A DNA stretch of 64,000 nucleotides, taken from Vibrio penaeicida (GTDB lineage Bacteria > Pseudomonadota > Gammaproteobacteria > Enterobacterales > Vibrionaceae). Of this stretch, positions 1 to 64,000 are shown one piece after another. The notes under the pieces are model-generated. The model saw only the letters and a list, made by a program, of their open reading frames with translations, did no database searches and was not told the origin of the DNA. A program made the position numbers and the translations under genes. Position 1 is the first letter of the stretch; every line of letters starts with the position of its first letter. The DNA is taken from NCBI RefSeq assembly GCF_019977755.1, contig NZ_AP025145.1:620001-684000 (forward strand), read 5' to 3'.

Positions 1-234
1 ATGCTTGATCAAATCACAAACATGCTGACTGAATTGAACGACATGAATTTGCAGATAGCAACGGCTGCCAATGAGCAGTCTTCCGTTACGGATGAGATCA
101 GTAGTAGCATTACGTCCATTGCCGATGCATCGATGCAGGTATCAAATCAGACCAATGAAATAGATAACGTTGTCTCTGGATTGTCTGGTCAAGCGACAGA
201 ATTGAACAAGAAAGTTGGGCAGTTCCGTTACTAA
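1..234 (+). CDS. Methyl-accepting chemotaxis protein, C-terminal end (partial)
   Basis: The gene is open at the left edge, so only the last 77 codons are visible. They read as the end of a chemoreceptor signalling domain: a long heptad-like helix containing IATAANEQSSVTDEIS, which matches the conserved stretch of the descending arm of MCP coiled coils, followed by a short tail ending in VGQFRY. No CheR-tethering pentapeptide is seen at the C-terminus. The ligand domain lies outside the window, so the stimulus cannot be guessed. A strong terminator follows 19 nt after the stop. Confidence 0.9.
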   Translation: MLDQITNMLTELNDMNLQIATAANEQSSVTDEISSSITSIADASMQVSNQTNEIDNVVSGLSGQATELNKKVGQFRY

Positions 235-252
235 ACTCCACAGATACAAACG

Positions 253-288
253 AAAAAAGCAGTGCTGATAGCCCAGCACTGCTTTTTT
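253..288 (+). terminator. Rho-independent terminator after the chemoreceptor gene
   Basis: GCAGTGCTG and CAGCACTGC form a perfect stem around a short loop, preceded by an A-run and followed by TTTTTT. It suits termination of the plus-strand chemoreceptor. The flanking A-run would give U residues in the other direction too, so it may also stop the minus-strand unit. Confidence 0.9.
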
Positions 289-359
289 GTTTCTCAGATA
301 TCACATTCAACTTACGTAAACCGATAAAATACTCGCCTAATCGTTCGTTTATTAGCAAG

Positions 360-404
360 AAAGCTTTTAGTCAGAGAGCTTTTAGCAATAGAGCTTTAGG
401 GGAG
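360..404. repeat. Three degenerate 15-bp tandem repeats
   Basis: Three consecutive 15-bp units share the core AGCTTT(T)AG: AAAGCTTTTAGTCAG, AGAGCTTTTAGCAAT and AGAGCTTTAGGGGAG. They lie in the short intergenic stretch between convergent genes. No function is evident. Confidence 0.7.
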
Positions 405-509
405 CTGCATACTCCACCAGTTGGCATCTATCGAATAGAAAGCCCTAATTTGAATCAGGAATAGGGTTATGAGTACATAATGGCTTGTCAGCTTCGCTAA
501 TATTGAGTG

Positions 510-1595
510 TTAAGCGGCATCATCAAAGAAGTCATAACAATTACCGCCATTGGATTTTGCGTGATACATGGCAATATCTGCCGATTTTAGAATATCGACC
601 CAAGATGCTTGGTATTCACTGTCTAAACAAATACCTATACTGACTCCAACCTTACAGTCTATTGAGCCAACACGTATAGGTTTCGATAATGTTTCAATAA
701 TGCTTTCTGGCAACAATTGAGGCTCTGTCTGGCTTTGTTTTACAATGGCAAACTCGTCGCCACCTAAACGTGCGATAAACTCTGTGTCATTGCAGGTTTC
801 TTTGAGACGGGCGCTGATTTTTTTCAACAAATGATCACCAACATCGTGACCATAAGTGTCATTGACGAGTTTGAACCCGTCGAGATCCAATAACAAGACG
901 GTAAACTGTGCTTGATTCTGGTGTTTTAAGTCTTTGAGTTTGTTTTGTAAAGCGGCTCGGTTTGCTAGTCCTGTTAAAGAATCGTGGTAGGCTAAGTGGC
1001 TTATCTTTTGGCGATCTTTCAGCGTCACGTACAATAGAAAGCCTCCACATAGGGCTAGTCCTGCGTAGCTGTACCCCATAATACTGTTTAAACGAACCAG
1101 TTCGTAATCACGCAGGTAATTATTTTCTGCTACACGTTGGAATTCTTGATTCATCAACGCGTTAATTGTTTCGGCCGTTTGTTGCCCTTTCGCCAAATAT
1201 TGTGAGAAATGAATGGCATTAAATGAATCAGAGGTTGGATCCAGTGTTTTAAATGATTCAAAAGTACCAACAATAATCTCTAATCGACCTTGCTTTTCCA
1301 TCAGGTTAGCCGATTCCGACCCAATTAGTAGAATTTCAAAAGCGGACCATGTTAAATCATAGCTGGTAATTAGGTCGTCAATATTGGTTGTTCCTCTGAA
1401 ATAATCTTTAGCAGCCGTCAGATATTCTTGATGCAGCAACATGAGTTGCACTAAAGCTCTTCCTGTTGAGTGTTCGTTTACCGCTAATAGATCCAAACTT
1501 TTCACTATTTGGGTAACGCTGACCATCGCACATAACAAAAAAAGAACCGCTACAACTATCAATACTGGGGTTTGAAAACGGCTGGGTAGGGGCAT
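510..1595 (-). CDS. Membrane-anchored GGDEF diguanylate cyclase
   Basis: Predicted to make cyclic di-GMP from two GTP at the inner membrane. A transmembrane helix near residues 10-28 and another near 172-192 bracket an extracytoplasmic helical segment of about 140 residues, a likely sensor. The C-terminal GGDEF domain carries DSLTGLANR, the metal-binding LDLDGFK and an intact GGDEF active site near residue 280. No RxxD inhibitory site lies upstream of the signature, so product inhibition may be absent. The ATG at 1595 is preferred over an upstream TTG because AAGGAG lies 8 nt before it. It starts two bases after the stop of the upstream gene, so the two are cotranscribed and probably functionally paired. 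Confidence 0.9.
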   Translation of the reverse strand: MPLPSRFQTPVLIVVAVLFLLCAMVSVTQIVKSLDLLAVNEHSTGRALVQLMLLHQEYLTAAKDYFRGTTNIDDLITSYDLTWSAFEILLIGSESANLMEKQGRLEIIVGTFESFKTLDPTSDSFNAIHFSQYLAKGQQTAETINALMNQEFQRVAENNYLRDYELVRLNSIMGYSYAGLALCGGFLLYVTLKDRQKISHLAYHDSLTGLANRAALQNKLKDLKHQNQAQFTVLLLDLDGFKLVNDTYGHDVGDHLLKKISARLKETCNDTEFIARLGGDEFAIVKQSQTEPQLLPESIIETLSKPIRVGSIDCKVGVSIGICLDSEYQASWVDILKSADIAMYHAKSNGGNCYDFFDDAA

Positions 1596-1597
1596 TA

Positions 1598-2089
1598 TCA
1601 AGGCTCCTTCGAAAACACTTCGACATTAATCAGTTGCCACACCATATAGTCGTTAAATATTTGAGGTTGGAGTTCTTCATGGTGATCTTTCGGTAAAATA
1701 AGCCACAATGGGCCTTTTCCACGAACCGACATTTTTTTACCGTTGTCTTCCCAAGCTAATATCGGGGCAAATTGACGAATGTGTTCGAAATCAAGCGTTA
1801 CTTCGTACTTGTCGAGTGCTTTCAAAGTCAGCCACGTACCTTTTGCTTTGGCATCGTTTAGGATGTCTTCTAGTTTAGGTCCTTTATAGGTATGGGCTTC
1901 ATTCGTCCATGGCGTGTTGGTGGTAATTAATAATTGAGGAAATGATTTTATGTTTTCTAAAGTATAACTGGCAGGGTTTTCAACGTCACCAGTAACAGTT
2001 AACACTTTATTTTTACCTTGCGCGGAGGTAAGTCCCGAAAAAACAAGTAAAAATATAAGGACATAGAAATTTTTAAGTCTTACGCGCAT
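1598..2089 (-). CDS. Secreted molybdopterin-oxidoreductase-fold protein lacking the cysteine ligand
   Basis: 163 residues with a signal peptide (about 1-23), then a compact domain resembling the oxidoreductase molybdopterin-binding (sulfite-oxidase-like) fold: LTVTGDVENPASYTL, then a segment around YKGPKLEDIL, and GPLWLILP near the end. In catalytic relatives a cysteine ligates molybdenum. This protein has no cysteine at all, so it is unlikely to be a redox enzyme and may be a periplasmic ligand or cofactor sensor. A good GGAGGG ribosome site precedes the ATG. The diguanylate cyclase follows directly, suggesting a two-component periplasmic input for c-di-GMP synthesis. The family call is fairly sure; the sensor role is inference. 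Confidence 0.75.
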   Translation of the reverse strand: MRVRLKNFYVLIFLLVFSGLTSAQGKNKVLTVTGDVENPASYTLENIKSFPQLLITTNTPWTNEAHTYKGPKLEDILNDAKAKGTWLTLKALDKYEVTLDFEHIRQFAPILAWEDNGKKMSVRGKGPLWLILPKDHHEELQPQIFNDYMVWQLINVEVFSKEP

Positions 2090-2652
2090 ATTCCCTCCAT
2101 GAGAATTTTAAAACCAAAAGTACTAAACAACTTATTATTTTAAGGTCAAATTCCGTTTTATTGTATGAATTTTGAGATTTGTCTTGTAATCAAGAATAGC
2201 ATGCGGTTCACCAATTATCCTGAACTATACAGTTATTTAGTGATCTTTAGTCTTGTTTGGAAAACTTGAAAATCGGTGGGGAAGTTCTGGCTTTTAACAA
2301 TTAGCTCAATAATTGTTTTTGCAACAATGAGTTCGATCCAAAAGAAAATATGTCTAACGCGGAAAATAGGTTTTTTATTATGGGGATGAGAACGAAAATT
2401 AATATATATGCATATTATTTAATGTGAATTCCTACGATATTCACTAAGTTAAACTATATTAAAAGGTTAGAAATATAATTTTTAGTAATTACTTTTGAAG
2501 TTGATCACACATGAGTAGCAAGTATTAACGAATTGGAATCAATATCACCGGTGACTGAGTTAAAATTAGCCCCCGTTATATTGTGACACTCAATCCATAT
2601 CATTTTTGGATTTTCACTTTCAGCTCAAATTGAAGAGGATACTCTCCCTTAG
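2090..2652. other. Divergent AT-rich intergenic region
   Basis: Separates the minus-strand cyclase unit from the plus-strand sensor/permease unit, so it should hold both promoters. It is AT-rich, with runs such as AATATATATGCATATTA near 2400. I found no convincing operator, sigma-54 site or small gene. Confidence 0.6.
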
Positions 2653-4812
2653 ATGTATAAGTTTTCACATATTCTACGTTGGATTCTTCCATTAGTAGTG
2701 ACGTTGATATTAGTGGCTAGAGCTCAGGGAGAGGAAGCACTAACAGCCAAAGAGAAACTGTTCCTAGAACGGCATTCAGTATGGAAGGTACATTCGGAAG
2801 ATTATTGGCCTCCATTCAATTATCGAGAATTTGGCGAGAGGAAAGGCTATTCAACGGAATTGGTTCTTTTGCTTGCTCAACAAGTCGGTACAAAAGTGGA
2901 ATTTGTCGATGTGGCAGACTGGGCTGAGGCGTTAGATAAACTCAAGGCAAAAGAGCTTGATATCATTTCTAACATGACGCCTACCCAAGAAGGTCAGCAA
3001 TTTGCCAAGTTCGCCGATTCAAGAACCATTGCTGTCACTAATGCTCTTGTATCGAGTGATGCCATCAACTCGATAACCAAACTTTCTGATTTGATAGGAA
3101 AGTCACTTGCGGTTGTGCAAGGGGCGGCAGAAATTCCCGTTATCCGAGAAAACTACCCTGAAATTCGTTTGGTAGAAACCCAAGATACGCTTCATTCCAT
3201 TGAAAAAGTGGTGAGCGGGAGAGTTACTGCAGCATTCGATAGCGAGCATGTATTACGTTTTTATCTCGAAAATTATATCGATTCTCCCCTTCGTGTTACT
3301 TCTCTCGCTGAGAACGTTAACCTAGGAGTCTATTATCAAACCCTGGCAGTTCGAAAAGATCGTCCAGAACTTGCCTCTATTCTTGATAAAGCCTATTTGT
3401 CTTTGTCGCCTGAAACCATTCAATCGCTTAAGCGTAAATGGCTGACTAATAACCAAACAAACAAAGTCAATGTGCTCAACCTAAACCGAGATGAGCGCAT
3501 GTATCTGAATGAAAAACAAGTCATTCGATATTGTACTCACCCAGACTTCTTACCTGTGGAGGGTACTTTGGATGGAAAAGCACAGGGAATGACAGGTGAG
3601 TATGTTCAGTATTTTGAGAAAAGCCTCGCCATAAAATTCGAACACGTGTTAAGTGCAAGTTGGAAAGAATCGCTTCAAAATATAGAAGCGGGCAAATGTG
3701 ATGTTCTCACTCTAAGCCGCCCAAACAAATCTCGCCTAGATTACATGACCTATACCCAACCCTATCTCTCTTTGCCTGTTGCTGTCGCTATTCATCAGAA
3801 TACGCCTTATGCCGCTGAAATCAGTGCGTTGGTGGGGAGATATGTTGGCTTTAACCGAAATCATGGTCTTGCGGATGAATTTCGCGAGCGTTATCCCGAT
3901 GTTAACTTTGTTCCTGTAGATTCGGCATTTACGGGTCTTCAAATGGTTGAGAACAAAGAACTCTTTGGGTTTATCGGCGCGCTTCCAGTTGTGACTTATC
4001 ACCTGCAAAACTATTTCCCTAATCTTATGGTGGGAAGTCGGATGAATCAGTCGTTTCCTCTGAGTGTTGGTGTGAATAAAGCCGAAGAAAAATTAGCTAA
4101 CATCCTCAATAAAGCCATCGAGAAAATGGACATTCGTTTGCATTCTTCCATCCTAAACTCATGGACACCTGTAAACTACAAACCTGTTAGCGATAACCGA
4201 CTGGTTTGGGCGGTGTTGACCATTGGTTTCATCGTGGTGTGTGCGATAGGGTACAGCTACTATGTGTTGCAGATGAAGTATCGCAAACTTGAAGAACTCT
4301 CCACAAAAGATCAGCTTACAGGGTTGTATAACCGCTATACCATCGATACCGTTTTGGCAGAGCAAGTCGCGCAATTTGGTTTTAGTCGCAAACCCTTCAG
4401 CGTGATTCTCGGAGATATTGATCACTTTAAAATATTGAACGATCGCTACGGTCACCTAATCGGAGATCAAGCTCTGATAACCATGTCCCGAGTGTTTGAA
4501 GAAAACATATCAGATTCTGATCTAGTGGGTCGATGGGGCGGAGAAGAACTGATCGTTATCTGCCCGGGTAAAACCGAAGAACAAGCGGAGTACTTAGCTG
4601 AAACGTTGAGGCTTGCCATTAATGCAGAATATTTTGATGAAGTGGGTACTATGAGTTGCAGTTTTGGTGTTGCTCAATACTTCGCAAAGCATTCCATAAC
4701 CGATTTAATGCAAAGAGCAGATAGAGCCCTTTATCACTCCAAACGTATGGGGCGAAATACCGTCACCAGTTACACCGACTTTCACCTTCAATATAAAGGT
4801 GATGCGACATGA
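2653..4812 (+). CDS. Double periplasmic-binding-domain (SBP_bac_3) diguanylate cyclase
   Basis: 719 residues: signal peptide (about 1-26), two successive type-3 solute-binding domains in the periplasm (about 30-265 and 285-515), one transmembrane helix (about 523-545) and a C-terminal GGDEF domain. The active site reads GGEEL (about 628-632), a form compatible with cyclase activity. There is no RxxD inhibitory site before it. The binding domains resemble amino-acid-type binding proteins, so a small polar ligand probably tunes c-di-GMP output; the ligand is unknown. Its stop overlaps the start of the permease gene by 4 bp (ATGA), so translation is coupled. Confidence 0.9.
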   Translation: MYKFSHILRWILPLVVTLILVARAQGEEALTAKEKLFLERHSVWKVHSEDYWPPFNYREFGERKGYSTELVLLLAQQVGTKVEFVDVADWAEALDKLKAKELDIISNMTPTQEGQQFAKFADSRTIAVTNALVSSDAINSITKLSDLIGKSLAVVQGAAEIPVIRENYPEIRLVETQDTLHSIEKVVSGRVTAAFDSEHVLRFYLENYIDSPLRVTSLAENVNLGVYYQTLAVRKDRPELASILDKAYLSLSPETIQSLKRKWLTNNQTNKVNVLNLNRDERMYLNEKQVIRYCTHPDFLPVEGTLDGKAQGMTGEYVQYFEKSLAIKFEHVLSASWKESLQNIEAGKCDVLTLSRPNKSRLDYMTYTQPYLSLPVAVAIHQNTPYAAEISALVGRYVGFNRNHGLADEFRERYPDVNFVPVDSAFTGLQMVENKELFGFIGALPVVTYHLQNYFPNLMVGSRMNQSFPLSVGVNKAEEKLANILNKAIEKMDIRLHSSILNSWTPVNYKPVSDNRLVWAVLTIGFIVVCAIGYSYYVLQMKYRKLEELSTKDQLTGLYNRYTIDTVLAEQVAQFGFSRKPFSVILGDIDHFKILNDRYGHLIGDQALITMSRVFEENISDSDLVGRWGGEELIVICPGKTEEQAEYLAETLRLAINAEYFDEVGTMSCSFGVAQYFAKHSITDLMQRADRALYHSKRMGRNTVTSYTDFHLQYKGDAT

Positions 4813-6047
4813 TTTTTGATGAAAACTTTAGCCTCCGCCCTGTTCCTTATTACGCAAGAAAGCGAACGTTGGCTTTGGGTCTCGTGCTGGTTGGTCTTAC
4901 GTTCTTCTCTGCTAGTATGCAAGCGGGTGGTGTGGTTTGGGGGGGATTATCAACGTCAGACTTTATCTGGGTAGTATTGGCGGGCAACGTAATGCTGGCT
5001 TTGTACGCAGGCTTACTCGGTTATATCGGCTCAACAACAGGGCTATCAACTCATCTTCTGACCCACTTTTCGTTTGGGCACAAAGGTTCTTGGCTTCCCT
5101 CTTTGATATTGGGTGGTACGCAAGTTGGTTGGTTTGGTGTTGGGGTTGCCATGTTTGCCATTCCCGTGAGTAAAGTTATTGGGGTGGATGTGCGCATTCT
5201 GATTGGAGTAAGTGGCTTGCTAATGGTGAGCACCGCCTATTTTGGTATGTCGGCCCTCATATTTCTCTCTGCTATCGCGGTTCCAGCCATCTTATTATTT
5301 GGTGGTTATTCCGTTATGTGTGCACTAGAAACATTTACCGTGGGTGCGCTATACGGTGAATTGAGTTCTATTCCAAACAAGCTAAGTACAACAGAGGCCT
5401 TAACCTTAGTGGTGGGGACTTTTATTAGTGCCGCCACCTTAACTGCTGACTTTGCGAGATTTGCCAAAAACCACAAAAAAGCCTTGTTCATTACGGTATT
5501 GGCTTTCTTAATTGGCAACTCGGTAATGTTTGTGTTTGGCGCATTGAGCAGCTCGAGTATTGGGTATGCGGACTTGTTTGATGCCATGCTGGCACAGGGG
5601 CTTTTGATTCCTGCCATTGTTGTTTTAGGTTTGAATATATGGACAACCAACGACAATGCTTTGTATGTGTCTGGACTGGCATTTTCGAACATCACGCGCT
5701 TACCTAGTCATCGTTTGTCGGTGCTTAACGGGTTGCTTGGCACCTTATTTGCGCTTTGGCTTTACGATCACTTTATTGAATGGCTACACTTTCTTTCTCT
5801 CGCCATTCCTCCCGTTGGTGGTGTGATCATTGCTGACTTTTTAATGCGTCGTCATCAATATCAAGATTACGCCAGCGTTGAATTTCAAGAAGTGAATTGG
5901 TTGGGCATTTATGCGTTTGTGATTGGTATCATCGGAGGCGCTATTCTACCCGGAGTTGTCCCCGTGAATGCCGTAATCATAGCTATGTTGTCCTACTGGG
6001 TGTTACATTTAAAGCCTGTGAAAGCGGCAATATGCAGAGCGTCGTAA
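4809..6047 (+). CDS. codB: Cytosine permease CodB-like (NCS1 family)
   Basis: 412 residues, about 12 membrane helices. It closely matches E. coli CodB in stretches I recognise, including LGLTFFSAS-type, GSWLPSL, GGTQVGWFGVGVAMFAIP, LTADFARF, GLNIWTTNDNALY and IPPVGGVIIAD. Predicted to import cytosine or a related nucleobase with a cation. No cytosine deaminase gene lies beside it, unlike the usual codBA pair. Instead it sits between a GGDEF sensor and a sigma-54 activator, which suggests a regulated nucleobase or amine uptake role rather than simple salvage. Substrate identity is inferred from the family. Confidence 0.9.
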   Translation: MIFDENFSLRPVPYYARKRTLALGLVLVGLTFFSASMQAGGVVWGGLSTSDFIWVVLAGNVMLALYAGLLGYIGSTTGLSTHLLTHFSFGHKGSWLPSLILGGTQVGWFGVGVAMFAIPVSKVIGVDVRILIGVSGLLMVSTAYFGMSALIFLSAIAVPAILLFGGYSVMCALETFTVGALYGELSSIPNKLSTTEALTLVVGTFISAATLTADFARFAKNHKKALFITVLAFLIGNSVMFVFGALSSSSIGYADLFDAMLAQGLLIPAIVVLGLNIWTTNDNALYVSGLAFSNITRLPSHRLSVLNGLLGTLFALWLYDHFIEWLHFLSLAIPPVGGVIIADFLMRRHQYQDYASVEFQEVNWLGIYAFVIGIIGGAILPGVVPVNAVIIAMLSYWVLHLKPVKAAICRAS

Positions 6048-6088
6048 TCACAGGACCTAACTCCAGACATTAAAAGGCAGTATTCAGA

Positions 6089-7429
6089 ATGGATTCTCAA
6101 GTCGTACTGATTGAAGATGATGATATCGTTCGCCAAGCAACCAGCCAATGGCTACAACTCGCAGGGTTTTCCGTTACCGAATATGCCGATGGTACGTCGG
6201 CATTGGAAGGGATTTCGCCTTCATTTACAGGTGTTATTGTCAGCGATGTAAGACTGCCTGATTACGATGGCTTGGCATTAATGAATGCTTTGCTGAATCG
6301 AATTCCTACGGTGCCTATTGTATTGGTTACTGGGCACGGTGATGTAGACATGGCAGTAAAAGCCCTTCGTGATGGCGCGTTCGACTTTCTTGAGAAGCCG
6401 TTTGATCCTGATCGCCTTGTTGATACTGTGAGCAATGCGTTCTCTTCATTACAAGCCAATCAAGAAAGCCAGCAAAGGCTCGAATACTTGGATCAGTTAG
6501 ACGGGTTAGAGCAAGTTCTGATTGGGCAAAGTGACGTGATGGTGAATTTGCGTCAACAATTGGCGAAAATAGCGATGATGGACACAAATGTCATCATTTA
6601 TGGTGAAACAGGGTGTGGGAAAGAATTGGTGGCGAATTGCCTCCATAACCTCAGTACACGAACTGGTCACCGATTTGTGCCCATTAACTGTTCGGCGATT
6701 CCTGAGAATTTGTTTGAAAGTGAGCTATTTGGTCATGAAGCTGGCGCATTTACTGGTGCCGGTAAACAACGAATCGGTAAGTTAGAGTATGCCGACAAAG
6801 GGACTCTGTTTCTGGATGAAATTGAAAGTATGCCTTTGTCTATGCAAGTGAAAGTACTCAGAACGTTACAGGAACATACCGTCGAAAGGGTAGGTGCAAA
6901 TAACCCGATTCAAATCAATCTGCGAGTTGTTGCGGCGGCGAAAGACAATCTATTTGGCCACTCCAATTTCCGTCAGGATCTCTATTATCGGCTTAATGTT
7001 GCACAACTTTCGCTTCCCCCTCTTAGGGAGCGCGATAAAGACGTCGTCATTTTGTTCGAACATTACACCCGTCAGGCGAATCCAGAATGTCGCCCAGCGA
7101 CGCTCAGTGATAAACAGACACTATTGAGTTACCGTTGGCCGGGCAACGTTCGAGAGTTACGAAATGTGGCGACGCGTTTTGCTCATGATGACCTTTCGGT
7201 CGCTGATATTCTGTCGGAGTCGGCATCGTTATCATCAGAACCTGTTATAAACACCTTATCTTTAGCAACCCAAGTGCATAACTTTGAACGTAAAGTGATT
7301 GATAAATCGTTACGTGAGCACAAGGGGAACATCACCCAAGTAATGGCTGAATTGGATCTTCCAAGGCGAACACTTAATCAGAAAATGCAAAAATACGGTT
7401 TAAGCCGGCAGGGCTACCTTTCTAAATAA
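6089..7429 (+). CDS. Sigma-54-dependent response regulator, DctD type
   Basis: 446 residues: a receiver domain (1-120; phosphoacceptor D53, acidic E9/D10 pocket, T81 and K103), an AAA+ domain with Walker A GETGCGKE (172-179) and the sigma-54-contacting GAFTGA loop (219-224), and a Fis-type helix-turn-helix at about 405-446. Predicted to activate sigma-54 promoters when phosphorylated by a DctB-type kinase. A DctB-type kinase is encoded at 19043-21211, and a sigma-54 promoter with an upstream palindrome lies before the TAXI transporter at 15.7 kb. It is the third gene of the sensor-codB unit (41-nt gap). The direct repeat that bounds the fucosidase island begins 25 bp after its stop. Confidence 0.92.
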   Translation: MDSQVVLIEDDDIVRQATSQWLQLAGFSVTEYADGTSALEGISPSFTGVIVSDVRLPDYDGLALMNALLNRIPTVPIVLVTGHGDVDMAVKALRDGAFDFLEKPFDPDRLVDTVSNAFSSLQANQESQQRLEYLDQLDGLEQVLIGQSDVMVNLRQQLAKIAMMDTNVIIYGETGCGKELVANCLHNLSTRTGHRFVPINCSAIPENLFESELFGHEAGAFTGAGKQRIGKLEYADKGTLFLDEIESMPLSMQVKVLRTLQEHTVERVGANNPIQINLRVVAAAKDNLFGHSNFRQDLYYRLNVAQLSLPPLRERDKDVVILFEHYTRQANPECRPATLSDKQTLLSYRWPGNVRELRNVATRFAHDDLSVADILSESASLSSEPVINTLSLATQVHNFERKVIDKSLREHKGNITQVMAELDLPRRTLNQKMQKYGLSRQGYLSK

Positions 7430-7453
7430 CCGATTTAAAAAGCTTTATACCCT

Positions 7454-7531
7454 ATCTGAGATGAGCGAAATTTCCTGATAGCTCAGTGGAGTTTCGCTCA
7501 AAGGTCAGATAACTCATCTCAAGTCATATTT
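7454..7531. repeat. Left copy of a ~79-bp direct repeat flanking the fucosidase island
   Basis: Aligned by hand with 15449-15527: about 66 of 79 positions match, with one gap. Shared blocks include ATGAGCGAAATTT, TCAAAGGTCAGATAA and TCATCTCAAG. This copy also holds a perfect 9-bp inverted repeat, TGAGCGAAA (7462-7470) and TTTCGCTCA (7492-7500), resembling the activator-like palindrome before the TAXI gene. The repeat lies just after the DctD-type gene; the other copy lies just before the sigma-54 promoter region. Confidence 0.85.
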
Positions 7532-8114
7532 CATTAGCCTGTTGTTATTTTCGACAGTGAAGATCATTGACGTCTCCGATTGCCTATTGAGATCAATATT
7601 GCATTGTGCATGAAATTATATGTAACGAAGTGGTTTTTTACTCATTTTGAAGTCTGATTTTTTGATGACAACGCATAAGTGTATGAAGAATCAACCAATG
7701 TTAAGTTGATGGAAACATCATAAGACTTGGTATTTAAATAACCTCCCGAAATCAAATATATCAATAAATATATTTAAACTCATCACGTTAATGTGGGTTT
7801 TACTCAATGTAGATACCTTTCATCCTGTCATTAATACGTGCATTTTTGCGCATGAGTTAAAGCTTGTACTTACGTGATATGCATCATTATTGCAAATATA
7901 AAATTAAATTTTATATTTGCATTCTTGGAGTCCCGCCCATACTTAAATTCGTGGGAATCATTCTCACTATTGTCCATAAATGATGACAGCGGGATTGAAA
8001 GGGCTTCCGTGAATTTCCTTTCTTTTGCGTCAAAATGGACAGAAAAAGGCGCATATTTTGCGCGAAAAATTGAATAAGGTTTAGTCACAACAAACTCAAG
8101 GAAGAGGTATTTTC
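7532..8114. other. AT-rich leader region of the first fucosidase gene
   Basis: No credible gene. It contains the 31-bp palindrome listed separately at 7891-7921 and an imperfect palindrome at 7951-7967 (GTGGGAAT-C-ATTCTCAC). The fucosidase promoter should lie here. Confidence 0.6.
7891..7921. promoter_or_regulatory. Perfect 31-bp palindrome upstream of fucosidase gene
   Basis: Two 15-bp arms, TGCAAATATAAAATT and AATTTTATATTTGCA, are exact reverse complements around a single A. No T-run follows, so it is not a classical terminator. Its position about 195 bp before the start codon fits an operator for a dimeric regulator or an mRNA leader hairpin. The cognate regulator is unknown. Confidence 0.6.
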
Positions 8115-11100
8115 GTGAAGCTGAATTATTTACCGTTACTTTTGTCTGCTTTGGTCTCGCAGAACATTCTGGCCGCCGAGCCGGAAGATGTTCTTCCAGT
8201 GCCATCAGAGAGACAACTATCGTATCTTGATAATGAGATGAATGCATTTTTTCATTTCAGCCTTAATGGGTACTACAACCGCGAATGGGGAAATGGAACA
8301 GAAGATCCTGAAATATTCAACCCTCACCAGTTCAATGCAGACGAGTGGGTACAAGCTGCAAAAGATATGGGTGCGAAAAATATCATTTTGGTTGCCAAGC
8401 ACCACAGTGGTTTCCATCTATTCGATAGCCCTTATTCTGACTATGACGTGGCAAATACACCTTGGGGAAGAACTCAGACGCCACCGCGAGATATGATGAA
8501 AGAGGTCAGAGACGCTGCGATTGACAAGGGCATTAAATTTTCTGTCTACTTGTCCCCGTGGGATCGTCACCATCCGAACTACGTTGTTTATAGAGACGAC
8601 TACTCTCGTGAAGATGACTACGATCAAGCGATGAAGATTTATGACGATTTTTTCTCCAACAGTTTGCAGTATGTCCTTGATAATTATGGTCCGATCCATG
8701 AAATGTGGTTTGATGGTGCCGGCACGGGGCCTCAATTTGGTCGGACCGGCTTGGATTTCGAGCGCTTTATCCAAACGATCAGGAATAGGTCACCTGAAAC
8801 AAACATAGCAATCGTTGGACCAGACATTAGATGGGTTGGCAATGAACACGGAACAGCACCGGAAAATGCTTGGAGCATCCACCCGCTTTCTGACCGTGAC
8901 GACAGATACAACGAAACTGGTGTGGTATTAGATGGTCGCTTCAGAGGAATGTCCTCTTCGGAGCGTTTGAACTTTTATCCTAATGAGTGTGACACGCCTA
9001 TCCTAGAAGACGATCACGGGCATATTAAGTGGTTCTGGTGGGATTCTCATCGGGTAAGGAGTCAGGATACACTGTTTAATACTGTTTATTTTGACTGCGT
9101 TGGTCATAACAGTAGCTTGCTGCTCAATTTGTCTCCAGATACCGAAGGTAAAATTCCTCAAAATCAGTCGGTTGCTGCAAAAGCCCTGGGTGATTCCATT
9201 CGCATGACATTTTCTAACAACCTTCTTTCCGGTGCGTCAGTTAGTGCGAGCAGTATCTATGAATCGACGTACAATCCGAGTAAGGTCCTTGACGGTAATA
9301 AGAACACCTACTGGGCGGCGCAAGATAAAAGTGGATGGCACCATACACCTAGCGTCTCTATTCAGGAAGAATCGTTAACATTTACAATGGACACTCCGAT
9401 CAGCTTTGATGTGTTTTCAATTTCTGAACCCATTTTTAAGGGGCAACGTATTACTCACTTTTCAGTGCAGTCCCGTTTAAATGAAGGAGAATGGAAAACC
9501 ATCGTTGATAAAGGGCTTATTGGAACCAAGCGCTTAGTCAAACTCCCTAGCCAAGTGATTGCAGACGAGCTCAAGGTGGTAATTGATGGATCGCGAGATG
9601 TGCCGCTCATATCAGAAGTGGGTGTTTATAAACACGAGCAAAGTAAAGTGGACGTTACATTTAGCCCATCTGAGACACTTCAGCCGCAACCATTTGAAGT
9701 GACGCTTACCTCCCCAATAGATAATGATACAATCTACTATACAACGGATGGTTCAGAGCCTACGTACAACTCACCGGTTTATACAAACCCAATTTCCATT
9801 TCTCAGCCAACGACTATTAAAATACTCAGCCGTTCAGCGGGAATCAAAAGCAGCAAGCAATATTTCTTGGGTACAGCTAAAAACCTGGCGATAGACTCTC
9901 GTGCAGTGGTGTACCAATCTAGCGTTCATGCTTCTGGTGCAGGTCCAGAGCGGGCTGTTGATGGTAATGTCAGTGGTCATTGGGGGCATCGTTCTGTTAC
10001 CCATACAGGAGAAGCCGCAGGAGAAGCTCAAGACCCGTGGTGGGAAATAGATTTAGGGCGAGAAGTCTTTGTTAGTAACATTGTTTTGCATAACCGAACC
10101 GATTGTTGTTCTGAACGATTGGACAACGTGACGGTTCTTGCTCATTTTGAGCCGTTAAATAGCAAGGTGCCACTTCAGGTCAAAAATCATCAAGGTGTGT
10201 TTGTAGGTAACACGGGCGAAAATGTCGGTAGCAGTGTATCGATTCCGGTAAATAGGCAGTCTCGTTTTATACGAGTTCAGGCGGAAGGCAGTGACCGCTA
10301 CTTATCACTTGCAGAAGTACAAATAATGGGAATAGAGAGCAGCGATATTGTTCATAACGTCGCCAAGAATATGTATACGGTACAAAGCTCAAATCTTGGC
10401 GGCGAAGATACATCGAATAAAGCTGTTGATGGTAATACAAATGGCAATTTTAGAAATGGATCAGTGAGTCATACCAGTGAGAACGGAAGTGTAGGTGATA
10501 CATGGTGGCGTGTGGATCTAGGTGAATCTAAACCCATTTCCCAAATCCGGATCTTTAACAGGACGGATTGCTGTTCAGATCGTCTAGCGAATTTCGATGT
10601 GTTGGTATCAAACAACCCGAATATTGGAAGCAATGTGGCTTGGAGTCATTACCAAGGGCAACCTGTTGGTGACTCATTGAACTTAAATCTCAACAACGTA
10701 CAAGGTCGTTATGTAACGTTAAAAAAACGCGACAACACTATTCTTTCGCTTGCTGAAGTTGAAGTCATGTCAACTGAACGGAGTCTTGGTTTGAACGTAT
10801 CAACCTTTAAGCAGGCTTCACAAAGTTCGGAACATAGTTCTGGAGCGGCTGCTTCACGGGCAGTGGATGGTATCGATAGTGGTATTTGGGGGCATGGTAG
10901 CGTTTCCCACACAGGAGATAATGACACAAATGCATGGTGGCAGGTCGATTTAGGTGACAAGCGCACTATAGGATTGGTAAAACTCTTAAACCGTACCGAT
11001 TGTTGTGGAGATAGGCTGGAAAACCTTCGTGTTCATATAAGTGATAGCTCGTTTGGTAATGCGACGAATGAGGATATTATGGCACGTGATGATGTGGTGA

Positions 11101-11246
11101 CGGTTAACTACAGTGGTCCAACTAAAGCAGAAATGGATATTGTAGCGGGTTACTCAGGTCGTTATCTGCGTATCAGTCGAGATGGTGTGACCGAACCTTT
11201 GCACATAGCTGAAGTAGTGGTTATTGAACCCATCGTTGGAGATTGA
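8115..11246 (+). CDS. Secreted GH29 alpha-L-fucosidase with three F-type lectin modules
   Basis: 1043 residues. Signal peptide (about 1-21), then a GH29 catalytic domain (about 25-350) with KHHSGFHLFDS (95-105) and the probable nucleophile D200 in MWFDGAG. A discoidin-like domain follows (about 355-505), then a chitobiase-C-like fold (about 515-590; IYYTTDGSEPTY). Three F-type lectin domains (about 595-735, 740-890, 895-1040) each show the fucose-binding signature H...RTDCC..RL. It should release L-fucose from algal or host glycans outside the cell, with the lectin domains anchoring it to fucosylated surfaces. The start is GTG with an AGGAAGAGG ribosome site. The gene ends at a strong terminator and converges on a second fucosidase. 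Confidence 0.9.
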   Translation: MKLNYLPLLLSALVSQNILAAEPEDVLPVPSERQLSYLDNEMNAFFHFSLNGYYNREWGNGTEDPEIFNPHQFNADEWVQAAKDMGAKNIILVAKHHSGFHLFDSPYSDYDVANTPWGRTQTPPRDMMKEVRDAAIDKGIKFSVYLSPWDRHHPNYVVYRDDYSREDDYDQAMKIYDDFFSNSLQYVLDNYGPIHEMWFDGAGTGPQFGRTGLDFERFIQTIRNRSPETNIAIVGPDIRWVGNEHGTAPENAWSIHPLSDRDDRYNETGVVLDGRFRGMSSSERLNFYPNECDTPILEDDHGHIKWFWWDSHRVRSQDTLFNTVYFDCVGHNSSLLLNLSPDTEGKIPQNQSVAAKALGDSIRMTFSNNLLSGASVSASSIYESTYNPSKVLDGNKNTYWAAQDKSGWHHTPSVSIQEESLTFTMDTPISFDVFSISEPIFKGQRITHFSVQSRLNEGEWKTIVDKGLIGTKRLVKLPSQVIADELKVVIDGSRDVPLISEVGVYKHEQSKVDVTFSPSETLQPQPFEVTLTSPIDNDTIYYTTDGSEPTYNSPVYTNPISISQPTTIKILSRSAGIKSSKQYFLGTAKNLAIDSRAVVYQSSVHASGAGPERAVDGNVSGHWGHRSVTHTGEAAGEAQDPWWEIDLGREVFVSNIVLHNRTDCCSERLDNVTVLAHFEPLNSKVPLQVKNHQGVFVGNTGENVGSSVSIPVNRQSRFIRVQAEGSDRYLSLAEVQIMGIESSDIVHNVAKNMYTVQSSNLGGEDTSNKAVDGNTNGNFRNGSVSHTSENGSVGDTWWRVDLGESKPISQIRIFNRTDCCSDRLANFDVLVSNNPNIGSNVAWSHYQGQPVGDSLNLNLNNVQGRYVTLKKRDNTILSLAEVEVMSTERSLGLNVSTFKQASQSSEHSSGAAASRAVDGIDSGIWGHGSVSHTGDNDTNAWWQVDLGDKRTIGLVKLLNRTDCCGDRLENLRVHISDSSFGNATNEDIMARDDVVTVNYSGPTKAEMDIVAGYSGRYLRISRDGVTEPLHIAEVVVIEPIVGD

Positions 11247-11266
11247 ACCAACACTTGAAGGTAAGG

Positions 11267-11293
11267 AGGAGGCTAACTAAGCCTCCTTTTTTT
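11267..11293 (+). terminator. Terminator of the first fucosidase gene
   Basis: AGGAGGC, loop TAACTAA, GCCTCCT, then TTTTTT. Perfect 7-bp stem beginning 20 bp after the stop codon. Confidence 0.9.
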
Positions 11294-11667
11294 ATCTGAA
11301 AATAAAAAAGCCTGACTTAGGTATCGGGCAAAAAGTGATATCTGGTCGTGCGTTGTGAAGTTCTACTCACTTTCAGCATGTTGGTGTGCAATATAGTGAA
11401 GTATTTATACCGCAAGGCTCGTTGAGTTGGTTGTCCCGACCAAAATGCGTACTAGCGCACTGGAAATCATGTTCAGATAAATAGACAGACTGCGATAGTC
11501 AATATCGACTAAAAACTAACCAAGCGACCTGAACAAGGGCTTCTACGACTTTTGCTCATGTTTCCTGCCATCTAATTGGTGGTTAGATCTCGTGCATTCT
11601 TCAGCTCGGATGCAGGTATCCAAAGTCGTCATCATTACATATTGGAAAGGGCTTGGTATTAAACTGC
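11294..11667. other. Non-coding stretch between convergent fucosidase genes
   Basis: No gene with a ribosome site or family signature. The sequence looks like degraded intergenic repeat material of the type recognised more clearly at 11668-11736 and 15187-15446. Confidence 0.5.
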
Positions 11668-11736
11668 GTTCTTTCTCGGGTACTGAAACAGAAATGAGCC
11701 TCTGAATCCTGCATCTTGACGTCACCTAGGCATATA
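11668..11736. repeat. Degenerate intergenic repeat end related to 15187-15446
   Basis: Shares GCGTT.TTTCT.G, ACTGAAACAGAA and ATGAG with 15388-15420. Its right end (GCATCTTGACGTCACCTAGG) resembles the reverse complement of the left end of the 15187 element (CCCAAGTAATCTCAAGATGC). This suggests two decayed members of one inverted-repeat-ended, MITE-like family. The left boundary is unclear. Confidence 0.5.
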
Positions 11737-12011
11737 CAAATATGAATAAGTATTTGATCAGTATCGCTGATTTCCTTGTCACATCTACGATGTTAGTTGT
11801 TTATTGAGTAGAACAACTGCACACCCAGCCTCTGCCTTGTTCAAATAACCCACAACTAGTTGTAAAAACAGAGACGAGAAAGTCTTCAAGCGAGTTCATA
11901 GCAAGGCATACTTTGCCTGCGCAAACTTAGAACGGCTATAGATCTTAATTATTATTACTCTAGTGGGAGGTGAAAGCGCTGGGTTTTTGGGTTTGTGGGA
12001 TATATCGGTAG

Positions 12012-12041
12012 AAAAGCCAGTGATGTAAAATCACTGGCTTT
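12012..12041 (-). terminator. Terminator of the second fucosidase gene
   Basis: AAAGCCAGTGA and TCACTGGCTTT form an 11-bp perfect stem around TGTAAAA, lying 40 bp beyond the minus-strand stop. The gene to its right is read leftwards, so this is a 3' hairpin. Confidence 0.8.
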
Positions 12042-12080
12042 GATTTGGTTAGGTATTTTTACTTTTATATCTGAAAGTTA

Positions 12081-14912
12081 TTACTCAATCTCAACTTCCG
12101 CGAAGCTTAGTACGCCAGTATTTTCTTTTCGAATTAAGACGTGCCTTGCTGAAACGGTTGGAATAAGTACTTCGGCTACATCGCTGATTACATTGACCTT
12201 AATAACATGCTTTGATGCATTAATGTTTTGGCTTAATGAAGCCGTTGTATCAGGAAGGTCATCATACAACATGATGTATACATCATTGGTTCTTGTTAAA
12301 CAGCAATCAGTTCGCGAATGAATTGTGATTTTGTTGATAGCCTGAGTATTGCCTAGATCCACGCTCCACCATGGTTCAGCCTCACTTTGAGTATGTGTAA
12401 TTGTCCCTGTGCCGAAGTATTTACCAACAACGCCATCAACTGCTTTTTCAGCATATCCACCTACGAGTGTTGAGCTTTGTGAAGCATTTTGGTTGAGCGC
12501 CAAGTTATTTGAGACATCAGGGGCTTTCAATACGATAACTTCTGCGAGAGAGAGAATACCTTGACCCTCAATCTGCACGCGGATATAACGACCATTCAGA
12601 ATTGAGGAAATGTTCCAAGACTTCCCTACAGCATCACGACTGTATTGAGTAATATTTGGATCATTTTTAAGCTGTTCAAGTGTTTTCCCCTGCATTGAGG
12701 TATCGGACACAAACACATAGACATCTTGAAGCCTGCGGAAACAGCAGTCAGTGCGATTAAGCAACGTAATATTGGTAAACGCTTCCTGCGCACCAAGGTC
12801 AATTTCCCACCAAGGGTTGAGCTCGTTCGCTGTGTGTGTCACGGATCCATTGTGGTAGTTACCATCAACGTTTTGGTCAATGGCGCGCTGGGCGCTGCCG
12901 CCATATTGGGTAGAGCTCTGGGTCGCTGTGCCATTTACGGTAAGGTTTCGTGAGTATTGGAGTACCTCTATTTCTGCAGTATTCAGTACCCCATAATCTG
13001 CACTTTGAACTTTTACGTAGCGTGCATTGCCATTGACTCTCGAAGAGAGCACACGTCCAGATTCACTTTTATCCAGCAACGCAATGTTTTCAATTGCCTG
13101 TAGATTACCTGTTGAATCCCAGAGCGAATAATCAATCGGGGAATCACTCCAGTGAACTGCAATTTTATTCAGTCGATCAGTGCAACAATCTGTGCGGTTC
13201 CACACGCGAATTTCATCGACATGATGAGTGCTTTCCAAATCAACAGACCACCAAGGTTGATCCTCTGTCTGCGTGTGTTGGAGCGAACCCCTTGAAACGT
13301 ATTCTTGGTTAACCAAGTACTGGTTTTCACCTGAATAGTCGCCATCGACGGCTTTATTACTGACAAGACCACCAAAGGTTGAACTTTGAGAAGTGGTTTT
13401 CCCAAACGCGATATTGTTACCGGGAATTTTCTGATTTATAAATACCAATTCATCTTTGATTTCATTGATATCTTTCATGTGTTCTCTGATAAATTCTGGC
13501 ATGGTTCCAGCTTGTACAATAGGAAGGTTCAGCAGGAATGTGCCATTGGGTGTAAGCGTTGTTTCGTAGAGAATTTTTGCAAGAAAATAAGGATCTTTTG
13601 GACCCCCTGAAGCATTAAACGAGAACCAGTTACCCGCAGAAATGCCAGAGTACATAGTGTTGAACCCTTTGACATGAATAAATTCGGGATCCAGTCCATC
13701 AGCTAATGTTTCTAGTGACGTTAAGTCTGCAGTGTCGTTCGAGTATTCCTTATCATTATTCACAATTATTGTTGATGGTGATATGTGACGGATAAAGTCA
13801 CGCAGATCTTGATAAGGGACATAGTCATAAGATGCAATCTGTCCCCATGCGTCAAACCACAGTAAAGGTACCTCGCCATATTCCGTCAACAGCTCGCGCA
13901 ACTGATTTTTAATAAATAATGGATCTTGCGTCCGCTTCGTCCAGTTAATTACTGTCAGCCCATTGCTGGTATCAACACCTTCCGGTCTTGGAGCTGTCGA
14001 TGTCGTGTTTATCTTTGGATCGCGTCTGTCCCATATAGAAAAATATATCGCGGGTGTTACGCCCACTTCCCTAAAAGACTCCATGTACTCGGCAACAACA
14101 TCACAATCACAAGGTGAGTTTAGAGAATTATGATCGGTGTATTTCGTATCCCAAAGAGAAAAGCCATCATGGTGCTTTGCAGTAAGCACGGCATAGGTCA
14201 TGCCAGCTTCTTTTACGATATTCGCCCACTGGCGAGTGTCTAGATTTGTCGGGGAAAAGTTTGATACTGGAACGAAAGGATCTGCCCACTGCCTGTAATC
14301 ATAGGTGGACATATTGTAGTGCAGGAATGCACCATATCGGTGTTCATCAAGGAACTCTTTTACAGGGAGGGGCGGAAGGGTCTCGTCACCGAATATTTCT
14401 ACTTCAGCAAGTGATAGATAGCCGTTATCCGGCTTTTTAACCATCACGTACTGATAATTTTCAGACACTGCTTGTGAAACGATATCGTTTGTGTTGTCAG
14501 AATAAGAAATTGACCGTACACCATTGTGATTGTTCAACTCAGTAACAGTCATCTCTGACATATCAAAGTTGGAGAGATAAACATTAAAATTGCTATTCCG
14601 CTCTTCGCAGCAATCATTGCGAAAATAGATCTTTATCTCTTTAAGGTTCTTGCTAGTTCTGAGGTCAACTTGCCACCAGGGTTCGATCTCATTATTGGTA
14701 TGTGTAACTGAATCAAAATTGTAGTTTTGGTCAGTGCGCCCGTCTATAGCCCTTTCAGCAGTTCGACTAGCATAATCTGAGCTTTGCGTTGCTATACCCG
14801 CGAGTGCGTAATTTCGTTTATCTCCTGTATTTGCTGGTGATGCAATTGCACCTCCAGCAAACAATAGCATTGCGCCGGATAGCAAGATTGGTTTTAAGAA
14901 TGCCAAATCCAT
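12081..14912 (-). CDS. Secreted GH29 alpha-L-fucosidase with four F-type lectin modules
   Basis: 943 residues from the ATG at 14912, chosen because AAGGAG lies 8 nt before it and a clean signal peptide (about 1-25) follows; an ATG 30 bp upstream lacks this. Order: F-type lectin (about 33-176, RNDCCEER), GH29 catalytic domain (about 182-500; KHHDGF at 246-251, probable nucleophile D354 in LLWFDAWG), then three more F-type lectins with RTDCC signatures (about 572, 720 and 867). The N-terminal lectin and the missing chitobiase-like domain distinguish it from its convergent neighbour, so they are distant relatives rather than a recent duplication. Predicted to remove fucose from extracellular glycans. 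Substrate linkage is unknown. Confidence 0.9.
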   Translation of the reverse strand: MDLAFLKPILLSGAMLLFAGGAIASPANTGDKRNYALAGIATQSSDYASRTAERAIDGRTDQNYNFDSVTHTNNEIEPWWQVDLRTSKNLKEIKIYFRNDCCEERNSNFNVYLSNFDMSEMTVTELNNHNGVRSISYSDNTNDIVSQAVSENYQYVMVKKPDNGYLSLAEVEIFGDETLPPLPVKEFLDEHRYGAFLHYNMSTYDYRQWADPFVPVSNFSPTNLDTRQWANIVKEAGMTYAVLTAKHHDGFSLWDTKYTDHNSLNSPCDCDVVAEYMESFREVGVTPAIYFSIWDRRDPKINTTSTAPRPEGVDTSNGLTVINWTKRTQDPLFIKNQLRELLTEYGEVPLLWFDAWGQIASYDYVPYQDLRDFIRHISPSTIIVNNDKEYSNDTADLTSLETLADGLDPEFIHVKGFNTMYSGISAGNWFSFNASGGPKDPYFLAKILYETTLTPNGTFLLNLPIVQAGTMPEFIREHMKDINEIKDELVFINQKIPGNNIAFGKTTSQSSTFGGLVSNKAVDGDYSGENQYLVNQEYVSRGSLQHTQTEDQPWWSVDLESTHHVDEIRVWNRTDCCTDRLNKIAVHWSDSPIDYSLWDSTGNLQAIENIALLDKSESGRVLSSRVNGNARYVKVQSADYGVLNTAEIEVLQYSRNLTVNGTATQSSTQYGGSAQRAIDQNVDGNYHNGSVTHTANELNPWWEIDLGAQEAFTNITLLNRTDCCFRRLQDVYVFVSDTSMQGKTLEQLKNDPNITQYSRDAVGKSWNISSILNGRYIRVQIEGQGILSLAEVIVLKAPDVSNNLALNQNASQSSTLVGGYAEKAVDGVVGKYFGTGTITHTQSEAEPWWSVDLGNTQAINKITIHSRTDCCLTRTNDVYIMLYDDLPDTTASLSQNINASKHVIKVNVISDVAEVLIPTVSARHVLIRKENTGVLSFAEVEIE

Positions 14913-15186
14913 TTGGGTACTCCTTTGAGTAAGCTTTTTCATTGATCAACGATGTTGTCCGTTAGTTCTATAACCTTTAAGCCCATAAGACACAACTAGT
15001 ACAAACCAAACTTAATGTAGTATGCTGTAGTTTTGTGTGTTTTGTTTGAGCTTCATGCGGCTATTTGGCATGTTATGTTCGTTTTTTAGGCTATCTTATA
15101 GTTGTATTCATTGCAAATAAAATAGATTGTTTCATATATGAAATTATCCGGTGATCGGGTAGGTAGATTTGTATAAATGGATTAGC
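14913..15186. other. Upstream region of the second fucosidase gene
   Basis: AT-rich, no gene seen. It should hold the minus-strand fucosidase promoter. It ends at the MITE-like repeat starting at 15187. Confidence 0.5.
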
Positions 15187-15446
15187 TATACCCAAGTAAT
15201 CTCAAGATGCTCGATTCAGCGAGAATTAACTGGCTTTCAGGTAAGGCACCGATTTGAAGAGCGAGTGGCTCTAAATCAATAATCGGCAACACAGTATGAA
15301 AACCAGTGAGGCTCCCCCTCGAGAGCACATATTCTGTCCCATTTTCTTCGTCAAATAACATGGAAAGGAGTCGTCATTTCTCTGCGTTTTTTCTTGAACT
15401 GAAACAGAATATGAGGGTATGAACGTGCCAACTGAGGTTACTTAGT
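15187..15446. repeat. MITE-like degenerate Vibrio intergenic repeat (~260 bp)
   Basis: Begins TATACCCAAGTAATCTCAAG and ends CTGAGGTTACTTAGT. The outer 15 bases are imperfect inverted repeats (about 11 of 15). The interior contains ACTGAAACAGAATATGAG, shared with the element near 11.7 kb. It encodes no protein. Its right end stops two bases before the right copy of the island-flanking direct repeat, placing it exactly at the island boundary. Confidence 0.55.
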
Positions 15447-15448
15447 CA

Positions 15449-15527
15449 ATCTGTAATGAGCGAAATTTTGCCGATAGCTTGGTGGAATTGTGTTCAAAGG
15501 TCAGATAATTCATCTCAAGCCATATTT
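15449..15527. repeat. Right copy of the ~79-bp direct repeat flanking the fucosidase island
   Basis: Partner of 7454-7531, about 84% identical by hand alignment and in the same orientation. The inverted repeat that is perfect in the left copy is decayed here. It lies about 25 bp before the palindrome that precedes the TAXI-TRAP sigma-54 promoter, so it belongs to the transporter's regulatory region. Confidence 0.85.
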
Positions 15528-15549
15528 AACAAAGAATTTACATAAAACG

Positions 15550-15605
15550 CGATGAGCAAGATTTTGCTCATCGAATTTAACTCGTATAAGCGGAATTTTG
15601 CTCAT
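15550..15605 (+). promoter_or_regulatory. Predicted enhancer (upstream activating) sites for the DctD-type activator
   Basis: A near-perfect palindrome at 15550-15573 has TGAGCAAGATTTTGCTCA as its core and CG/GAT extensions. A half-site TTTTGCTCAT follows at 15596-15605. The palindrome centre lies about 120 bp before the predicted transcription start, the usual place for an activator of sigma-54 RNA polymerase. Similar TGAGCGAAATTT blocks occur in both direct-repeat copies. Confidence 0.75.
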
Positions 15606-15654
15606 TTAGATAGGGTGTTGAGTTTAATTCTATATAAAACAATAAGTTAAGTTT

Positions 15655-15670
15655 TGGCGCGTATGTTGCT
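15655..15670 (+). promoter_or_regulatory. Sigma-54 promoter of the TAXI-TRAP operon
   Basis: TGGCGCG-N4-TTGCT matches the sigma-54 consensus (TGGCACG-N4-TTGCW), with the invariant GG and GC at correct spacing. Transcription should start near 15681, about 80 bp before the solute-binding protein start. Confidence 0.9.
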
Positions 15671-15763
15671 ATAGGGAATGGAAACAACAAACGCTCACAG
15701 GATTCAATTAAGCGATCGCGCTTGAAAGAAAAGGTGAGCCAATAACCCTACATGGAGCGTAAC

Positions 15764-16780
15764 ATGTTAAAAAACAAAATCGTAAAATCTCTTCTACTCG
15801 CCACCACACTTGCGGCTTCGGTTTCTGGTGTCGCATCAGCAGCAGAAAATCGCAGTTACATTTTAGCAACAGCATCGACGGGCGGTACTTACTACCCAGT
15901 TGGGGTTGCATTGGCAACACTAAGTAAAATTAAGCTGGAGCCTAAGCATAAATTCGCCCTATCTGCCATCAGTTCAGCAGGGTCGGGTGAAAACGTAAAA
16001 CTGCTTAGAGAAAACGAGGCACAGTTTGCCATTCTTCAGGGCTTATACGGTGCTTGGGCATGGAATGGCGAAGGCAAAGTGAAACAATCTGGTCCTCAGA
16101 AAAATTTACGCTCTGTCACCATGCTTTGGCAAAACGTTGAGCATTTTGTTGTTCGTTCTAAGTTTGCAAAAACGGGAACAGTGAGCGATTTGGCGCAGAT
16201 GAACGACAAGAAATTCTCTATTGGTAAAAAAAATTCGGGTACGGAAGGATCCGGTCGTCAGATTATGTCTGGCTTAAACGTTGACCCAGATAAATTTAAC
16301 CTCGCCTATCTGGGCTATGGCGCCAGTGCCGATGCGCTACAAAATGGCGCAATTGATGGTATGAATACCCCTGCTGGTGTACCGGTTAGTGCAGTTACTC
16401 GTGCTTATGCCGCGCTTGGTAACCAGATTCAAGTATTGAACTTTACTGACGCTCAAATCAAAGAAGCCAACAATGGATACGAATTGTGGACTCGCTTCGT
16501 GATCCCTGCAAACACTTACCCTGGTCAAGACAAAGACATCAATACAATTGCGCAGCCTAACTTCTTAGCGGTTCGTGACGACATTAGCGATGATGATGTT
16601 TACATGCTGACTAAAACCATTTACGAGAACCTAACTTTCCTAAATGGTATTCACAAAGCAACCAAAGCGATGGCGATTGAAAAAGCAATTTCTGGTTTAC
16701 CTGTGCCATTACACCCAGGTGCGGCTCGTTACTACAAAGAGCAAGGTATTACTATTCCATCACATCTTGTTGTTCAGTAA
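15764..16780 (+). CDS. TAXI-family TRAP transporter solute-binding protein
   Basis: 338 residues: signal peptide (about 1-26), then a periplasmic binding domain beginning RSYILATASTGGTYYPVG, the hallmark opening of TAXI binding proteins, with GSGENVKLLRENEAQFAILQ and GYGASADAL. It captures a substrate, probably a carboxylate or amino-acid-like acid, and delivers it to the fused permease downstream. The ATG at 15764 is chosen because GGAG lies 6 nt before it; an upstream in-frame ATG at 15752 overlaps that ribosome site. The gene follows a sigma-54 promoter, so uptake is inducible. The substrate cannot be read from the sequence; the dicarboxylate-type regulators and neighbouring lhgO make a 2-oxo or 2-hydroxy diacid plausible. 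Confidence 0.92.
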   Translation: MLKNKIVKSLLLATTLAASVSGVASAAENRSYILATASTGGTYYPVGVALATLSKIKLEPKHKFALSAISSAGSGENVKLLRENEAQFAILQGLYGAWAWNGEGKVKQSGPQKNLRSVTMLWQNVEHFVVRSKFAKTGTVSDLAQMNDKKFSIGKKNSGTEGSGRQIMSGLNVDPDKFNLAYLGYGASADALQNGAIDGMNTPAGVPVSAVTRAYAALGNQIQVLNFTDAQIKEANNGYELWTRFVIPANTYPGQDKDINTIAQPNFLAVRDDISDDDVYMLTKTIYENLTFLNGIHKATKAMAIEKAISGLPVPLHPGAARYYKEQGITIPSHLVVQ

Positions 16781-16805
16781 CCGATAGCCCAATAACCCTC
16801 ACTGC

Positions 16806-16848
16806 ACCCGAGCCGAATTCCCCCCGGCTCGGCTCGGGTACAGTTTTT
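16806..16848 (+). terminator. Intra-operon terminator/attenuator
   Basis: ACCCGAGCCG (16806-16815) pairs perfectly with CGGCTCGGGT (16830-16839), followed by CAG and TTTTT. It lies between the binding-protein and permease genes. Partial termination here would give more binding protein than permease, a common arrangement for binding-protein transporters. Confidence 0.85.
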
Positions 16849-16871
16849 CTGCCGTACCTGAGGAAAATATC

Positions 16872-18989
16872 ATGGAAGAAAAACAAGACGTCGATTTGGC
16901 GCAATTTGAGCTGCCTATAAGAACGGATTTTCCGTGGCTAACGACGTTTATCACGGCTGTAGGCATTGTTCTGGCTGGGTTACATATTTGGTTTAATACG
17001 TTAGCGACACTGCCGGAACTGTGGGTTTCAGCCACTCACTTTGCCGGGTTTTCCTTAGTGTGCGCTCTGCTTTACCCTGCAAGAAAAAGTTGGAAGAAGA
17101 GTCGATTTGCTCTCGCCATTGATATGATTATTGCCGCTGCTGCGGTGTCCTGTTTGATATATATCCCTCTCGCAGAAGACGCTTTGTATGATCGTGGCGT
17201 GAAATTCGTTACGTTGGATTGGGTGTTTTCGCTGATGAGCATTGTCATTGTGCTAGAGGTGATTCGACGCACGATCGGCTGGTTCATCCCAGTGCTTATT
17301 ATCATCTCACTGACTTACGTGGTTTGGTGGGGGCAATGGGTTCCCGGTGTTTTTCACTTTCCAGGGTTGAGTGCAGAAACCTTACTTTATCGCAGTTTTT
17401 ACAGTTCAGAGGGCATGTTCGGGACGATCTCCAGAATCAGCTGGAGTTACGTATTCATGTTCATTCTCTTTGGCGCATTTCTAGTCCGGTCTGGGGCGGG
17501 TGATTTCATTATTGATGTTTCCCGTGCGGTCGCAAACAAAGTGATTGGCGGTCCTGGGTTTGTGGCGGTTATGGGTTCTGGCTTAATGGGATCTGTCTCA
17601 GGTTCCAGTGTGGCCAATACAGTTTCAACGGGTGTTATTACCATCCCGCTTATGCAGCGAGCTGGTTTTCCTTCAAGGTTTGCTGCAGGTGTCGAAGCTG
17701 CCGCTTCAACGGGTGGGCAGTTGATGCCGCCAGTAATGGGAGCCGGCGCTTTTATCATGGCATCTTACACACAGATTCCTTATGTCGATATCGTGGCAGT
17801 GTCCATTGTTCCTGCCATGATCTACTTTCTCTCTGTCGCGTTCTTTGTTCGGATTGAAGCAAAAAGAAGTGGCGTGCACCAAGTAGAAGCGAACAGTGTG
17901 CCAGTGCTTAAAGTATTGGCTTCGGGTTGGCACTACCTTATCCCTCTCGTTGTGCTGGTTTACTTACTCGTTTCTGGCTTTACACCAACGTATGCAGCGG
18001 GTATCTCTATCATATCGGTCGTTGTATCCTCTTGGCTGTCGCCGAATAAAATGGGCGTTAAGGCTATTTTTGAAGCATTGGCTCAAGGGTCGAGAAACAT
18101 GGCAACCACTGCTGTGCTTTTAACGGGTATCGGGCTTGTGATTAACGTGATCAGCACAACGGGTGTAGGTAACACGTTCTCGCTAATGATCAATGAATGG
18201 GCGAGTGGTTCCCTGATGATTATGTTAGTGCTCATTGCCTTAGCATCATTGATTCTGGGAATGGGTTTACCTGTTACCGCGGCGTATATTGTACTCGGTA
18301 CCCTGTCGGCTCCTGCTCTTTATAACTTGATCGCTCAAGACCAACTGCTAGAAATGCTGACGTTAGGGCAACTACCAGAGCAAGCAAAAGCTATATTTAT
18401 GCTGGCAGCGCCTGATCAACTTGCGTTGTTGAATGCACCGATGGCTGTAGAGAAAGCGCAAAGCTTGATTGCATTGGTTCCGGCGGAGTTTTTACCCACG
18501 TTACTTGAGCAAGCGATAGGGATAGAGAAAGTGGGCCTAGCCTTACTTGCGGCGCACTTGATTATCTTTTGGTTATCGCAAGACAGCAATGTCACGCCGC
18601 CAGTTTGCTTAACCGCGTTTGCAGCCGCAACCATTGCACGAACCCCTCCGATGCGAACGGGTCTTACCGCATGGAAAATTGCAAAAGGGCTGTATATCGT
18701 GCCTGTTTTGATGGCCTATACCGCGTTGGTGAGCTGGGATCTTATTTCGGTGATATCGATTGGTGTGTTTTCTGTATTCGGAGTTTATGCACTTATCGCT
18801 GCTCTAGAGGGGTATTTGGAATCTCCTTTGAGCTGGTGGTTAAGAGCTGTTGTGGCGGTTCTTGGTGTTGTGATGATGTGGCCAGATGTTCCATTAGTAA
18901 TACGTGTTGCCGCTGTCGCTGTGTTTATCGGCTTGTTTTATTACAGCTACCAAAATAACAAAGATATAGGGGAGATCGAGACCAGCTAA
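16872..18989 (+). CDS. TRAP transporter fused permease (DctQ-DctM, TAXI type)
   Basis: 705 residues with many hydrophobic helices; the small (4-helix) and large (12-helix) TRAP subunits are fused in one chain, as usual in TAXI systems. Recognisable large-subunit stretches include GSGLMGSVSGSSVANTVSTG, STGGQLMPPVMGAGAF and GMGLPVTAAYI. It should import the substrate captured by the preceding protein using an ion gradient. The start is preceded by GAGGAAA. It lies 91 bp after the binding-protein gene and depends on read-through of the intervening hairpin or on a local promoter. The kinase gene is convergent on its 3' side with only about 50 bp between stops. Confidence 0.93.
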   Translation: MEEKQDVDLAQFELPIRTDFPWLTTFITAVGIVLAGLHIWFNTLATLPELWVSATHFAGFSLVCALLYPARKSWKKSRFALAIDMIIAAAAVSCLIYIPLAEDALYDRGVKFVTLDWVFSLMSIVIVLEVIRRTIGWFIPVLIIISLTYVVWWGQWVPGVFHFPGLSAETLLYRSFYSSEGMFGTISRISWSYVFMFILFGAFLVRSGAGDFIIDVSRAVANKVIGGPGFVAVMGSGLMGSVSGSSVANTVSTGVITIPLMQRAGFPSRFAAGVEAAASTGGQLMPPVMGAGAFIMASYTQIPYVDIVAVSIVPAMIYFLSVAFFVRIEAKRSGVHQVEANSVPVLKVLASGWHYLIPLVVLVYLLVSGFTPTYAAGISIISVVVSSWLSPNKMGVKAIFEALAQGSRNMATTAVLLTGIGLVINVISTTGVGNTFSLMINEWASGSLMIMLVLIALASLILGMGLPVTAAYIVLGTLSAPALYNLIAQDQLLEMLTLGQLPEQAKAIFMLAAPDQLALLNAPMAVEKAQSLIALVPAEFLPTLLEQAIGIEKVGLALLAAHLIIFWLSQDSNVTPPVCLTAFAAATIARTPPMRTGLTAWKIAKGLYIVPVLMAYTALVSWDLISVISIGVFSVFGVYALIAALEGYLESPLSWWLRAVVAVLGVVMMWPDVPLVIRVAAVAVFIGLFYYSYQNNKDIGEIETS

Positions 18990-19042
18990 GTGTGGCTTCA
19001 TATTTTTTTGGGGCGGAGAGCTATAGCCCTTTCGAGATGAAC

Positions 19043-21211
19043 CTATCTGGCTTTCTTCAAGCTTAATGTAAACGTCATCCCTGATTCGAATACGGGGGTG
19101 GCGTTTTTTATTGGTTTTATTGGGCTACTGTTGTTATTTGCCCATACCTTTCCTTGCATTTCCTTCATGCTGTTTGCGGAGATTGCCAAGCCTAGTCCTA
19201 GCCCTTGTCCTACCTTTTTACTGGTATAAAAAGGTTCGAATAGGTGCTGTAATGCTTCGTCTGTGGAGCCCGTACCGTTGTCTCGAATGTGTAGCTCTAT
19301 GGTGTCCTCTAAAACCGTACTCTCTATCTTCAGCATTGGCGCTGCCGATTGGTTCATTGCGTCAACCGCGTTTGAAATAAGATTCCCAATAACCAAAGCA
19401 AGGCGGTGTGGTTCCCCTAATGCATCTGGCATAGGGCTCGGCCAACTCACGGTGACTTGAACGGATTTTAGTGTGTCGGCATGCAACCTAAGAACTTCTT
19501 CTGTGATAGCCGAAATGGAAAGCGGAACAAGCTCTTGTGAGCGGCTGTAGGAGAACGTTTTAAGTTCACTGGTCATCGTCGCCATTCGGTCAATTAAGCT
19601 GTCTACTAATTTCATGTTTGCCTTGAGCAAGTCGGTTTGCTGGCGTTCTATCAGCACACCGCTGCTCGAAAGTAAGGTTCTAATCCCCGTTAAAGGTTGA
19701 TTGAGCTCGTGTGTAATGGCACTCGACATTCGACCTAGTGCCGCCATTTTGCTGTTTTGAACCAGTTCATCTTGCGCCGCTTCGAGCGCTAAGGTTCTGG
19801 CTTTTACGCGTTCTTCCAATTCTAGATTTGCCTTTTGAAGGGCATTTTCAGCCTTCTTACGCTTGCTGATATCAATAAGGGTGGCGAGGTAACCAGATTG
19901 CGTACCAAACGTCATGTAAGTCAGTGAGAATAGGGTGGGGAAGCGAGAACCGTCACTACGCTGAGCCATCACTTCGACCGCGCTGAGTTCGGTTATGTCT
20001 TTATTTTTTTGCTTCTGAAAACCAGCGTGCTTTGAATGATCCGTGTTCTTTGAAGTATCAATGCGAGTCGATAAATTCTTAAGCATCGACATTACCGTGG
20101 TATTGCCCATCATGGTTTCAAATAACTGCCACGCTTCCATATTGGTAGCCAACGGTTCAGACAAACCAAAATACCGTAACGCCATAGGGTTGATATAGGC
20201 AACGCGACCTTGTTCTGTCAGCATCATCAAGCCAACATCGGTCTTCGATATTATGGTGCGTAGTTGCCTTTCTGAATCGGAGATCGCTTGTTGCAGCGCC
20301 TCTCTTGAGCGGATTTTTTGTCGTCTTTCAATCGTTAACAAGATCACGACCAGTACCAAGAGCATTAAAATCGCCGCTATCAGCATGACGGTGTTGACCG
20401 TGTCATCAAGTTCTTTAATTGGGGTCAGATAATGAATATTCCACTTGAGGTCATCTAAGCTTACGCTTTGAACCAAATAAGGTTGGTTTTCAATAGAAAC
20501 GAGGCTAACTTCTGTCCCGTCGGGCAGTAAAAACGGGGTTAACGGCGGCATTGTGTCTTTGCCTATTTGGCGGTTCAAATCAGATTGAGAGCTCGTGAGG
20601 AAAAAGCGTTTTTGGCGATCACTGATCAACACAAACTCATTATTAGCCAACCAAGATTCGGATAATGTTTGAAGGTTTATTCTAGCGACTGCGATCCCAA
20701 TTAATCCTTGATACCCGTATATAGGAGCGGCGCGGTAGTAGCGCGCTTGCCCTTGAGAAAGGTAGCTCAGAGTAACAACCTCCCCCCCTAATTGCTGCAT
20801 TAAAGACGTAATTGCCGCGCCGTCGGAGTCTCGCCATTTATAAACTGGGCTGCTACTGGCAACGAAATCGCCATTCGAGTTGAGCAAGTACCATCCGCGG
20901 GTTTGAGACGCTTTATCCAATTGAGCGAGGTAGGTTTCAACGGCTTCTCTTTGTGAGAAATCGCCTTCCAATAGTGATCGGCTGGGTTGGTGCTCTGCAA
21001 TTAAATAGGGCAAAAAATCGTACCGAGCTAGGGTACGGCGGATATCGCCAACATAGATGAGTAATCGGTCTTGACCACTTAGATGTGTGTTGTCTAACAG
21101 CCAGCCTTTCGTGGTGTCTCGGATAAACAGTAAAGTTAGGCTCATTGCCAGAATAATTAGAAGAATAACAGGCAGTTTTCGAAACGGATAAGACGGTTTT
21201 CTATTCTCCAT
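19043..21211 (-). CDS. DctB-type sensor histidine kinase with PAS domain
   Basis: 722 residues: transmembrane helices at about 13-30 and 273-293 enclose a periplasmic double-Cache-like sensor. A PAS domain (about 312-450), a coiled linker (455-488), a HisKA domain with phospho-acceptor H501 in AITHELNQPLTG, and an HATPase domain (N box ISNAVDAM, G1 DNGTGS, G2 GQGLGLGLA) follow. The HELNQPLTG form is typical of DctB-like kinases that partner sigma-54 response regulators. The only such regulator here is at 6089-7429, now separated by the fucosidase island and the transporter genes. It likely senses the TAXI substrate or a related carboxylate. Confidence 0.9.
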   Translation of the reverse strand: MENRKPSYPFRKLPVILLIILAMSLTLLFIRDTTKGWLLDNTHLSGQDRLLIYVGDIRRTLARYDFLPYLIAEHQPSRSLLEGDFSQREAVETYLAQLDKASQTRGWYLLNSNGDFVASSSPVYKWRDSDGAAITSLMQQLGGEVVTLSYLSQGQARYYRAAPIYGYQGLIGIAVARINLQTLSESWLANNEFVLISDRQKRFFLTSSQSDLNRQIGKDTMPPLTPFLLPDGTEVSLVSIENQPYLVQSVSLDDLKWNIHYLTPIKELDDTVNTVMLIAAILMLLVLVVILLTIERRQKIRSREALQQAISDSERQLRTIISKTDVGLMMLTEQGRVAYINPMALRYFGLSEPLATNMEAWQLFETMMGNTTVMSMLKNLSTRIDTSKNTDHSKHAGFQKQKNKDITELSAVEVMAQRSDGSRFPTLFSLTYMTFGTQSGYLATLIDISKRKKAENALQKANLELEERVKARTLALEAAQDELVQNSKMAALGRMSSAITHELNQPLTGIRTLLSSSGVLIERQQTDLLKANMKLVDSLIDRMATMTSELKTFSYSRSQELVPLSISAITEEVLRLHADTLKSVQVTVSWPSPMPDALGEPHRLALVIGNLISNAVDAMNQSAAPMLKIESTVLEDTIELHIRDNGTGSTDEALQHLFEPFYTSKKVGQGLGLGLAISANSMKEMQGKVWANNNSSPIKPIKNATPVFESGMTFTLSLKKAR

Positions 21212-21417
21212 TACTTTTTGTTCTCCGTCACTTTATGCTCTCAACCATTTTATCTTGTTAGCCACATTATTTACCTAAAAAGTCATCGCACTAAGGCGCA
21301 TTTTGCCCTTAGTCACTAATTGACATTGAGTTTAGCAAAAGAACTGTCTATGGCGGTCCGTATGTAACAAAATTGTGAGTTATAGCTTTGAGTATCAAGT
21401 CTTGGAAGGGGTTTTCT

Positions 21418-22620
21418 GTGCAATATGATTACGTTGTATTAGGTGGGGGAATTGTGGGGGTGTCAACAGCTTGGCAGCTTCAGCAAAATGAACCTAACGC
21501 GCGAATTTTGCTTATCGAAAAGGAAAAGCAACTCGCCATGCACCAGACTGGACACAATAGCGGTGTTATTCATGCTGGGGTGTATTACGCACCGGGCAGT
21601 TTAAAGGCTCAGTTTTGTCGCGAGGGTGTGGATGCAACCAAGGCTTTTTGCCTGAAACATGAAATTCCTGTCGAAAACTGCGGCAAACTATTAGTCGCGA
21701 CAAACTCGGTTGAAGTTAAACGAATGGAAGCGTTGTTCGAGCGATGCCAAGATAACGGTATTGATGTCGAGATGTTATCTCAAGAGCAGCTAAAAGAACG
21801 CGAGCCGAACATTACTGGGTTAGGGGCAATCTATGTGTCGACCACCAGTATCGTCAACTACACCAAAGTTTGCATGGCTATGGCGGCTGAGTTTACCGAA
21901 ATGGGTGGAGAGATCCGATTTAATGCCAACGTTACGCGATTAATTGAGAATACTGAAAGCGTTGAGGTCTGGATGGATGGCGGCGCAGTAGAAGCTCAAT
22001 TTCTCGTCGCCTGCTGTGGCTTAATGGCGGATCGCGTCGCGAAGCTTATGGGTTTACCTACCGATTTCCAGATTGTCCCGTTTCGCGGCGAGTATTATCG
22101 ATTAGCAGAAAAACATAACGACGTTGTTAACCACCTAATCTACCCCATCCCTGATCCGGATCTTCCATTTCTCGGTGTACATTTGACTCGGATGATTGAT
22201 GGCTCTGTCACAGTGGGGCCTAATGCGGTTCAAGGTTGGAAACGGGAAGGGTATGGAGTGCTCAATTTTAGCTTGAAAGACACCGCTGAAATGGTGCGTT
22301 TTGAAGGGTTTTGGAAAGTATTGGCAAAGCACTTGAAGACAGGGTTAGAAGAAACCAAAAACTCATGGTGGAAGCCGGGGTACTTGAAGCTGGTTAACAA
22401 ATACTGCCCTACAATCGAGCTTAATGATTTAGAACCTTATCCGGCTGGCATCCGTGCTCAAGCGGTAATGAAAGACGGGACATTAGTTCATGACTTTTTG
22501 TTTGTGGAATCCAAGCGCAGTCTTCATGTCTGCAATGCTCCTTCTCCCGCAGCCACATCTGCTATCCCTATAGGGAACTACATTTGTGAAAAAGTGGCGG
22601 AGCTGAAAGCCGAGAAATAA
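21418..22620 (+). CDS. lhgO: L-2-hydroxyglutarate oxidase/dehydrogenase
   Basis: 400 residues from the GTG at 21418, preferred because GGAAGGGG lies 6 nt upstream and the protein then opens MQYDYVVLGGGIVGVSTA, a Rossmann FAD motif at the expected place. HNSGVIHAGVYYAPGSLKA and the conserved C-terminal NAPSPAATSAIPIG segment match the LhgO family. It oxidises L-2-hydroxyglutarate to 2-oxoglutarate using FAD, normally passing electrons to the membrane quinone pool. Its placement beside a TRAP transporter and Dct-type kinase hints that imported five-carbon diacids or their precursors feed this step; that link is inference. Confidence 0.92.
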   Translation: MQYDYVVLGGGIVGVSTAWQLQQNEPNARILLIEKEKQLAMHQTGHNSGVIHAGVYYAPGSLKAQFCREGVDATKAFCLKHEIPVENCGKLLVATNSVEVKRMEALFERCQDNGIDVEMLSQEQLKEREPNITGLGAIYVSTTSIVNYTKVCMAMAAEFTEMGGEIRFNANVTRLIENTESVEVWMDGGAVEAQFLVACCGLMADRVAKLMGLPTDFQIVPFRGEYYRLAEKHNDVVNHLIYPIPDPDLPFLGVHLTRMIDGSVTVGPNAVQGWKREGYGVLNFSLKDTAEMVRFEGFWKVLAKHLKTGLEETKNSWWKPGYLKLVNKYCPTIELNDLEPYPAGIRAQAVMKDGTLVHDFLFVESKRSLHVCNAPSPAATSAIPIGNYICEKVAELKAEK

Positions 22621-22651
22621 GAGTCAAAAAGCTAATTCGCTAATTAACCAG

Positions 22652-22683
22652 GAAGCTAAGAAGCTAGGAAGCCAAGAAATTAA
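22652..22683. repeat. Four degenerate 8-bp tandem repeats
   Basis: GAAGCTAA, GAAGCTAG, GAAGCCAA and GAAATTAA run consecutively between the lhgO stop and the terminator. Too short and degenerate to assign a role. Confidence 0.6.
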
Positions 22684-22687
22684 GGAC

Positions 22688-22724
22688 AAAAAAATGCCTG
22701 ACTGTTGAGTCAGGCATTTTTATT
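22688..22724. terminator. Bidirectional terminator between lhgO and the chemoreceptor gene
   Basis: AAAAAAATGCCTGACT and AGTCAGGCATTTTTAT form a stem with a short loop. A-run and T-run on both sides suit termination of both convergent genes. Confidence 0.92.
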
Positions 22725-22737
22725 TATCAGCGGTGTG

Positions 22738-24609
22738 TTAGACGATGAATTTGCTCATGACTTCGTCTTGGTCGCGAACGTGTTGAGTTTGCAACGCCAT
22801 CGCCTCGTTTGCGCCTTCAGCAGCAACCGCTACTTGCGAAGACAAATCACGAATATTGATGGTGTTATTATTGATTTCCTCAGCAACTAAACTTTGCTCT
22901 TCTGCCGCAGACGCGATCTGAATGTTCATATCACTGATACGTTGAATGGCACTTCGAATGCGATCAAGCGATTCGTTCGCCTCTTGCGCCTTGGTTACTG
23001 TGTCATCAGCCGTTTCTTTACTCTGTCCCATTGCACTTGCTACGGCTGTCGCACCTGATTGAAGTTGTTCAATCATGTTACGAATTTCAGTCGTTGATTC
23101 TTGAGTACGTTGAGCCAGTGTTCGAACTTCGTCTGCAACAACGGCAAAACCACGACCGGATTCGCCAGCACGCGCCGCTTCAATTGCAGCATTAAGTGCC
23201 AGCAAATTGGTTTGGTCAGCAATGTCGTTTATCACTTCCAAAATGGTTTCGATGTTTGCAGTGGCAGATTCAAGCTGTTTAACTTGTTCAACCGCTTCAT
23301 CGATTCGGGATGACAAATTACTGATGGCTTGTGTGGTGTATCCGACCACTTTCGTCCCATCTTCTGTCGCGCCGTCTGCATCTTTCGCAGCAGAAGCCGC
23401 ACCTTGTGCGTTGTTTGCTACATCGGAAGACGTTGTCGCCATTTCATTCATTGCGGTTGCCAGCTGTTCTAGCTCTTGCATCTGAGTCGCCATAGCAGAA
23501 GCCGATTCTTGCGCACCAGTCGCTGTTGTCTCTGTCACGTTACGGATCTCGACACTCAACGCTTTCGTTCGCTGGATTCTCTGCTGAAGTGTTTCTGCGA
23601 ATGTATTAAACCCTGAAGCCAATGCCGCAAATTCTGAATCTGTGTTGGTATCAAGGCGTTTAGTAAGGTCACCCTGACCAGATGCCATGTCTTGAATGGC
23701 ATCGTTCAAAGAATCGAGCGGACGCATTAACACTTTAATCAAGAATAGTAGGGCAAAAATACTGATGATAAGCGCGATAGCAGTGTAGATGATTGAGCGG
23801 TTTTTCAGCTCAGTCACCGCAGAATACGCAATGCTCTCGTCTACCATAACGCCCACATACCAGTTTTCACCAGGGATCTTTGAAAAGTCTGTCGCGTATA
23901 GCTGACCGTCTAATTCAATTTCTTGAGTTTGCTCTTGAATAGAAACGTTAGGTAAGAAAGTGTTCATCTGCTTACCGTTTTTATCTACATCTGGGTGTGC
24001 GATAATCGTGCCGTCATCCGCAACGATGAAAAGAAAACCTGCGTTAAAAAGCTCTACTTTGTTGACGACATCTGCAAGACCCGCAAGGCTCACGTCATAG
24101 AATATTGCACCGGCAAATCGCCCATTTTCTTTCACTGGTACGGCAATGGAAACTAGGATTTCTCCGGTTGCAGAATCGGCATAAGGAGCCGTGATGATCA
24201 GTTTTCCGGAATTTTTCGCGTCAATATACCAAGGACGACGTCTTGGATCCCACTCTGAACCTGGGTTCCAGCCTGGATCATTATTCACGTTTGAACCGTC
24301 AGCCTCATAACCTAAACCGGCAAGAAGAAAGTTTTGTTTGATACTGGATTGGCTGATGACACTTTGTACGTAGTCTCGATTTTGTAAATCAGTTTGTAGC
24401 ATATCGGTTGCATACTGCGACAGTTCTTTTTTGCCCTTAATGTCTGCTGCAACCGTATTTCTTACCCCGTCTACGATCTCACTAACACTTTGAGTTACCT
24501 GATGTTCAAGCTCAGACTTCATTGAGAAGTACTGTTGAATCGTCAGCAAACTTAAAATGATTAACAGCAATATCGACGAAGCAGCGACGACTTTATGGCT
24601 AAATTTCAT
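22738..24609 (-). CDS. Methyl-accepting chemotaxis protein with double-Cache sensor
   Basis: 623 residues from the ATG at 24609, chosen for the GAGGGAAAAC ribosome site; an upstream in-frame start lacks one. A transmembrane helix near the N-terminus and another near 275-300 bracket a dCache_1 periplasmic domain ([17 protein letters not shown] and [19 protein letters not shown] are typical). A HAMP segment and a methyl-accepting signalling domain with the tip [19 protein letters not shown] and [10 protein letters not shown] follow. It steers swimming toward or from a small ligand, often an amino acid for this fold. No chemotaxis kinase genes are nearby, so it is an orphan receptor. Confidence 0.95.
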
Positions 24610-25128
24610 AGTTTTCCCTCTACAACACCTAAACAACCAAAGATTATTCCCTTGAGTTTAGCTAAAGTGTTTTTATTTTCCGTACTCCCCAGAGATAGCG
24701 GAAAGAATATTATTATTAGTGAAGGCGACTGAATTACATTTATATCAGCAGCAATTAGAGTATGACGTAAAAATGTAAAGATTTCTTACATAAAATTGAC
24801 TTTATTTTGTGATTTTAAGTCGATTAATTGATTAATTCGCGAGTCGAAAATTCATTATTTCCTTTTCAGCTCTCTGAGTTAAGCCTGGAGTTCACTGAAT
24901 CTCTTGATTTTTGGGGACTTTTGAAATTTTTCATGTCAAGTGTATTCGGAGTTTTGTATCGTATGATTTCAATTTACTGTGAAATTAAATGCTATGAGAT
25001 CATGAAAAAATATGAGTGTTAATAAGTTCTAAGTAGAGCATTATTGATGAAATAATGCTCTGTAGGTTAGCGGTATTCATTAAAGGTCGGCGGGTTACAA
25101 ATAATACTTATTTGGGCTATGCAAGCGC
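24610..25128. other. AT-rich intergenic region with a perfect 11-bp inverted repeat
   Basis: No convincing gene: a 64-codon frame at 24828-25022 lacks a ribosome site and family resemblance. AGAGCATTATT and AATAATGCTCT (25035-25061) form a perfect hairpin with a 5-base loop about 70 bp beyond the yjeH stop. It lacks a T-run, so it may be an mRNA 3'-end stabiliser or a weak terminator. Confidence 0.55.
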
Positions 25129-26397
25129 TTAACTAAATACTGGCGGCTCTTTGCGTTTTCTTGCATTTGGTATTTGTAGCAAAGTAAAAATTATAATGGC
25201 GTAAAGCATTGCCCACCCTAAGCAAGCAAATACCAACACACATAACACCAAAGATAGCCACGCCAAACCTTTCGACAAACCAGAGAGCAACTTCACGGCC
25301 GATAGCATTGCAAGAAGATAGATTAGGACAAATATGCCATTAGCCAGTTTAACAAACATCTCTAAATCCAGACCAACAACTCGACCAAAAAGCAGCGATA
25401 GAAGCAAGGTAACACTGATAACGTACGTTGCATTTGCAGGTACACCTCTGGCAGAAACTTTGGCTAGTTTTCCTTCTGGCTTGTACTGGCGAGCTTGACT
25501 CCAAAGCATGCGCGATAGGCTTTGAAGGTAAAGGTTAACGCTGGCAAAACAAGCTAGAAACGCCACGATGCTAATAACAATACGGCTGCTTTCACCAAAC
25601 AAGTGGGCTGTAATCCACGGTATTGCACCTGTTTCCATTTCTACTGTGCCATAGGCTTGGAATTTCAACACAACAACGGAACACGCCCAATAGGTTAGCC
25701 CTGCGACAAAGCATCCTAAAATGATGGCGATAGGAAAATCTCTCTCAGGGTTCTTAAACTCTTCTCCCATGTGTGCAAAAGCTTCAATACCCACAAAACA
25801 CCAAAACATAACAGCGAGTGCAGAGCCAACAGAAACCCATTCAACGGAAGAGAAAGAAGGCATGGTGAGGTCGGAAGGTTGAACCTCACCTTGCCAAAAA
25901 AACAGGATGATCAAAGTGAACAGGCAAAGCGCAATCAGTGTTTGAAGCTGAGAAGAAGATTTGCTGCCCAATAGGTTTACACCTAACAAGAGTGCGACGG
26001 TGAAGCACTCTGCGACAAATTGAGAATCTCCTATCTCTGGCAGCCAAGGTTTTGCAAAACTGGCAGCGAGAGCGACGGCTGCGGGAACACCAACCGGGAT
26101 GACCGACAAAAATAACCAAGCGACACTTCGCTCTAGTTTGGCGTTGAAAGCCAGCTTAACAAAGTGCGCGGTTCCGCCAGCATTTGGGTAACGGCGACCC
26201 AGCATGGCAAAAGTTAAAGCGATAGGGCAGATAGCCGCAAATAATATAACCCAAGACCAAAGAGATGACTTTTCAGCAATGCCTGCCGTAATGGCTGGGA
26301 TCATAAACAGACCAGTACCAAGCAATGTGGTGGAGAGCTGTCCTATGCCCGAGATAAGGGTGATTTCTTTTTTGAGTTCTTGCACTGTTTCGTCCAT
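25129..26397 (-). CDS. yjeH: YjeH-type L-methionine/branched-chain amino acid exporter
   Basis: 422 residues, APC superfamily, about 12 membrane helices. It follows E. coli YjeH closely: GIGQLSTTLLGTGLFMIPA, LGRRYPNAGGTAHFVKLAF, WLFLSVIPVGVPAA, VMFWCFVGIEAFAHMGEEFK and NPERDFP. E. coli YjeH exports methionine and branched-chain amino acids. The gene is divergent from an Lrp/AsnC-type regulator, the usual control for amino acid exporters. No strong ribosome site precedes the ATG, so initiation may be weak. Confidence 0.9.
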   Translation of the reverse strand: MDETVQELKKEITLISGIGQLSTTLLGTGLFMIPAITAGIAEKSSLWSWVILFAAICPIALTFAMLGRRYPNAGGTAHFVKLAFNAKLERSVAWLFLSVIPVGVPAAVALAASFAKPWLPEIGDSQFVAECFTVALLLGVNLLGSKSSSQLQTLIALCLFTLIILFFWQGEVQPSDLTMPSFSSVEWVSVGSALAVMFWCFVGIEAFAHMGEEFKNPERDFPIAIILGCFVAGLTYWACSVVVLKFQAYGTVEMETGAIPWITAHLFGESSRIVISIVAFLACFASVNLYLQSLSRMLWSQARQYKPEGKLAKVSARGVPANATYVISVTLLLSLLFGRVVGLDLEMFVKLANGIFVLIYLLAMLSAVKLLSGLSKGLAWLSLVLCVLVFACLGWAMLYAIIIFTLLQIPNARKRKEPPVFS

Positions 26398-26579
26398 GAA
26401 AATGAATTGGTATAGAGTGTCTAAACTTGACTTAATTCCAGACTATATTTTTTAAGCTCAATATACATCTGGCAAAATGACGAAACACTCCGTTAAAATG
26501 ACACTTTTAACAGACACTTTGTATCGGTAGCTCAATTCCTAACCGTTTAAAGCAATCAAATAATAATAAAGGGAAGCAA

Positions 26580-27017
26580 TTGGATAAATTTGATAAGGAA
26601 ATCCTGTCGATTTTGGCGCAAGACGGTAGGCGCTCAGTCAGTGATATTGCGCGTGAGGTGAACCTGTCTCGTAGTGCTGTTACGTCCAGAATGAAGAAGT
26701 TAGAAGACGATGGTGTCATCTTAGGATACCAAGTAAAAGTCGCCGCGCCGGATGCGTCGCTGAACGCGTATATTGCACTTTACTTCGATACATCTAGAGC
26801 AGAGCACAGTTGCGATACATATGGCGCGAAAGTGGCGGATATTCCGGAAGTTAAATGGGCACACGCCATCAGCGGTGAAACCGACATGATGGTGTTTATT
26901 GAAGCGCCAAGCATGAAACGTTTGAATGAAATTCGTGACGAACTTCAGGCGTTACCTCACTTGAAGCATCTCATTACGCATACCGTATTAACGGAATTTT
27001 TCAACCGCCGCTTTTAA
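26580..27017 (+). CDS. Lrp/AsnC-family transcriptional regulator
   Basis: 145 residues. An N-terminal winged helix-turn-helix (DKFDKEILSILAQDGRRSVSDIAREVNLSRS... region, residues 2-60) is followed by the RAM ligand-binding domain. The start is TTG with AAAGGGA 5 nt upstream; the resulting N-terminus aligns with the family. Divergent from yjeH, so it most likely senses an amino acid and controls that exporter. Confidence 0.92.
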   Translation: MDKFDKEILSILAQDGRRSVSDIAREVNLSRSAVTSRMKKLEDDGVILGYQVKVAAPDASLNAYIALYFDTSRAEHSCDTYGAKVADIPEVKWAHAISGETDMMVFIEAPSMKRLNEIRDELQALPHLKHLITHTVLTEFFNRRF

Positions 27018-27051
27018 TACGATGTGTATTTCCTACAGCGGCGTGGAATAG

Positions 27052-28473
27052 CTAGGTTTTTAGCAGGCTTGCAGTCAAATTGGCGAACTCAGCTAATCCA
27101 TCTTGCCAGCTTTTATTGGGTTTAAATCTTGCAAAACTTAGCCTAACGCAATGGTCATATTGTTTCGTCGTCGTAAACAGTGAACCGGGAAATAGGCTTA
27201 TTTTTCGTTCTAAGCGTGTTTGATAGAGCAAGTCGCAATCCAATGCCTTTGGGAATTCAATCCACACAATATAACTGCCATTAGACACGCTCATTGAATA
27301 CTGATTTTTAAGGCAATCATGAGAGTCCAGTGCTTGCGTTAACCAAGGAATAAATAGCTTTTGTTTTTTGGCGTAATGCCGACGAATTTTCATCAGGTGC
27401 TGGCGGTATTTTCCTGTCGATAAAAACTCACCAATGGCTGCCTGCATTAAATTCAACGATCCCATGTTATCACTGAGTAAACGCTTTTCGATAACGGCTC
27501 TGTGTTTACCTGCGACAATCCAGCCTAGCCTCAAACGTGAATCCAACGTCTTAGATAAAGAACTGCAATATACGACCCGATCTTTGGTATCCAGTGCCAT
27601 AAGGGATGGCAAGTGCGTGTCGAAGTACAATTCGCCAAAGACATCATCTTCAACGATAGGAAGCTCCCCTGTGACGTCAAGAAGCCGCTTTCTTGCTTCC
27701 AAAGGCATCACTGAGTTGGTGGGGTTGTTAAAGCTTGGCGTGACGAGCAGTGTTTTTATGTCCCACTCCTTTTGAGCGGTGATCACCGCATCAATATCAA
27801 TCCCTGTTACTGGGTGGCTTGGGATCTCGATGACTTTTAAGCCCAGCGATTCCATTAAAAGTAAATTACCAAAATAACAGGGAGACTCAACGGCGACGAT
27901 ATCCCCTTTGGAAGTTAAGGCTTGCAAGCATAAGCTAATGGCTTGCTGCGCCCCATGAGTCACTAAGATATCCGTTTGCGAGCAATTGATTTCGTTGTCT
28001 AAACAAAGCTTCCTTAGCTGATCAACGAGCTTGTCATTGCCTGGGGGGAGTTGGTAGTGACAAGGAATATGAGCTTGATAGCGGCTTTGACGACCTATCT
28101 CCGCGTAAAGTGAGCGAATGGCAGGGAAGTCAATATCAGGGTGTGCACAGCCCGCTGGCATTAAGTGATCACCAAGTGGCGTTTTTAAAATGGACTTGGT
28201 TTTAGACAGCAAGTCGACGTAACCGGGTGCTTCAATATGGGCATTTAATGAGGGCTCTAATTCTCCACGAACTCGGTATCCAGAGCGCGCTTCGGCATAC
28301 AAAGTTCTGGCTGCCTCTAGTTCTTGGTATGCACGAATTACGGTATTTCGTGATACCGAGAGCTCCATACTGAGCGTTCGAATAGACGGGACTTTTTCCC
28401 CTGTTATCCATCGATTTTTAGCGATCTGAGTATGCACATACTCAATAACGTCTTGATACTTTTTACTGCCCAT
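27052..28473 (-). CDS. MocR-family regulator (GntR helix-turn-helix plus aminotransferase domain)
   Basis: 473 residues: a GntR winged helix (about 1-75; VPSIRTLSMELSVSRNTVIRAYQELEA) and a fold-type I aminotransferase-like domain (about 110-470) with HGAQQAISLCLQAL, a conserved NNPTN, DDVFGELY and the PLP-lysine region YCSSLSKTLDSRLRLGWI. Such proteins bind PLP and act as regulators rather than enzymes. It is divergent from an EamA-type exporter, with repeated CTGTAYC sites in between, so it probably controls that exporter and itself. Confidence 0.93.
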   Translation of the reverse strand: MGSKKYQDVIEYVHTQIAKNRWITGEKVPSIRTLSMELSVSRNTVIRAYQELEAARTLYAEARSGYRVRGELEPSLNAHIEAPGYVDLLSKTKSILKTPLGDHLMPAGCAHPDIDFPAIRSLYAEIGRQSRYQAHIPCHYQLPPGNDKLVDQLRKLCLDNEINCSQTDILVTHGAQQAISLCLQALTSKGDIVAVESPCYFGNLLLMESLGLKVIEIPSHPVTGIDIDAVITAQKEWDIKTLLVTPSFNNPTNSVMPLEARKRLLDVTGELPIVEDDVFGELYFDTHLPSLMALDTKDRVVYCSSLSKTLDSRLRLGWIVAGKHRAVIEKRLLSDNMGSLNLMQAAIGEFLSTGKYRQHLMKIRRHYAKKQKLFIPWLTQALDSHDCLKNQYSMSVSNGSYIVWIEFPKALDCDLLYQTRLERKISLFPGSLFTTTKQYDHCVRLSFARFKPNKSWQDGLAEFANLTASLLKT

Positions 28474-28488
28474 TTATCGCCTTACTCA

Positions 28489-28541
28489 ATCTGTACCCAT
28501 TAAGTTAGGTTTAACTGTACCTTTTTTGAATATCTGTATCC
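28489..28541. promoter_or_regulatory. Three direct CTGTA(C/T)C repeats: predicted MocR operator
   Basis: ATCTGTACCC (28489), ACTGTACC (28514) and TCTGTATCC (28533) lie in the same orientation between the divergent MocR and EamA genes, about 24 and 19 bp apart. MocR regulators commonly bind direct repeats. The same core recurs before the second MocR/EamA pair near 53.0 kb. Confidence 0.7.
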
Positions 28542-28569
28542 AATAAAGTAAGAATAAAAGGAGAAAGTC

Positions 28570-29529
28570 ATGCCATTAAGTCTTATACCGTGGATATTTG
28601 TTGTGTTGTGGGCATCAGGTTTTGTTGGTTCTAAATTGGGATTACAGTTTACTGACCCAGCCACTTTGTTAACCATTAGAACGGCATTGAACGTTTTAGT
28701 GTTAGGTGTACTAGTGGTCGTGCTTAAGCGGAAAACGCTTAGCCCAAGAAAGACATTCCACGCTTGTATTTCAGGGCTCATGATTCATGGCATGTACCTT
28801 GGTGGCACCTATTCGGCTATTAAGCTAGGAATGCCAGCCAGCTTGAGCGCATTATTAGTAGGGCTACAACCCATCCTTACAGCGGTCACTTTGGTTGCGG
28901 TCGGAACTACCTATTTACGCTGGCGTCAGTGGCTTGGCTTAGCGTTAGGCTTAGTTGGTATCTTTTTGGTATTGCATGGAAAAATGGAATGGGAAGATAC
29001 GGCCAACAAAGGGTGGGCGTTTCTCTCTATTTCCATCGCTTTGGTTGGAATAACTTTTGGAACGCTTTATCAAAAGAAATTTTGTAACGGGACAGACTTA
29101 GTGACCTGCGTGACTTGGCAATATCTTGCGGCGCTGGTTGTGTTCGCTATTGCTGCTTATGCCTTTGAACCGCTGGTTATTCACTGGACTCCAACATTTA
29201 TCGCCACCCTTGCGTGGTTAGTTATTGTACTTTCTGTATTGGCGGTATTGTTGCTGCTCTATATGGTGGAGCATGGTGAGTCAGAAAAAGTGGCGTCCGT
29301 ATTCTATTTAGTTCCCCCTGTCACTGCTGTGCAGGCTTGGCTTTTGTTTGACGAGCGTTTTGATTTCATCGGTGCTCTCGGGTTTGGCTTCGCTGCGTTG
29401 GCTGTTTACTTGGTGGGCTTGAAAAAACCGACTCGTTTAAGCAAATCGATCAGCTTAAGAAGAAAGTCGAATGATCACAAAAACGTATCAACTCAACAAG
29501 AAGACTTGCAAGTGAACAGCGCTAAGTGA
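28570..29529 (+). CDS. EamA/DMT-family transporter
   Basis: 319 residues with about ten membrane helices in two EamA repeats; N-terminal WASGFVGSKLGLQFTDPATLLTIR is typical. Likely exports a small metabolite, often an amino acid. The strong AAAGGAG site precedes the ATG. It is divergent from the MocR regulator and followed 41 bp later by a LysE-type exporter, suggesting a two-gene efflux operon. An unusually long basic cytoplasmic tail (about 25 residues) follows the last helix. Confidence 0.9.
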   Translation: MPLSLIPWIFVVLWASGFVGSKLGLQFTDPATLLTIRTALNVLVLGVLVVVLKRKTLSPRKTFHACISGLMIHGMYLGGTYSAIKLGMPASLSALLVGLQPILTAVTLVAVGTTYLRWRQWLGLALGLVGIFLVLHGKMEWEDTANKGWAFLSISIALVGITFGTLYQKKFCNGTDLVTCVTWQYLAALVVFAIAAYAFEPLVIHWTPTFIATLAWLVIVLSVLAVLLLLYMVEHGESEKVASVFYLVPPVTAVQAWLLFDERFDFIGALGFGFAALAVYLVGLKKPTRLSKSISLRRKSNDHKNVSTQQEDLQVNSAK

Positions 29530-29570
29530 GAGAGTGACGCTGTAATTCAGATAACACAAAAGGATGAACA

Positions 29571-30185
29571 ATGACATTAAGCGTTTGGCTCTCTTTATTC
29601 GCTATTTGTTTACTGGGTGCTATGTCTCCTGGACCAAGTTTGGTCACGGTGTCTAAGCATACATTAGCGGGTGGACGTAAGAATGGTCTTGCGGCGGCGT
29701 GGGCTCACGCGTTTGGTATTGGGATCTATGCGCTTGTCACGATCATTGGGCTGGCGGTTGTTTTACAGCAGTCTCCTATCTTATTCAAAACCATCAGTTA
29801 TTTAGGGGCGGCGTATCTCGCTTACCTCGGGTTTAATGCTTTGCGTTCTAAAGGTGGGGTCGCAGCTCGTTTGGAAGCTGGCGAGCGTGTTTCTGTTTTC
29901 TCTTCCGCACGGGAAGGTTTTTTGATTTCGATTCTTAGCCCCAAAATAGCCCTTTTCTTTATCGCTCTGTTTAGCCAGTTTGTTGCGTTAGGGAACGAGT
30001 TGATGAATCAAGTGGTGATTGTAGCAACTCCGCTTATTGTGGACGGGTTATGGTATACACTTATTACCTTGTTGCTTTCCATGCCGCTTGTTATTGATAA
30101 AATTCGCGAGAAAGCGGTACTCATCGATCGTATATCTGGCGTTATATTGATTGGACTAGCTATACGCGTTGTGTGGGTCGTTTAG
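29571..30185 (+). CDS. LysE/RhtB-family amino acid exporter
   Basis: 204 residues, about six membrane helices. It opens with LLGAMSPGPSLVTVSKHTLAGG, the conserved LysE-family N-terminus, and contains a later SPKIALFF motif. Predicted to export amino acids such as threonine, homoserine or leucine. It follows the EamA gene by 41 bp with an AAAGGA ribosome site, so both are probably under the MocR regulator. Confidence 0.93.
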   Translation: MTLSVWLSLFAICLLGAMSPGPSLVTVSKHTLAGGRKNGLAAAWAHAFGIGIYALVTIIGLAVVLQQSPILFKTISYLGAAYLAYLGFNALRSKGGVAARLEAGERVSVFSSAREGFLISILSPKIALFFIALFSQFVALGNELMNQVVIVATPLIVDGLWYTLITLLLSMPLVIDKIREKAVLIDRISGVILIGLAIRVVWVV

Positions 30186-30673
30186 GCTCACACTTTTGTT
30201 TCTACTCACTGGCAGATTATTCTTTCAATTGCGTTAAAATCCCCCTCTTAATCTTCTCAAATCTCGGCACTATCGAGCTTTCAGCCGTATGCCAAAATTT
30301 AACCACTTTCTCCTGATTTGGTCATATAACCTTAGTTTTATATATCTTTTAGCCTATCAAACTAGACATATATGATTTTAATTTCTGTAAATGTAGTCAT
30401 TTTGGGTAAAAAAAGTGAATAATTTGGTTTGTTTTGCTTTACTGTAGTAGAAACTAAAAAAGCAGTAGAAAACTGCGCTGTATTTAAAGTTAATTGAGCT
30501 CTCTGCCCAAGAGAGCGCAAATGGAATTAACTGATATTACATTGACGTATTTTTAGACCGTGGTTGTTGTAAAAAGCGAAGACGTTAACAAGTAAGTTGT
30601 CGTTCACGCGTTTTGACCCAAGTTATGAATACCGTTGGTGTAGCATGGAGTAATGGCACTCAAGGAGGAAAGA
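30186..30673. other. Intergenic region before the acetyltransferase gene
   Basis: AT-rich, about 490 bp. A weak hairpin (CTCTCTGCCCAAGAGAG, about 30500-30516) is the only structure noticed. No terminator with a T-run, operator or small gene could be supported. Confidence 0.5.
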
Positions 30674-31213
30674 GTGGAATTAAGGCAAGCGAATTACCAA
30701 GATTTCGAGCGAATTGCGCAGTTACATGCAAAAAGCTGGCAACAACATTATCGTGGTCTGGTTACCGATGCTTATCTAGAGCAATACGCAGAAGACGACA
30801 GAGTTATTGTTTGGCAAACACGCTTGACCAACCCGTCGTTTAATCAAAATGTCCTCGTTCTAGAAAATGAAGGCGAACTTTGTGGGTTCATTTGTATTTA
30901 TGGCAACCACAATTTCGAATACGGAACAATTATCGACAACCTGCACGTCGACTCTGCCTATCAAGGGCATGGTCTTGGCACCAAGCTAATGTTAGAAGCG
31001 GCTAAGTGGGCGGAAAAATACTTCCCAGATTCAGGTGTGTATTTGGAAGTACTTGAACAAAACGTTGCAGCGAAACATTTCTATTTGGCACTTGGAGCGA
31101 CTCAATCTCATCTAAGTGATTGGAGTGCACCTTGTGGCAGCAAAGTGAAAGAAGCCGTGTTTACTTGGTCTTCACCTTCTGTGCTACTAAAAAAAGCCGA
31201 AACGTTTGTATAA
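30674..31213 (+). CDS. GNAT-family N-acetyltransferase
   Basis: 179 residues from the GTG at 30674, preferred because AAGGAGG ends 5 nt before it; an ATG 21 bp upstream has only a badly spaced GGAG. The GNAT core is clear: IDNLHVDSAYQGHGLGTKLM supplies the acetyl-CoA pyrophosphate loop (Q-G-H-G-L-G) and LEVLEQNVAAKHFYLALGA the C-terminal half. Transfers an acetyl group from acetyl-CoA to an unknown amine. Stands alone in its orientation. Confidence 0.88.
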   Translation: MELRQANYQDFERIAQLHAKSWQQHYRGLVTDAYLEQYAEDDRVIVWQTRLTNPSFNQNVLVLENEGELCGFICIYGNHNFEYGTIIDNLHVDSAYQGHGLGTKLMLEAAKWAEKYFPDSGVYLEVLEQNVAAKHFYLALGATQSHLSDWSAPCGSKVKEAVFTWSSPSVLLKKAETFV

Positions 31214-31285
31214 CGCTTTTCTGAGCCTGCATTAAAATAGGTGCCCTCAGAGCGTTTTGGTTTGAGGTGTTTTAAGTTTGTTGAA

Positions 31286-31816
31286 TTAGCCCGCTAGCGA
31301 ATCGATATCGAACCGATAAAAGTCTGTATCATCCGAATTAGACTTGGTTCGATAAAACCCTAGCGTTAGGAGAAGAGAAGACGACGCAACGTTGTTTTTC
31401 TCGACCCCGCCAATTAAAGCCCGCACCTGCTTGTTTTGTTTGCACCAAGTGAGTAATCCTCCCAGCATTTCTTTTGCCAAGCCCTTGCCTTGGTGCGTCT
31501 CTCCTAGAAGATACCCTAAATGAAGTTCATCGTTGTCGGACTGATATAAAAATATGAAACCGCATAAAGTATGTTCCGGTGTCAGGTAGACCGCGAGTGT
31601 TTGACCGTCTTCGGTGATTTTCTTTACCCACGACTCAGCCTTTTCGGCGTCATCGATTCCTTGAAAATAGGGGGGAAGTGAAACCGTTACGTTTGGTGTA
31701 AGTATGCCGATTACATCACGAATGAATTTGCTATCGTGCCTAAGTGAAGTCACGACAGTTTTAGTCACAAGATGCTGGGTAGAAAATACAGAGCTATCGT
31801 GGGTATGTGCTGGCAT
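31286..31816 (-). CDS. GNAT-family N-acetyltransferase
   Basis: 176 residues from the ATG at 31816. A longer frame exists, but its extra N-terminus overlaps the end of guaD and looks non-native. The acetyl-CoA loop is HQGKGLAKEML, preceded by ELHLGYLLGE and followed by GGVEKNNVASSSLLLTLGF, as in RimJ/RimL-like acetyltransferases. It begins 13 bases after the guaD stop, so it is the last gene of the purine operon by position. A link to purine breakdown is not evident. Confidence 0.85.
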   Translation of the reverse strand: MPAHTHDSSVFSTQHLVTKTVVTSLRHDSKFIRDVIGILTPNVTVSLPPYFQGIDDAEKAESWVKKITEDGQTLAVYLTPEHTLCGFIFLYQSDNDELHLGYLLGETHQGKGLAKEMLGGLLTWCKQNKQVRALIGGVEKNNVASSSLLLTLGFYRTKSNSDDTDFYRFDIDSLAG

Positions 31817-31829
31817 GAGGCTCTCGATT

Positions 31830-33146
31830 TTATTTGGGTGTATTTGAAGAATAAACGCTTTCACCCAGAATGTATGTCTCACATACGGTTCTGTCGTCGC
31901 CTAGGCTCATCAATACAAACAACTTCTCTTCCAGCGTTTTGGTTTGGTTCATGCGAAATTTCATCAGCTGCGTAGCATACAGATCCAACACGACAAAATC
32001 CGCTTCTTTGCCGACTTCTAGGTTTCCGATTTTGTCTTCTAGGTGCAAGGCTTTTGCACCACCAAGTGTGGCTAAATAAAGTGATTTTATAGGGTGGAGC
32101 TTTTCCTGCTGTAATTGCATGACTTTGTAGGCTTCACTCATGGTTTGCAGAATAGAAAAGCTTGTTCCTGCGCCCACATCGGTCCCCATGCCAACCCGAA
32201 TACCAAATTGCTCAAGTTTAGGAAGTCGAAACAACCCCGACCCAAGAAACAGGTTGGATGTGGGGCAAAAGGCAATGGCTGATTCGGTGTCTGCCAACCG
32301 TTGGCATTCACAATCCGACAAATGAATACCGTGGGCAAACACGGAACGTTTGTGCAGTAACCCATAATGATCGTAGACATCTAGGTAACTTTCTCTTTCA
32401 GGGAAAAGCTCCAATACCCAGTCGATTTCCTTCTTGTTTTCGGAAAGGTGAGTGTGCATATACACGTCTGGGTACTCTTTCAGGAGCCGACCAACGGTGG
32501 CGAGTTGTTCGGCAGTGCTGGTGGGGGCAAACCTTGGCGTAACAGCGTAGTGCAAGCGAGAGCGCTTATGCCATTTTTCGATTAGGGCTTTGGAATCGGT
32601 GTAGCCTGATTCTGGTGTGTCTGTTAGCGAATCGGGCGCGTTTCTGTCCATCAACACCTTACCCGCGATCATTCTAAGGTTGCGTTGCTCTGCCTCTTCA
32701 AAGAAGACATCGACCGACTGTTTGTGCACCGTGCCGAATACCAAAGCCGTGGTTGTGCCGTTGCTTGCCAGCTCATCCAAGAACAATTTGGCAACTTGCC
32801 GTGCGTATTCTGGATCTTTGAACCTCAGTTCCTCTGGGAAGGTGTAGTTTTCTAGCCAATCCAAAAGCTGCTCACCGTAGGAGGCAATCATCCCTGTTTG
32901 TGGATAGTGAATATGGGTATCAATAAACCCTGATGTGATCAGCTTGTCTTCAAACCGCGTGATTTTTATTGAAGGTGACAATGTAGGTAAGATGGTTTTC
33001 GCATCGCCGATTTGATCGATAATGCCATCTTTAACGACGATTATACCGTCTTCAAAATACTGATATGAATTTTCCAAACCCACTTCCTGTGGATCTGCCA
33101 CACTGTGCAGCACGGCGCTACGAAAAGCGTGCGTTGTGGTCGTCAT
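31830..33146 (-). CDS. guaD: Guanine deaminase
   Basis: 438 residues of the amidohydrolase superfamily. Zinc ligands are visible in SGFIDTHIHYPQ (strand 1 HxH), HTHLSE, FAHGIHLSD and GMGTDVGAGTS (the catalytic Asp). LLDWLENYTFPEE is characteristic of guanine deaminases. Converts guanine to xanthine, feeding the xanthine dehydrogenase encoded immediately upstream. GGAAG lies before the ATG and the gap to xdhC is 30 bp. Confidence 0.95.
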   Translation of the reverse strand: MTTTTHAFRSAVLHSVADPQEVGLENSYQYFEDGIIVVKDGIIDQIGDAKTILPTLSPSIKITRFEDKLITSGFIDTHIHYPQTGMIASYGEQLLDWLENYTFPEELRFKDPEYARQVAKLFLDELASNGTTTALVFGTVHKQSVDVFFEEAEQRNLRMIAGKVLMDRNAPDSLTDTPESGYTDSKALIEKWHKRSRLHYAVTPRFAPTSTAEQLATVGRLLKEYPDVYMHTHLSENKKEIDWVLELFPERESYLDVYDHYGLLHKRSVFAHGIHLSDCECQRLADTESAIAFCPTSNLFLGSGLFRLPKLEQFGIRVGMGTDVGAGTSFSILQTMSEAYKVMQLQQEKLHPIKSLYLATLGGAKALHLEDKIGNLEVGKEADFVVLDLYATQLMKFRMNQTKTLEEKLFVLMSLGDDRTVCETYILGESVYSSNTPK

Positions 33147-33176
33147 GTTGCTTCCTTTAGGTCTTGCCCAGCGGCT

Positions 33177-34028
33177 TTATGCCTGTTTTGGCTGTGTAAT
33201 ATGTTGGAGGTCGTCATCTTGTGCGCGACTCTCCTTGGTTTTTGTTTCGGCTAATTCTGCTTGGTGGTAATGGGCGATCAACTCTCCTGCAACCGATATG
33301 GCGATTTCCTCAGGTCGTTTCCCTGGAATATCACTGATGCCAATTGGGCTGGTCATACTGGCGAGCTGATTATCGCTGTAACCACGTTGTCTTAGCCGCA
33401 TATCAAACTTTTTACGCTTGGTCGATGAACCTATCACGCCTAAATAAGCGCTGTCTCCTCTGTCAAGGATAGCCTTTGTGAGGTCAAAATCGAGTTGATG
33501 ATTATGGGTCATCACCAGAAAGTAGCTGTTTTCACGAGCAAAGTTGACTTCTCCCACTGGGTCGTCGCTTATGAGTTGCTCTACGCTAATAGGCAATTGG
33601 GAAGGGAATTCATTCTCTCGTTGATCAATCCATGTGATCTCAAAGTCTAGCGTGGCGATCACGTGAACTAGGGCTTTAGCAACGTGACCAGCACCGAACA
33701 AGTAGAGATGGCGTTTACGAGTACCTATCGGTTCAAAGCATAAGGTAGCCATACCGCCGCAGCATTGCCCCAAGCGAGCGCCAAGGTTGAACGTATCGAT
33801 TTTGACTTCAGTGGCTTTCTCTTCAAGCATTGTTCTGCTTACTTGAGTAGCAATGTGCTCAAGATGTCCACCGCCGATAGTGGCAATCAACCGATCGGCG
33901 GTGATCAGCATTTTTGTTCCTGCTCCTCTAGGCACCGATCCACGCTCATTTAGCACGGTTACCATCACACAAGGTTCATTTGCGCTTTCGAGTTTCGCCA
34001 GTTCCTGAATCCAGTTGTCGCTGTACAT
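33177..34028 (-). CDS. xdhC: Xanthine dehydrogenase accessory protein XdhC
   Basis: 283 residues from the ATG at 34028, where the protein begins like its family (MYSDNWIQELAKLE) after an AGAGGAAG site; an upstream in-frame extension is basic and low-complexity. N-terminal XdhC/CoxI domain with RGAGTKML, IGGGHLE and GQCCGGM, then a Rossmann domain with LFGAGHVAKAL. XdhC binds the molybdenum cofactor, supports its sulfuration and inserts it into XdhB. Position after xdhB is standard. Confidence 0.93.
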   Translation of the reverse strand: MYSDNWIQELAKLESANEPCVMVTVLNERGSVPRGAGTKMLITADRLIATIGGGHLEHIATQVSRTMLEEKATEVKIDTFNLGARLGQCCGGMATLCFEPIGTRKRHLYLFGAGHVAKALVHVIATLDFEITWIDQRENEFPSQLPISVEQLISDDPVGEVNFARENSYFLVMTHNHQLDFDLTKAILDRGDSAYLGVIGSSTKRKKFDMRLRQRGYSDNQLASMTSPIGISDIPGKRPEEIAISVAGELIAHYHQAELAETKTKESRAQDDDLQHITQPKQA

Positions 34029-34056
34029 GACTTCCTCTCTCTTTGTAACGCGTTGA

Positions 34057-36456
34057 CTATGCCGTTTTTTTACTTGAGGTTTTCGCGCTTTCACGCACCT
34101 TTTCGATTGCCATGAGGACACGTTCGGGAGTGGCTGGCGTATCTAAGTGAGGACGAACATTTTCGCTTACGTCATTTTCTACAATCACATATCGAATGGC
34201 ATCTTTCAGTGCGCTCCATACCGACATAGCAAGCATAAACGGCGGTTCGCCCACGGCTTTAGAGTGGAAAACGGTGTCTTCTGGGTTTTGTCTGTTTTGC
34301 AGTAAATGCGTTCTAAAATCGATGGGCATATCCGCCACCGCTGGAATCTTATAGCTAGCAGGACCGTTCGTCGTCAGCCTACCTTCATCATTCCAAACCA
34401 GTTCTTCTGTTGTAAGCCAGCCCGCGCCCTGAACAAATGCACCTTCAACTTGGCCAATATCGATCGCCGGGTTCAACGAAGCGCCGACATCATGTAAAAG
34501 GTCGGCGCGCAAAATCTTGTATTCACCTGTCAGTGTATCGACGATGACTTCGGAGCAAGACGCACCATAAGCGAAGTAATAAAACGGTCTGCCTTTGGCT
34601 TTTTCGTGATCGTAGTAAATTTTGGGGGTTCGGTAGAAACCTGTACTAGAAAGCGACACTTGGTTGAAGTATGCCAGTTGAATGAACTCGTCAAATTCGA
34701 TAAGGGTTTTGCCCGCCTGAATGATGCCGTTCTTGAATTGGACGTCTTCCGGCGCAACCTTGAAGTGCTCGCTGGCGAAGTTCACCAAACGTACTTTGAT
34801 GTGTCGCGCTGCGTTTTGTGCTGCTTTGCCGTTCAAATCGGTGCCCGAAGACGCTGCCGTTGGTGATGTGTTTGGGACTTTTTCAGTATTGGTGGCGGTG
34901 ATCTGAATACGGCTGATATCAACCTGAAATTCCTCGGCGACAATTTGCGCCACTTTGGTATTCAAACCTTGTCCCATTTCCGTGCCACCGTGATTTAGGT
35001 GAATACTGCCATCGGTGTAGATGTGGATAAGCGCCCCAGCTTGATTCAAAAAAGAAGCGGTGAAGGAGATTCCAAACTTAACCGGTGTGATGGCTAAGCC
35101 TTTCTTTAGAATAGGGCTTTGTTTGTTGAATTCGTTGATCTCCTCGCGACGCTGGTAGTAGTCGCTAGTGTCAATCAACTGTTCAGTGATCTCTGGCATA
35201 AAATCACTGTCTTCAACTGTTTGGAAATAATGAGTAACGTTACGCTCTCTTTTTCCGTAGTAATTCGCTTGACGTACTTCCAAAGCGTCTTTGTTCAGAT
35301 AAGCCGCTATGTCGTCCATGATGTGCTCAATGGTCATCATGCCTTGCGGCCCGCCAAACCCACGAAATGCGGTGTTGGATGCGGTGTTGGTTTTGCAGCG
35401 ATAACCCGTAACCGTCGCCTCACCCAAGTAGTAAGCGTTGTCTGAGTGGAACATGGCGCGATCGACTATCGAGCTTGATAAATCGGGTGAATAACCACAG
35501 TTACCTGCCACGTCTATCTCGATACCCGTTATCGTTCCTTGATCGTCAAACCCTACTTTGTACTGGTTGTAGAACGGGTGACGTTTCCCCGTCATCATCA
35601 TATCTTCGGTTCGGAACAAACGCATTTTGGTGGGGCGATTGGTTAGTTTAGCAATCACCGACGCCATGCATGCTGGATAGGACGATTGAGTTTCTTTGCC
35701 ACCAAATCCACCGCCCATGCGGCGTACATCGATGAGCACTTTGTGCATGGGAATACCCAATACGCCAGCAACCAGTTTTTGAATTTCGGTTGGGTTTTGG
35801 GTGGAAGAATGGACGATCATGCCACCGTCTTCTGTGGGCATCACGGTGGCGATTTGAGTTTCTAGATAGAAATGTTCTTGTCCGCCCACATGCAAGCTGC
35901 CTTCAAGCACATGTTTTGAATGAGCAATGGCTGTTTTAGAATCCCCTCGCTTTTGCTGGTGGGTATCGGTGACAAACAGTTTTTTCTCTAACGCTTCTTC
36001 TACGTCTAAAACGGCGGGCAGTATTTCATACTCGATAACTGCTGCATGTGCCGCTTTTCTTGCAACTTCAAGATCGTTGGCTGCAACGGCAATGACAGGT
36101 TGGCCAACATACTCAACTTTTCCATCAGCGAGTAGAGGATCCCCCGGCAGTATTGCGCCAATATCTAAGTTACCAGGAATGTCTTGGCTGGTAATTGCGA
36201 TGGCAACACCTTCAAATTCGTAGCATGGTGAAAGGTCGATACTAAGAATGTTGGCGTGCGCGTGGGGGCTGAGTAACGCGTAGGTGTGCAGCTGATTTGG
36301 GAATTCTAGTTTATCGTCGATGTATTTGGCTTCGCCTGTGACTTGCAGGGCAGCGCTGTCGTGTTTCACGCTTTTGCCTACGCCTGTTTTTAGATCTTGT
36401 TTGAATAACGCCACCATTTCTTCGTGGCTCATGGTTGCTTTAGGCGAATTAGACAT
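34057..36456 (-). CDS. xdhB: Xanthine dehydrogenase, molybdopterin-binding subunit
   Basis: 799 residues. The aldehyde oxidase/xanthine dehydrogenase hammerhead (about 20-140) is followed by the molybdopterin domains: MGGGFGGKE, GFGGPQGM, GGTEMGQGLNTKVAQI, ASSGTDLNGKAA, and KAVGEPPF, which carries the catalytic glutamate. Hydroxylates hypoxanthine to xanthine to urate in the cytoplasm, passing electrons to XdhA. The start overlaps the xdhA stop by 8 bp, so translation is coupled. Confidence 0.95.
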   Translation of the reverse strand: MSNSPKATMSHEEMVALFKQDLKTGVGKSVKHDSAALQVTGEAKYIDDKLEFPNQLHTYALLSPHAHANILSIDLSPCYEFEGVAIAITSQDIPGNLDIGAILPGDPLLADGKVEYVGQPVIAVAANDLEVARKAAHAAVIEYEILPAVLDVEEALEKKLFVTDTHQQKRGDSKTAIAHSKHVLEGSLHVGGQEHFYLETQIATVMPTEDGGMIVHSSTQNPTEIQKLVAGVLGIPMHKVLIDVRRMGGGFGGKETQSSYPACMASVIAKLTNRPTKMRLFRTEDMMMTGKRHPFYNQYKVGFDDQGTITGIEIDVAGNCGYSPDLSSSIVDRAMFHSDNAYYLGEATVTGYRCKTNTASNTAFRGFGGPQGMMTIEHIMDDIAAYLNKDALEVRQANYYGKRERNVTHYFQTVEDSDFMPEITEQLIDTSDYYQRREEINEFNKQSPILKKGLAITPVKFGISFTASFLNQAGALIHIYTDGSIHLNHGGTEMGQGLNTKVAQIVAEEFQVDISRIQITATNTEKVPNTSPTAASSGTDLNGKAAQNAARHIKVRLVNFASEHFKVAPEDVQFKNGIIQAGKTLIEFDEFIQLAYFNQVSLSSTGFYRTPKIYYDHEKAKGRPFYYFAYGASCSEVIVDTLTGEYKILRADLLHDVGASLNPAIDIGQVEGAFVQGAGWLTTEELVWNDEGRLTTNGPASYKIPAVADMPIDFRTHLLQNRQNPEDTVFHSKAVGEPPFMLAMSVWSALKDAIRYVIVENDVSENVRPHLDTPATPERVLMAIEKVRESAKTSSKKTA

Positions 36457-37897
36457 AAGACGTAACCCTAGTTTCGATCGTGTTATTTTGGTGAACAGAT
36501 TCTATATAAAAGCGTCGGAGTAGGTTTGCTGCACTCAAAGCACGGTATTCCTTGGTCGCACGGAAATCGCTCAACGGCTCAAAGTCGTCCACAATGGTTT
36601 TCATCGCAGCGAGTATCGTTTCTTCTGTCCAAGCTTTATCCACTAGTACCTGTTCGCAGTGCGTTGCACGTTTAGGAGTTGCTGCCATACCACCAAATGC
36701 AATTCGCGCTTGTTTTACTACGCCATTTTCTACGGTTAAGTTAAACGCACCGCAGACTGCCGAGATGTCATCGTCTAAGCGTTTTGAAATTTTGTATGCC
36801 TTAAATGTTTGCTCTGCCGCTAGAAGCGGAATATGGATAGATTCAATAAACTCACTGGGTTGCTGCGCTGTGACTTTGTAACTCACAAAATAATCTTCTA
36901 ACAACATAAGTCGAGAGGATTCCCCTCGGCGTAGTGACAGTTGAGTACCTAAAGCGATGAGTAAAGGGGGCGTATCGCCAATTGGAGATGCATTAGCGAT
37001 GTTGCCACCTATGGTGCCTTGATTGCGAACTTGAAGTGATGCAAATCGATAAAGAAGCTCACCGAAATCTGGAAAGTGCTGGGCGAGTGTCTGGTATGCA
37101 TCATTCAGCGTGACGTTAGCCCCTAATATCAATTGGTTGTCTTTAATTTTGCAGCGCTTCATGTCAGCAACTGCGGCGACGCTAATTAGGGTTTCAATAG
37201 GGCGTCTAAACTGAGTCACTTCTAGAGCGAGATCGGTTCCCCCCGCAACTAACTTGGCACTGGGGTGACGCATGTACAGTTCAGCCAATTCGTCTGTGTT
37301 TGTTGGGAGGAAAGCATGGTGATCACCACATTGCAATTCTCCTTTTTTGATGGAGAGAGCGGTGAGTTTGGCGATGGTTTCTTCTTCCAATATTGAAAAT
37401 TGGTCTTTGAGTTGTTGATTGTTGCTGAGTGACAGCGCCGCATCAATGATAGGTCGATAGCCTGTACATCGACATAAGTTGCCTGCAAGTGCTTCCAATA
37501 CATCGTGCTTGGTTGCTGTCGTTTTGTTCTTGATGAGGGCAAACATAGACATGATAAAGCCAGGTGTACAGAAGCCGCATTGTGAGCCGTGAAAGTCCAT
37601 CATTGCCTGTTGCACCGGATGCAAGCACCCATCTGGATTTTTTAGATCTTCAACGGTGATTAGCTGCTTTCCGTGTAAAGATGAAACGAAAGTCAGGCAC
37701 GAGTTGATAGATTGGTACACCAGTTTTCCATCGACCACTTCACCTAATACAACGTTACACGCTCCGCAGTCACCAGAACCGCATCCTTCTTTTGTTCCGG
37801 TTTTATTCAGTTGTGTTCGCACGTATTGCAAGATAGTTGTGTTTGGTGACACGTCTTTAATGTGTATCACGGATTGGTTAAGCAAAAACGAAATCAC
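36449..37897 (-). CDS. xdhA: Xanthine dehydrogenase, iron-sulfur/FAD subunit
   Basis: 482 residues from the GTG at 37897. That start has AGGAGA 4-5 nt upstream and gives MISFLLNQSVI, matching known XdhA N-termini; upstream TTG and ATG codons lack a ribosome site. The plant-type [2Fe-2S] domain has GCGSGDCGAC and the second cluster CGFCTPGF plus CRCTGYRPI. The FAD domain follows from about 200 (LVAGGTDL, TIGGNIANASPIGD). Together with XdhB it forms the NAD-dependent enzyme. First gene of xdhABC-guaD; two palindromic operators lie just upstream. Confidence 0.95.
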   Translation of the reverse strand: MISFLLNQSVIHIKDVSPNTTILQYVRTQLNKTGTKEGCGSGDCGACNVVLGEVVDGKLVYQSINSCLTFVSSLHGKQLITVEDLKNPDGCLHPVQQAMMDFHGSQCGFCTPGFIMSMFALIKNKTTATKHDVLEALAGNLCRCTGYRPIIDAALSLSNNQQLKDQFSILEEETIAKLTALSIKKGELQCGDHHAFLPTNTDELAELYMRHPSAKLVAGGTDLALEVTQFRRPIETLISVAAVADMKRCKIKDNQLILGANVTLNDAYQTLAQHFPDFGELLYRFASLQVRNQGTIGGNIANASPIGDTPPLLIALGTQLSLRRGESSRLMLLEDYFVSYKVTAQQPSEFIESIHIPLLAAEQTFKAYKISKRLDDDISAVCGAFNLTVENGVVKQARIAFGGMAATPKRATHCEQVLVDKAWTEETILAAMKTIVDDFEPLSDFRATKEYRALSAANLLRRFYIESVHQNNTIETRVTSYV

Positions 37898-37931
37898 GGT
37901 TTCTCCTAGCATTGTATCGATCAATAAAAGC

Positions 37932-37974
37932 TGACCTATGGGTCAAGTTTTGAATAAACTGACCTGAAGGTCAA
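37932..37974 (-). promoter_or_regulatory. Tandem TGACC-N4-GGTCA operators upstream of xdhA (RutR-like)
   Basis: On the minus strand, TTGACCTTCAGGTCA (37960-37974) and TTGACCCATAGGTCA (37932-37946) are two copies of the same palindrome, centres 28 bp apart, at about 35 and 63 bp before the GTG. The pattern matches the RutR consensus as I know it (TTGACCAnnTGGTCAA). A TetR/RutR-type purine or pyrimidine sensor is likely; no such gene is in the window. Confidence 0.75.
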
Positions 37975-38515
37975 CAGTTTGTTAACGTTTTTGATACATT
38001 TGTGCTCAAGTAACCTACGGATGCTTGTCTTTGTACAGCGAATGGGTATGGCGACAATTAAAAAATATTAGTTAAGAGTAGAAATTTTTGTTAATTATTT
38101 ACGTGATCATAATGTTTGTTTGGGGATGGTGTAAAAAGGTCATGTTATAAAGTTAGGTAACTCAATATAAATTGAATTTAATAATTGGTTTATTTTTTAA
38201 GTTATCATCAACCTTAAGAGTTTAAGGCTGGAGTTTTTATGTTTATTATCATTTAAGTTATTGTTATTTAAAGATTTATGTTAAAGTCTTGAGTTCTTTG
38301 GAATTAGCATTAATAAATATAATAGAGCTTTGTTTATTTACCTTTTTAATATGTTTTCTTGTTTATTTTCTCAAGTCTATTCATGTGGATAATAGGTACA
38401 TACAATGTAACATTTATTTTATTTTTATTGAGTGTTAAAGTGTTTTTCCATATATATTTAAATTTAAGGTTAGTGAATAATATCGACCAAATAAACAACA
38501 ATTTGGAAGCAAAAC
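37975..38515. other. Very AT-rich divergent region between xdhA and the nitrobindin-like gene
   Basis: Long A/T tracts, no open frame with a ribosome site. It should hold promoters in both directions. Composition is clearly lower in GC than the xdh operon. Confidence 0.55.
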
Positions 38516-39136
38516 ATGAAGAAGTATCTTGCAGCAGCAATGGCGGCAGCTTTATCTCTACCAGCCGTAGCTAACCATACCGAAATTGATGGGATGGATT
38601 TTGGTCCTTTGGCATCACTAGTGGGTACATGGAAATCGGTTGAAGCAGGTGGGGTAGATATTGCACCTGCACAAAAGGGCACACCACAAGGTGAAGGTGC
38701 TCCAGCAGTTACCCCATTTTATGAAGTGATAACGTTTGAAGTTGCAGCGGACGCAGTTAATGCGAGCTCGCAAAGTCTTGTTGCTCTGTACTATAAGCAA
38801 GAAGTTTTCAGAAAAGCGGACGACACGAAGTTTCACGACCAGCGCGGATATTTTATCTACGATGCTGATAACCAAATTGTTTACAACTCCTTCTGTGTTC
38901 CTCGCACAACGTGTGTAACCGCAGAAGGGCAAGCGGGTAAACAGATGACGCTTACTGCGTCTAAGCGTGGGATTGCAGAGTCAAATTTCATGACAGATAA
39001 CGCAACGACTACGGGGTTCTCCATGACTATCTCAATTGAAGACGAAAAGCTGACTTATTCGCAAAATACCGTTTTGAATATTTATGGGAATGCAATGGCA
39101 CATACAGATGCGAGTACTTTGTACAAAGTGAAGTAA
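38516..39136 (+). CDS. Secreted heme-binding beta-barrel (nitrobindin/THAP4-like) protein
   Basis: 206 residues: signal peptide (about 1-20, cleavage near AVA-NH), then a lipocalin-sized beta barrel. LASLVGTWKS is the family's G-x-W opening, YEVITFEV and DQRGYFIYDADNQIVYNSFCVPR lie in the middle, and the C-terminal LTYSQNTVLNIYGNAMAHTDASTLYKV supplies the histidine that ligates heme in nitrobindins. Nitrobindins bind ferric heme and can isomerise peroxynitrite. A secreted member could scavenge heme or reactive nitrogen. The fold call is fairly sure, the function is inference. Monocistronic, with its own terminator. Confidence 0.75.
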   Translation: MKKYLAAAMAAALSLPAVANHTEIDGMDFGPLASLVGTWKSVEAGGVDIAPAQKGTPQGEGAPAVTPFYEVITFEVAADAVNASSQSLVALYYKQEVFRKADDTKFHDQRGYFIYDADNQIVYNSFCVPRTTCVTAEGQAGKQMTLTASKRGIAESNFMTDNATTTGFSMTISIEDEKLTYSQNTVLNIYGNAMAHTDASTLYKVK

Positions 39137-39164
39137 AAGCCAGTCTAAATTTTGAGTAAATCAT

Positions 39165-39190
39165 AAAAAGCATCCATTGGGTGCTTTTTA
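39165..39190 (+). terminator. Terminator of the nitrobindin-like gene
   Basis: AAAAAGCATCC, loop ATTG, then GGTGCTTTTT, about 28 bp after the stop codon. One base bulges in the stem. Confidence 0.85.
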
Positions 39191-40026
39191 CATTTGAGGC
39201 TTACCGGAATATGAAGAACTGGGTTAATTGCTAAGGTAATGTTAGAAGTCATAAAATTTGAATCGCTGTTTAATTTTCATTATTAAAATTTACAGTATAA
39301 AAGGTTGTAAAGTTTACTGTTAGCTTGATAGTAAATAAAAATATAATTGCTTAACTATAAGTTAAGCTGGTTGTAATTGGATTGTATACTTGTTTTGCAG
39401 CTAGTTTAAATACTGTGTGAGCTTTTCTAAATATACCATCAATTTTATTGTGATTTCTTATTTGTTACTGTATAACAAACACATTCGGTTTTTAACTTAT
39501 TTTGTTTTTTTATTATCTGTTTGTTTTTTAATTTCAACTTATTGAATGTAAAGGTTATAATAATTCTTTTAAATTTAAAACTAAAAATAAATTAGTATTG
39601 CCTTATGTTTGTTTTTTTTGGTTAATAATCTAACTTATTGTTTTTTATGGTTCTTTAATTTATGTGATATTCATTTAGGTTGAGTTTAACTAATGATTAA
39701 TTATACTCAAAATTAAGAATTTATTATTCAAATAGATGTTGTTTGTGATTTCTATCTCGATATTGATCTTTGTTAGATTATGGCTAAATTAGATGGTGGC
39801 TATTATTTGCATTTGTAAATATCATAAACCATATTATTGTAGCCACTTCATTTTATGTTTTAGATAAAGTATGCGTGTCTGTATTATTTGGTAAATTGCT
39901 CTTATGTTATTTGTAGGATAGGTCTGTTCCATTTTTAAGGGGTTTTAGTATCTATAACCCTAAGGCAACCTTATATACAATCACGTTAAAAATGGAAGTG
40001 GAATCTGACAACATATGGAGGTAGTT
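39191..40026. other. Long, extremely AT-rich intergenic region
   Basis: More than 800 bp with almost no GC tracts and many TTTTATT/TTGTTTTTT runs. No coding frame. The composition is typical of H-NS-bound, recently acquired DNA. The astacin promoter should be near the right end. Confidence 0.6.
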
Positions 40027-41214
40027 ATGAAGCTTAACATAGTAATTTCAATATCTGCATTTTCTATGACTCCGCTCTTTGCATTTAGTGCAAATGAAAC
40101 AGATGTAAATGCAGAAGTACCCGCTATTGATACTCAGCAGACTCATATTATAGGGACGAATGACATTATATCCTATGATGTGAAAGAGTTGGTTGGTGGT
40201 AAAGCCGCGGTATTCCAAGGTGATATAGTGCTAGGTTCCGCGAGCAATGTTCAAGAATATGGTGTTCAACCAATGCGTTTCTTCGATGAAGGAGAAATGA
40301 CGGGGTATGCAGCATGGAGTGGGTATGCGAAGTGGCCAAACGGTGTCGTCCCTTATACTATTTCAGCCAATATTCCGGCTTATGATGTTGCTTCTATAAA
40401 AGAAGGGATGAGTTGGATCGAAAACGTGTCGAATGTTCGTTTTGTTGAGCGAAGTAATCAAGCTGGATACATTACTATCATTCGTGATCGTGGTTGCTAC
40501 TCTCAAGTTGGTTATACTGGTAGAGCTCAAAACCTGTCTATTGGTCAGGGCTGTGGTACGCCGGGTATTGCTGCTCATGAATTCCTTCATGCACTTGGCT
40601 TTTGGCACGAGCAATCACGCGCTGATCGCGATCAATATGTGAATATTCATTGGAATAACATTGAACAGGGCAAAGAGCATAATTTCGAGAAGAAAGGGGA
40701 AGTGACAACGTCCGTTGGTCCATACGATGTGCATTCTATCATGCATTATTCCTATCGTGCGTTTAGTATTAATGGTCAGCCAACGATTACGTCCAAAGAT
40801 CCTTCTGTACCCAACGATCAGTTAGGTCAACGCCAGCGTTTAAGTGATTATGATATTGCAGCATTGCAAGAAACATATGGAGGAGGGGGCACAACGCCAC
40901 CTCCTACACCCGACCCTATCAGTGCAACTATTACAGATGTGAGTGTTGCAAGCGGTGAATGGCAGTACTTTGTTTTGGATTTACCTAGCGGTTACAGGAA
41001 TCTGACAATCACAACGTATGGCGGGAGAGGCGATGTGGATCTATATGTAAGGAAAGACGCTCGACCTACCTTTGATTATTACAATTGTGCTTCTTGGCGT
41101 GATGGTAATTCTGAAATATGTGATATTAATTCCCCCGAAGCTGGGGAGTGGTATATTGGCGTAAATGGTTACTTTGCAAGTTCAGGCGTTACGATCACCG
41201 CCGAAGCGGATTGA
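40027..41214 (+). CDS. Secreted astacin-type (M12A) metalloprotease with PPC domain
   Basis: 395 residues from the ATG at 40027, which has GGAGG 5 nt upstream; a second ATG 12 bp before overlaps that site. Signal peptide (about 1-22), propeptide, then a catalytic domain with the astacin zinc motif HEFLHALGFWHEQ (184-196) and the Met-turn SIMHY (237-241). A glycine/proline linker (about 288-300) leads to a C-terminal PPC (bacterial pre-peptidase) domain ending ITAEAD. Predicted extracellular endopeptidase, possibly for host or prey proteins. The AT-rich surroundings suggest horizontal acquisition and silencing. Confidence 0.92.
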   Translation: MKLNIVISISAFSMTPLFAFSANETDVNAEVPAIDTQQTHIIGTNDIISYDVKELVGGKAAVFQGDIVLGSASNVQEYGVQPMRFFDEGEMTGYAAWSGYAKWPNGVVPYTISANIPAYDVASIKEGMSWIENVSNVRFVERSNQAGYITIIRDRGCYSQVGYTGRAQNLSIGQGCGTPGIAAHEFLHALGFWHEQSRADRDQYVNIHWNNIEQGKEHNFEKKGEVTTSVGPYDVHSIMHYSYRAFSINGQPTITSKDPSVPNDQLGQRQRLSDYDIAALQETYGGGGTTPPPTPDPISATITDVSVASGEWQYFVLDLPSGYRNLTITTYGGRGDVDLYVRKDARPTFDYYNCASWRDGNSEICDINSPEAGEWYIGVNGYFASSGVTITAEAD

Positions 41215-41235
41215 ATATTTCGTTAAACACATGTA

Positions 41236-41273
41236 AAAAGCTAGCTTCTTATTAGAGAAGCTGGCTTTCTTTA
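41236..41273 (+). terminator. Terminator of the astacin gene
   Basis: AAAGCTAGCTTCT pairs with AGAAGCTGGCTTT (one G-T wobble), followed by CTTTA. It lies 22 bp after the stop. Confidence 0.8.
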
Positions 41274-41339
41274 TTCATGATACTGACTTTTGAGCTGGAA
41301 AGCTGATTTGAACCAGCAAGCTAAATACGCAAGCGACGC

Positions 41340-41723
41340 TTAAATCTTAGATACGTTGTATCCAGACTCGCGCAGTAAATCTCTTTCTTGCTTTATCAGC
41401 TGTGCTCTATCTTCGATGAGCTCATGAAGTGCTTGAGAAGGCTTAGAAGCCAATTCTTTAAATTGATCGAAAGAAGAGGCGTGTTCAACGCTTTTAAGCA
41501 TTTCGCTTACAGCGTTACGCGCTTCACATGGATCTGTTTCTGTTTTGAAATAGTCGACGCTGTGTACGGCTTCTTTCATTTCGGCAAGCAGCTCGGCAGG
41601 GCTATTTTCTAAAGCAATTAACATGTAGTTATCGAGAACACGTTTAGCAAACAATAGCTCTTTCAATGGAATATCGCGCCCGCTTACAATTAGGGACTGG
41701 CTCAGAATGGGACTAGAACTCAT
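41340..41723 (-). CDS. Hypothetical protein (127 aa, helical)
   Basis: I do not recognise a family. The protein is soluble with no signal peptide. It is mostly charged helix: a segment at about 22-75 and a second at about 95-122 rich in E, K and R, a possible coiled coil. A good AAGGAAAAACC ribosome site precedes the ATG and the codon use fits its neighbours, which supports a real gene. It stands alone between the astacin gene and the SnoaL-like gene, with no operon partner to suggest a role. Confidence 0.65.
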   Translation of the reverse strand: MSSSPILSQSLIVSGRDIPLKELLFAKRVLDNYMLIALENSPAELLAEMKEAVHSVDYFKTETDPCEARNAVSEMLKSVEHASSFDQFKELASKPSQALHELIEDRAQLIKQERDLLRESGYNVSKI

Positions 41724-41936
41724 GGTTTTTCCTTAAACGAAAACAAAGGTTGGGCTAGGCAAAGGAAGCAAAAGTGAATAGATTTGTGCTTCATTTCAAT
41801 ATTTATACAGTGTTTGAGTCGATGTCAAAGGAAATGAACGGAAAAAGAAAATTTTTCTGGTTGAAGGGCGGGGGTATCCTTTCCCCCTAGGGACGTTACC
41901 TCACCATTAAGGTATAGGCTAACGAGTTTTCAGCGA

Positions 41937-42965
41937 TTACCAGCGGTATGGGTAAGCAAAGATTTCGTTAATATTGTAGCGCTCATCGACAGGTTTCACT
42001 TTTTGTTCCACGCTCCACTGTTCAACAATTTTCCCTTGATTGTTGAAACGGAAAATGTCGATGTAACCTGTGCCTAGATCGTTTTCGACATCACGATCCA
42101 CTTGTTTGGAGTGGACAAGCACCATATCACCCATCGCAATGGTTTGAGCTGGTGTACGGACAAAACGCTTCCCATTTTGTGCCATACCTTGAAGGTGGTT
42201 GATAAAAGCTCCTTTACCATTTTGCGCTTCAGGTGTGTGCCCAACGAAGTTAGCATCGACAAAACGTCTCACATCATTGAGATCGCTGAGGTCGTTGTAG
42301 GTATTGATAACTCGAAGCGCTTTTGTGCGATTGAGATCTGGGTTCTGTCTTGCGTACATATCAACCTCAGGCCCTGAAAGCTCTGTGCTAGACTCTACGC
42401 CTTGATAGTGATCCCAGTGCTCAACCAATTTACCATCTTCGACACGCCAGATATCAACATAAACATCTGTACTGCCGTTGTTTGTCCATGCTGAGTGAAT
42501 GGCAACGTAATCTTTTTCTGCAATCGTTCGTAAAATGTCTACTTCAATGTTTGGGTTATCGTCTAGATACTTCAATAACTCGACACGCAGTGGTTCAGCA
42601 CCATCAGGGTAATCAGGTGCATGCTGAACGTAAACTTCGCCAATGTAGTCGTAGTAAGTGTTGTAATCTCTGTTGATCAATGTGTCTGTATAGAAACCTT
42701 CAGCAACATGTACCGACTCCATTGTTTGGAAGAATTCCTGACGAGCTTTAGATTGTTGATAGCTACCCTTATAAGATTGATTTGCATAAGAACGGCTCGG
42801 GAAAACGATGGCATTTTTTTGTGCTTGAGAATGTTGAGGAAATTGAATCGAACGTTGTTGTTCATTAGATTCACCTGGGAAAACGATCGCTTGTGAATTT
42901 TGAGCAACAGCAGCACCAGAAAGGGATGCCATAATTAGGCTTGATAGTATGAGTTTTTTAGACAT
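41937..42965 (-). CDS. Secreted tandem SnoaL-like (NTF2-fold) protein
   Basis: 342 residues: signal peptide (about 1-21), a Q/N-rich segment (25-75) with repeated SQAIVFPG/NAIVFPS and IQFPQ motifs, then two NTF2-fold SnoaL-like domains (about 85-205 and 215-340). Each shows the YVQHAP/FVGHTPE and IDIFR...VEQW / VDIWRVEDGKLVEHWD pattern of predicted SnoaL-like aldol-condensation enzymes. Catalysis on a small periplasmic molecule is possible, but no substrate is known. AAGGAAG precedes the ATG. A LysR regulator gene is divergent, about 90 bp away, and probably controls it. Confidence 0.82.
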   Translation of the reverse strand: MSKKLILSSLIMASLSGAAVAQNSQAIVFPGESNEQQRSIQFPQHSQAQKNAIVFPSRSYANQSYKGSYQQSKARQEFFQTMESVHVAEGFYTDTLINRDYNTYYDYIGEVYVQHAPDYPDGAEPLRVELLKYLDDNPNIEVDILRTIAEKDYVAIHSAWTNNGSTDVYVDIWRVEDGKLVEHWDHYQGVESSTELSGPEVDMYARQNPDLNRTKALRVINTYNDLSDLNDVRRFVDANFVGHTPEAQNGKGAFINHLQGMAQNGKRFVRTPAQTIAMGDMVLVHSKQVDRDVENDLGTGYIDIFRFNNQGKIVEQWSVEQKVKPVDERYNINEIFAYPYRW

Positions 42966-43051
42966 TTTGTCTTCCTTTTTATCTTCTTGGGAGAAAACAC
43001 ATCCTATTGACTGTCTGAATGGCGAACAATATGACCATATGAATAGGTAAT

Positions 43052-43948
43052 ATGCACAAAACCGATTATTTAGCGATAGATGGCAAGTTGCTGACGCAAT
43101 TTCTCGCCATTTACGATTTTCAGTCTGTATCGCGGGCTGCCCAGCATTTGAACATTAACCAATCTTCAGCCAGTCATGCATTGGAAAGGCTTAGGAAAAT
43201 TCTGGATGATCCATTGTTTGTTCGAAGTGGGAGAGGGCTTATTCCTACAGAAAGGGCAGATACAGTGGCGCTGGATGCAAGGTTAGTCCTTGCCAAGTTA
43301 GAAGCCATGTCGACCGATATGACTTACGATCCTTCTACTGATAAGGGGGAATTCACGATCATGGCGAATGATTATGAAATCGAACATATTCTGAAGCCTG
43401 TATTTCCTCTTTTTCAGCAGCAAGCACCTGAACTGACGATTCGAATCATTCATGCGATTTCTGGTTTGGATATTCCAACCGCATTAAGGGAAGGAGTGGC
43501 AGATCTAGCAATAAACCCAGATATTGATATCGATGCCACTGATATACGTCAAAAACGATTGATTTCAGATTTTGATGTTGTTTATTACGATCCAAGCCAG
43601 CGCAGTGCACCAAGCAGCGTAGAGGAATATTGCAATGCAAGACACGGCATCATTGTGTTGGGAGACATTAAAAAGACCGAAGCCGACAACCAGTTAGTGG
43701 CTCGTGGTAAGGAACGGAAAATTGCAATCAAAACCAGTTCTTTCAATGTATTAGCCAGCCTAGTTCGTGGCACTGATATCATTACCACCATGCCTTCTCG
43801 GCTCTCAGAATCCATCTTTAATGGTTTGGCGCAATGCCCTTCTCCTATTGACCTTGCTCCGTATTCCATTGTTCAGCTTTGGCATCAGCAGAATAGCCAC
43901 TCCGCTCGACATAAATGGGTGCGTGAAACCATACAATCTCCCTTTTAG
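43052..43948 (+). CDS. LysR-family transcriptional regulator
   Basis: 298 residues. The N-terminal winged helix-turn-helix (about 10-70) reads LTQFLAIYDFQSVSRAAQHL then NQSSASHALERLRKILDDPLF, and the C-terminal two-lobed effector domain follows from about 95. Lone LysR regulators usually control the divergent neighbour, here the tandem SnoaL-like gene, so the shared ~90 bp region should hold the operator. The inducer is unknown. Confidence 0.92.
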   Translation: MHKTDYLAIDGKLLTQFLAIYDFQSVSRAAQHLNINQSSASHALERLRKILDDPLFVRSGRGLIPTERADTVALDARLVLAKLEAMSTDMTYDPSTDKGEFTIMANDYEIEHILKPVFPLFQQQAPELTIRIIHAISGLDIPTALREGVADLAINPDIDIDATDIRQKRLISDFDVVYYDPSQRSAPSSVEEYCNARHGIIVLGDIKKTEADNQLVARGKERKIAIKTSSFNVLASLVRGTDIITTMPSRLSESIFNGLAQCPSPIDLAPYSIVQLWHQQNSHSARHKWVRETIQSPF

Positions 43949-44085
43949 CCAGCACCTTAGAGTACGCTTTGTGAAAGGAAAAAGAACGGAATGTGAGCAT
44001 CACGATATTCACTTATTTAGATGGGTGACATCAATTTCATACTATGTACACTTTGCTGCTTACCGACAAATCAAAGGATTGTTAA

Positions 44086-44643
44086 ATGAAAGTAGCCATT
44101 GCGGGTGCCTCTATTCTTATGCTGGCTGGGTGTGTGAATCAGCAGAACGTTGAAAAAGCATCGCTCACTCCCGTTAACTGTGAAGGAAGTGTTGAGCTGC
44201 CAGCACATCTCGCGGATCACTTTGAAGCCGCAGAAGATGCTGCCTTATTAGAAAACGCGTTGGGCGCACCAGAAGAAGGTAAATTGTGCCAAGGTAAAGT
44301 GTACGTGAGCAAGGATGCCTCAAACGTTACGCTCTTCCGAGCGTGGAATAGTACGAATCCATACAGCCAATTTGGTCAATGGTGGGCACATGAAGTTCCT
44401 GCAGGAAATGTCGCTAAATACCGAGAAAATTATGAAATTTGTTACCAATGGTCGCCACTAGATAAACTGGTGACGTGTCATTTAAAACCGGGAACAAAAG
44501 TAGTTATAGGAACAGGTCAGAGTGCGAAGTGCTCTGAATATCTCACCTACGATGTTTCTGCTTCTCAGCAGGTTTATATTGAAAACAGTGCAGATGTCGT
44601 TGCAAACTGCAGTGTGAAAGATGGCGTATTTGAATGGAAATAA
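44086..44643 (+). CDS. Hypothetical lipoprotein
   Basis: 185 residues with a lipobox LAGC (lipidated C16), so it should be an outer- or inner-membrane lipoprotein. The mature part has five to seven further cysteines and begins with NCEGSVELPAHLADHFEAAEDA. I recognise no family. The repeated Cys suggest disulfides in the periplasm. It follows the LysR gene by about 137 bp and is not obviously in its operon. Confidence 0.75.
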   Translation: MKVAIAGASILMLAGCVNQQNVEKASLTPVNCEGSVELPAHLADHFEAAEDAALLENALGAPEEGKLCQGKVYVSKDASNVTLFRAWNSTNPYSQFGQWWAHEVPAGNVAKYRENYEICYQWSPLDKLVTCHLKPGTKVVIGTGQSAKCSEYLTYDVSASQQVYIENSADVVANCSVKDGVFEWK

Positions 44644-44755
44644 ACCATGTTCCTGCGCTTTAGTGGAGTCACTGACAGAATCTGACACAGCGATGTGATA
44701 TACCTTCTCAATTCCAGTGACCACCAAAAGTAAAATAGCAAGCAGGAACATTTAC

Positions 44756-45022
44756 ATGGAAAGGTTGAGAGATCTAAAAGGGTTCGGACCAAAGAGTGAA
44801 GAAATCCTAGCGCAAGTCGATGTTCATTCGGTCGAAGATTTTCTTAATACCGACAGCTACGAGCTTTACGCACGTCTTAAAACCAAAGTGAAAGGAACGG
44901 GCTTAAACTCCATTTATGCCATTATGGGCGCTAAAGAAAACGTTGATTGGCGTGCAATTGCTAAATCTAGAAAAACGGAAATTTTGATGCGGCTAGATGA
45001 AATGGGATTGGCCCCCAAATAA
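44756..45022 (+). CDS. TfoX C-terminal-domain protein
   Basis: 88 residues from the ATG at 44756 (AGGA upstream). MERLRDLKGFGPKSEEILAQ is the helix-hairpin-helix-like opening of the TfoX/Sxy C-terminal domain, and the SVEDFLNTDSYELYARLK, LNSIYAIMGAKENVDWR segments match it too. Full-length TfoX/Sxy, the competence regulator, also has an N-terminal domain that is absent here. It may be a stand-alone helper or modulator; a role in natural competence is not shown. A good terminator follows. Confidence 0.8.
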   Translation: MERLRDLKGFGPKSEEILAQVDVHSVEDFLNTDSYELYARLKTKVKGTGLNSIYAIMGAKENVDWRAIAKSRKTEILMRLDEMGLAPK

Positions 45023-45037
45023 AGGTAACAATCCTCT

Positions 45038-45066
45038 AAAAAAAGCACTTAAACGGTGCTTTTTTT
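45038..45066 (+). terminator. Terminator of the TfoX-like gene
   Basis: AAAAAAAGCAC, loop TTAAACG, GTGCTTTTTTT; strong stem with a T-run, 16 bp after the stop. Confidence 0.92.
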
Positions 45067-45146
45067 GTGCCTGGTCACAATGTACTTCTTTTCACGGAAA
45101 TTCATTTTGTTCTAACGTCTCGACTCCGGCAAAGTTGGAGGATAAG

Positions 45147-45854
45147 TTGAATTTTCAATACGGTAAAGTAGTGAAACAAACCATCTTAGGGCTTTTACTT
45201 GCGACCATCGCTTTTCCTTCAATGAGTAAGCCGAGTACATGCTACGGAACCACGTCGAATGGGTATTTGGAGAACGGGGTAAAATTGCCATTGTATGGTG
45301 AAAATTTTGAATCCTACAGCCTACTCGCGAGCGCAGCAGGTAGAACGTATGTACACTCCGCAGTGAGTGAAATCATGCTCTCTGCATACCAAAACTTATT
45401 GAAATCCCACCCAGATAAAATCTTCAAATATGCTGAAACGGGTTTTGAAGAAGGCGGGGAATTCAGCCCGCATAAGACTCATCGTAATGGGTTATCTGTT
45501 GACTTCATGACACCCATGATCAATCAAGATGGAGAATCCGAGCATTTACCAACGAACCCACTGAATAGGCTGGGGTACGACATCGAGTTGGATGCGAAAG
45601 GACGATATGACGACTTAGAGATAGACTTCACCGCGCTAGCTGCCCATTTAGTCGAACTCCACAAAGAGTCGAAAAAACGAGGTCATGATTTATGGCGTGT
45701 TATTTTCGATCCCAAACTTCAATCAGGGTTATTCAAAACCACCTATGGCTCATACATCAAGGAAAACATTAAGCTTTCCAAAAGACGTTCGTGGGTAAGG
45801 CACGACGAACATTATCACGTTGATTTCATCATTCCATGTAATCGCAAAAAGTAA
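45147..45854 (+). CDS. Secreted LAS-type murein endopeptidase-like protein (M74/MepA-like)
   Basis: 235 residues from a TTG at 45147, chosen because GGAGGA lies 4 nt upstream; a GTG at 45171 is the alternative. Longer frames run into the preceding terminator. Signal peptide, then a domain with HRNGLSVDFMTPM (zinc His and Asp, H-x6-D) and EHYHVDF near the C-terminus (HxH), the LAS-metallopeptidase signature of penicillin-insensitive murein endopeptidases. Expected to cut D-Ala-mDAP cross-links in the periplasm. Smaller and more diverged than E. coli MepA. Monocistronic. Confidence 0.75.
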   Translation: MNFQYGKVVKQTILGLLLATIAFPSMSKPSTCYGTTSNGYLENGVKLPLYGENFESYSLLASAAGRTYVHSAVSEIMLSAYQNLLKSHPDKIFKYAETGFEEGGEFSPHKTHRNGLSVDFMTPMINQDGESEHLPTNPLNRLGYDIELDAKGRYDDLEIDFTALAAHLVELHKESKKRGHDLWRVIFDPKLQSGLFKTTYGSYIKENIKLSKRRSWVRHDEHYHVDFIIPCNRKK

Positions 45855-45964
45855 CAGCATATTTATCTGAATAGGATCCAAAATTTCATTTGTATTCATT
45901 GGTTTGATGAATCGATATGTTAGTGTTTTCTACTTCATAAATACTAAAAACTAGGTTCAAAAAG

Positions 45965-46279
45965 ATGATAAAGGCAAAATGCATTTTGTTGCTAACGGTA
46001 ATATTGTCGTTCAGCTCCTGGGCTGCGCAAGAGCGAGTTCAGATTCCAGGTACGTCTGCCAGTATGGAGCAGCCTAACGGTTTTAAATTATCGGACTCCT
46101 TTGCTGGCTTTATTAACGCAAAAAACAACTCCAGTGTTGTCGTTATGGAGCTTCCGTTAGAAGCCTTTGACCAACTTTCAGTATTGTTCAGTGATCTCGA
46201 TATGGCTAAACAGGGTTTCGGTAAGCAAGGTCTCTCTGTACTTGAACTGAGCTCCGTTGAATTAGATGGATACAAAGCC
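45965..46279 (+). pseudogene. 5' part of a secreted-protein gene split by IS10
   Basis: 105 codons: signal peptide (about 1-21, SSWAAQ), then a domain that opens with VQIPGTSASMEQPNGFKLSDSF. It ends in TACAAAGCC (Tyr-Lys-Ala), the 9-bp target site. Joined to 47618-48232 in frame after removing the element and one target copy, it gives a 309-residue secreted protein. I do not recognise the family. As it stands the product is truncated and fused to about 55 codons of IS sequence. Confidence 0.9.
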
Positions 46280-46325
46280 CTGATGAATCCCCTAATGATT
46301 TTGGTAAAAATCATTAAGTTAAGGT

Positions 46326-46394
46326 GGATACACATCTTGTCATATGATCAAATGGTTTCGCGAAAAATCAATAATCAGACAACAAGATGTGCGA
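46326..46394 (-). ncRNA. IS10 RNA-OUT antisense RNA
   Basis: In IS10 a ~69-nt antisense RNA blocks translation of the transposase. The required long hairpin is present: CACATCTTGT (46331-46340) and ACAAGATGTG (46382-46391). It overlaps the transposase start codon at 46387, leaving about 35 nt complementary to the transposase mRNA leader. Ends are placed by analogy with IS10. Confidence 0.75.
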
Positions 46395-47595
46395 ACTCGA
46401 TATTTTACACGACTCTCTTTACCAATTCTGCCCCGAATTACACTTAAAACGACTCAACAGCTTAACGTTGGCTTGCCACGCATTACTTGACTGTAAAACT
46501 CTCACTCTTACCGAACTTGGCCGTAACCTGCCAACCAAAGCGAGAACAAAACATAACATCAAACGAATCGACCGATTGTTAGGTAATCGTCACCTCCACA
46601 AAGAGAGACTCGCTGTATACCGTTGGCATGCTAGCTTTATCTGTTCGGGCAATACGATGCCCATTGTACTTGTTGACTGGTCTGATATTCGTGAGCAAAA
46701 ACGGCTTATGGTATTGCGAGCTTCAGTCGCACTACACGGTCGTTCTGTTACTCTTTATGAGAAAGCGTTCCCGCTTTCAGAGCAATGTTCAAAGAAAGCT
46801 CATGACCAATTTCTAGCCGACCTTGCGAGCATTCTACCGAGTAACACCACACCGCTCATTGTCAGTGATGCTGGCTTTAAAGTGCCATGGTATAAATCCG
46901 TTGAGAAGCTGGGTTGGTACTGGTTAAGTCGAGTAAGAGGAAAAGTACAATATGCAGACCTAGGAGCGGAAAACTGGAAACCTATCAGCAACTTACATGA
47001 TATGTCATCTAGTCACTCAAAGACTTTAGGCTATAAGAGGCTGACTAAAAGCAATCCAATCTCATGCCAAATTCTATTGTATAAATCTCGCTCTAAAGGC
47101 CGAAAAAATCAGCGCTCGACACGGACTCATTGTCACCACCCGTCACCTAAAATCTACTCAGCGTCGGCAAAGGAGCCATGGATTCTAGCAACTAACTTAC
47201 CTGTTGAAATTCGAACACCCAAACAACTTGTTAATATCTATTCGAAGCGAATGCAGATTGAAGAAACCTTCCGAGACTTGAAAAGTCCTGCCTACGGACT
47301 AGGCCTACGCCATAGCCGAACGAGCAGCTCAGAGCGTTTTGATATCATGCTGCTAATCGCCCTGATGCTTCAACTAACATGTTGGCTTGCGGGCGTTCAT
47401 GCTCAGAAACAAGGTTGGGACAAGCACTTCCAGGCTAACACAGTCAGAAATCGAAACGTACTCTCAACAGTTCGCTTAGGCATGGAAGTTTTGCGGCATT
47501 CTGGCTACACAATAACAAGGGAAGACTTACTCGTGGCTGCAACCCTACTAGCTCAAAATTTATTCACACATGGTTACGCTTTGGGGAAATTATGA
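46387..47595 (+). CDS. IS10 transposase
   Basis: 402 residues, full length. The DDE catalytic triad is visible: D97 in VLVDWSD, D161 in IVSDAGF and E292 in QIEETFRD (the YREK-type region follows). Performs cut-and-paste transposition. Starts at element position 108, immediately under antisense RNA control. Confidence 0.98.
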   Translation: MCELDILHDSLYQFCPELHLKRLNSLTLACHALLDCKTLTLTELGRNLPTKARTKHNIKRIDRLLGNRHLHKERLAVYRWHASFICSGNTMPIVLVDWSDIREQKRLMVLRASVALHGRSVTLYEKAFPLSEQCSKKAHDQFLADLASILPSNTTPLIVSDAGFKVPWYKSVEKLGWYWLSRVRGKVQYADLGAENWKPISNLHDMSSSHSKTLGYKRLTKSNPISCQILLYKSRSKGRKNQRSTRTHCHHPSPKIYSASAKEPWILATNLPVEIRTPKQLVNIYSKRMQIEETFRDLKSPAYGLGLRHSRTSSSERFDIMLLIALMLQLTCWLAGVHAQKQGWDKHFQANTVRNRNVLSTVRLGMEVLRHSGYTITREDLLVAATLLAQNLFTHGYALGKL

Positions 47596-47617
47596 GGGGA
47601 TCTCTCAGTACAAAGCC

Positions 47618-48232
47618 CCGATTGTCATCGGTACACAGGCGATATCTGGTGTGACTGTGGGGAAATATATCGCCCTTTTCAAAGGTCAGAAAACGGTGAT
47701 GGTTACCTACAACATTATGGGCAAAGATGCGCTGAACAAAGCGGCGGTAATGAACTCAATCAAGAATATTCAAATAGGAAATGCCGCTAGCCTTTCTGAG
47801 AAAATAGCCTTACTTCCTTTCACATTTGAGCCAGAAACCCCTTTCAAAGTAGCGGACGTAATGGGGAATTCCACCGTTTCACTGACCACATTTGATGGTA
47901 TGGATAAATCGGGTGAGAAACCGCTTTTGATCATCGCAAGTTCAATATCTCAAAGTCGAATTCCAGACCAATCCAAACACGCCAAAACACTTTTAAAGTC
48001 AATCAAAGGGTTTGAAGACCACAAAATCATATCTGAAGATAAGGTCAGTTTTGTCGGCAAAGATGGTTACCGAACGGTAGCAAAAACAAGCAATCAAGCT
48101 GTTATTCAATACATAGGTACGCTAGATAACGGCTATTACATCCGCCTGATCTCCATGGGAAGCCCAGAAGAGATCGAGAAAGTGACGAAAACGGTCGATA
48201 CCATTGCGAAATCGGTCACGCCGAAGAAGTAA
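47618..48232 (+). pseudogene. 3' part of the secreted-protein gene split by IS10
   Basis: 204 codons plus stop, continuing the 45965-46279 frame with PIVIGTQAISGVTVGKYIAL. Codon use and the secreted-protein character are like the 5' half. It has no start of its own; an in-frame ATG at 47570 lies within the element. A longer two-domain repeat may be hidden: both halves contain similar LxS/VTxxF-type beta strands, but I cannot name a family. Confidence 0.85.
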
Positions 48233-48293
48233 AGCAAACTTTCTAACCTCACCAATAATGATTCCCCAGCTTTTTGATAGATAGAGACTAAAG

Positions 48294-48596
48294 ATGAAAA
48301 AACTGATTTTTCTTATGAGCTTATTTACCGGATCTTCATTTGCCGGTATCCATTGTACAGAATCGATTAGCGCAGCGATCTTACACAAAAATGGAAACGT
48401 CTACTTTACATCAAGTAAGACGTGTAAAAGTTGGTGTCAGATAAGGTGGACGAGTGAAACCGACAAAGATCGTGCCTTCAGTATGTTGCTGGCTGCCAGA
48501 ACAGCAAAGACTCCCGTAACGTTTTATTGGGGTAACTTAAATTCTTGCACTGAGAAAAATCCAACTTATCAGTCACCAGATTATATTGTGTACTAG
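48294..48596 (+). CDS. Small secreted hypothetical protein, paralogue 1
   Basis: 100 residues: signal peptide (about 1-18), four cysteines in the mature part. Its C-terminal half (DKDRAFSMLLAARTAKTPVTFYWGNLNSC) matches the pattern of the next protein (YEKVMYSSLLAAGMGGKKVTAEFNGVDC): a helix ending in LLAA, then a beta strand and a cysteine. So the two are diverged tandem duplicates. I recognise no family. It starts 61 bp after the IS10-split gene and may belong to its operon. Confidence 0.7.
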   Translation: MKKLIFLMSLFTGSSFAGIHCTESISAAILHKNGNVYFTSSKTCKSWCQIRWTSETDKDRAFSMLLAARTAKTPVTFYWGNLNSCTEKNPTYQSPDYIVY

Positions 48597-48669
48597 CCAC
48601 ATCGTACTCAATTTAATAAGGAGCTCTATGCAGGGCTCTTCTTTTATATAAACGTTTACGGATATACCT

Positions 48670-48963
48670 ATGAAAAAGTTACTCATGCTTTTAGCCATAA
48701 TGGTGTCAGAGCCGATATTGGCGGGACAAATTAAAACCAATTTGGATGTTGATAATGTCAGAGTTAGAAAAACGGTGGCGTATGTTAAATTTTCTGGCTG
48801 TTCCTATTACTCCATAATTTATCTCAATAGCGAATATGAAAAAGTGATGTATTCAAGTTTACTAGCTGCCGGGATGGGAGGTAAGAAAGTAACGGCTGAA
48901 TTCAACGGGGTGGATTGTTCGGCGAAAGAGCTAGAGCTCATATACGTAGATGTCGGATTTTAG
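48670..48963 (+). CDS. Small secreted hypothetical protein, paralogue 2
   Basis: 97 residues with a signal peptide (about 1-18, cleavage near ILAGQ) and two mature cysteines. Related to the preceding 100-residue protein through the SSLLAA helix and a following beta strand plus cysteine. The ribosome site is weak (ACGGAT). Function unknown; the size and cysteines would suit a small secreted or periplasmic beta-rich protein. Confidence 0.7.
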   Translation: MKKLLMLLAIMVSEPILAGQIKTNLDVDNVRVRKTVAYVKFSGCSYYSIIYLNSEYEKVMYSSLLAAGMGGKKVTAEFNGVDCSAKELELIYVDVGF

Positions 48964-49452
48964 CCATTCGAATTTTTAGCTCGCATCACACCATTGCTCA
49001 CAAAAGAAAAAAGCCAGTCGCAATATAGAGTGCGGCTGGCTATACAATTGTGAACAAATCTATTCACTAACAACGTCAGTTGGCTAGGTGACCCCGGCTT
49101 AAAAGGGTCACACTTACTAATACAATTCACGTGCCAATTTTAAACCCTTGAAAATAGACTGACGAAAACGTTTGCTCACCACTTTGTTGCATATTTGCAT
49201 TTTCAAAACGCAAAGTATTTGCAAAATGCAGTAGGTGCTTTGGTTTCTTGTTTAACCAACCCATCCATCAAACTCCCAAACCGTATTCAATACCATCGAT
49301 TGGTTTCTGAGTTACCTCGCAAAATACTATAAAAAGTCAAAGTCTTTGCAATCAAGAACGAGTGAAATGGCTATATGTGAGTATGATGTCCGCCCCATTT
49401 TTAAAGCTCACACAACTCTGTGAGCTGCGTAAGCGAAAAACAGGATTTGAAG
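48964..49452. other. Intergenic region with three hairpins
   Basis: No gene found. AGCCAGTCGCA/TGCGGCTGGCT (49009-49041, one mismatch), GTGACCC/GGGTCAC (49088-49111, perfect) and GCATTTTCAAA/TTTGCAAAATGC (49197-49229, one bulge) are three separate inverted repeats. The first may terminate the small secreted genes, although it lacks a T-run. The cluster could encode a structured RNA. Confidence 0.5.
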
Positions 49453-50403
49453 ATGAAAGAGCGTTACCCAGCTATTGAGCCATTTAATTCAGGAATGATC
49501 GAAGTCGGTGATGGGCATCGCTTATATTGGGAAGAAGTCGGAAACCCAGCTGGAATACCTGCGCTTTATCTTCATGGAGGACCGGGAGGCGGTTGTGGAG
49601 CAGGCTCAAGGCGCAATTTCGATCCAAAAGCCTATCGAGCAGTATTATTTGACCAACGTGGTTGCGGGCGTAGCCGCCCCTTAGCATCGGAGCCAAATAT
49701 TGACTTAAGCACAAACACCACGGATCACCTCATTGCCGATATAGAAGCCTTACGTGAACACCTCAATATCGATCGCTGGGTTGTGGTGGGCAGTTCTTGG
49801 GGTGTGACGTTAGGTCTGGTGTACGCCCAACGTTATCCAAACCGCGTACAAGCCATGGTGTTGGGGGCGATAACATCGGGCACTCGACAAGAAATAGAGT
49901 GGATAACTCGAGATATGGGCAGGGTGTTTCCCCATGAATGGGAACGTTTTTGTTCGCACGTACCAGAAGCGGAAAGAAACGGTGATTTGTCTGCCGCATA
50001 CGCTCGCATGTTGTCTAACCCAGATCCAGCTATTCACAGAAAAGCAGCGCTTGAATGGTGTTTGTGGGAGGATACCCACGTTTCCTTAACGCCAGGGTGG
50101 GCACCTTCACCACGCTACCAAGAGCCTGGATTCAGCTTGATTTTTTCTCGCCTTGTGACTCACTACTGGAGCAACGGATGCTTTCTAAGAGATGATGAAA
50201 TAATGGCTGGAATGCACCTTATAGCAGACATACCCGCTACCTTAATTCACGGTAGGTGGGATATTTCTGGTCCATTGGATACCGCCTTAGCCTTGCACCG
50301 AGCGTGGCCAAATAGCGAGCTGATTGTTTTAGAAGAAGCAGGTCACGGTGGTGTTGGCTTCCCCGAAGCAATGACGGCTGCGTTAAATAAATATCGAGAT
50401 TAG
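49453..50403 (+). CDS. pip: Proline iminopeptidase (alpha/beta hydrolase)
   Basis: 316 residues from the ATG at 49453; an upstream GTG would add 11 unlikely residues. Opens YPAIEPFNSGMIEVGDGHRLYWEEVG as in Pip, with the oxyanion loop HGGPGGGCG, FDQRGCGRS, nucleophile S115 in GSSWG, D270 in HGRWD and H298 in EAGHGG. Releases N-terminal proline from peptides in the cytoplasm. Complete and monocistronic. Confidence 0.93.
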   Translation: MKERYPAIEPFNSGMIEVGDGHRLYWEEVGNPAGIPALYLHGGPGGGCGAGSRRNFDPKAYRAVLFDQRGCGRSRPLASEPNIDLSTNTTDHLIADIEALREHLNIDRWVVVGSSWGVTLGLVYAQRYPNRVQAMVLGAITSGTRQEIEWITRDMGRVFPHEWERFCSHVPEAERNGDLSAAYARMLSNPDPAIHRKAALEWCLWEDTHVSLTPGWAPSPRYQEPGFSLIFSRLVTHYWSNGCFLRDDEIMAGMHLIADIPATLIHGRWDISGPLDTALALHRAWPNSELIVLEEAGHGGVGFPEAMTAALNKYRD

Positions 50404-50450
50404 GAGTGTGGGCGACCAATCCAGTGGACGCCCACAGGCAGAATGAGTCT

Positions 50451-50906
50451 TTAATTGGCTACTAAAGCGTACTTTTCACGTTCATCAAACAATCGAAATG
50501 CGAAGAACACGATTAAGCCAGTGGGACCATACAAAAATGTCAGTGGTAAGCAGGGAATTAATCGCCATTTGGGTAGGTTAGCGCGTGTAACCTCATCAAT
50601 CATCCAGCGACCAACAAACAAGTCGAAAATAAGGAAGTGAAGCCAACCAGTGGCTAAATTTCCTTCTGATTCAAACAGCTTACTCACCCCGATTAGGCTA
50701 GAAAAATTCCCTTCTGGTGAACTGCCCCAAAACCGAAATACTAAAAACAAGTAAAGTCCTGATAAGACAAGAGGAATAATTCGCCCGCCGAAAAGTAGTA
50801 CCCCATAACGAATCCGAGTTGATGAAACGAAGATCCCCAACACTAAAAATAGCCAACCTAACAGCGCAATACCGCTGCCTATTTCAAAGGTTAAATGTGC
50901 CATCAT
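50451..50906 (-). CDS. ABA4-like (DUF4281) membrane protein
   Basis: 151 residues, about four membrane helices. The centre reads HFLIFDLFVGRWMIDEVTRANLPKW and the end LTFLYGPTGLIVFFAFR, matching the ABA4-like/DUF4281 pattern (FDLFVGRW, GPxG). The plant relative acts in neoxanthin formation; the bacterial function is unknown. The start overlaps the stop of the upstream gene by 4 bp (ATGA), so the two are cotranscribed. Confidence 0.8.
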   Translation of the reverse strand: MMAHLTFEIGSGIALLGWLFLVLGIFVSSTRIRYGVLLFGGRIIPLVLSGLYLFLVFRFWGSSPEGNFSSLIGVSKLFESEGNLATGWLHFLIFDLFVGRWMIDEVTRANLPKWRLIPCLPLTFLYGPTGLIVFFAFRLFDEREKYALVAN

Positions 50907-51379
50907 TGAACCTCTCCGTGAGCGTTTCTTGGTATCATTACCGCTTGTTCGCCATATTTAAACACCTCACCACCATGTTGATCGGCATAAGATTGAGCTT
51001 CTTGTTCCGATGAAAACCAGAGATTCAAAGTCGAAAGGACTTTCTTATCAAAGTCAGGTGTGTAAGAGGTGCCATCCTTTTGTGCCATCAGTACGGGTTT
51101 ATACGCTTCCCAGCTTTGATAGCCCGCTTCAATGGCTAACAACCGTAAAAAGTGTTTACGCTGCAAGGTGTGGCGTTCGTTATATAAAGAAGAGATGGAT
51201 TGACCAAAACACACGCCCGTTTTTTTGACTCTACGGACAATGGGCATGGCTTCTGAAACACTGCCAGATTTAGCGACACGGTGTAACCTTCGAGCATCAC
51301 GCAGCAAGGATTCGACAGCAGTATTGGTTTTTGAAGATTTCAGTGATTTGGCATCACTAGAGGATTTTTGATTACGCAT
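50903..51379 (-). CDS. Hypothetical protein (158 aa)
   Basis: From the ATG at 51379, where GGAG lies 5 nt upstream; a further 14 residues would be possible from 51421. A basic N-terminus (about 1-50) precedes a helix-rich region with LQRKHFLRLLAIEAGYQSWEAYKPVL and a C-terminal ending with a small alpha/beta pattern (FSSEQEAQSYADQHGGEVFKYGEQAVMI). The fold may be a glyoxalase-like or DUF domain; I cannot name it. No signal peptide. Coupled to the ABA4-like gene. Confidence 0.7.
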   Translation of the reverse strand: MRNQKSSSDAKSLKSSKTNTAVESLLRDARRLHRVAKSGSVSEAMPIVRRVKKTGVCFGQSISSLYNERHTLQRKHFLRLLAIEAGYQSWEAYKPVLMAQKDGTSYTPDFDKKVLSTLNLWFSSEQEAQSYADQHGGEVFKYGEQAVMIPRNAHGEVQ

Positions 51380-51567
51380 ACAAACTCCATCGAGTGGCTG
51401 GTCTGTCTCGTTTAGGACCATAGATAAGAGTCAGTAATTAAATTGTCTTATTACACAGGTGAGTGAACTTTCACGAGCTGGGCGTCCTGCAAACCCGCGA
51501 GAAGAATAGCAACACATGGCATGAGTTGTAAATGGGTTTGTGTGAAAGCGTTCTGTTTGTACGTTTA

Positions 51568-52956
51568 TCAACAAGCCTGCTTTACTGCATCAATCAATAC
51601 GTCCAATTCTTCCTTTACTTCTTTTGTTAGTTCAAAGCCAAAGTTAATCCTTAAACAGTTGCTATAGATAGACAAGGTACTGAACAGGTGACCTAAACGG
51701 ATATCAATGTTCTTTTCTTCCACAAGTTCGGCGAACTTGGAGGCATTAAGGGTAGGGACTTGCAGCCACAACACCATTCCGCCTTGAGGGTGGCTGATGT
51801 TAACGTTTTCTGGAAGGTGTTCAGTCAAATAGCTGAGATACGTTTGCCTCAAATTAAGTAGAGTATTGCGTCGACGTTTGAGTTGTTTTGTGTAATGACC
51901 CGACTCAATGAAATCTGCCATGGCAAGCTGCATAGGAAGGGAGATACCAAAGCAGGATGCTGCATGCTTTTGGCGATAACGATCCGTGTAACGCCCGGGC
52001 ATACACCAACCTAAGCGGTAGCTCGGCGACAAACTTTTGGAGACAGAGCCACACCAAAGAATATAGCCACCTTGATCATAATATTTAGCGGGTAAGGGTG
52101 TGTGGTCGGAATAAGAGAGTTCTAGATACACATCATCTTCAATGATCGGAACCTGGAAAACGTTAGCCAGTTCAGCCAATCTTTGTTTTTGCTCTACAGA
52201 CATGGTTATCCCTTGTGGGTTCATGTGCGAGGTACAAAATACCCCCGCTTTAACCACACCTTTCTGCAAATGCGCTTCAAGTTGAGACAAATCAATTCCG
52301 TCATCTAAAGAGGGGATCTCGACAATCTTTCTTCCCATTTGCCCAAGCAAATCTAAAATGCCACTAAAGCAAGGCGAGCTGATAGCAATGGCATCGCCCA
52401 CCTGAGTGCAAGATTCCAGCGCAGCTTTAATGGCAGGCATACAACCCGATGTAATCACGAGTTCATTGGGGTTTATGTGCAGTCCAAGTTTCGTGAAATG
52501 GTCGCTCAGTGCATTACGCAGTAGGGGATCACCTTGTGGATTCGGGTATTGATTGAGGCGATTGCCGATTCGCTTACTGGCGCGTCGAAAACTGCGCTCT
52601 AACTCGTTTTGTGAAACCTCGTCTATAACGGTACTGGACACGCCTAGCGGGCCATTATGTAGAGAATGAATTGCGAAGTTTTGAGTTACCGAAGACACCT
52701 TGCTCTCAAAGCGCGCCCATTCTGGTGTGTTATGTTTACTCCGTTGCGGAGAAACGTAATACCCCGCTTGAGGACGAGCATGTATCCAGCCTTGCGATTC
52801 CAGCTCTTGATAACAGCTCACCGCCGTCGACATGCTCACCGCTTGCTGCTTTGAGAGCTGCCTAAGTGAAGGCATTCGGCTGCCTTCAGGAAGCTTACCC
52901 ACCTCAATCTCTCGGATAAATCGGCTGGCTAACGTTCTGTACATACTCATAGACAT
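51568..52956 (-). CDS. MocR-family regulator (GntR helix-turn-helix plus aminotransferase domain)
   Basis: About 462 residues from 52956. A longer frame starts only 2 bp from the divergent gene, which would leave no promoter, so an internal ATG is preferred. The GntR winged helix (MPSLRQLSKQQAVSMSTAVSCYQELESQGW) is followed by a PLP-binding aminotransferase-like domain with TSGCMPAIKAAL, SHMNPQG, EDDVYLELSY and the PLP-lysine region CGSVSKSLSPSYRLGW. Divergent from the EamA gene at 53046; probably controls it through the CTGTAC repeats between them. Confidence 0.9.
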   Translation of the reverse strand: MSMSMYRTLASRFIREIEVGKLPEGSRMPSLRQLSKQQAVSMSTAVSCYQELESQGWIHARPQAGYYVSPQRSKHNTPEWARFESKVSSVTQNFAIHSLHNGPLGVSSTVIDEVSQNELERSFRRASKRIGNRLNQYPNPQGDPLLRNALSDHFTKLGLHINPNELVITSGCMPAIKAALESCTQVGDAIAISSPCFSGILDLLGQMGRKIVEIPSLDDGIDLSQLEAHLQKGVVKAGVFCTSHMNPQGITMSVEQKQRLAELANVFQVPIIEDDVYLELSYSDHTPLPAKYYDQGGYILWCGSVSKSLSPSYRLGWCMPGRYTDRYRQKHAASCFGISLPMQLAMADFIESGHYTKQLKRRRNTLLNLRQTYLSYLTEHLPENVNISHPQGGMVLWLQVPTLNASKFAELVEEKNIDIRLGHLFSTLSIYSNCLRINFGFELTKEVKEELDVLIDAVKQAC

Positions 52957-52958
52957 AA

Positions 52959-53006
52959 CTGTACTGCTTTTTGTGAGAATAATTGTATCTGTACCGATAA
53001 CTGTAC
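52959..53006. promoter_or_regulatory. Three CTGTAC direct repeats: predicted operator of the second MocR regulator
   Basis: CTGTAC at 52959, CTGTACC at 52989 and CTGTAC at 53001, all in the same orientation, between the divergent MocR and EamA genes. The same core occurs at 28489-28541 in the first pair. TAATAC at 53012 could be the -10 of the EamA promoter. Confidence 0.65.
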
Positions 53007-53045
53007 TCGAGTAATACTCTTTTTCAAGAGAAAAGGAGGACAATT

Positions 53046-53936
53046 ATGAAAAGAAACGATCTATTGTTGGCAGTCTTTGTTATGGCAATTTGGGGCTTCA
53101 ACTTCTCAATGATCAAGATGGGCATTACCGATGTTCACCCATTACTGGCAACCGCTGCCCGTTTTACTTTGGCAGTGATACCAGCCATCTTTTTTATTCG
53201 CAGACCCAACGTAAAATGGCGTTACTTGGCTAGTTATGGCGTCGTTTTTGGTGTTGGGGTGTGGGGAATGGCATCTTGGTCTATCACTGCGGGGCTTTCA
53301 TCCGGTATGTCTTCGGTACTGCTTTCATCGAACGCGCTAATCAGCATGGCAGTTGGCGTGTTTATTCAAAAAGATATCGCTTCAAAACGCAAAGTCATTG
53401 GTGCTGTCGCTGCATTGGTCGCCTTGTTGGTATTGATCTCGGCAACCAATGGTAACCTTACGGCGGAAGGTGTGTTTCTTATTATGATCGCCGCTGCCAG
53501 CTGGACAGTGATGGGTTTGATAGTAAAAGCGTCGAAAACCACTCAAGCATTTGCTTTCAATGTATGGGGGATGCTCTTTGCACCTATTCCACTGGTGTTG
53601 TTCGCGGTGAGCATTTATGGTCCCAATATTGTGGTGCACGCCTTTGAAGTTTGGGATATGAATACGACCATAGCGGTTGCATTCCAAGCTTACCCAACTA
53701 CATTATTTGGTTACTGGGTTTGGAGCAATCTGTTGATTCGCTACCCGCTTAGCACCACCGCGCCTTTAACCTTGTTAGTCCCAGTATTTGCACTAATTTC
53801 CGGCTATTTTATGTATAACGAGATGCTCAGTACCGCACAAATGATTGCTTGTGTGCTGTTCCTAGTCGGTATTGGTTTAATAGTGAAACCAGCGACAAGC
53901 AAAAGCATGTTAGAACCTAAGCCAGTAGTGAATTGA
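53046..53936 (+). CDS. eamA: EamA-family transporter
   Basis: 296 residues, about ten membrane helices. The start follows AAAAGGAGG. MAIWGFNFSMIKMGI, VGVWGMASWSITAGLSSGMSSVLLSSNALISM and TTAPLTLLVPVFALISGYFMYNE match EamA/YedA exporters; E. coli EamA exports cysteine and O-acetylserine. The symbol is by resemblance only, as substrate assignment in this superfamily is weak. Probably under the divergent MocR regulator. Confidence 0.85.
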   Translation: MKRNDLLLAVFVMAIWGFNFSMIKMGITDVHPLLATAARFTLAVIPAIFFIRRPNVKWRYLASYGVVFGVGVWGMASWSITAGLSSGMSSVLLSSNALISMAVGVFIQKDIASKRKVIGAVAALVALLVLISATNGNLTAEGVFLIMIAAASWTVMGLIVKASKTTQAFAFNVWGMLFAPIPLVLFAVSIYGPNIVVHAFEVWDMNTTIAVAFQAYPTTLFGYWVWSNLLIRYPLSTTAPLTLLVPVFALISGYFMYNEMLSTAQMIACVLFLVGIGLIVKPATSKSMLEPKPVVN

Positions 53937-54004
53937 AATATCCGCAACGTGGCGAGCGGATTTGAGGGATGAATTAACCTTTATAAATCCGAACTTAAAA
54001 AGGG

Positions 54005-54034
54005 AAGGGGACTAACGAAATGTATCCCCTTTTT
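54005..54034. terminator. Bidirectional terminator between eamA and the patatin gene
   Basis: AAGGGGA (54005-54011) and TCCCCTT (54025-54031) pair around a 13-base loop, with A-run and T-run flanks. Serves both convergent genes. Confidence 0.75.
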
Positions 54035-54039
54035 ATTCA

Positions 54040-54909
54040 TTATTTCGCGAGTAGCGCCTTAATTTGTGGCATTACTTCTTTTGCGGCAAGGTAACCTGCT
54101 TCAATGGATTTCGCTCTATCATTAAACGACACATCACTGCTTGGTTCGTAGTTTGGTGTAATGAGTACATCTGCGCTGGCCATCTCTTGTTGCGATAGTC
54201 TACAGCTCTGCATTCTGAACGTCGCCAGCAACACTTTACTTACAGTCAATTCCGGTGCGGGTTGATTGTGGCAAAAAATATCGACCGCGATGACCTTTTT
54301 AGCACCGAGATCTTTTGCGGTATAAACCGGCACAACACTGAATACGCTGCCATCAATTAAGATATCACCTTGGTTTTCAACGGGAACAAAAGTACCTGGC
54401 ACGGTGGAAGAGGTTTGTACTGCATGCCCAGGGTTGCCAGAACGGATAACCACAGTCTTACGCGTCGTCATATTGGTGGCAGTCACCGCTACAGGAATGG
54501 GCATGTCTGCCAGATCGTTATACCCGACATGCGCGTTGATCCAGTCGGATAAGCGTTTACCATTTACGAACCCTTTGGACGAAAGCACAATGTCCGCGAC
54601 GTCAGATACTCCGAGCTTTTCAATGGCGGCTTCCATATCTTTAAAACTCATTCCAGAGGCATAAAGCGTCGCCGCAATTGAACCTGCAGACGCTCCACTG
54701 ACCACATCCGGCTGTATCCCTTCTTCTTCCAACGCTTTTAACACGCCTAAGTGCATAAAGCCCCGAACACCGCCACCCCCAAATGCCACCCCTAATTTGT
54801 GTTCCCCTGAGACAATGGGCTCTGACACATTCAAATCGTTGTAGACATTTGGCGAGGAGCACGCCATCAGCAATAGTGATAAAGAGGTAGGGATCAATGT
54901 TTTCAACAT
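54040..54909 (-). CDS. Patatin-like phospholipase lipoprotein
   Basis: 289 residues. A lipobox (LLLMAC, C17) makes it a lipoprotein. The catalytic domain has the oxyanion loop FGGGGVRGFMHLG, nucleophile S74 in GASAGS and the dyad aspartate in DGS (D186), as in RssA-type patatins. Predicted lipid acyl hydrolase at the membrane. Reads to a shared terminator with eamA. Confidence 0.92.
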   Translation of the reverse strand: MLKTLIPTSLSLLLMACSSPNVYNDLNVSEPIVSGEHKLGVAFGGGGVRGFMHLGVLKALEEEGIQPDVVSGASAGSIAATLYASGMSFKDMEAAIEKLGVSDVADIVLSSKGFVNGKRLSDWINAHVGYNDLADMPIPVAVTATNMTTRKTVVIRSGNPGHAVQTSSTVPGTFVPVENQGDILIDGSVFSVVPVYTAKDLGAKKVIAVDIFCHNQPAPELTVSKVLLATFRMQSCRLSQQEMASADVLITPNYEPSSDVSFNDRAKSIEAGYLAAKEVMPQIKALLAK

Positions 54910-55274
54910 GGGAGGCTCGGTTTGTTTGGACAGATCAAAGCGTTACAGAATCCGGTTTCAGCGTGTATTTTCAAGTGATTTATCCCAAAGCATGATGGAT
55001 ATCGCGATCTCACGCGCACTTTGATTTAATTTTGTTTTAGTAATCGGGGAGGCAGGAGCTTTCAAGAGCTGAAAAAAGAAACTGTGAACAAGGTGCCCCA
55101 AAACATTCTGGTTAGATTGACAAATATAGTCCTGATAAATATATTCAACCGATTGATAGGTCATTCGTCGTTTAGAGTTGGTTCTAACCATCAGAACTGC
55201 ATGACAAAAACGACATGTTTAGACCTTAAATTTTTTGAACGCCCACAAGATTACAACTAACGCGGAGATAGATA
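54910..55274. other. Intergenic region with a doubtful 77-codon frame
   Basis: A minus-strand frame at 54958-55191 would encode 77 residues, but it has no ribosome site, signal peptide or family match; I do not call it. No terminator or operator stands out. Confidence 0.5.
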
Positions 55275-55412
55275 ATGAGTCATTGGACAGATTTTTTCCC
55301 TTATGTAGCTATGGCGATCAAGGTCATCGCGTTAGCCGTGGCTGGATACTTCGCTATCAAATGGCATTTCGACCAAGATAGGAAGTTGAAAAAAGAAGCC
55401 GAGGAAAAATAA
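55275..55412 (+). CDS. Small single-helix membrane protein (45 aa)
   Basis: Starts ATG with GGAGATAGATA upstream, encoding MSHWTDFFPYVAMAIKVIAL and then a second half of AVAGYF...KWHF followed by a charged tail KLKKEAEEK. One hydrophobic helix (about 9-29) and a basic/acidic cytoplasmic end fit a small inner-membrane protein. No family known to me. Isolated between convergent/divergent larger genes, so evidence rests on the ribosome site and the membrane-protein-like composition. Confidence 0.65.
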   Translation: MSHWTDFFPYVAMAIKVIALAVAGYFAIKWHFDQDRKLKKEAEEK

Positions 55413-55501
55413 ACTCGGGATTAAACGCCTATCTATTGAGTCCATTTGGGGCAATCCTACCTTTTTGTTAAAGGTGCTTGTCCCACCAATCGGCTTAACG
55501 C

Positions 55502-57388
55502 TTATTTTCTAGGGTGCAACGAATTGTTAAGAGCCGAACGTATATAGTCTAAATACCTAATCCGAGCCCTCGTCGTTCTTGCTAGGCAAGCATTGAGTTG
55601 TCCATCTGTCGAGTAGGTTTTACACTCAGAACGCCTTCTCTTTAACCATGCAATTTGGCTTGCTTTTAAATCAATGGTCAATTGATTACTGGCAATTAGA
55701 TCTTTATAACCCTTATTCAGCTCACGATCATAAATAGAAAGACCTTTACTGCTGCATATCGCTTTTTCCAAACGATTAAGCTTCTCGTCACACGAAAAAC
55801 TCGGTTTAACATCGGTTATTTTTGAGTGCTTTTCTAGCAACATATCAAATCCAGATTCTTTTTCTTCCGCTGAAAACCTCGGATTTAATTTTAGATAGTA
55901 GTCGAGGTTATTTCCTTGGCTATCTTTGATTTTGGTATCCGCCCCTGCGTCAACCAAAAGCTTTATGACTTCAATAGATGCATTTTCTGTTGCGTAAGTC
56001 AGTGCACTCCTATTAAGACGTTTAAGGCGTGCCAAATCTGGCTGGCAAGACATTGGCTCATAATTAGTTACCTGATCGATGGGCCAACCAGCTTCAAGAA
56101 AATATTTTACTGAATCGAAGTTATTCATATGGGCAGCAAACATTAATAGATCTTTCTGATAAAAAGACTTAATTAAGTTTTTATCTACCGCGGACGGAAG
56201 TCTATTATAGGCTTGAGGAGTATCAACTATTAACGATAGTGCCACCAAAGGAATACTGCTACGCTTGAATTTTAAGTCCTGATTAATGTTTTTCCAGTTG
56301 TTGTATGTTCCATCCAAGATTTTTTCAAAAACTGAAAAGTCTTTTTCGTAGTGATAATACGAGCCTAGAGAATAGTATCGACTGGGCATCGCTTGAATAA
56401 CCTTAGATGCGTGGTTGTAAGCTTCTTTTTCTAAATAGGAATAGTTGGAAACGTAGTGGTTCTTAAGCTCTGTAATGGCATCAAACATCAGGTTTTCATT
56501 CGATTTTTGCTCTCTATAGCTCCATATATCTTGAAACTTCCAGTCTTCAAAATGCTTTTGTTGAAGTTCAGCCCATTGTTGTTCCCAGTTCCCCATCGTG
56601 AATTTCCATTTCGGCTCAATTGCCCAAGGCCTGATTACTGCCATTGAAGAATAAAACCGACCGCTCCATTTTGGTATTACTTCTGGGTTGGAAGTACCAC
56701 AATGTCCACTAGATAACAGCATTTTTTCGATGGAATATTTATATGCTGTAAGTAATGGAAGAGACTTCTTTATATCACTATCATCAACATTCTGAAAAAT
56801 CTTTATGGTGCAAACTTTTTCTGACTTTCCGTCTTTTTTTAAATGATATATCTTACGTTGTGAATTTTGACTGTGAAAGTCTCCGAACTCATACAAAATG
56901 TACCATTTACTCTTAAATTTAAATGGTACGTTTTTCCACCATGAAAAATTAGAGTTACTTTTTGAGCCAATTGGATAAAAAGGTGGAAAAACCTCTGTTT
57001 TTTGTTCTTTTAACTCGCTTACTAGCACATCAACTTCGTTAGGATTAATAATATAGCCGTTGTAAACGTCACCGTGAATTCCGAAAGGTCGATCATGAAA
57101 AACGAACAGCTTTTGTGACCCATAAAAATTAACAGTAGCTAAATCTAGCCCTCCTTCAATACTGGGATATCGTCGAAATTTGAACTCAGGAATCGATATT
57201 GTTTCAGATTGGCTGAACCCCTTCGTTTTAATATCTTCCGACTCGAATATTTTGCTGTAGTGATTAAGCGCTAGACTACATATGTCATCTTCACTTGATT
57301 CGATTATGTAAGGTTTAAAATTCTCCCCCTTTACAGCAAAGCTGAGGAAAATCAGAGATAAGAAAGTGAAGATAAAACATTTCTGCAT
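55502..57388 (-). CDS. Secreted ankyrin-repeat protein with LprI-like C-terminal domain
   Basis: 628 residues from the ATG at 57388 (GGAGAG upstream; the signal peptide then spans about 1-22). A long N-terminal region of about 370 residues has no motif I know. Two to three ankyrin repeats follow (about 405-500: DLLMFAAHMNNFDSVKYFLE and SALTYATENASIEVIKLLVD). The last ~85 residues match the LprI lysozyme-inhibitor-like domain (FSCDEKLNRLEKAIC, ...ELNKGYKDL, SQIAWLKRRRSECKT, CLARTTRARI). The combination suggests a periplasmic protein that binds other proteins, perhaps an immunity-like or lysozyme-resistance factor. Function is inference. Confidence 0.8.
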   Translation of the reverse strand: MQKCFIFTFLSLIFLSFAVKGENFKPYIIESSEDDICSLALNHYSKIFESEDIKTKGFSQSETISIPEFKFRRYPSIEGGLDLATVNFYGSQKLFVFHDRPFGIHGDVYNGYIINPNEVDVLVSELKEQKTEVFPPFYPIGSKSNSNFSWWKNVPFKFKSKWYILYEFGDFHSQNSQRKIYHLKKDGKSEKVCTIKIFQNVDDSDIKKSLPLLTAYKYSIEKMLLSSGHCGTSNPEVIPKWSGRFYSSMAVIRPWAIEPKWKFTMGNWEQQWAELQQKHFEDWKFQDIWSYREQKSNENLMFDAITELKNHYVSNYSYLEKEAYNHASKVIQAMPSRYYSLGSYYHYEKDFSVFEKILDGTYNNWKNINQDLKFKRSSIPLVALSLIVDTPQAYNRLPSAVDKNLIKSFYQKDLLMFAAHMNNFDSVKYFLEAGWPIDQVTNYEPMSCQPDLARLKRLNRSALTYATENASIEVIKLLVDAGADTKIKDSQGNNLDYYLKLNPRFSAEEKESGFDMLLEKHSKITDVKPSFSCDEKLNRLEKAICSSKGLSIYDRELNKGYKDLIASNQLTIDLKASQIAWLKRRRSECKTYSTDGQLNACLARTTRARIRYLDYIRSALNNSLHPRK

Positions 57389-57838
57389 TGAGCTCTCCAT
57401 ACGCACAGAACTATCCTTAAGCATTTAACGCCAAGTGATTAGCGCAATGGGTTAACACGTCTACTAGAGGTATGAAGTATCTTGTCCCCATAAAATGAGC
57501 TCTATCTTAACCACCAAAACTCTTGGTAACTAGCCCCCAAAATTCGAAGCCTCGATACAGTGGGAGAACGTTAGTAGGCTGAGCTTGAAAAGGGGATGTT
57601 GTAAGGGTGAAAAAGCTTTAAATTACAGAATATTAAGACTCAAAAGGAAAAGCTATCTTACCTATTTTTACTTTTAAGACTTACCCTTAATAATTTTCTT
57701 CAACCAAGTTGATTTTATGATGAAGGCAGCAAAGTAAATTCAAAAAGGAGCCGTTCATCACAAATATAGCCGTTTAAGTATTTGGTCTTGGCGCGCACGT
57801 GTTAATGCTTCATTTTTCGACTTTACATAGGGGCTAGG
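57389..57838. other. Divergent intergenic region
   Basis: About 450 bp between divergent genes. No operator, RNA gene or small coding frame could be supported. Confidence 0.5.
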
Positions 57839-58333
57839 ATGAAGCTGAAAAAAGCCGTATTGCTTGCTTCGAGTATTTTGTGTTCCTGTGGTTTAGCTAC
57901 CGCAAAAGAAGCACTCAAACCAGCACATTATCTGACAAGTGCAAACCAAGTGCTTTCGGGCAAAGTGGTATCAGAAAATAACACCGATATTGTTTACGCG
58001 GATATCACTAAGGCAGATCTTAAAGAAGAAAACCTAAAGGCTTATAGCCCGTGGGATGAGCTTTATCAATGCACGGAAGCAGGCAGTTTAAAAAATGAAG
58101 CGATCATTGTGTCTGTCGGAGATAAATTTCATGTGATGCAGGCGTGCGATGCGTTAGGCTTCGACCTAGATATAGAGCTGTCGGTTGTTGATGCAGCCAT
58201 ATTGAATGGTGAAGCGTCAGATTTGGCGAAATCGGCTAGCCAAATAATTCTCGTCCCGACGCCTTCTTCAGACGAAACCTACCTTTATTGGAATGGAAAC
58301 AAATTCAAACTGTTCGTTCCAATGCCTTTCTAA
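57839..58333 (+). CDS. Small secreted hypothetical protein (164 aa)
   Basis: Signal peptide (about 1-22, with a possible lipobox-like CSCG at 14-17 but no clean LxxC), then a beta-rich domain with two cysteines. Contains repeated Asp/Glu-rich strands (YADITKADLKEENLKAYSPW and EAIIVSVGDKFHVMQACDAL). No family recognised. GGGGC-like ribosome site (TAGGGGCTAGG) before the ATG. A hairpin follows 23 bp after the stop. Confidence 0.7.
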   Translation: MKLKKAVLLASSILCSCGLATAKEALKPAHYLTSANQVLSGKVVSENNTDIVYADITKADLKEENLKAYSPWDELYQCTEAGSLKNEAIIVSVGDKFHVMQACDALGFDLDIELSVVDAAILNGEASDLAKSASQIILVPTPSSDETYLYWNGNKFKLFVPMPF

Positions 58334-58355
58334 GATGCCCAAATATGAAAATCAA

Positions 58356-58383
58356 GAGCCCCAAGCGTGGATTTTTGGGGCTC
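58356..58383 (+). terminator. Hairpin after the small secreted gene
   Basis: GAGCCCCAA and TTGGGGCTC form a perfect 9-bp stem around a 10-base loop. The tail CCTTC is only weakly T-rich, so termination is possible rather than certain. Confidence 0.6.
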
Positions 58384-58725
58384 CTTCACCTTGTTTCAGG
58401 TTTTTATGAATCATTACGTATGGTGAGATTTGTTAAGAAAGAGGAGCGATTTTACTAACGTTCCTGACTCATTTTTGCTCAAAACTATTAGATGAAGCTA
58501 TCTCTATCCTAAAGCTGGATAATGGGTTTGATATATGCAGTCAATTTAAACAGCTTCTTTCGAAAAAGCCAAACAAGCTGTTGGACGAGCACTATTCAGC
58601 CTAATCTCTGAGTTGAGCTGAAATTGCTGAGGCAACTTAATTAGCATTCGTAGTGATATTATGAGATCTAGACTAGTTGGGTAAGTTAAGTGTAACTAGT
58701 AGAATATAGGAAGTTTTTATGCCAC
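58384..58725. other. Region with a possible decayed coding remnant
   Basis: A plus-strand frame ending at about 58602 reads LLDEAISILKLDNGFDICSQ and then FKQLLSKKPNKLLDEHYSA before a stop, protein-like but with no start in sight. It may be the tail of a lost gene upstream of the NTPase. No promoter could be singled out. Confidence 0.35.
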
Positions 58726-59896
58726 GTGGAACCAAATGTAGCTATGCGGAAATACATCGCCCTAGATAGACAGTTTTCTCCTGTAATAGAAAATCATAAG
58801 GACTCTGAAGAGCTAGATATTTCTCTTAGTTTGGGGATAAAAAAAGCACACAATTGGAAGTCTCTATTAAGCGAATACCGCACTGTAATTCTAGCCGAAG
58901 CTGGTGCTGGTAAGACGGTAGAATTAAAGGAAATGGCAAGTAAGCTCTCAATCGAAGGGAAGTTGTCATTTTTTATTCGAATTGAAGATATTGACCGTAA
59001 CTTTGATGACGCTTTTGAAATAGGTGATGAAGGTGAATTTGAAGACTGGCTTAACTCAAATGATGAGGCTTGGTTTTTCTTAGACTCGGTTGATGAAGCA
59101 AAACTAGCTCATCCTAGAGCTTTTGAAAAAGCTATCAAACGTTTTGCTAAAGGAATTGGGAAAGGGGCTAAACGAGCTCATATTTACATTTCTAGCCGCC
59201 CCTATAGCTGGCGTGCCAAGTCAGACAAAGCTTTAGTTGATGCTCATCTATTCTACCCATTTACTGGTAATCAAGAAGAAGTTGACGGCAAAGATAAGCA
59301 TCCCAAAAGTGCATTAAATGTTTACGGCTTACGACCAATAGACCGAAGCATGATTCAAACCTATTGTTCCGAAAGTGGTGTTAAAAATGTTGGCGACCTT
59401 CTTGATGAAGTTGAGCGGTTAGGTCTTTGGAATCTAGCAGAAAGACCTTTTGATTTGGATATCATCATCACGAAGTGGTTGGATGATCAATCACTTGATG
59501 GGAGACTAAACCTGCTACAACACAGTATTGATGTTCGTCTCAGTGAGAGGCATAACGATGCTCGAAAGCCTCTTAACTTAGACAAGGCACGTGAAGGTGC
59601 TCAAAGGTTGGCTGCTGCCGTTATATTAACGGGAAATGTCGGGATCAATGTGCCTGATGCCGAAAAGGTAAAGCAAGGGATTGAGGCCGATATCATTCTG
59701 TATGATTGGGATCGAGAAGACGTTAAATCGTTGCTTGAGTGTGGTTTATTTAACGACATTATTTATGGTGCAGTAAGATTTAGGCATAGGGATATTCGTG
59801 AGCTTTTAGCCGCGCAGTTTTTTAGTAGTCTATTGAAAGAAGAAGGCTTGCGTTCCCAAATCGAGTCTTACTTTGTTAGGGAAGTGTTCGGCGAAA
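58726..59896 (+). pseudogene. 5' part of a giant NTPase-nuclease gene split by an IS3 element
   Basis: 390 codons and one base before the IS3-type insertion. The frame starts at GTG 58726, or ATG 58744; the best-placed SD-ATG (58719) is in another frame. P-loop NTPase: Walker A AEAGAGKT (57-64), Walker B FFLDSVDE (D120) and a sensor-like ISSRPYSW (R157). A helical region follows, including IIYGAVRFRHRDIRELLAAQFF, typical of STAND/NACHT-class proteins. With the downstream part the whole protein would exceed 1340 residues. Resembles large prokaryotic defence NTPases; I cannot name the system. Confidence 0.85.
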
Positions 59897-59958
59897 TGAT
59901 CCGCCCCAGCAGTTTTGGACACCAAGTTAAGTGAGTACAATCACTAACGAGGTGAACA

Positions 59959-60246
59959 ATGACAACTAACAAAAAAACTAGAATTAAACATTCCCCTGAA
60001 TTTAAGGCAGAAGCTTTGAAGCTATCAGAGAAAGTGGGAGTTGCTGCGGCAGCGAGGCAGCTCGGGTTGCATGAATCCCAGATCTACGGTTGGCGTAAGG
60101 CAATTAAAAAAGACACCAGTACCAGTCAGCGTGAAAGAGATCTCGCTGCCGAAGTCGCCAAGCTCAAAAGGCAATTGGCTGAGCAAGCTGAAGAGCTAGA
60201 TATCGTAAAAAAGGCCGCCACCTACTTCGCGAAAAATCTAAAGTAG
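59959..60246 (+). CDS. IS3-family OrfA (helix-turn-helix)
   Basis: 95 residues. The HTH region reads RIKHSPEFKAEALKLSEKVG then VAAAARQLGLHESQIYGWRK, as in IS3-group OrfA, followed by a leucine-rich coiled coil (DLAAEVAKLKRQLAEQAEEL) for dimerisation. It binds the element ends and, through frameshifting, forms the N-terminus of the OrfAB transposase. Confidence 0.95.
   Translation: MTTNKKTRIKHSPEFKAEALKLSEKVGVAAAARQLGLHESQIYGWRKAIKKDTSTSQRERDLAAEVAKLKRQLAEQAEELDIVKKAATYFAKNLK
60207..60213 (+). other. Programmed -1 frameshift site (A AAA AAG)
   Basis: GTA AAA AAG in the OrfA frame gives the classical A6G slippery heptamer. OrfB lies in the -1 frame, so slipping here makes the OrfAB fusion transposase, as in other IS3-family elements. 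Confidence 0.9.
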
Positions 60247-60260
60247 ATTGCTATGAATTT

Positions 60261-61112
60261 ATGCTAGAACACCTTCTGTGTTTCAATGTGGTCCGCATGG
60301 CTAAGGTGTTCGAAGTTTCACGAAGTGGGTTCTATTACTGGATTAAGCATCGCCACAAGTACATCCAGCGTGAGGCAATACGCCAAAAGCTTGATGAAAA
60401 AGTCAAAAAAGCTTTTGACAATAGTAAGGGGCGTGATGGCTCAAGGCGCATCCAGAAAGAGCTAGCTGAGAATGGGGATAGCCGTAATGTTAAAACCATT
60501 GCCGCCAGTATGAAGCGTCAGGATTTAACGCCGAAAGCGGCACGCAAGTTTAAATGTACGACGGATAGCAAGCATAAGATGCCCGTAGCGCCGAACTTGC
60601 TAGCTCAAGACTTTAACGCAACGGCTCCGAATCAAAAATGGGCGGGAGATATCACGTATCTTGCCACGAGCGAAGGCTGGTTGTATCTGGCTGTCATCAT
60701 CGACCTTTACTCACGACAAGTGATCGGTTGGTCAATGGATACGAGGATGACGGCAACTCTGGTCTGCGATGCATTATCAATGGCTCTGTTCCGTCGAGGG
60801 TTCCCTGAGCATGTTACTGTCCATAGTGATCGAGGTAGCCAGTATTGCTCAAAAGACTATAGGGACATAATAAGTGCTTATAACCTAAAACAAAGTATGA
60901 GTAGAAAAGGAAACTGTTGGGATAATGCGTGTGTTGAGAGCTTCTTCCATTCTATGAAAGTCGAGGCGATCCAATACGAACCGATCATGACAAGAAATGA
61001 GATGCGCCAAACGGTCTTCGAGTACATTGAGGTTGATTATAATCGGATGAGAAGGCACAGTGCTCTTGGGTATCTAAGCCCAGTTAACTTTGAACAGCAA
61101 AATGTCGCTTAA
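60261..61112 (+). CDS. IS3-family OrfB transposase (DDE integrase core)
   Basis: 283 residues. An HTH_21-like N-terminus precedes the rve integrase core with the DDE triad: WAGDITY (D), HSDRGSQY (D) and CWDNACVESFF (E, 35 residues after the second D region). Produced as OrfAB by frameshifting from OrfA for transposition. Full length. Confidence 0.96.
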   Translation: MLEHLLCFNVVRMAKVFEVSRSGFYYWIKHRHKYIQREAIRQKLDEKVKKAFDNSKGRDGSRRIQKELAENGDSRNVKTIAASMKRQDLTPKAARKFKCTTDSKHKMPVAPNLLAQDFNATAPNQKWAGDITYLATSEGWLYLAVIIDLYSRQVIGWSMDTRMTATLVCDALSMALFRRGFPEHVTVHSDRGSQYCSKDYRDIISAYNLKQSMSRKGNCWDNACVESFFHSMKVEAIQYEPIMTRNEMRQTVFEYIEVDYNRMRRHSALGYLSPVNFEQQNVA

Positions 61113-61142
61113 TGAAGTGTCCAGTCTTGCTGGAGCAGATCA

Positions 61143-64000
61143 AAACCATCATTACCCCTTTATTTCGTCCTATTTTGCCATGGTTGATTTTGTTTGATGC
61201 TCGTCTTCGAGTACAGATCTTGGGTATAAAGCCTGAAATAGCTTTAGAGGATGGCGATCCCTCCCAGTTACCGCTGTTAGTCAGAAAGCGAATTCTTTCA
61301 GATGTTGTAGCTCAAATTGCCGATGATACTGATGATCGCTCTGCTCGAGACAACGCTGCCATTGCCCGAATCGCACTGCCAGATCTAATAGAGGATGTGC
61401 TCAATCTCATTCATAAATATGCAGACAATGATGATGCAATTTTTTTCCTTGGTCGTATAGTCTGGCAAGGAAAGATGGACGATTGTACCGAAGTACTTAC
61501 AGAAATCGCGATATCTTGTGAGCGAGATAAGTATGCCAGAATTGCAGCAGTGCGCGCAGTGCTAACTTGTGGGTATGAAGAGCAAAAAGACTTCGTCTGG
61601 CGAGAGGTTATTAGAAGAGGGAATATTCCTAAGGAACTGCTGATTGAGTTGGTTGACAATACTCTGCCCAGTGATGGTTCTGTCAAATACCTAGTCGAGT
61701 CAATTCGTCATTTAGTTGAGCCGAAAAGATTTAAATCATCGATGTTGGATAGAGCGCTGCATGATTTTATTGAGAGAGCAGAAATCACACTCATTCCGGA
61801 ATTACTAAAAGAGCTCAGTAGTTATCTTAATGTTGCTCCATTTGTAGAGCGAAGAGATTGCAGGGTATCTGAACAATATGCGTGGTTGTTTAGCTCTGCT
61901 ATCAAGTGTTTGGAAAAGTTAGTAGTCAATAAGGATCCATTTACTTTGTCAGAGGTTTCGCTGTCCATTCTAGCAAATGCAGGAGCTTTGCAATTTTGGA
62001 GAGGAGGTAATTTGGATGATGTTGAACATGACCTTGGCAACCTAGTACCTGAATGGCTAGAGCTTAATGATGCGTTGTATTGGTATAGCATAGAGAAAGC
62101 TAGAAAATATCTGAGCGATCAAGATAAGCCCTTGATTGATGATTGGAGCATCTCATATTTAAAACATTTTTGGGCTTTCAAAGGTGATGACTTCTCAAGG
62201 TTAGTATCATTTGTCAGTACTCGCCTTGAACAAGATAACCGATTAGTCGCACTGAATGCTGCATTCAGGCTCTATCAACAGTCAGGCTCACCTGAAAAGA
62301 TGTTAGAAGAGCTTCGTATTGCAGTGCATGGAGAAGAGGTTTTAGTTTCTCGATTAGAAAATTTGTTAAATCCAATAACTCCCGAATCAACACTAAGGTA
62401 CGAGGCTGAAGAAGCTGAGTATTACCGACAAGCAGAAAAAGAACGGAAGGAGCAAGAAAGTAATCGAATAGAATGGATACAATCACTACAAGAAAATCCG
62501 TCTCTGATTACTGCTCCAAAGGTGAAGCCTGGAGAAATCACTAACAACCATGTCTGGCTGTTAAGTGAGTTAGAAAAAGATAGTTCAGCTACAAGTCGAC
62601 GTAGTATAAGCCAATGGGAAAGGCTAATTCCTGAATTAGGCTTGGAAGTGGCAAATGCATATAAAGAGTTTTGTATAGGCCACTGGTGCAACTTCCGTCC
62701 ACAGTTGCATTCGGAAGGGGAAATTAACAATTCTATCCCGTATGCTTTGTTACTTGGCTTAGCAGGGCTAGAAATTCAAGCAAAGGAAGACTCTAACTTT
62801 CCTAAGTCTTTGAGTGGTGAAGACCTTGGAACTCTATTGCGCTATATAACATGGGATATAAATGGATTCCCAAGTTGGTTAGAGGTAGTACAACGAGATT
62901 ATCCAGAGAAAACAAATAACGCCATTCTTCGAGAGGTGTTTTGGGAGCTAGAGAATAATAGTAAAGCCAAAGAGGTTTCAAGCCACATTCTACACGACTT
63001 GGTGTATCACGCACCTTGGCTCAAGCAACATCTCGCTGGCGCTGTATTTGAGTACCTAATTAGCTCAGCCAATCTAATCCGAGCCAATAAAGAGTACTGC
63101 TTACGACTCTTGATTGAAGGTGGTATTGGCGCACAGCAACTGTCTTTGTTAGCCCAAAAATACATATCAGCAAGTCAAGGCGATGTTCATGATATGGCGT
63201 GGTGGTATGCACTGTTAGTCGATAGTGAGCCTGACAAAGGAATTCCAGAGTTAAAGGAGTGGCTAGCAATGCTTGACCTTGAAGAAGCAACGAACGCTGC
63301 CGAAATATTTCTGGAAGCGCTGTTAGGCGGGAGGAGCTCACATCGTTCTCTTTATAATGTAGGACAATTTAAAGTGGTTTCTCACCTGAAAGCTTTGTAC
63401 GTCCTGATGCATAAATATATCAGTGTTAGTGAGGACATTAATCGAGCGGGCACAGGGACCTATAGCCCAACAACAAGAGATAATGCTCAAGAAGCTAGAG
63501 AGATGTTGTTCAACTATTTGGTAGAGCTTCCCTCTAAGGAGAGCTACTGCGCATTGACAGCGCTGATAGAAGAGCACCCTGATGAGTCACATCGACCGTG
63601 GATGAGAAAGAGTGCATACAAAATGGCTGAAGCTTATGGAGATGTTCCTTTATGGTCGGATAATCAGTTTAAGGAGTTCCATAAGACTAAGCAGATCTCC
63701 CCTGAGTCGCATAGGCAGTTATTTGAACTGGGTGTCCAACAAATTCTTTCGATTAAGGATTGGGTAGAAAATGGTAATGATAGCCCATGGATGACGTGGC
63801 AAAGAGCGGCCAAAGAAAATGAGGTTAGAACGCTAATTGCGGCTGAGCTAAGAAAAAGTGCCAACGGACATTACACGGTTGCAGAAGAGCCTGAGCTAGC
63901 TAATGAACAACGAATGGATATCTGGCTTGCTAACCCGAAGGTGACCTCCCCAGTACCGATTGAGTTAAAGTTACTTGATAAGGGCTGGAGTGGTACTGAT
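61143..64000 (+). pseudogene. 3' part of the split NTPase gene: helical domain and PD-(D/E)xK-like nuclease
   Basis: Continuous open frame of 952 codons from 61145 to the window edge with no stop, in phase with 58726-59896 after removal of the element and one AAA. It begins TIITPLFRPILPWLILFDAR. The middle is a long series of charged alpha-helices of HEAT-like character. Near the end RMDIWL and, 15 residues on, IELKLLDKGWSG form a D-x(n)-ExK pattern of restriction-type nucleases. The stop is beyond the window. Together with the NTPase it would be a single-protein defence effector; currently disrupted. Confidence 0.8.

Follow-up and report, generated by a model that had tools for sequence, protein, structure and literature searches.

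Genomic islands that are exchanged via conserved flanks, for example by natural transformation, can lack an integrase, have conserved neighbours and be absent from sister genomes; a report on Acinetobacter concerns large islands moved by natural transformation (PMC8787482). Two other described systems are the sigma-54 transporter genes controlled by DctB/DctD, in which a DctD-type regulator, a cluster of enhancer-like sites and a −24/−12-type promoter are found before a TRAP transporter, and the GH29 fucosidases with carbohydrate-binding modules (PDB entries 3mo4/3ues, 4zrx and 8ayr). It is informative to compare all of these with a locus of Vibrio penaeicida in which, within the 64,000-nucleotide stretch of DNA analysed here (the window), two alpha-L-fucosidase genes occupy the interval between a dctD-type regulator gene and the genes of a TAXI-TRAP transporter.

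The fucosidase block shares with the exchanged islands the lack of a visible integrase, the conserved neighbours and the absence from sisters, and the low-divergence tract that it shares with a relative (G171) extends into both flanks. What sets it apart from such islands is a diverged duplicate of the control region of the adjacent transporter, which brackets it, and natural transformation may be named, by analogy, as one example of a vehicle. The transporter genes likewise follow a DctD-type regulator, a cluster of enhancer-like sites and a promoter of the −24/−12 type, but the transporter is of the TAXI class and lies near an L-2-hydroxyglutarate oxidase gene, and there are three sites, the last two with a recurrent 34-bp spacing. 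The characterised V. cholerae TAXI protein VC0430 lies by argR and mdh (PMC11574862). When compared with the known GH29 structures, the first fucosidase (fuc1) matches 3mo4/3ues over the catalytic and following domains but has additional F5/8-type-C domains, and the second (fuc2) is a more divergent GH29-type protein. Our literature search recognised no description of the fucosidase island, the dctD–TAXI gap or the TAXI control region; the event is of an ordinary, known kind, and this instance of it is well documented.

Organization of the locus

The genes and related features of the interval are as follows.

6089..7429, + strand: DctD-type sigma-54 response regulator, 446 aa (Response_reg, Sigma54_activat and HTH_8 domains)
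7532..8114, + strand: region upstream of fuc1, present in V. penaeicida and G171 and without a match in G136 or G175 among the four genomes searched
8115..11246, + strand: fuc1, GH29 alpha-L-fucosidase, 1043 aa (PF01120, E 7.6e-37), with CHB_HEX_C and F5/8-type-C domains
12013..12041, + strand: terminator-like hairpin between the convergent fucosidase genes (consensus scan only)
12081..14942, − strand: fuc2, second, divergent GH29-type fucosidase, 953 aa (PF01120, E 6.1e-34), with F5/8-type-C domains
15752..16780, + strand: TAXI-family TRAP solute-binding protein (TIGR02122, above cut-off)
16872..18989, + strand: fused TRAP permease (TIGR02123, above cut-off)

Domain searches agree with the gene order given by the initial annotation (sensor, codB and dctD on the left; TAXI-TRAP, kinase and lhgO on the right): an SBP/GGDEF sensor, a cytosine permease and the sigma-54 response regulator lie to the left of a pair of direct repeats, and the TAXI binding protein, the fused TRAP permease, a histidine kinase and an L-2-hydroxyglutarate oxidase to the right. 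Its description of the interval as two fucosidase genes and repeat-like DNA also holds, in the form of two PF01120 genes and an element of a 266-bp inverted-repeat family. The only open reading frames longer than 125 aa in 7430–15751 are the two fucosidases; among frames of that size no mobility gene was seen, and no integrase or transposase of the sort that would mark an integrative element or transposon. A search of 6000–16800 against Rfam gave no match at E≤0.1, and a consensus scan found 10 terminator-like sites in the region, where shuffles gave 6.0 on average.

In both fucosidases several F5/8-type-C domains accompany PF01120. Asp200 and Glu244 of fuc1 align with the D and E of the 1,3/4-fucosidase structures 3mo4/3ues, and we take them to be the nucleophile and the acid/base; in fuc2, the alignment search for catalytic residues found a WFDA motif from residue 362 but did not locate the acid/base. 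Both proteins are probably secreted, and they would be used on fucosylated polysaccharides or glycans. A search for a donor among genus genomes, order genomes and protein matches found nothing close: apart from its own near-identical copy, the best match of fuc1 had 35% identity and none exceeded 38% (best 120 of 912 matches), and the closest relative of fuc2 had 53%. Foreign composition, which the initial annotation had proposed to check, had to be abandoned as a line of argument, as the fucosidases do not stand out from the rest of the window in G+C, GC3 or codon usage and look native. Specifically, their GC3 values are 0.403 and 0.401 (mean 0.433, sd 0.048), and their codon distances, 0.089 and 0.092, are among the lowest of 30 frames on a measure for which long genes tend to score low and whose reference set contains the fucosidases themselves.

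The TAXI control region

Four elements precede the TAXI gene.

15456..15475, + strand: first enhancer-like palindrome (UAS1), 17/20 to consensus, at −296 of TAXI
15552..15571, + strand: second enhancer-like palindrome (UAS2), 19/20, at −200
15586..15605, + strand: third enhancer-like palindrome (UAS3), 17/20, at −166, 34 bp after UAS2
15655..15669, + strand: sigma-54-type promoter of TAXI (TGGCGCG-N4-TTGC; pattern match)

By sequence, the palindromes are enhancer-like sites that recur upstream of TAXI across the genus: 80 genomes gave 189 matches where shuffles averaged 2.4, a comparison that is partly circular because the consensus was derived from the same TAXI loci, and the pair spaced by 34 bp is present in 50 of the 80. 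A relaxed sigma-54 pattern matches 71 of the 80 upstream regions, a count made without a shuffle control, and the strict pattern only five, one of them probably by chance. The claim that the island splits an activator from its transporter holds for the genes only, as all three sites and the sigma-54-type promoter remain with TAXI.

No such architecture was seen beside the fucosidases. No enhancer-like site scoring at least 14/20 lies on the + strand of 7430–8115, 11247–12080 or the upstream part of fuc2, the best scores near these genes being 13 and 11 of 20, and the strict sigma-54 pattern is absent from both strands of the same intervals. DctD control of the fucosidases was rejected on these two results.

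Empty and occupied sites among vibrios

Two relatives, G136 and G175, have intact synteny, one repeat copy and no fucosidases; in them the distance from dctD to the TAXI gene is 343 and 358 bp, and dctD is 98% and 95% identical, respectively, to that of V. penaeicida. This is the empty site that had been predicted, with dctD beside TAXI and a single repeat, and it disposes of the possibility that relatives always carry the fucosidases with both repeats. Relative to these sister genomes the block is an insertion, which supports the proposal that an island of about 8 kb entered an ancestral dctD/TRAP locus.

Statistics on the dctD–TAXI gap cover the 69 Vibrio genomes in which TAXI is preceded by a dctD-type gene; the other 11 of the 80 TAXI genomes had no same-strand upstream dctD match at 55% identity. 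The gap measures at most 600 bp in 57 of the 69, and fuc2 occurs in two of 196 genus genomes and one of 394 order genomes, namely V. penaeicida itself. The island is lineage-specific and absent from close relatives at the syntenic site. A block that was ancestral in the clade could have been lost from G136 and G175, perhaps by direct-repeat recombination, which leaves exactly one copy, as these genomes have; we consider this very improbable, given that the 8.3-kb block is found only in V. penaeicida and G171 among the 69, that full-length fuc1 is found in only two of 227 genus genomes, and that the repeat sequences and the divergence from G171, described below, also speak against it.

The gap exceeds 1 kb in 12 of the 69 genomes, with brnQ-type cargo in nine of the 12 and GGDEF-type in four (cargo identities were checked against Pfam for the V. 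diabolicus genes only). Besides V. penaeicida and G171, ten other vibrios hold brnQ or GGDEF cargo there. In these, too, unrelated genes lie between dctD and the enhancer-like sites, but unlike the fucosidase locus, the three gaps checked contain no duplicated control segment.

The direct repeats

The block is flanked by two copies of a repeat, the first of which probably continues in degraded form.

7454..7531, + strand: left repeat copy, 78 nt, beginning 24 nt past the dctD stop
7554..7756, + strand: probable degraded continuation of the duplicated control region (sites 2 and 3; promoter core absent), from local alignment
15449..15527, + strand: right repeat copy, 79 nt, native, holding the first enhancer-like site

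The copies have the same orientation, lie approximately 7,996 bp apart and are identical in 66 of 79 alignment columns (83.5%), in close agreement with the initial annotation (about 79 bp, about 84%). A short, near-identical target-site duplication is not what is seen here, the duplication being at least 78 bp long and 83.5% identical. A 21-base core pattern (≤3 mismatches) was found at two places in the window but never in 100 shuffles, and in the whole genome (6.78 Mb) the two copies are the only matches at E≤0.001, with two weaker ones at E≤10. The worry that the repeat might occur widely, independent of the island, can thus be dismissed; a search of 72,556 plasmid records also gave no match.

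As had been proposed, the duplicated segment looks regulatory: it contains UAS1, the first of the three recurrent palindromes. The two copies are unequal, however, in that the best consensus match is 17/20 in the right copy and 12/20 in the left, which has lost UAS1. The right copy is also the closer to the single copy of G136 (75/79 columns identical, against 64/79 for the left), and the left carries eight unique changes where the right has one. That the G136 copy is of the right type, with no visible chimera, further argues against the loss of an ancestral block by recombination between the repeats.

Retention of the left copy as a hairpin at the 3′ end of dctD, instead of as an enhancer, strikes us as rather unlikely. 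Its predicted fold (−28.9 kcal/mol, z −4.98; in G171, −26.0 kcal/mol, z −3.89) is stronger than the weaker hairpins of the three native copies folded (−16.6 to −19.0 kcal/mol), and the first 79 bp of the left side are much better conserved than the sequence beyond; against this, covariation is not significant (five distinct sequences), no T-run follows the hairpin, and among 69 loci the 110 nt downstream of the dctD stop come 13th by folding energy, with 12 others stronger. As a conserved RNA, the left-copy hairpin was rejected on the covariation result together with this rank.

The duplication probably runs beyond 79 bp and through the whole control region, although the tests disagree. When 7554–7756 was aligned locally to 15528–15764, the score was reached by two of 500 shuffles, but 110 of 500 did as well against the control region of G136 and 15 of 500 against that of G175. 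An ungapped match of 34/60 between the left stretch and the right side of the same locus was reached by none of 372 control sequences; anchored tests were also supportive, and for the left copy of G171 four to 10 of 400 shuffles were as good. In-register matches of the left stretch, out of 60, were 35 to G175, 34 to its own genome, 33 to G171 and 31 to G136, with 32 to one distant vibrio.

These observations bear on whether a circle or fragment bearing its own diverged TAXI control region integrated by a single crossover, with the repeats as the crossover products. Such an event should leave a repeat unit plus the island, followed in tandem by the native control region, and the left similarity does seem to extend through UAS2 and UAS3 and beyond the promoter; on the other hand, the genus and order genomes yielded no donor arranged in this way, the left copy is not visibly chimeric, and the similarity past 79 bp is weak against G136. 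We regard integration of this kind as possible but doubtful.

A MITE-like element at the right edge

Two pieces of a dispersed element lie within the block.

11642..11737, + strand: end fragment of the MITE-like element between the two fucosidase genes (truncated copy)
15187..15443, + strand: dispersed MITE-like element of a 266-bp family, lacking about 7 bp at the right end and directly abutting native spacer

The element has inverted ends and measures 266 bp in 18 of the 23 copies with recognised ends. Matches number 50 in V. penaeicida and 57, 48 and 14 in three relatives; for three of the four genomes, in which 40 candidates were scored, these are minimum counts. No frame of at least 80 aa overlaps 15187–15443; short, dispersed, bounded by terminal inverted repeats and devoid of coding capacity, the sequence is MITE-like by these criteria, and it forms the right edge of the island. 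It is tempting to suppose that such an element first settled next to UAS1 and then, by recombining with copies at other sites, brought in the fucosidases: it makes up the right junction, the two genes have a fragment of that same end between them, and all four clade genomes searched contain scattered copies of the family. Nonetheless, we think it unlikely that the element moved the block: none is seen at the left junction, the duplicated UAS1 segment is left unexplained, and with 50 matches in the genome, proximity to one may be chance.

Divergence from the second carrier

Sliding identity to G171 delimits one further feature.

6601..15600, no strand: high-identity tract against G171, read as a homologous-recombination import carrying the island

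The island differs from that of G171 at 69 of 7912 positions (0.87%), the left flank at 267 of 5100 (5.2%) and the right flank at 86 of 2679 (3.2%). The same pattern holds at third positions (36/1996 in the fucosidases against 264/2388 in five flanking genes, one partial) and in noncoding DNA (23/1918 in the tract against 31/878 in the flanks). The history of the island differs from that of its flanks, and divergence so far under theirs is again at odds with an ancestral block. Because the island diverges by 0.9% and the flanks by 3.2–5.2%, the island was probably exchanged between the two lineages after they split. Some flank windows are as G171-like as the tract (98.3% at 5701–6000 and 98.7% at 16801–17100). 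Selection could in principle slow the divergence of the tract, yet its noncoding parts are also conserved. The divergence between the left and right repeats (16%) exceeds that between the two loci, which implies that the duplication is older than the last transfer or came from a diverged donor.

Discussion

We consider it likely that an ancestral dctD/TAXI-TRAP locus received the fucosidase block, which was later shared with the G171 lineage by homologous recombination. The ancestral order would have been dctD, then UAS1, UAS2, UAS3 and the sigma-54 promoter, then TAXI-TRAP. A block of about 8 kb with two GH29-type fucosidases would have gone in downstream of dctD but short of the enhancer-like sites; the right junction would thereby have spared the entire TAXI control region, which DctD could presumably go on regulating in trans. 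On the dctD side there would have come to lie a duplicate of the UAS1 segment at least, and probably of the entire control region; this duplicate has lost its enhancer-like site. After the two lineages split, the block would have passed between them, or into both from one source, probably carried by homologous recombination between the flanks that they share, with the exchange falling in dctD at the left end and near the right repeat at the other. Of the initial claim that entry duplicated a regulatory segment, the duplication of the UAS1 segment stands, but the copies are unequal, the left being without UAS1, and entry as its cause is a proposal.

It is also worth considering, as a speculation to which we give little weight, that the gap between activator and enhancers is used again and again as an insertion site, since enhancers and promoter stay attached to the transporter when cargo settles there, and that the degraded control-region copy of the block could serve as a built-in homology arm for exchange free of mobility genes.

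With an empty site, a filled site and a second carrier, the locus offers a clean case in which genes for carbohydrate use have entered a conserved transport locus without disrupting its apparent control region, the block then seemingly being shared between close Vibrio lineages. Because 12 of 69 genomes hold cargo in this gap, upstream of the enhancer-like sites and of three kinds or more, it can be tested whether the layout of regulatory sites guides the placement of horizontally acquired genes.

Distribution of the fucosidase island

A block of two alpha-L-fucosidase genes, fuc1 and fuc2, lies between a dctD-type regulator gene and the TAXI gene of a TRAP transporter, bracketed by direct repeats:

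7454–7531, plus strand: left repeat copy, starting 24 nt past the dctD stop
8115–11246, plus strand: fuc1, alpha-L-fucosidase, convergent with fuc2
11642–11737: piece (~95 bp) of a MITE-like end, between the fucosidase genes
12081–14942, minus strand: fuc2, alpha-L-fucosidase, convergent with fuc1
15187–15443: MITE-like element of a dispersed family, inverted ends TATACCCAAG...CTTGGGTATA
15449–15527, plus strand: right repeat copy, same orientation as the left
−97 relative to TAXI: sigma-54-type promoter

The direct repeat described in the initial annotation is real: the two copies, in the same orientation and about 7,996 bp apart, are identical in 66 of 79 alignment columns and share a 21-base core that has no third occurrence in the window at up to three mismatches (0 of 100 shuffles). 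Nor is it widespread, as a search of the whole genome returned just these two matches at E ≤ 0.001. Among 196 genomes of the genus, matches below E 1e-10 were confined to four (next best, E 0.006): two copies each in the window genome and its close relative G171, where they are ~8.0 kb apart, and one each in the relatives G136 and G175. In these last two, TAXI (99% and 97% identical) is the next gene after dctD (98% and 95%), at a distance of 343 and 358 bp, with no fucosidase gene. Strains with this arrangement and a single repeat copy had been predicted, and the fucosidases are not a constant occupant of the site. In G171 the order is that of the window, with the two fucosidases (99.3% and 99.6% identical) between dctD and TAXI. 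Full-length fuc1 was found in 2 of 227 genus genomes (E ≤ 1e-25), a different protein in G061 and G082 matching only residues 29 to ~374 at 34–36% identity; fuc2 was found in 2 of 196 genus genomes (E ≤ 1e-60) and in 1 of 394 genomes of the order, the window genome, G171 evidently lying outside that sample. By parsimony, the block would have been gained after the split from G136. With an empty site in two relatives and a second carrier, the proposal that an ~8-kb island entered an ancestral dctD/TRAP locus holds, as does the initial annotation overall, in observation and inference alike.

Gene content of the locus

The neighboring genes match their earlier naming by NCBIfam and domain evidence: the TAXI protein, fused TRAP permease, cytosine permease and L-2-hydroxyglutarate oxidase score above the NCBIfam cut-off, and the regulator's domains are those of an NtrC/DctD-type activator. 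Because no model reached cut-off for the regulator among the 25 listed of 108, we name it DctD by type only. In the window genome's clade, a GGDEF sensor gene and codB (2653–6047) occupy the usual place of the dctB-type kinase gene beside dctD, and a dctB-type kinase gene (19043–21211) lies between the TRAP permease gene and lhgO; in 16 of the 17 loci beyond this clade that contain dctD, a gene of this type is its divergent neighbor. Farther along the window, G+C drops to 27% at 39001–40000 (neighboring kilobases, 35.5% and 43.2%).

Fuc1 aligns with the 1,3/4-fucosidase structures 3mo4 and 3ues across the catalytic and the next domain, placing Asp200 and Glu244, presumably in catalytic roles, opposite D and E of those structures; Fuc2 is a divergent GH29-type protein. 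Both contain several F5/8-type-C domains and have N-termini that, judged by eye, resemble signal peptides, and the enzymes likely remove fucose from algal or animal glycans extracellularly. Since neither an enhancer-like nor a strict sigma-54 site was found upstream of fuc1 or fuc2, both are probably outside DctD control. Upstream of fuc1 lies a nearly perfect palindrome of 31 bp (7891–7921), to which a sequence upstream of fuc2 (15110–15140) is 71% similar; the pair may be a shared operator or may be due to chance. With ~8,000 candidates scored per gene, no close original donor emerged: the best other match to Fuc1 is 35% identical, with none above 38% among the matches listed, and the closest to Fuc2 is 53% identical.

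The repeat as an enhancer-like segment

Upstream of TAXI, three palindromes near ATGAGCAAAATTTTGCTCAT lie at −296, −200 and −166. TAXI relatives (E ≤ 1e-80) occur in 80 of the 196 genomes, and across all 80 loci (79 fetched plus the window) the ~350 bp upstream of TAXI contain 189 palindrome matches of at least 14/20, where 200 single-base shuffles average 2.4 and never exceed 11, a test that is partly circular in that the consensus was drawn from the same loci. At least two sites are present in 68 of the 80 loci and three in 48, and 50 contain a pair exactly 34 bp apart; we regard these palindromes as the activator's putative upstream sites. Nine TAXI-TRAP loci (L133, L135, L141, L142, L242, L244, L245, L252 and L253), in which neither enhancer-like sites nor an upstream dctD-type gene was found, possibly represent a differently regulated form.

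The right copy of the repeat holds the first site (17/20 to consensus) and the left copy's best match is 12/20. Judged from these sequences, the repeat is an enhancer-like segment whose left copy no longer has the first site, in agreement with the suggestion that a regulatory segment was duplicated. Eight variable columns are changed in the left copy alone and one in the right copy alone; this, together with the closer match of the right copy to the single copy of G136 (75/79 columns vs 64/79), identifies the right copy as native. The left copy would then be either decaying or of outside origin, and the one column that pairs it with G175 and the right copy with G136 is too little to decide which.

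It is probable, but not proven, that the whole control region was duplicated and not merely 79 bp. Sequence past the left copy aligns in the same order with the native stretch, covering both remaining sites and reaching beyond the promoter, the core of which is missing. In local alignment of this sequence with its own right side, 2 of 500 shuffles score as high, as do 2 of 541 other windows, which are the native stretch in the window genome and in G171; against G175 and G136, 15 and 110 of 500 shuffles score as high. Anchored scores under four schemes were reached by 1–2 of 400 shuffles and 1–3 of 372 control sequences (for the G171 left copy, 4–10 and 4–6). A stretch of 60 bp that spans sites two and three, compared without gaps and picked after an alignment had been inspected, has 34 matches, a value reached by none of 372 controls at any offset (maximum 31). 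Placed in register with 50 native loci, it matches G175 at 35 positions, its own locus at 34, G171 at 33 and G136 at 31, with a mean of 27.3 for distant loci, one of which gives 32. Single-crossover integration is the rival origin of this duplication to test first.

The left copy also folds strongly (z −4.98; −3.89 in G171; −1.2 to −2.0 in native copies), and this hairpin might have a new role at the dctD 3′ end, which, if real, would account for the better preservation of the first 79 bp relative to the sequence that follows. Covariation in the left-copy hairpin was below significance, and for the region past the dctD stop the window locus ranks only 13th of 69 in folding energy.

A MITE-like right edge

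The island's right edge is a copy of a dispersed MITE-like family with at least 50 match rows in the window genome (over contigs C1 and C2), at least 57 in G171 and at least 48 in G136, each with 40 candidates scored, and 14 in G175, some rows being short end matches. Of 23 copies with recognizable ends, 18 are 266 bp long, 21 begin with TATA and all 23 end with it, a uniformity partly due to their selection by end patterns; we presume a TA target, comparable with that of IS630/Tc1-type elements. The island's copy has lost ~7 bp of its right end and is joined directly to native spacer ~12 bp before the first enhancer-like site. The left edge showed no element of this family, and nothing in G136 or G175 matches 7520–8120.

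Probable exchange between lineages and recurrent use of the gap

The two carriers differ less within the island than around it: 69 of 7,912 positions (0.87%) at 7532–15443, compared with 267 of 5,100 (5.2%) in the left flank (1501–6600) and 86 of 2,679 (3.2%) in the right (15600–18279). Third positions differ at 36 of 1,996 in the fucosidases vs 264 of 2,388 in five flanking genes, one only partly covered (Fisher p 7e-38). The tract of low divergence begins within dctD, at ~6.6 kb, and ends at ~15.6 kb, and single 300-bp flank windows come near its identity (98.3% at 5701, 98.7% at 16801). As inheritance from a common ancestor would give about equal divergence throughout, the simplest reading is that the block was exchanged by homologous recombination in the flanks, passing directly between the two lineages or entering both from a third. 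Selection for low change in the tract could also depress divergence; however, it is less likely, because the noncoding parts are low as well (23 of 1,918 island positions vs 31 of 878 in the flanks; p 8e-5).

Across the 69 of 80 loci with a same-strand upstream dctD-type gene (the 11 others being excluded), the dctD–TAXI gap is at most 600 bp in 57 and exceeds 1 kb in 12, namely in the window genome and G171 plus ten more. Of these ten, nine carry a gene for a BrnQ-type transporter (PF05525) related to that of V. diabolicus, and four, one of which lacks BrnQ, carry a gene for a relative of the GGDEF protein of that species. brnQ lies upstream of the enhancer-like sites in V. jasicida (L032, 6717–8027), as do brnQ and the GGDEF gene in V. 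diabolicus (L033, 11375–13998). Within 400 bp of TAXI, nine of the ten retain three sites; the tenth, L207, retains one (threshold 14/20). The system itself belongs to a known kind. Its new features are an empty site, a repeat that can be identified as an enhancer-like segment, a MITE-like element at the right edge, evidence that lineages exchanged the block, and recurrent use of the gap, where several unrelated cargoes (fucosidase, BrnQ-type and GGDEF genes) have settled.
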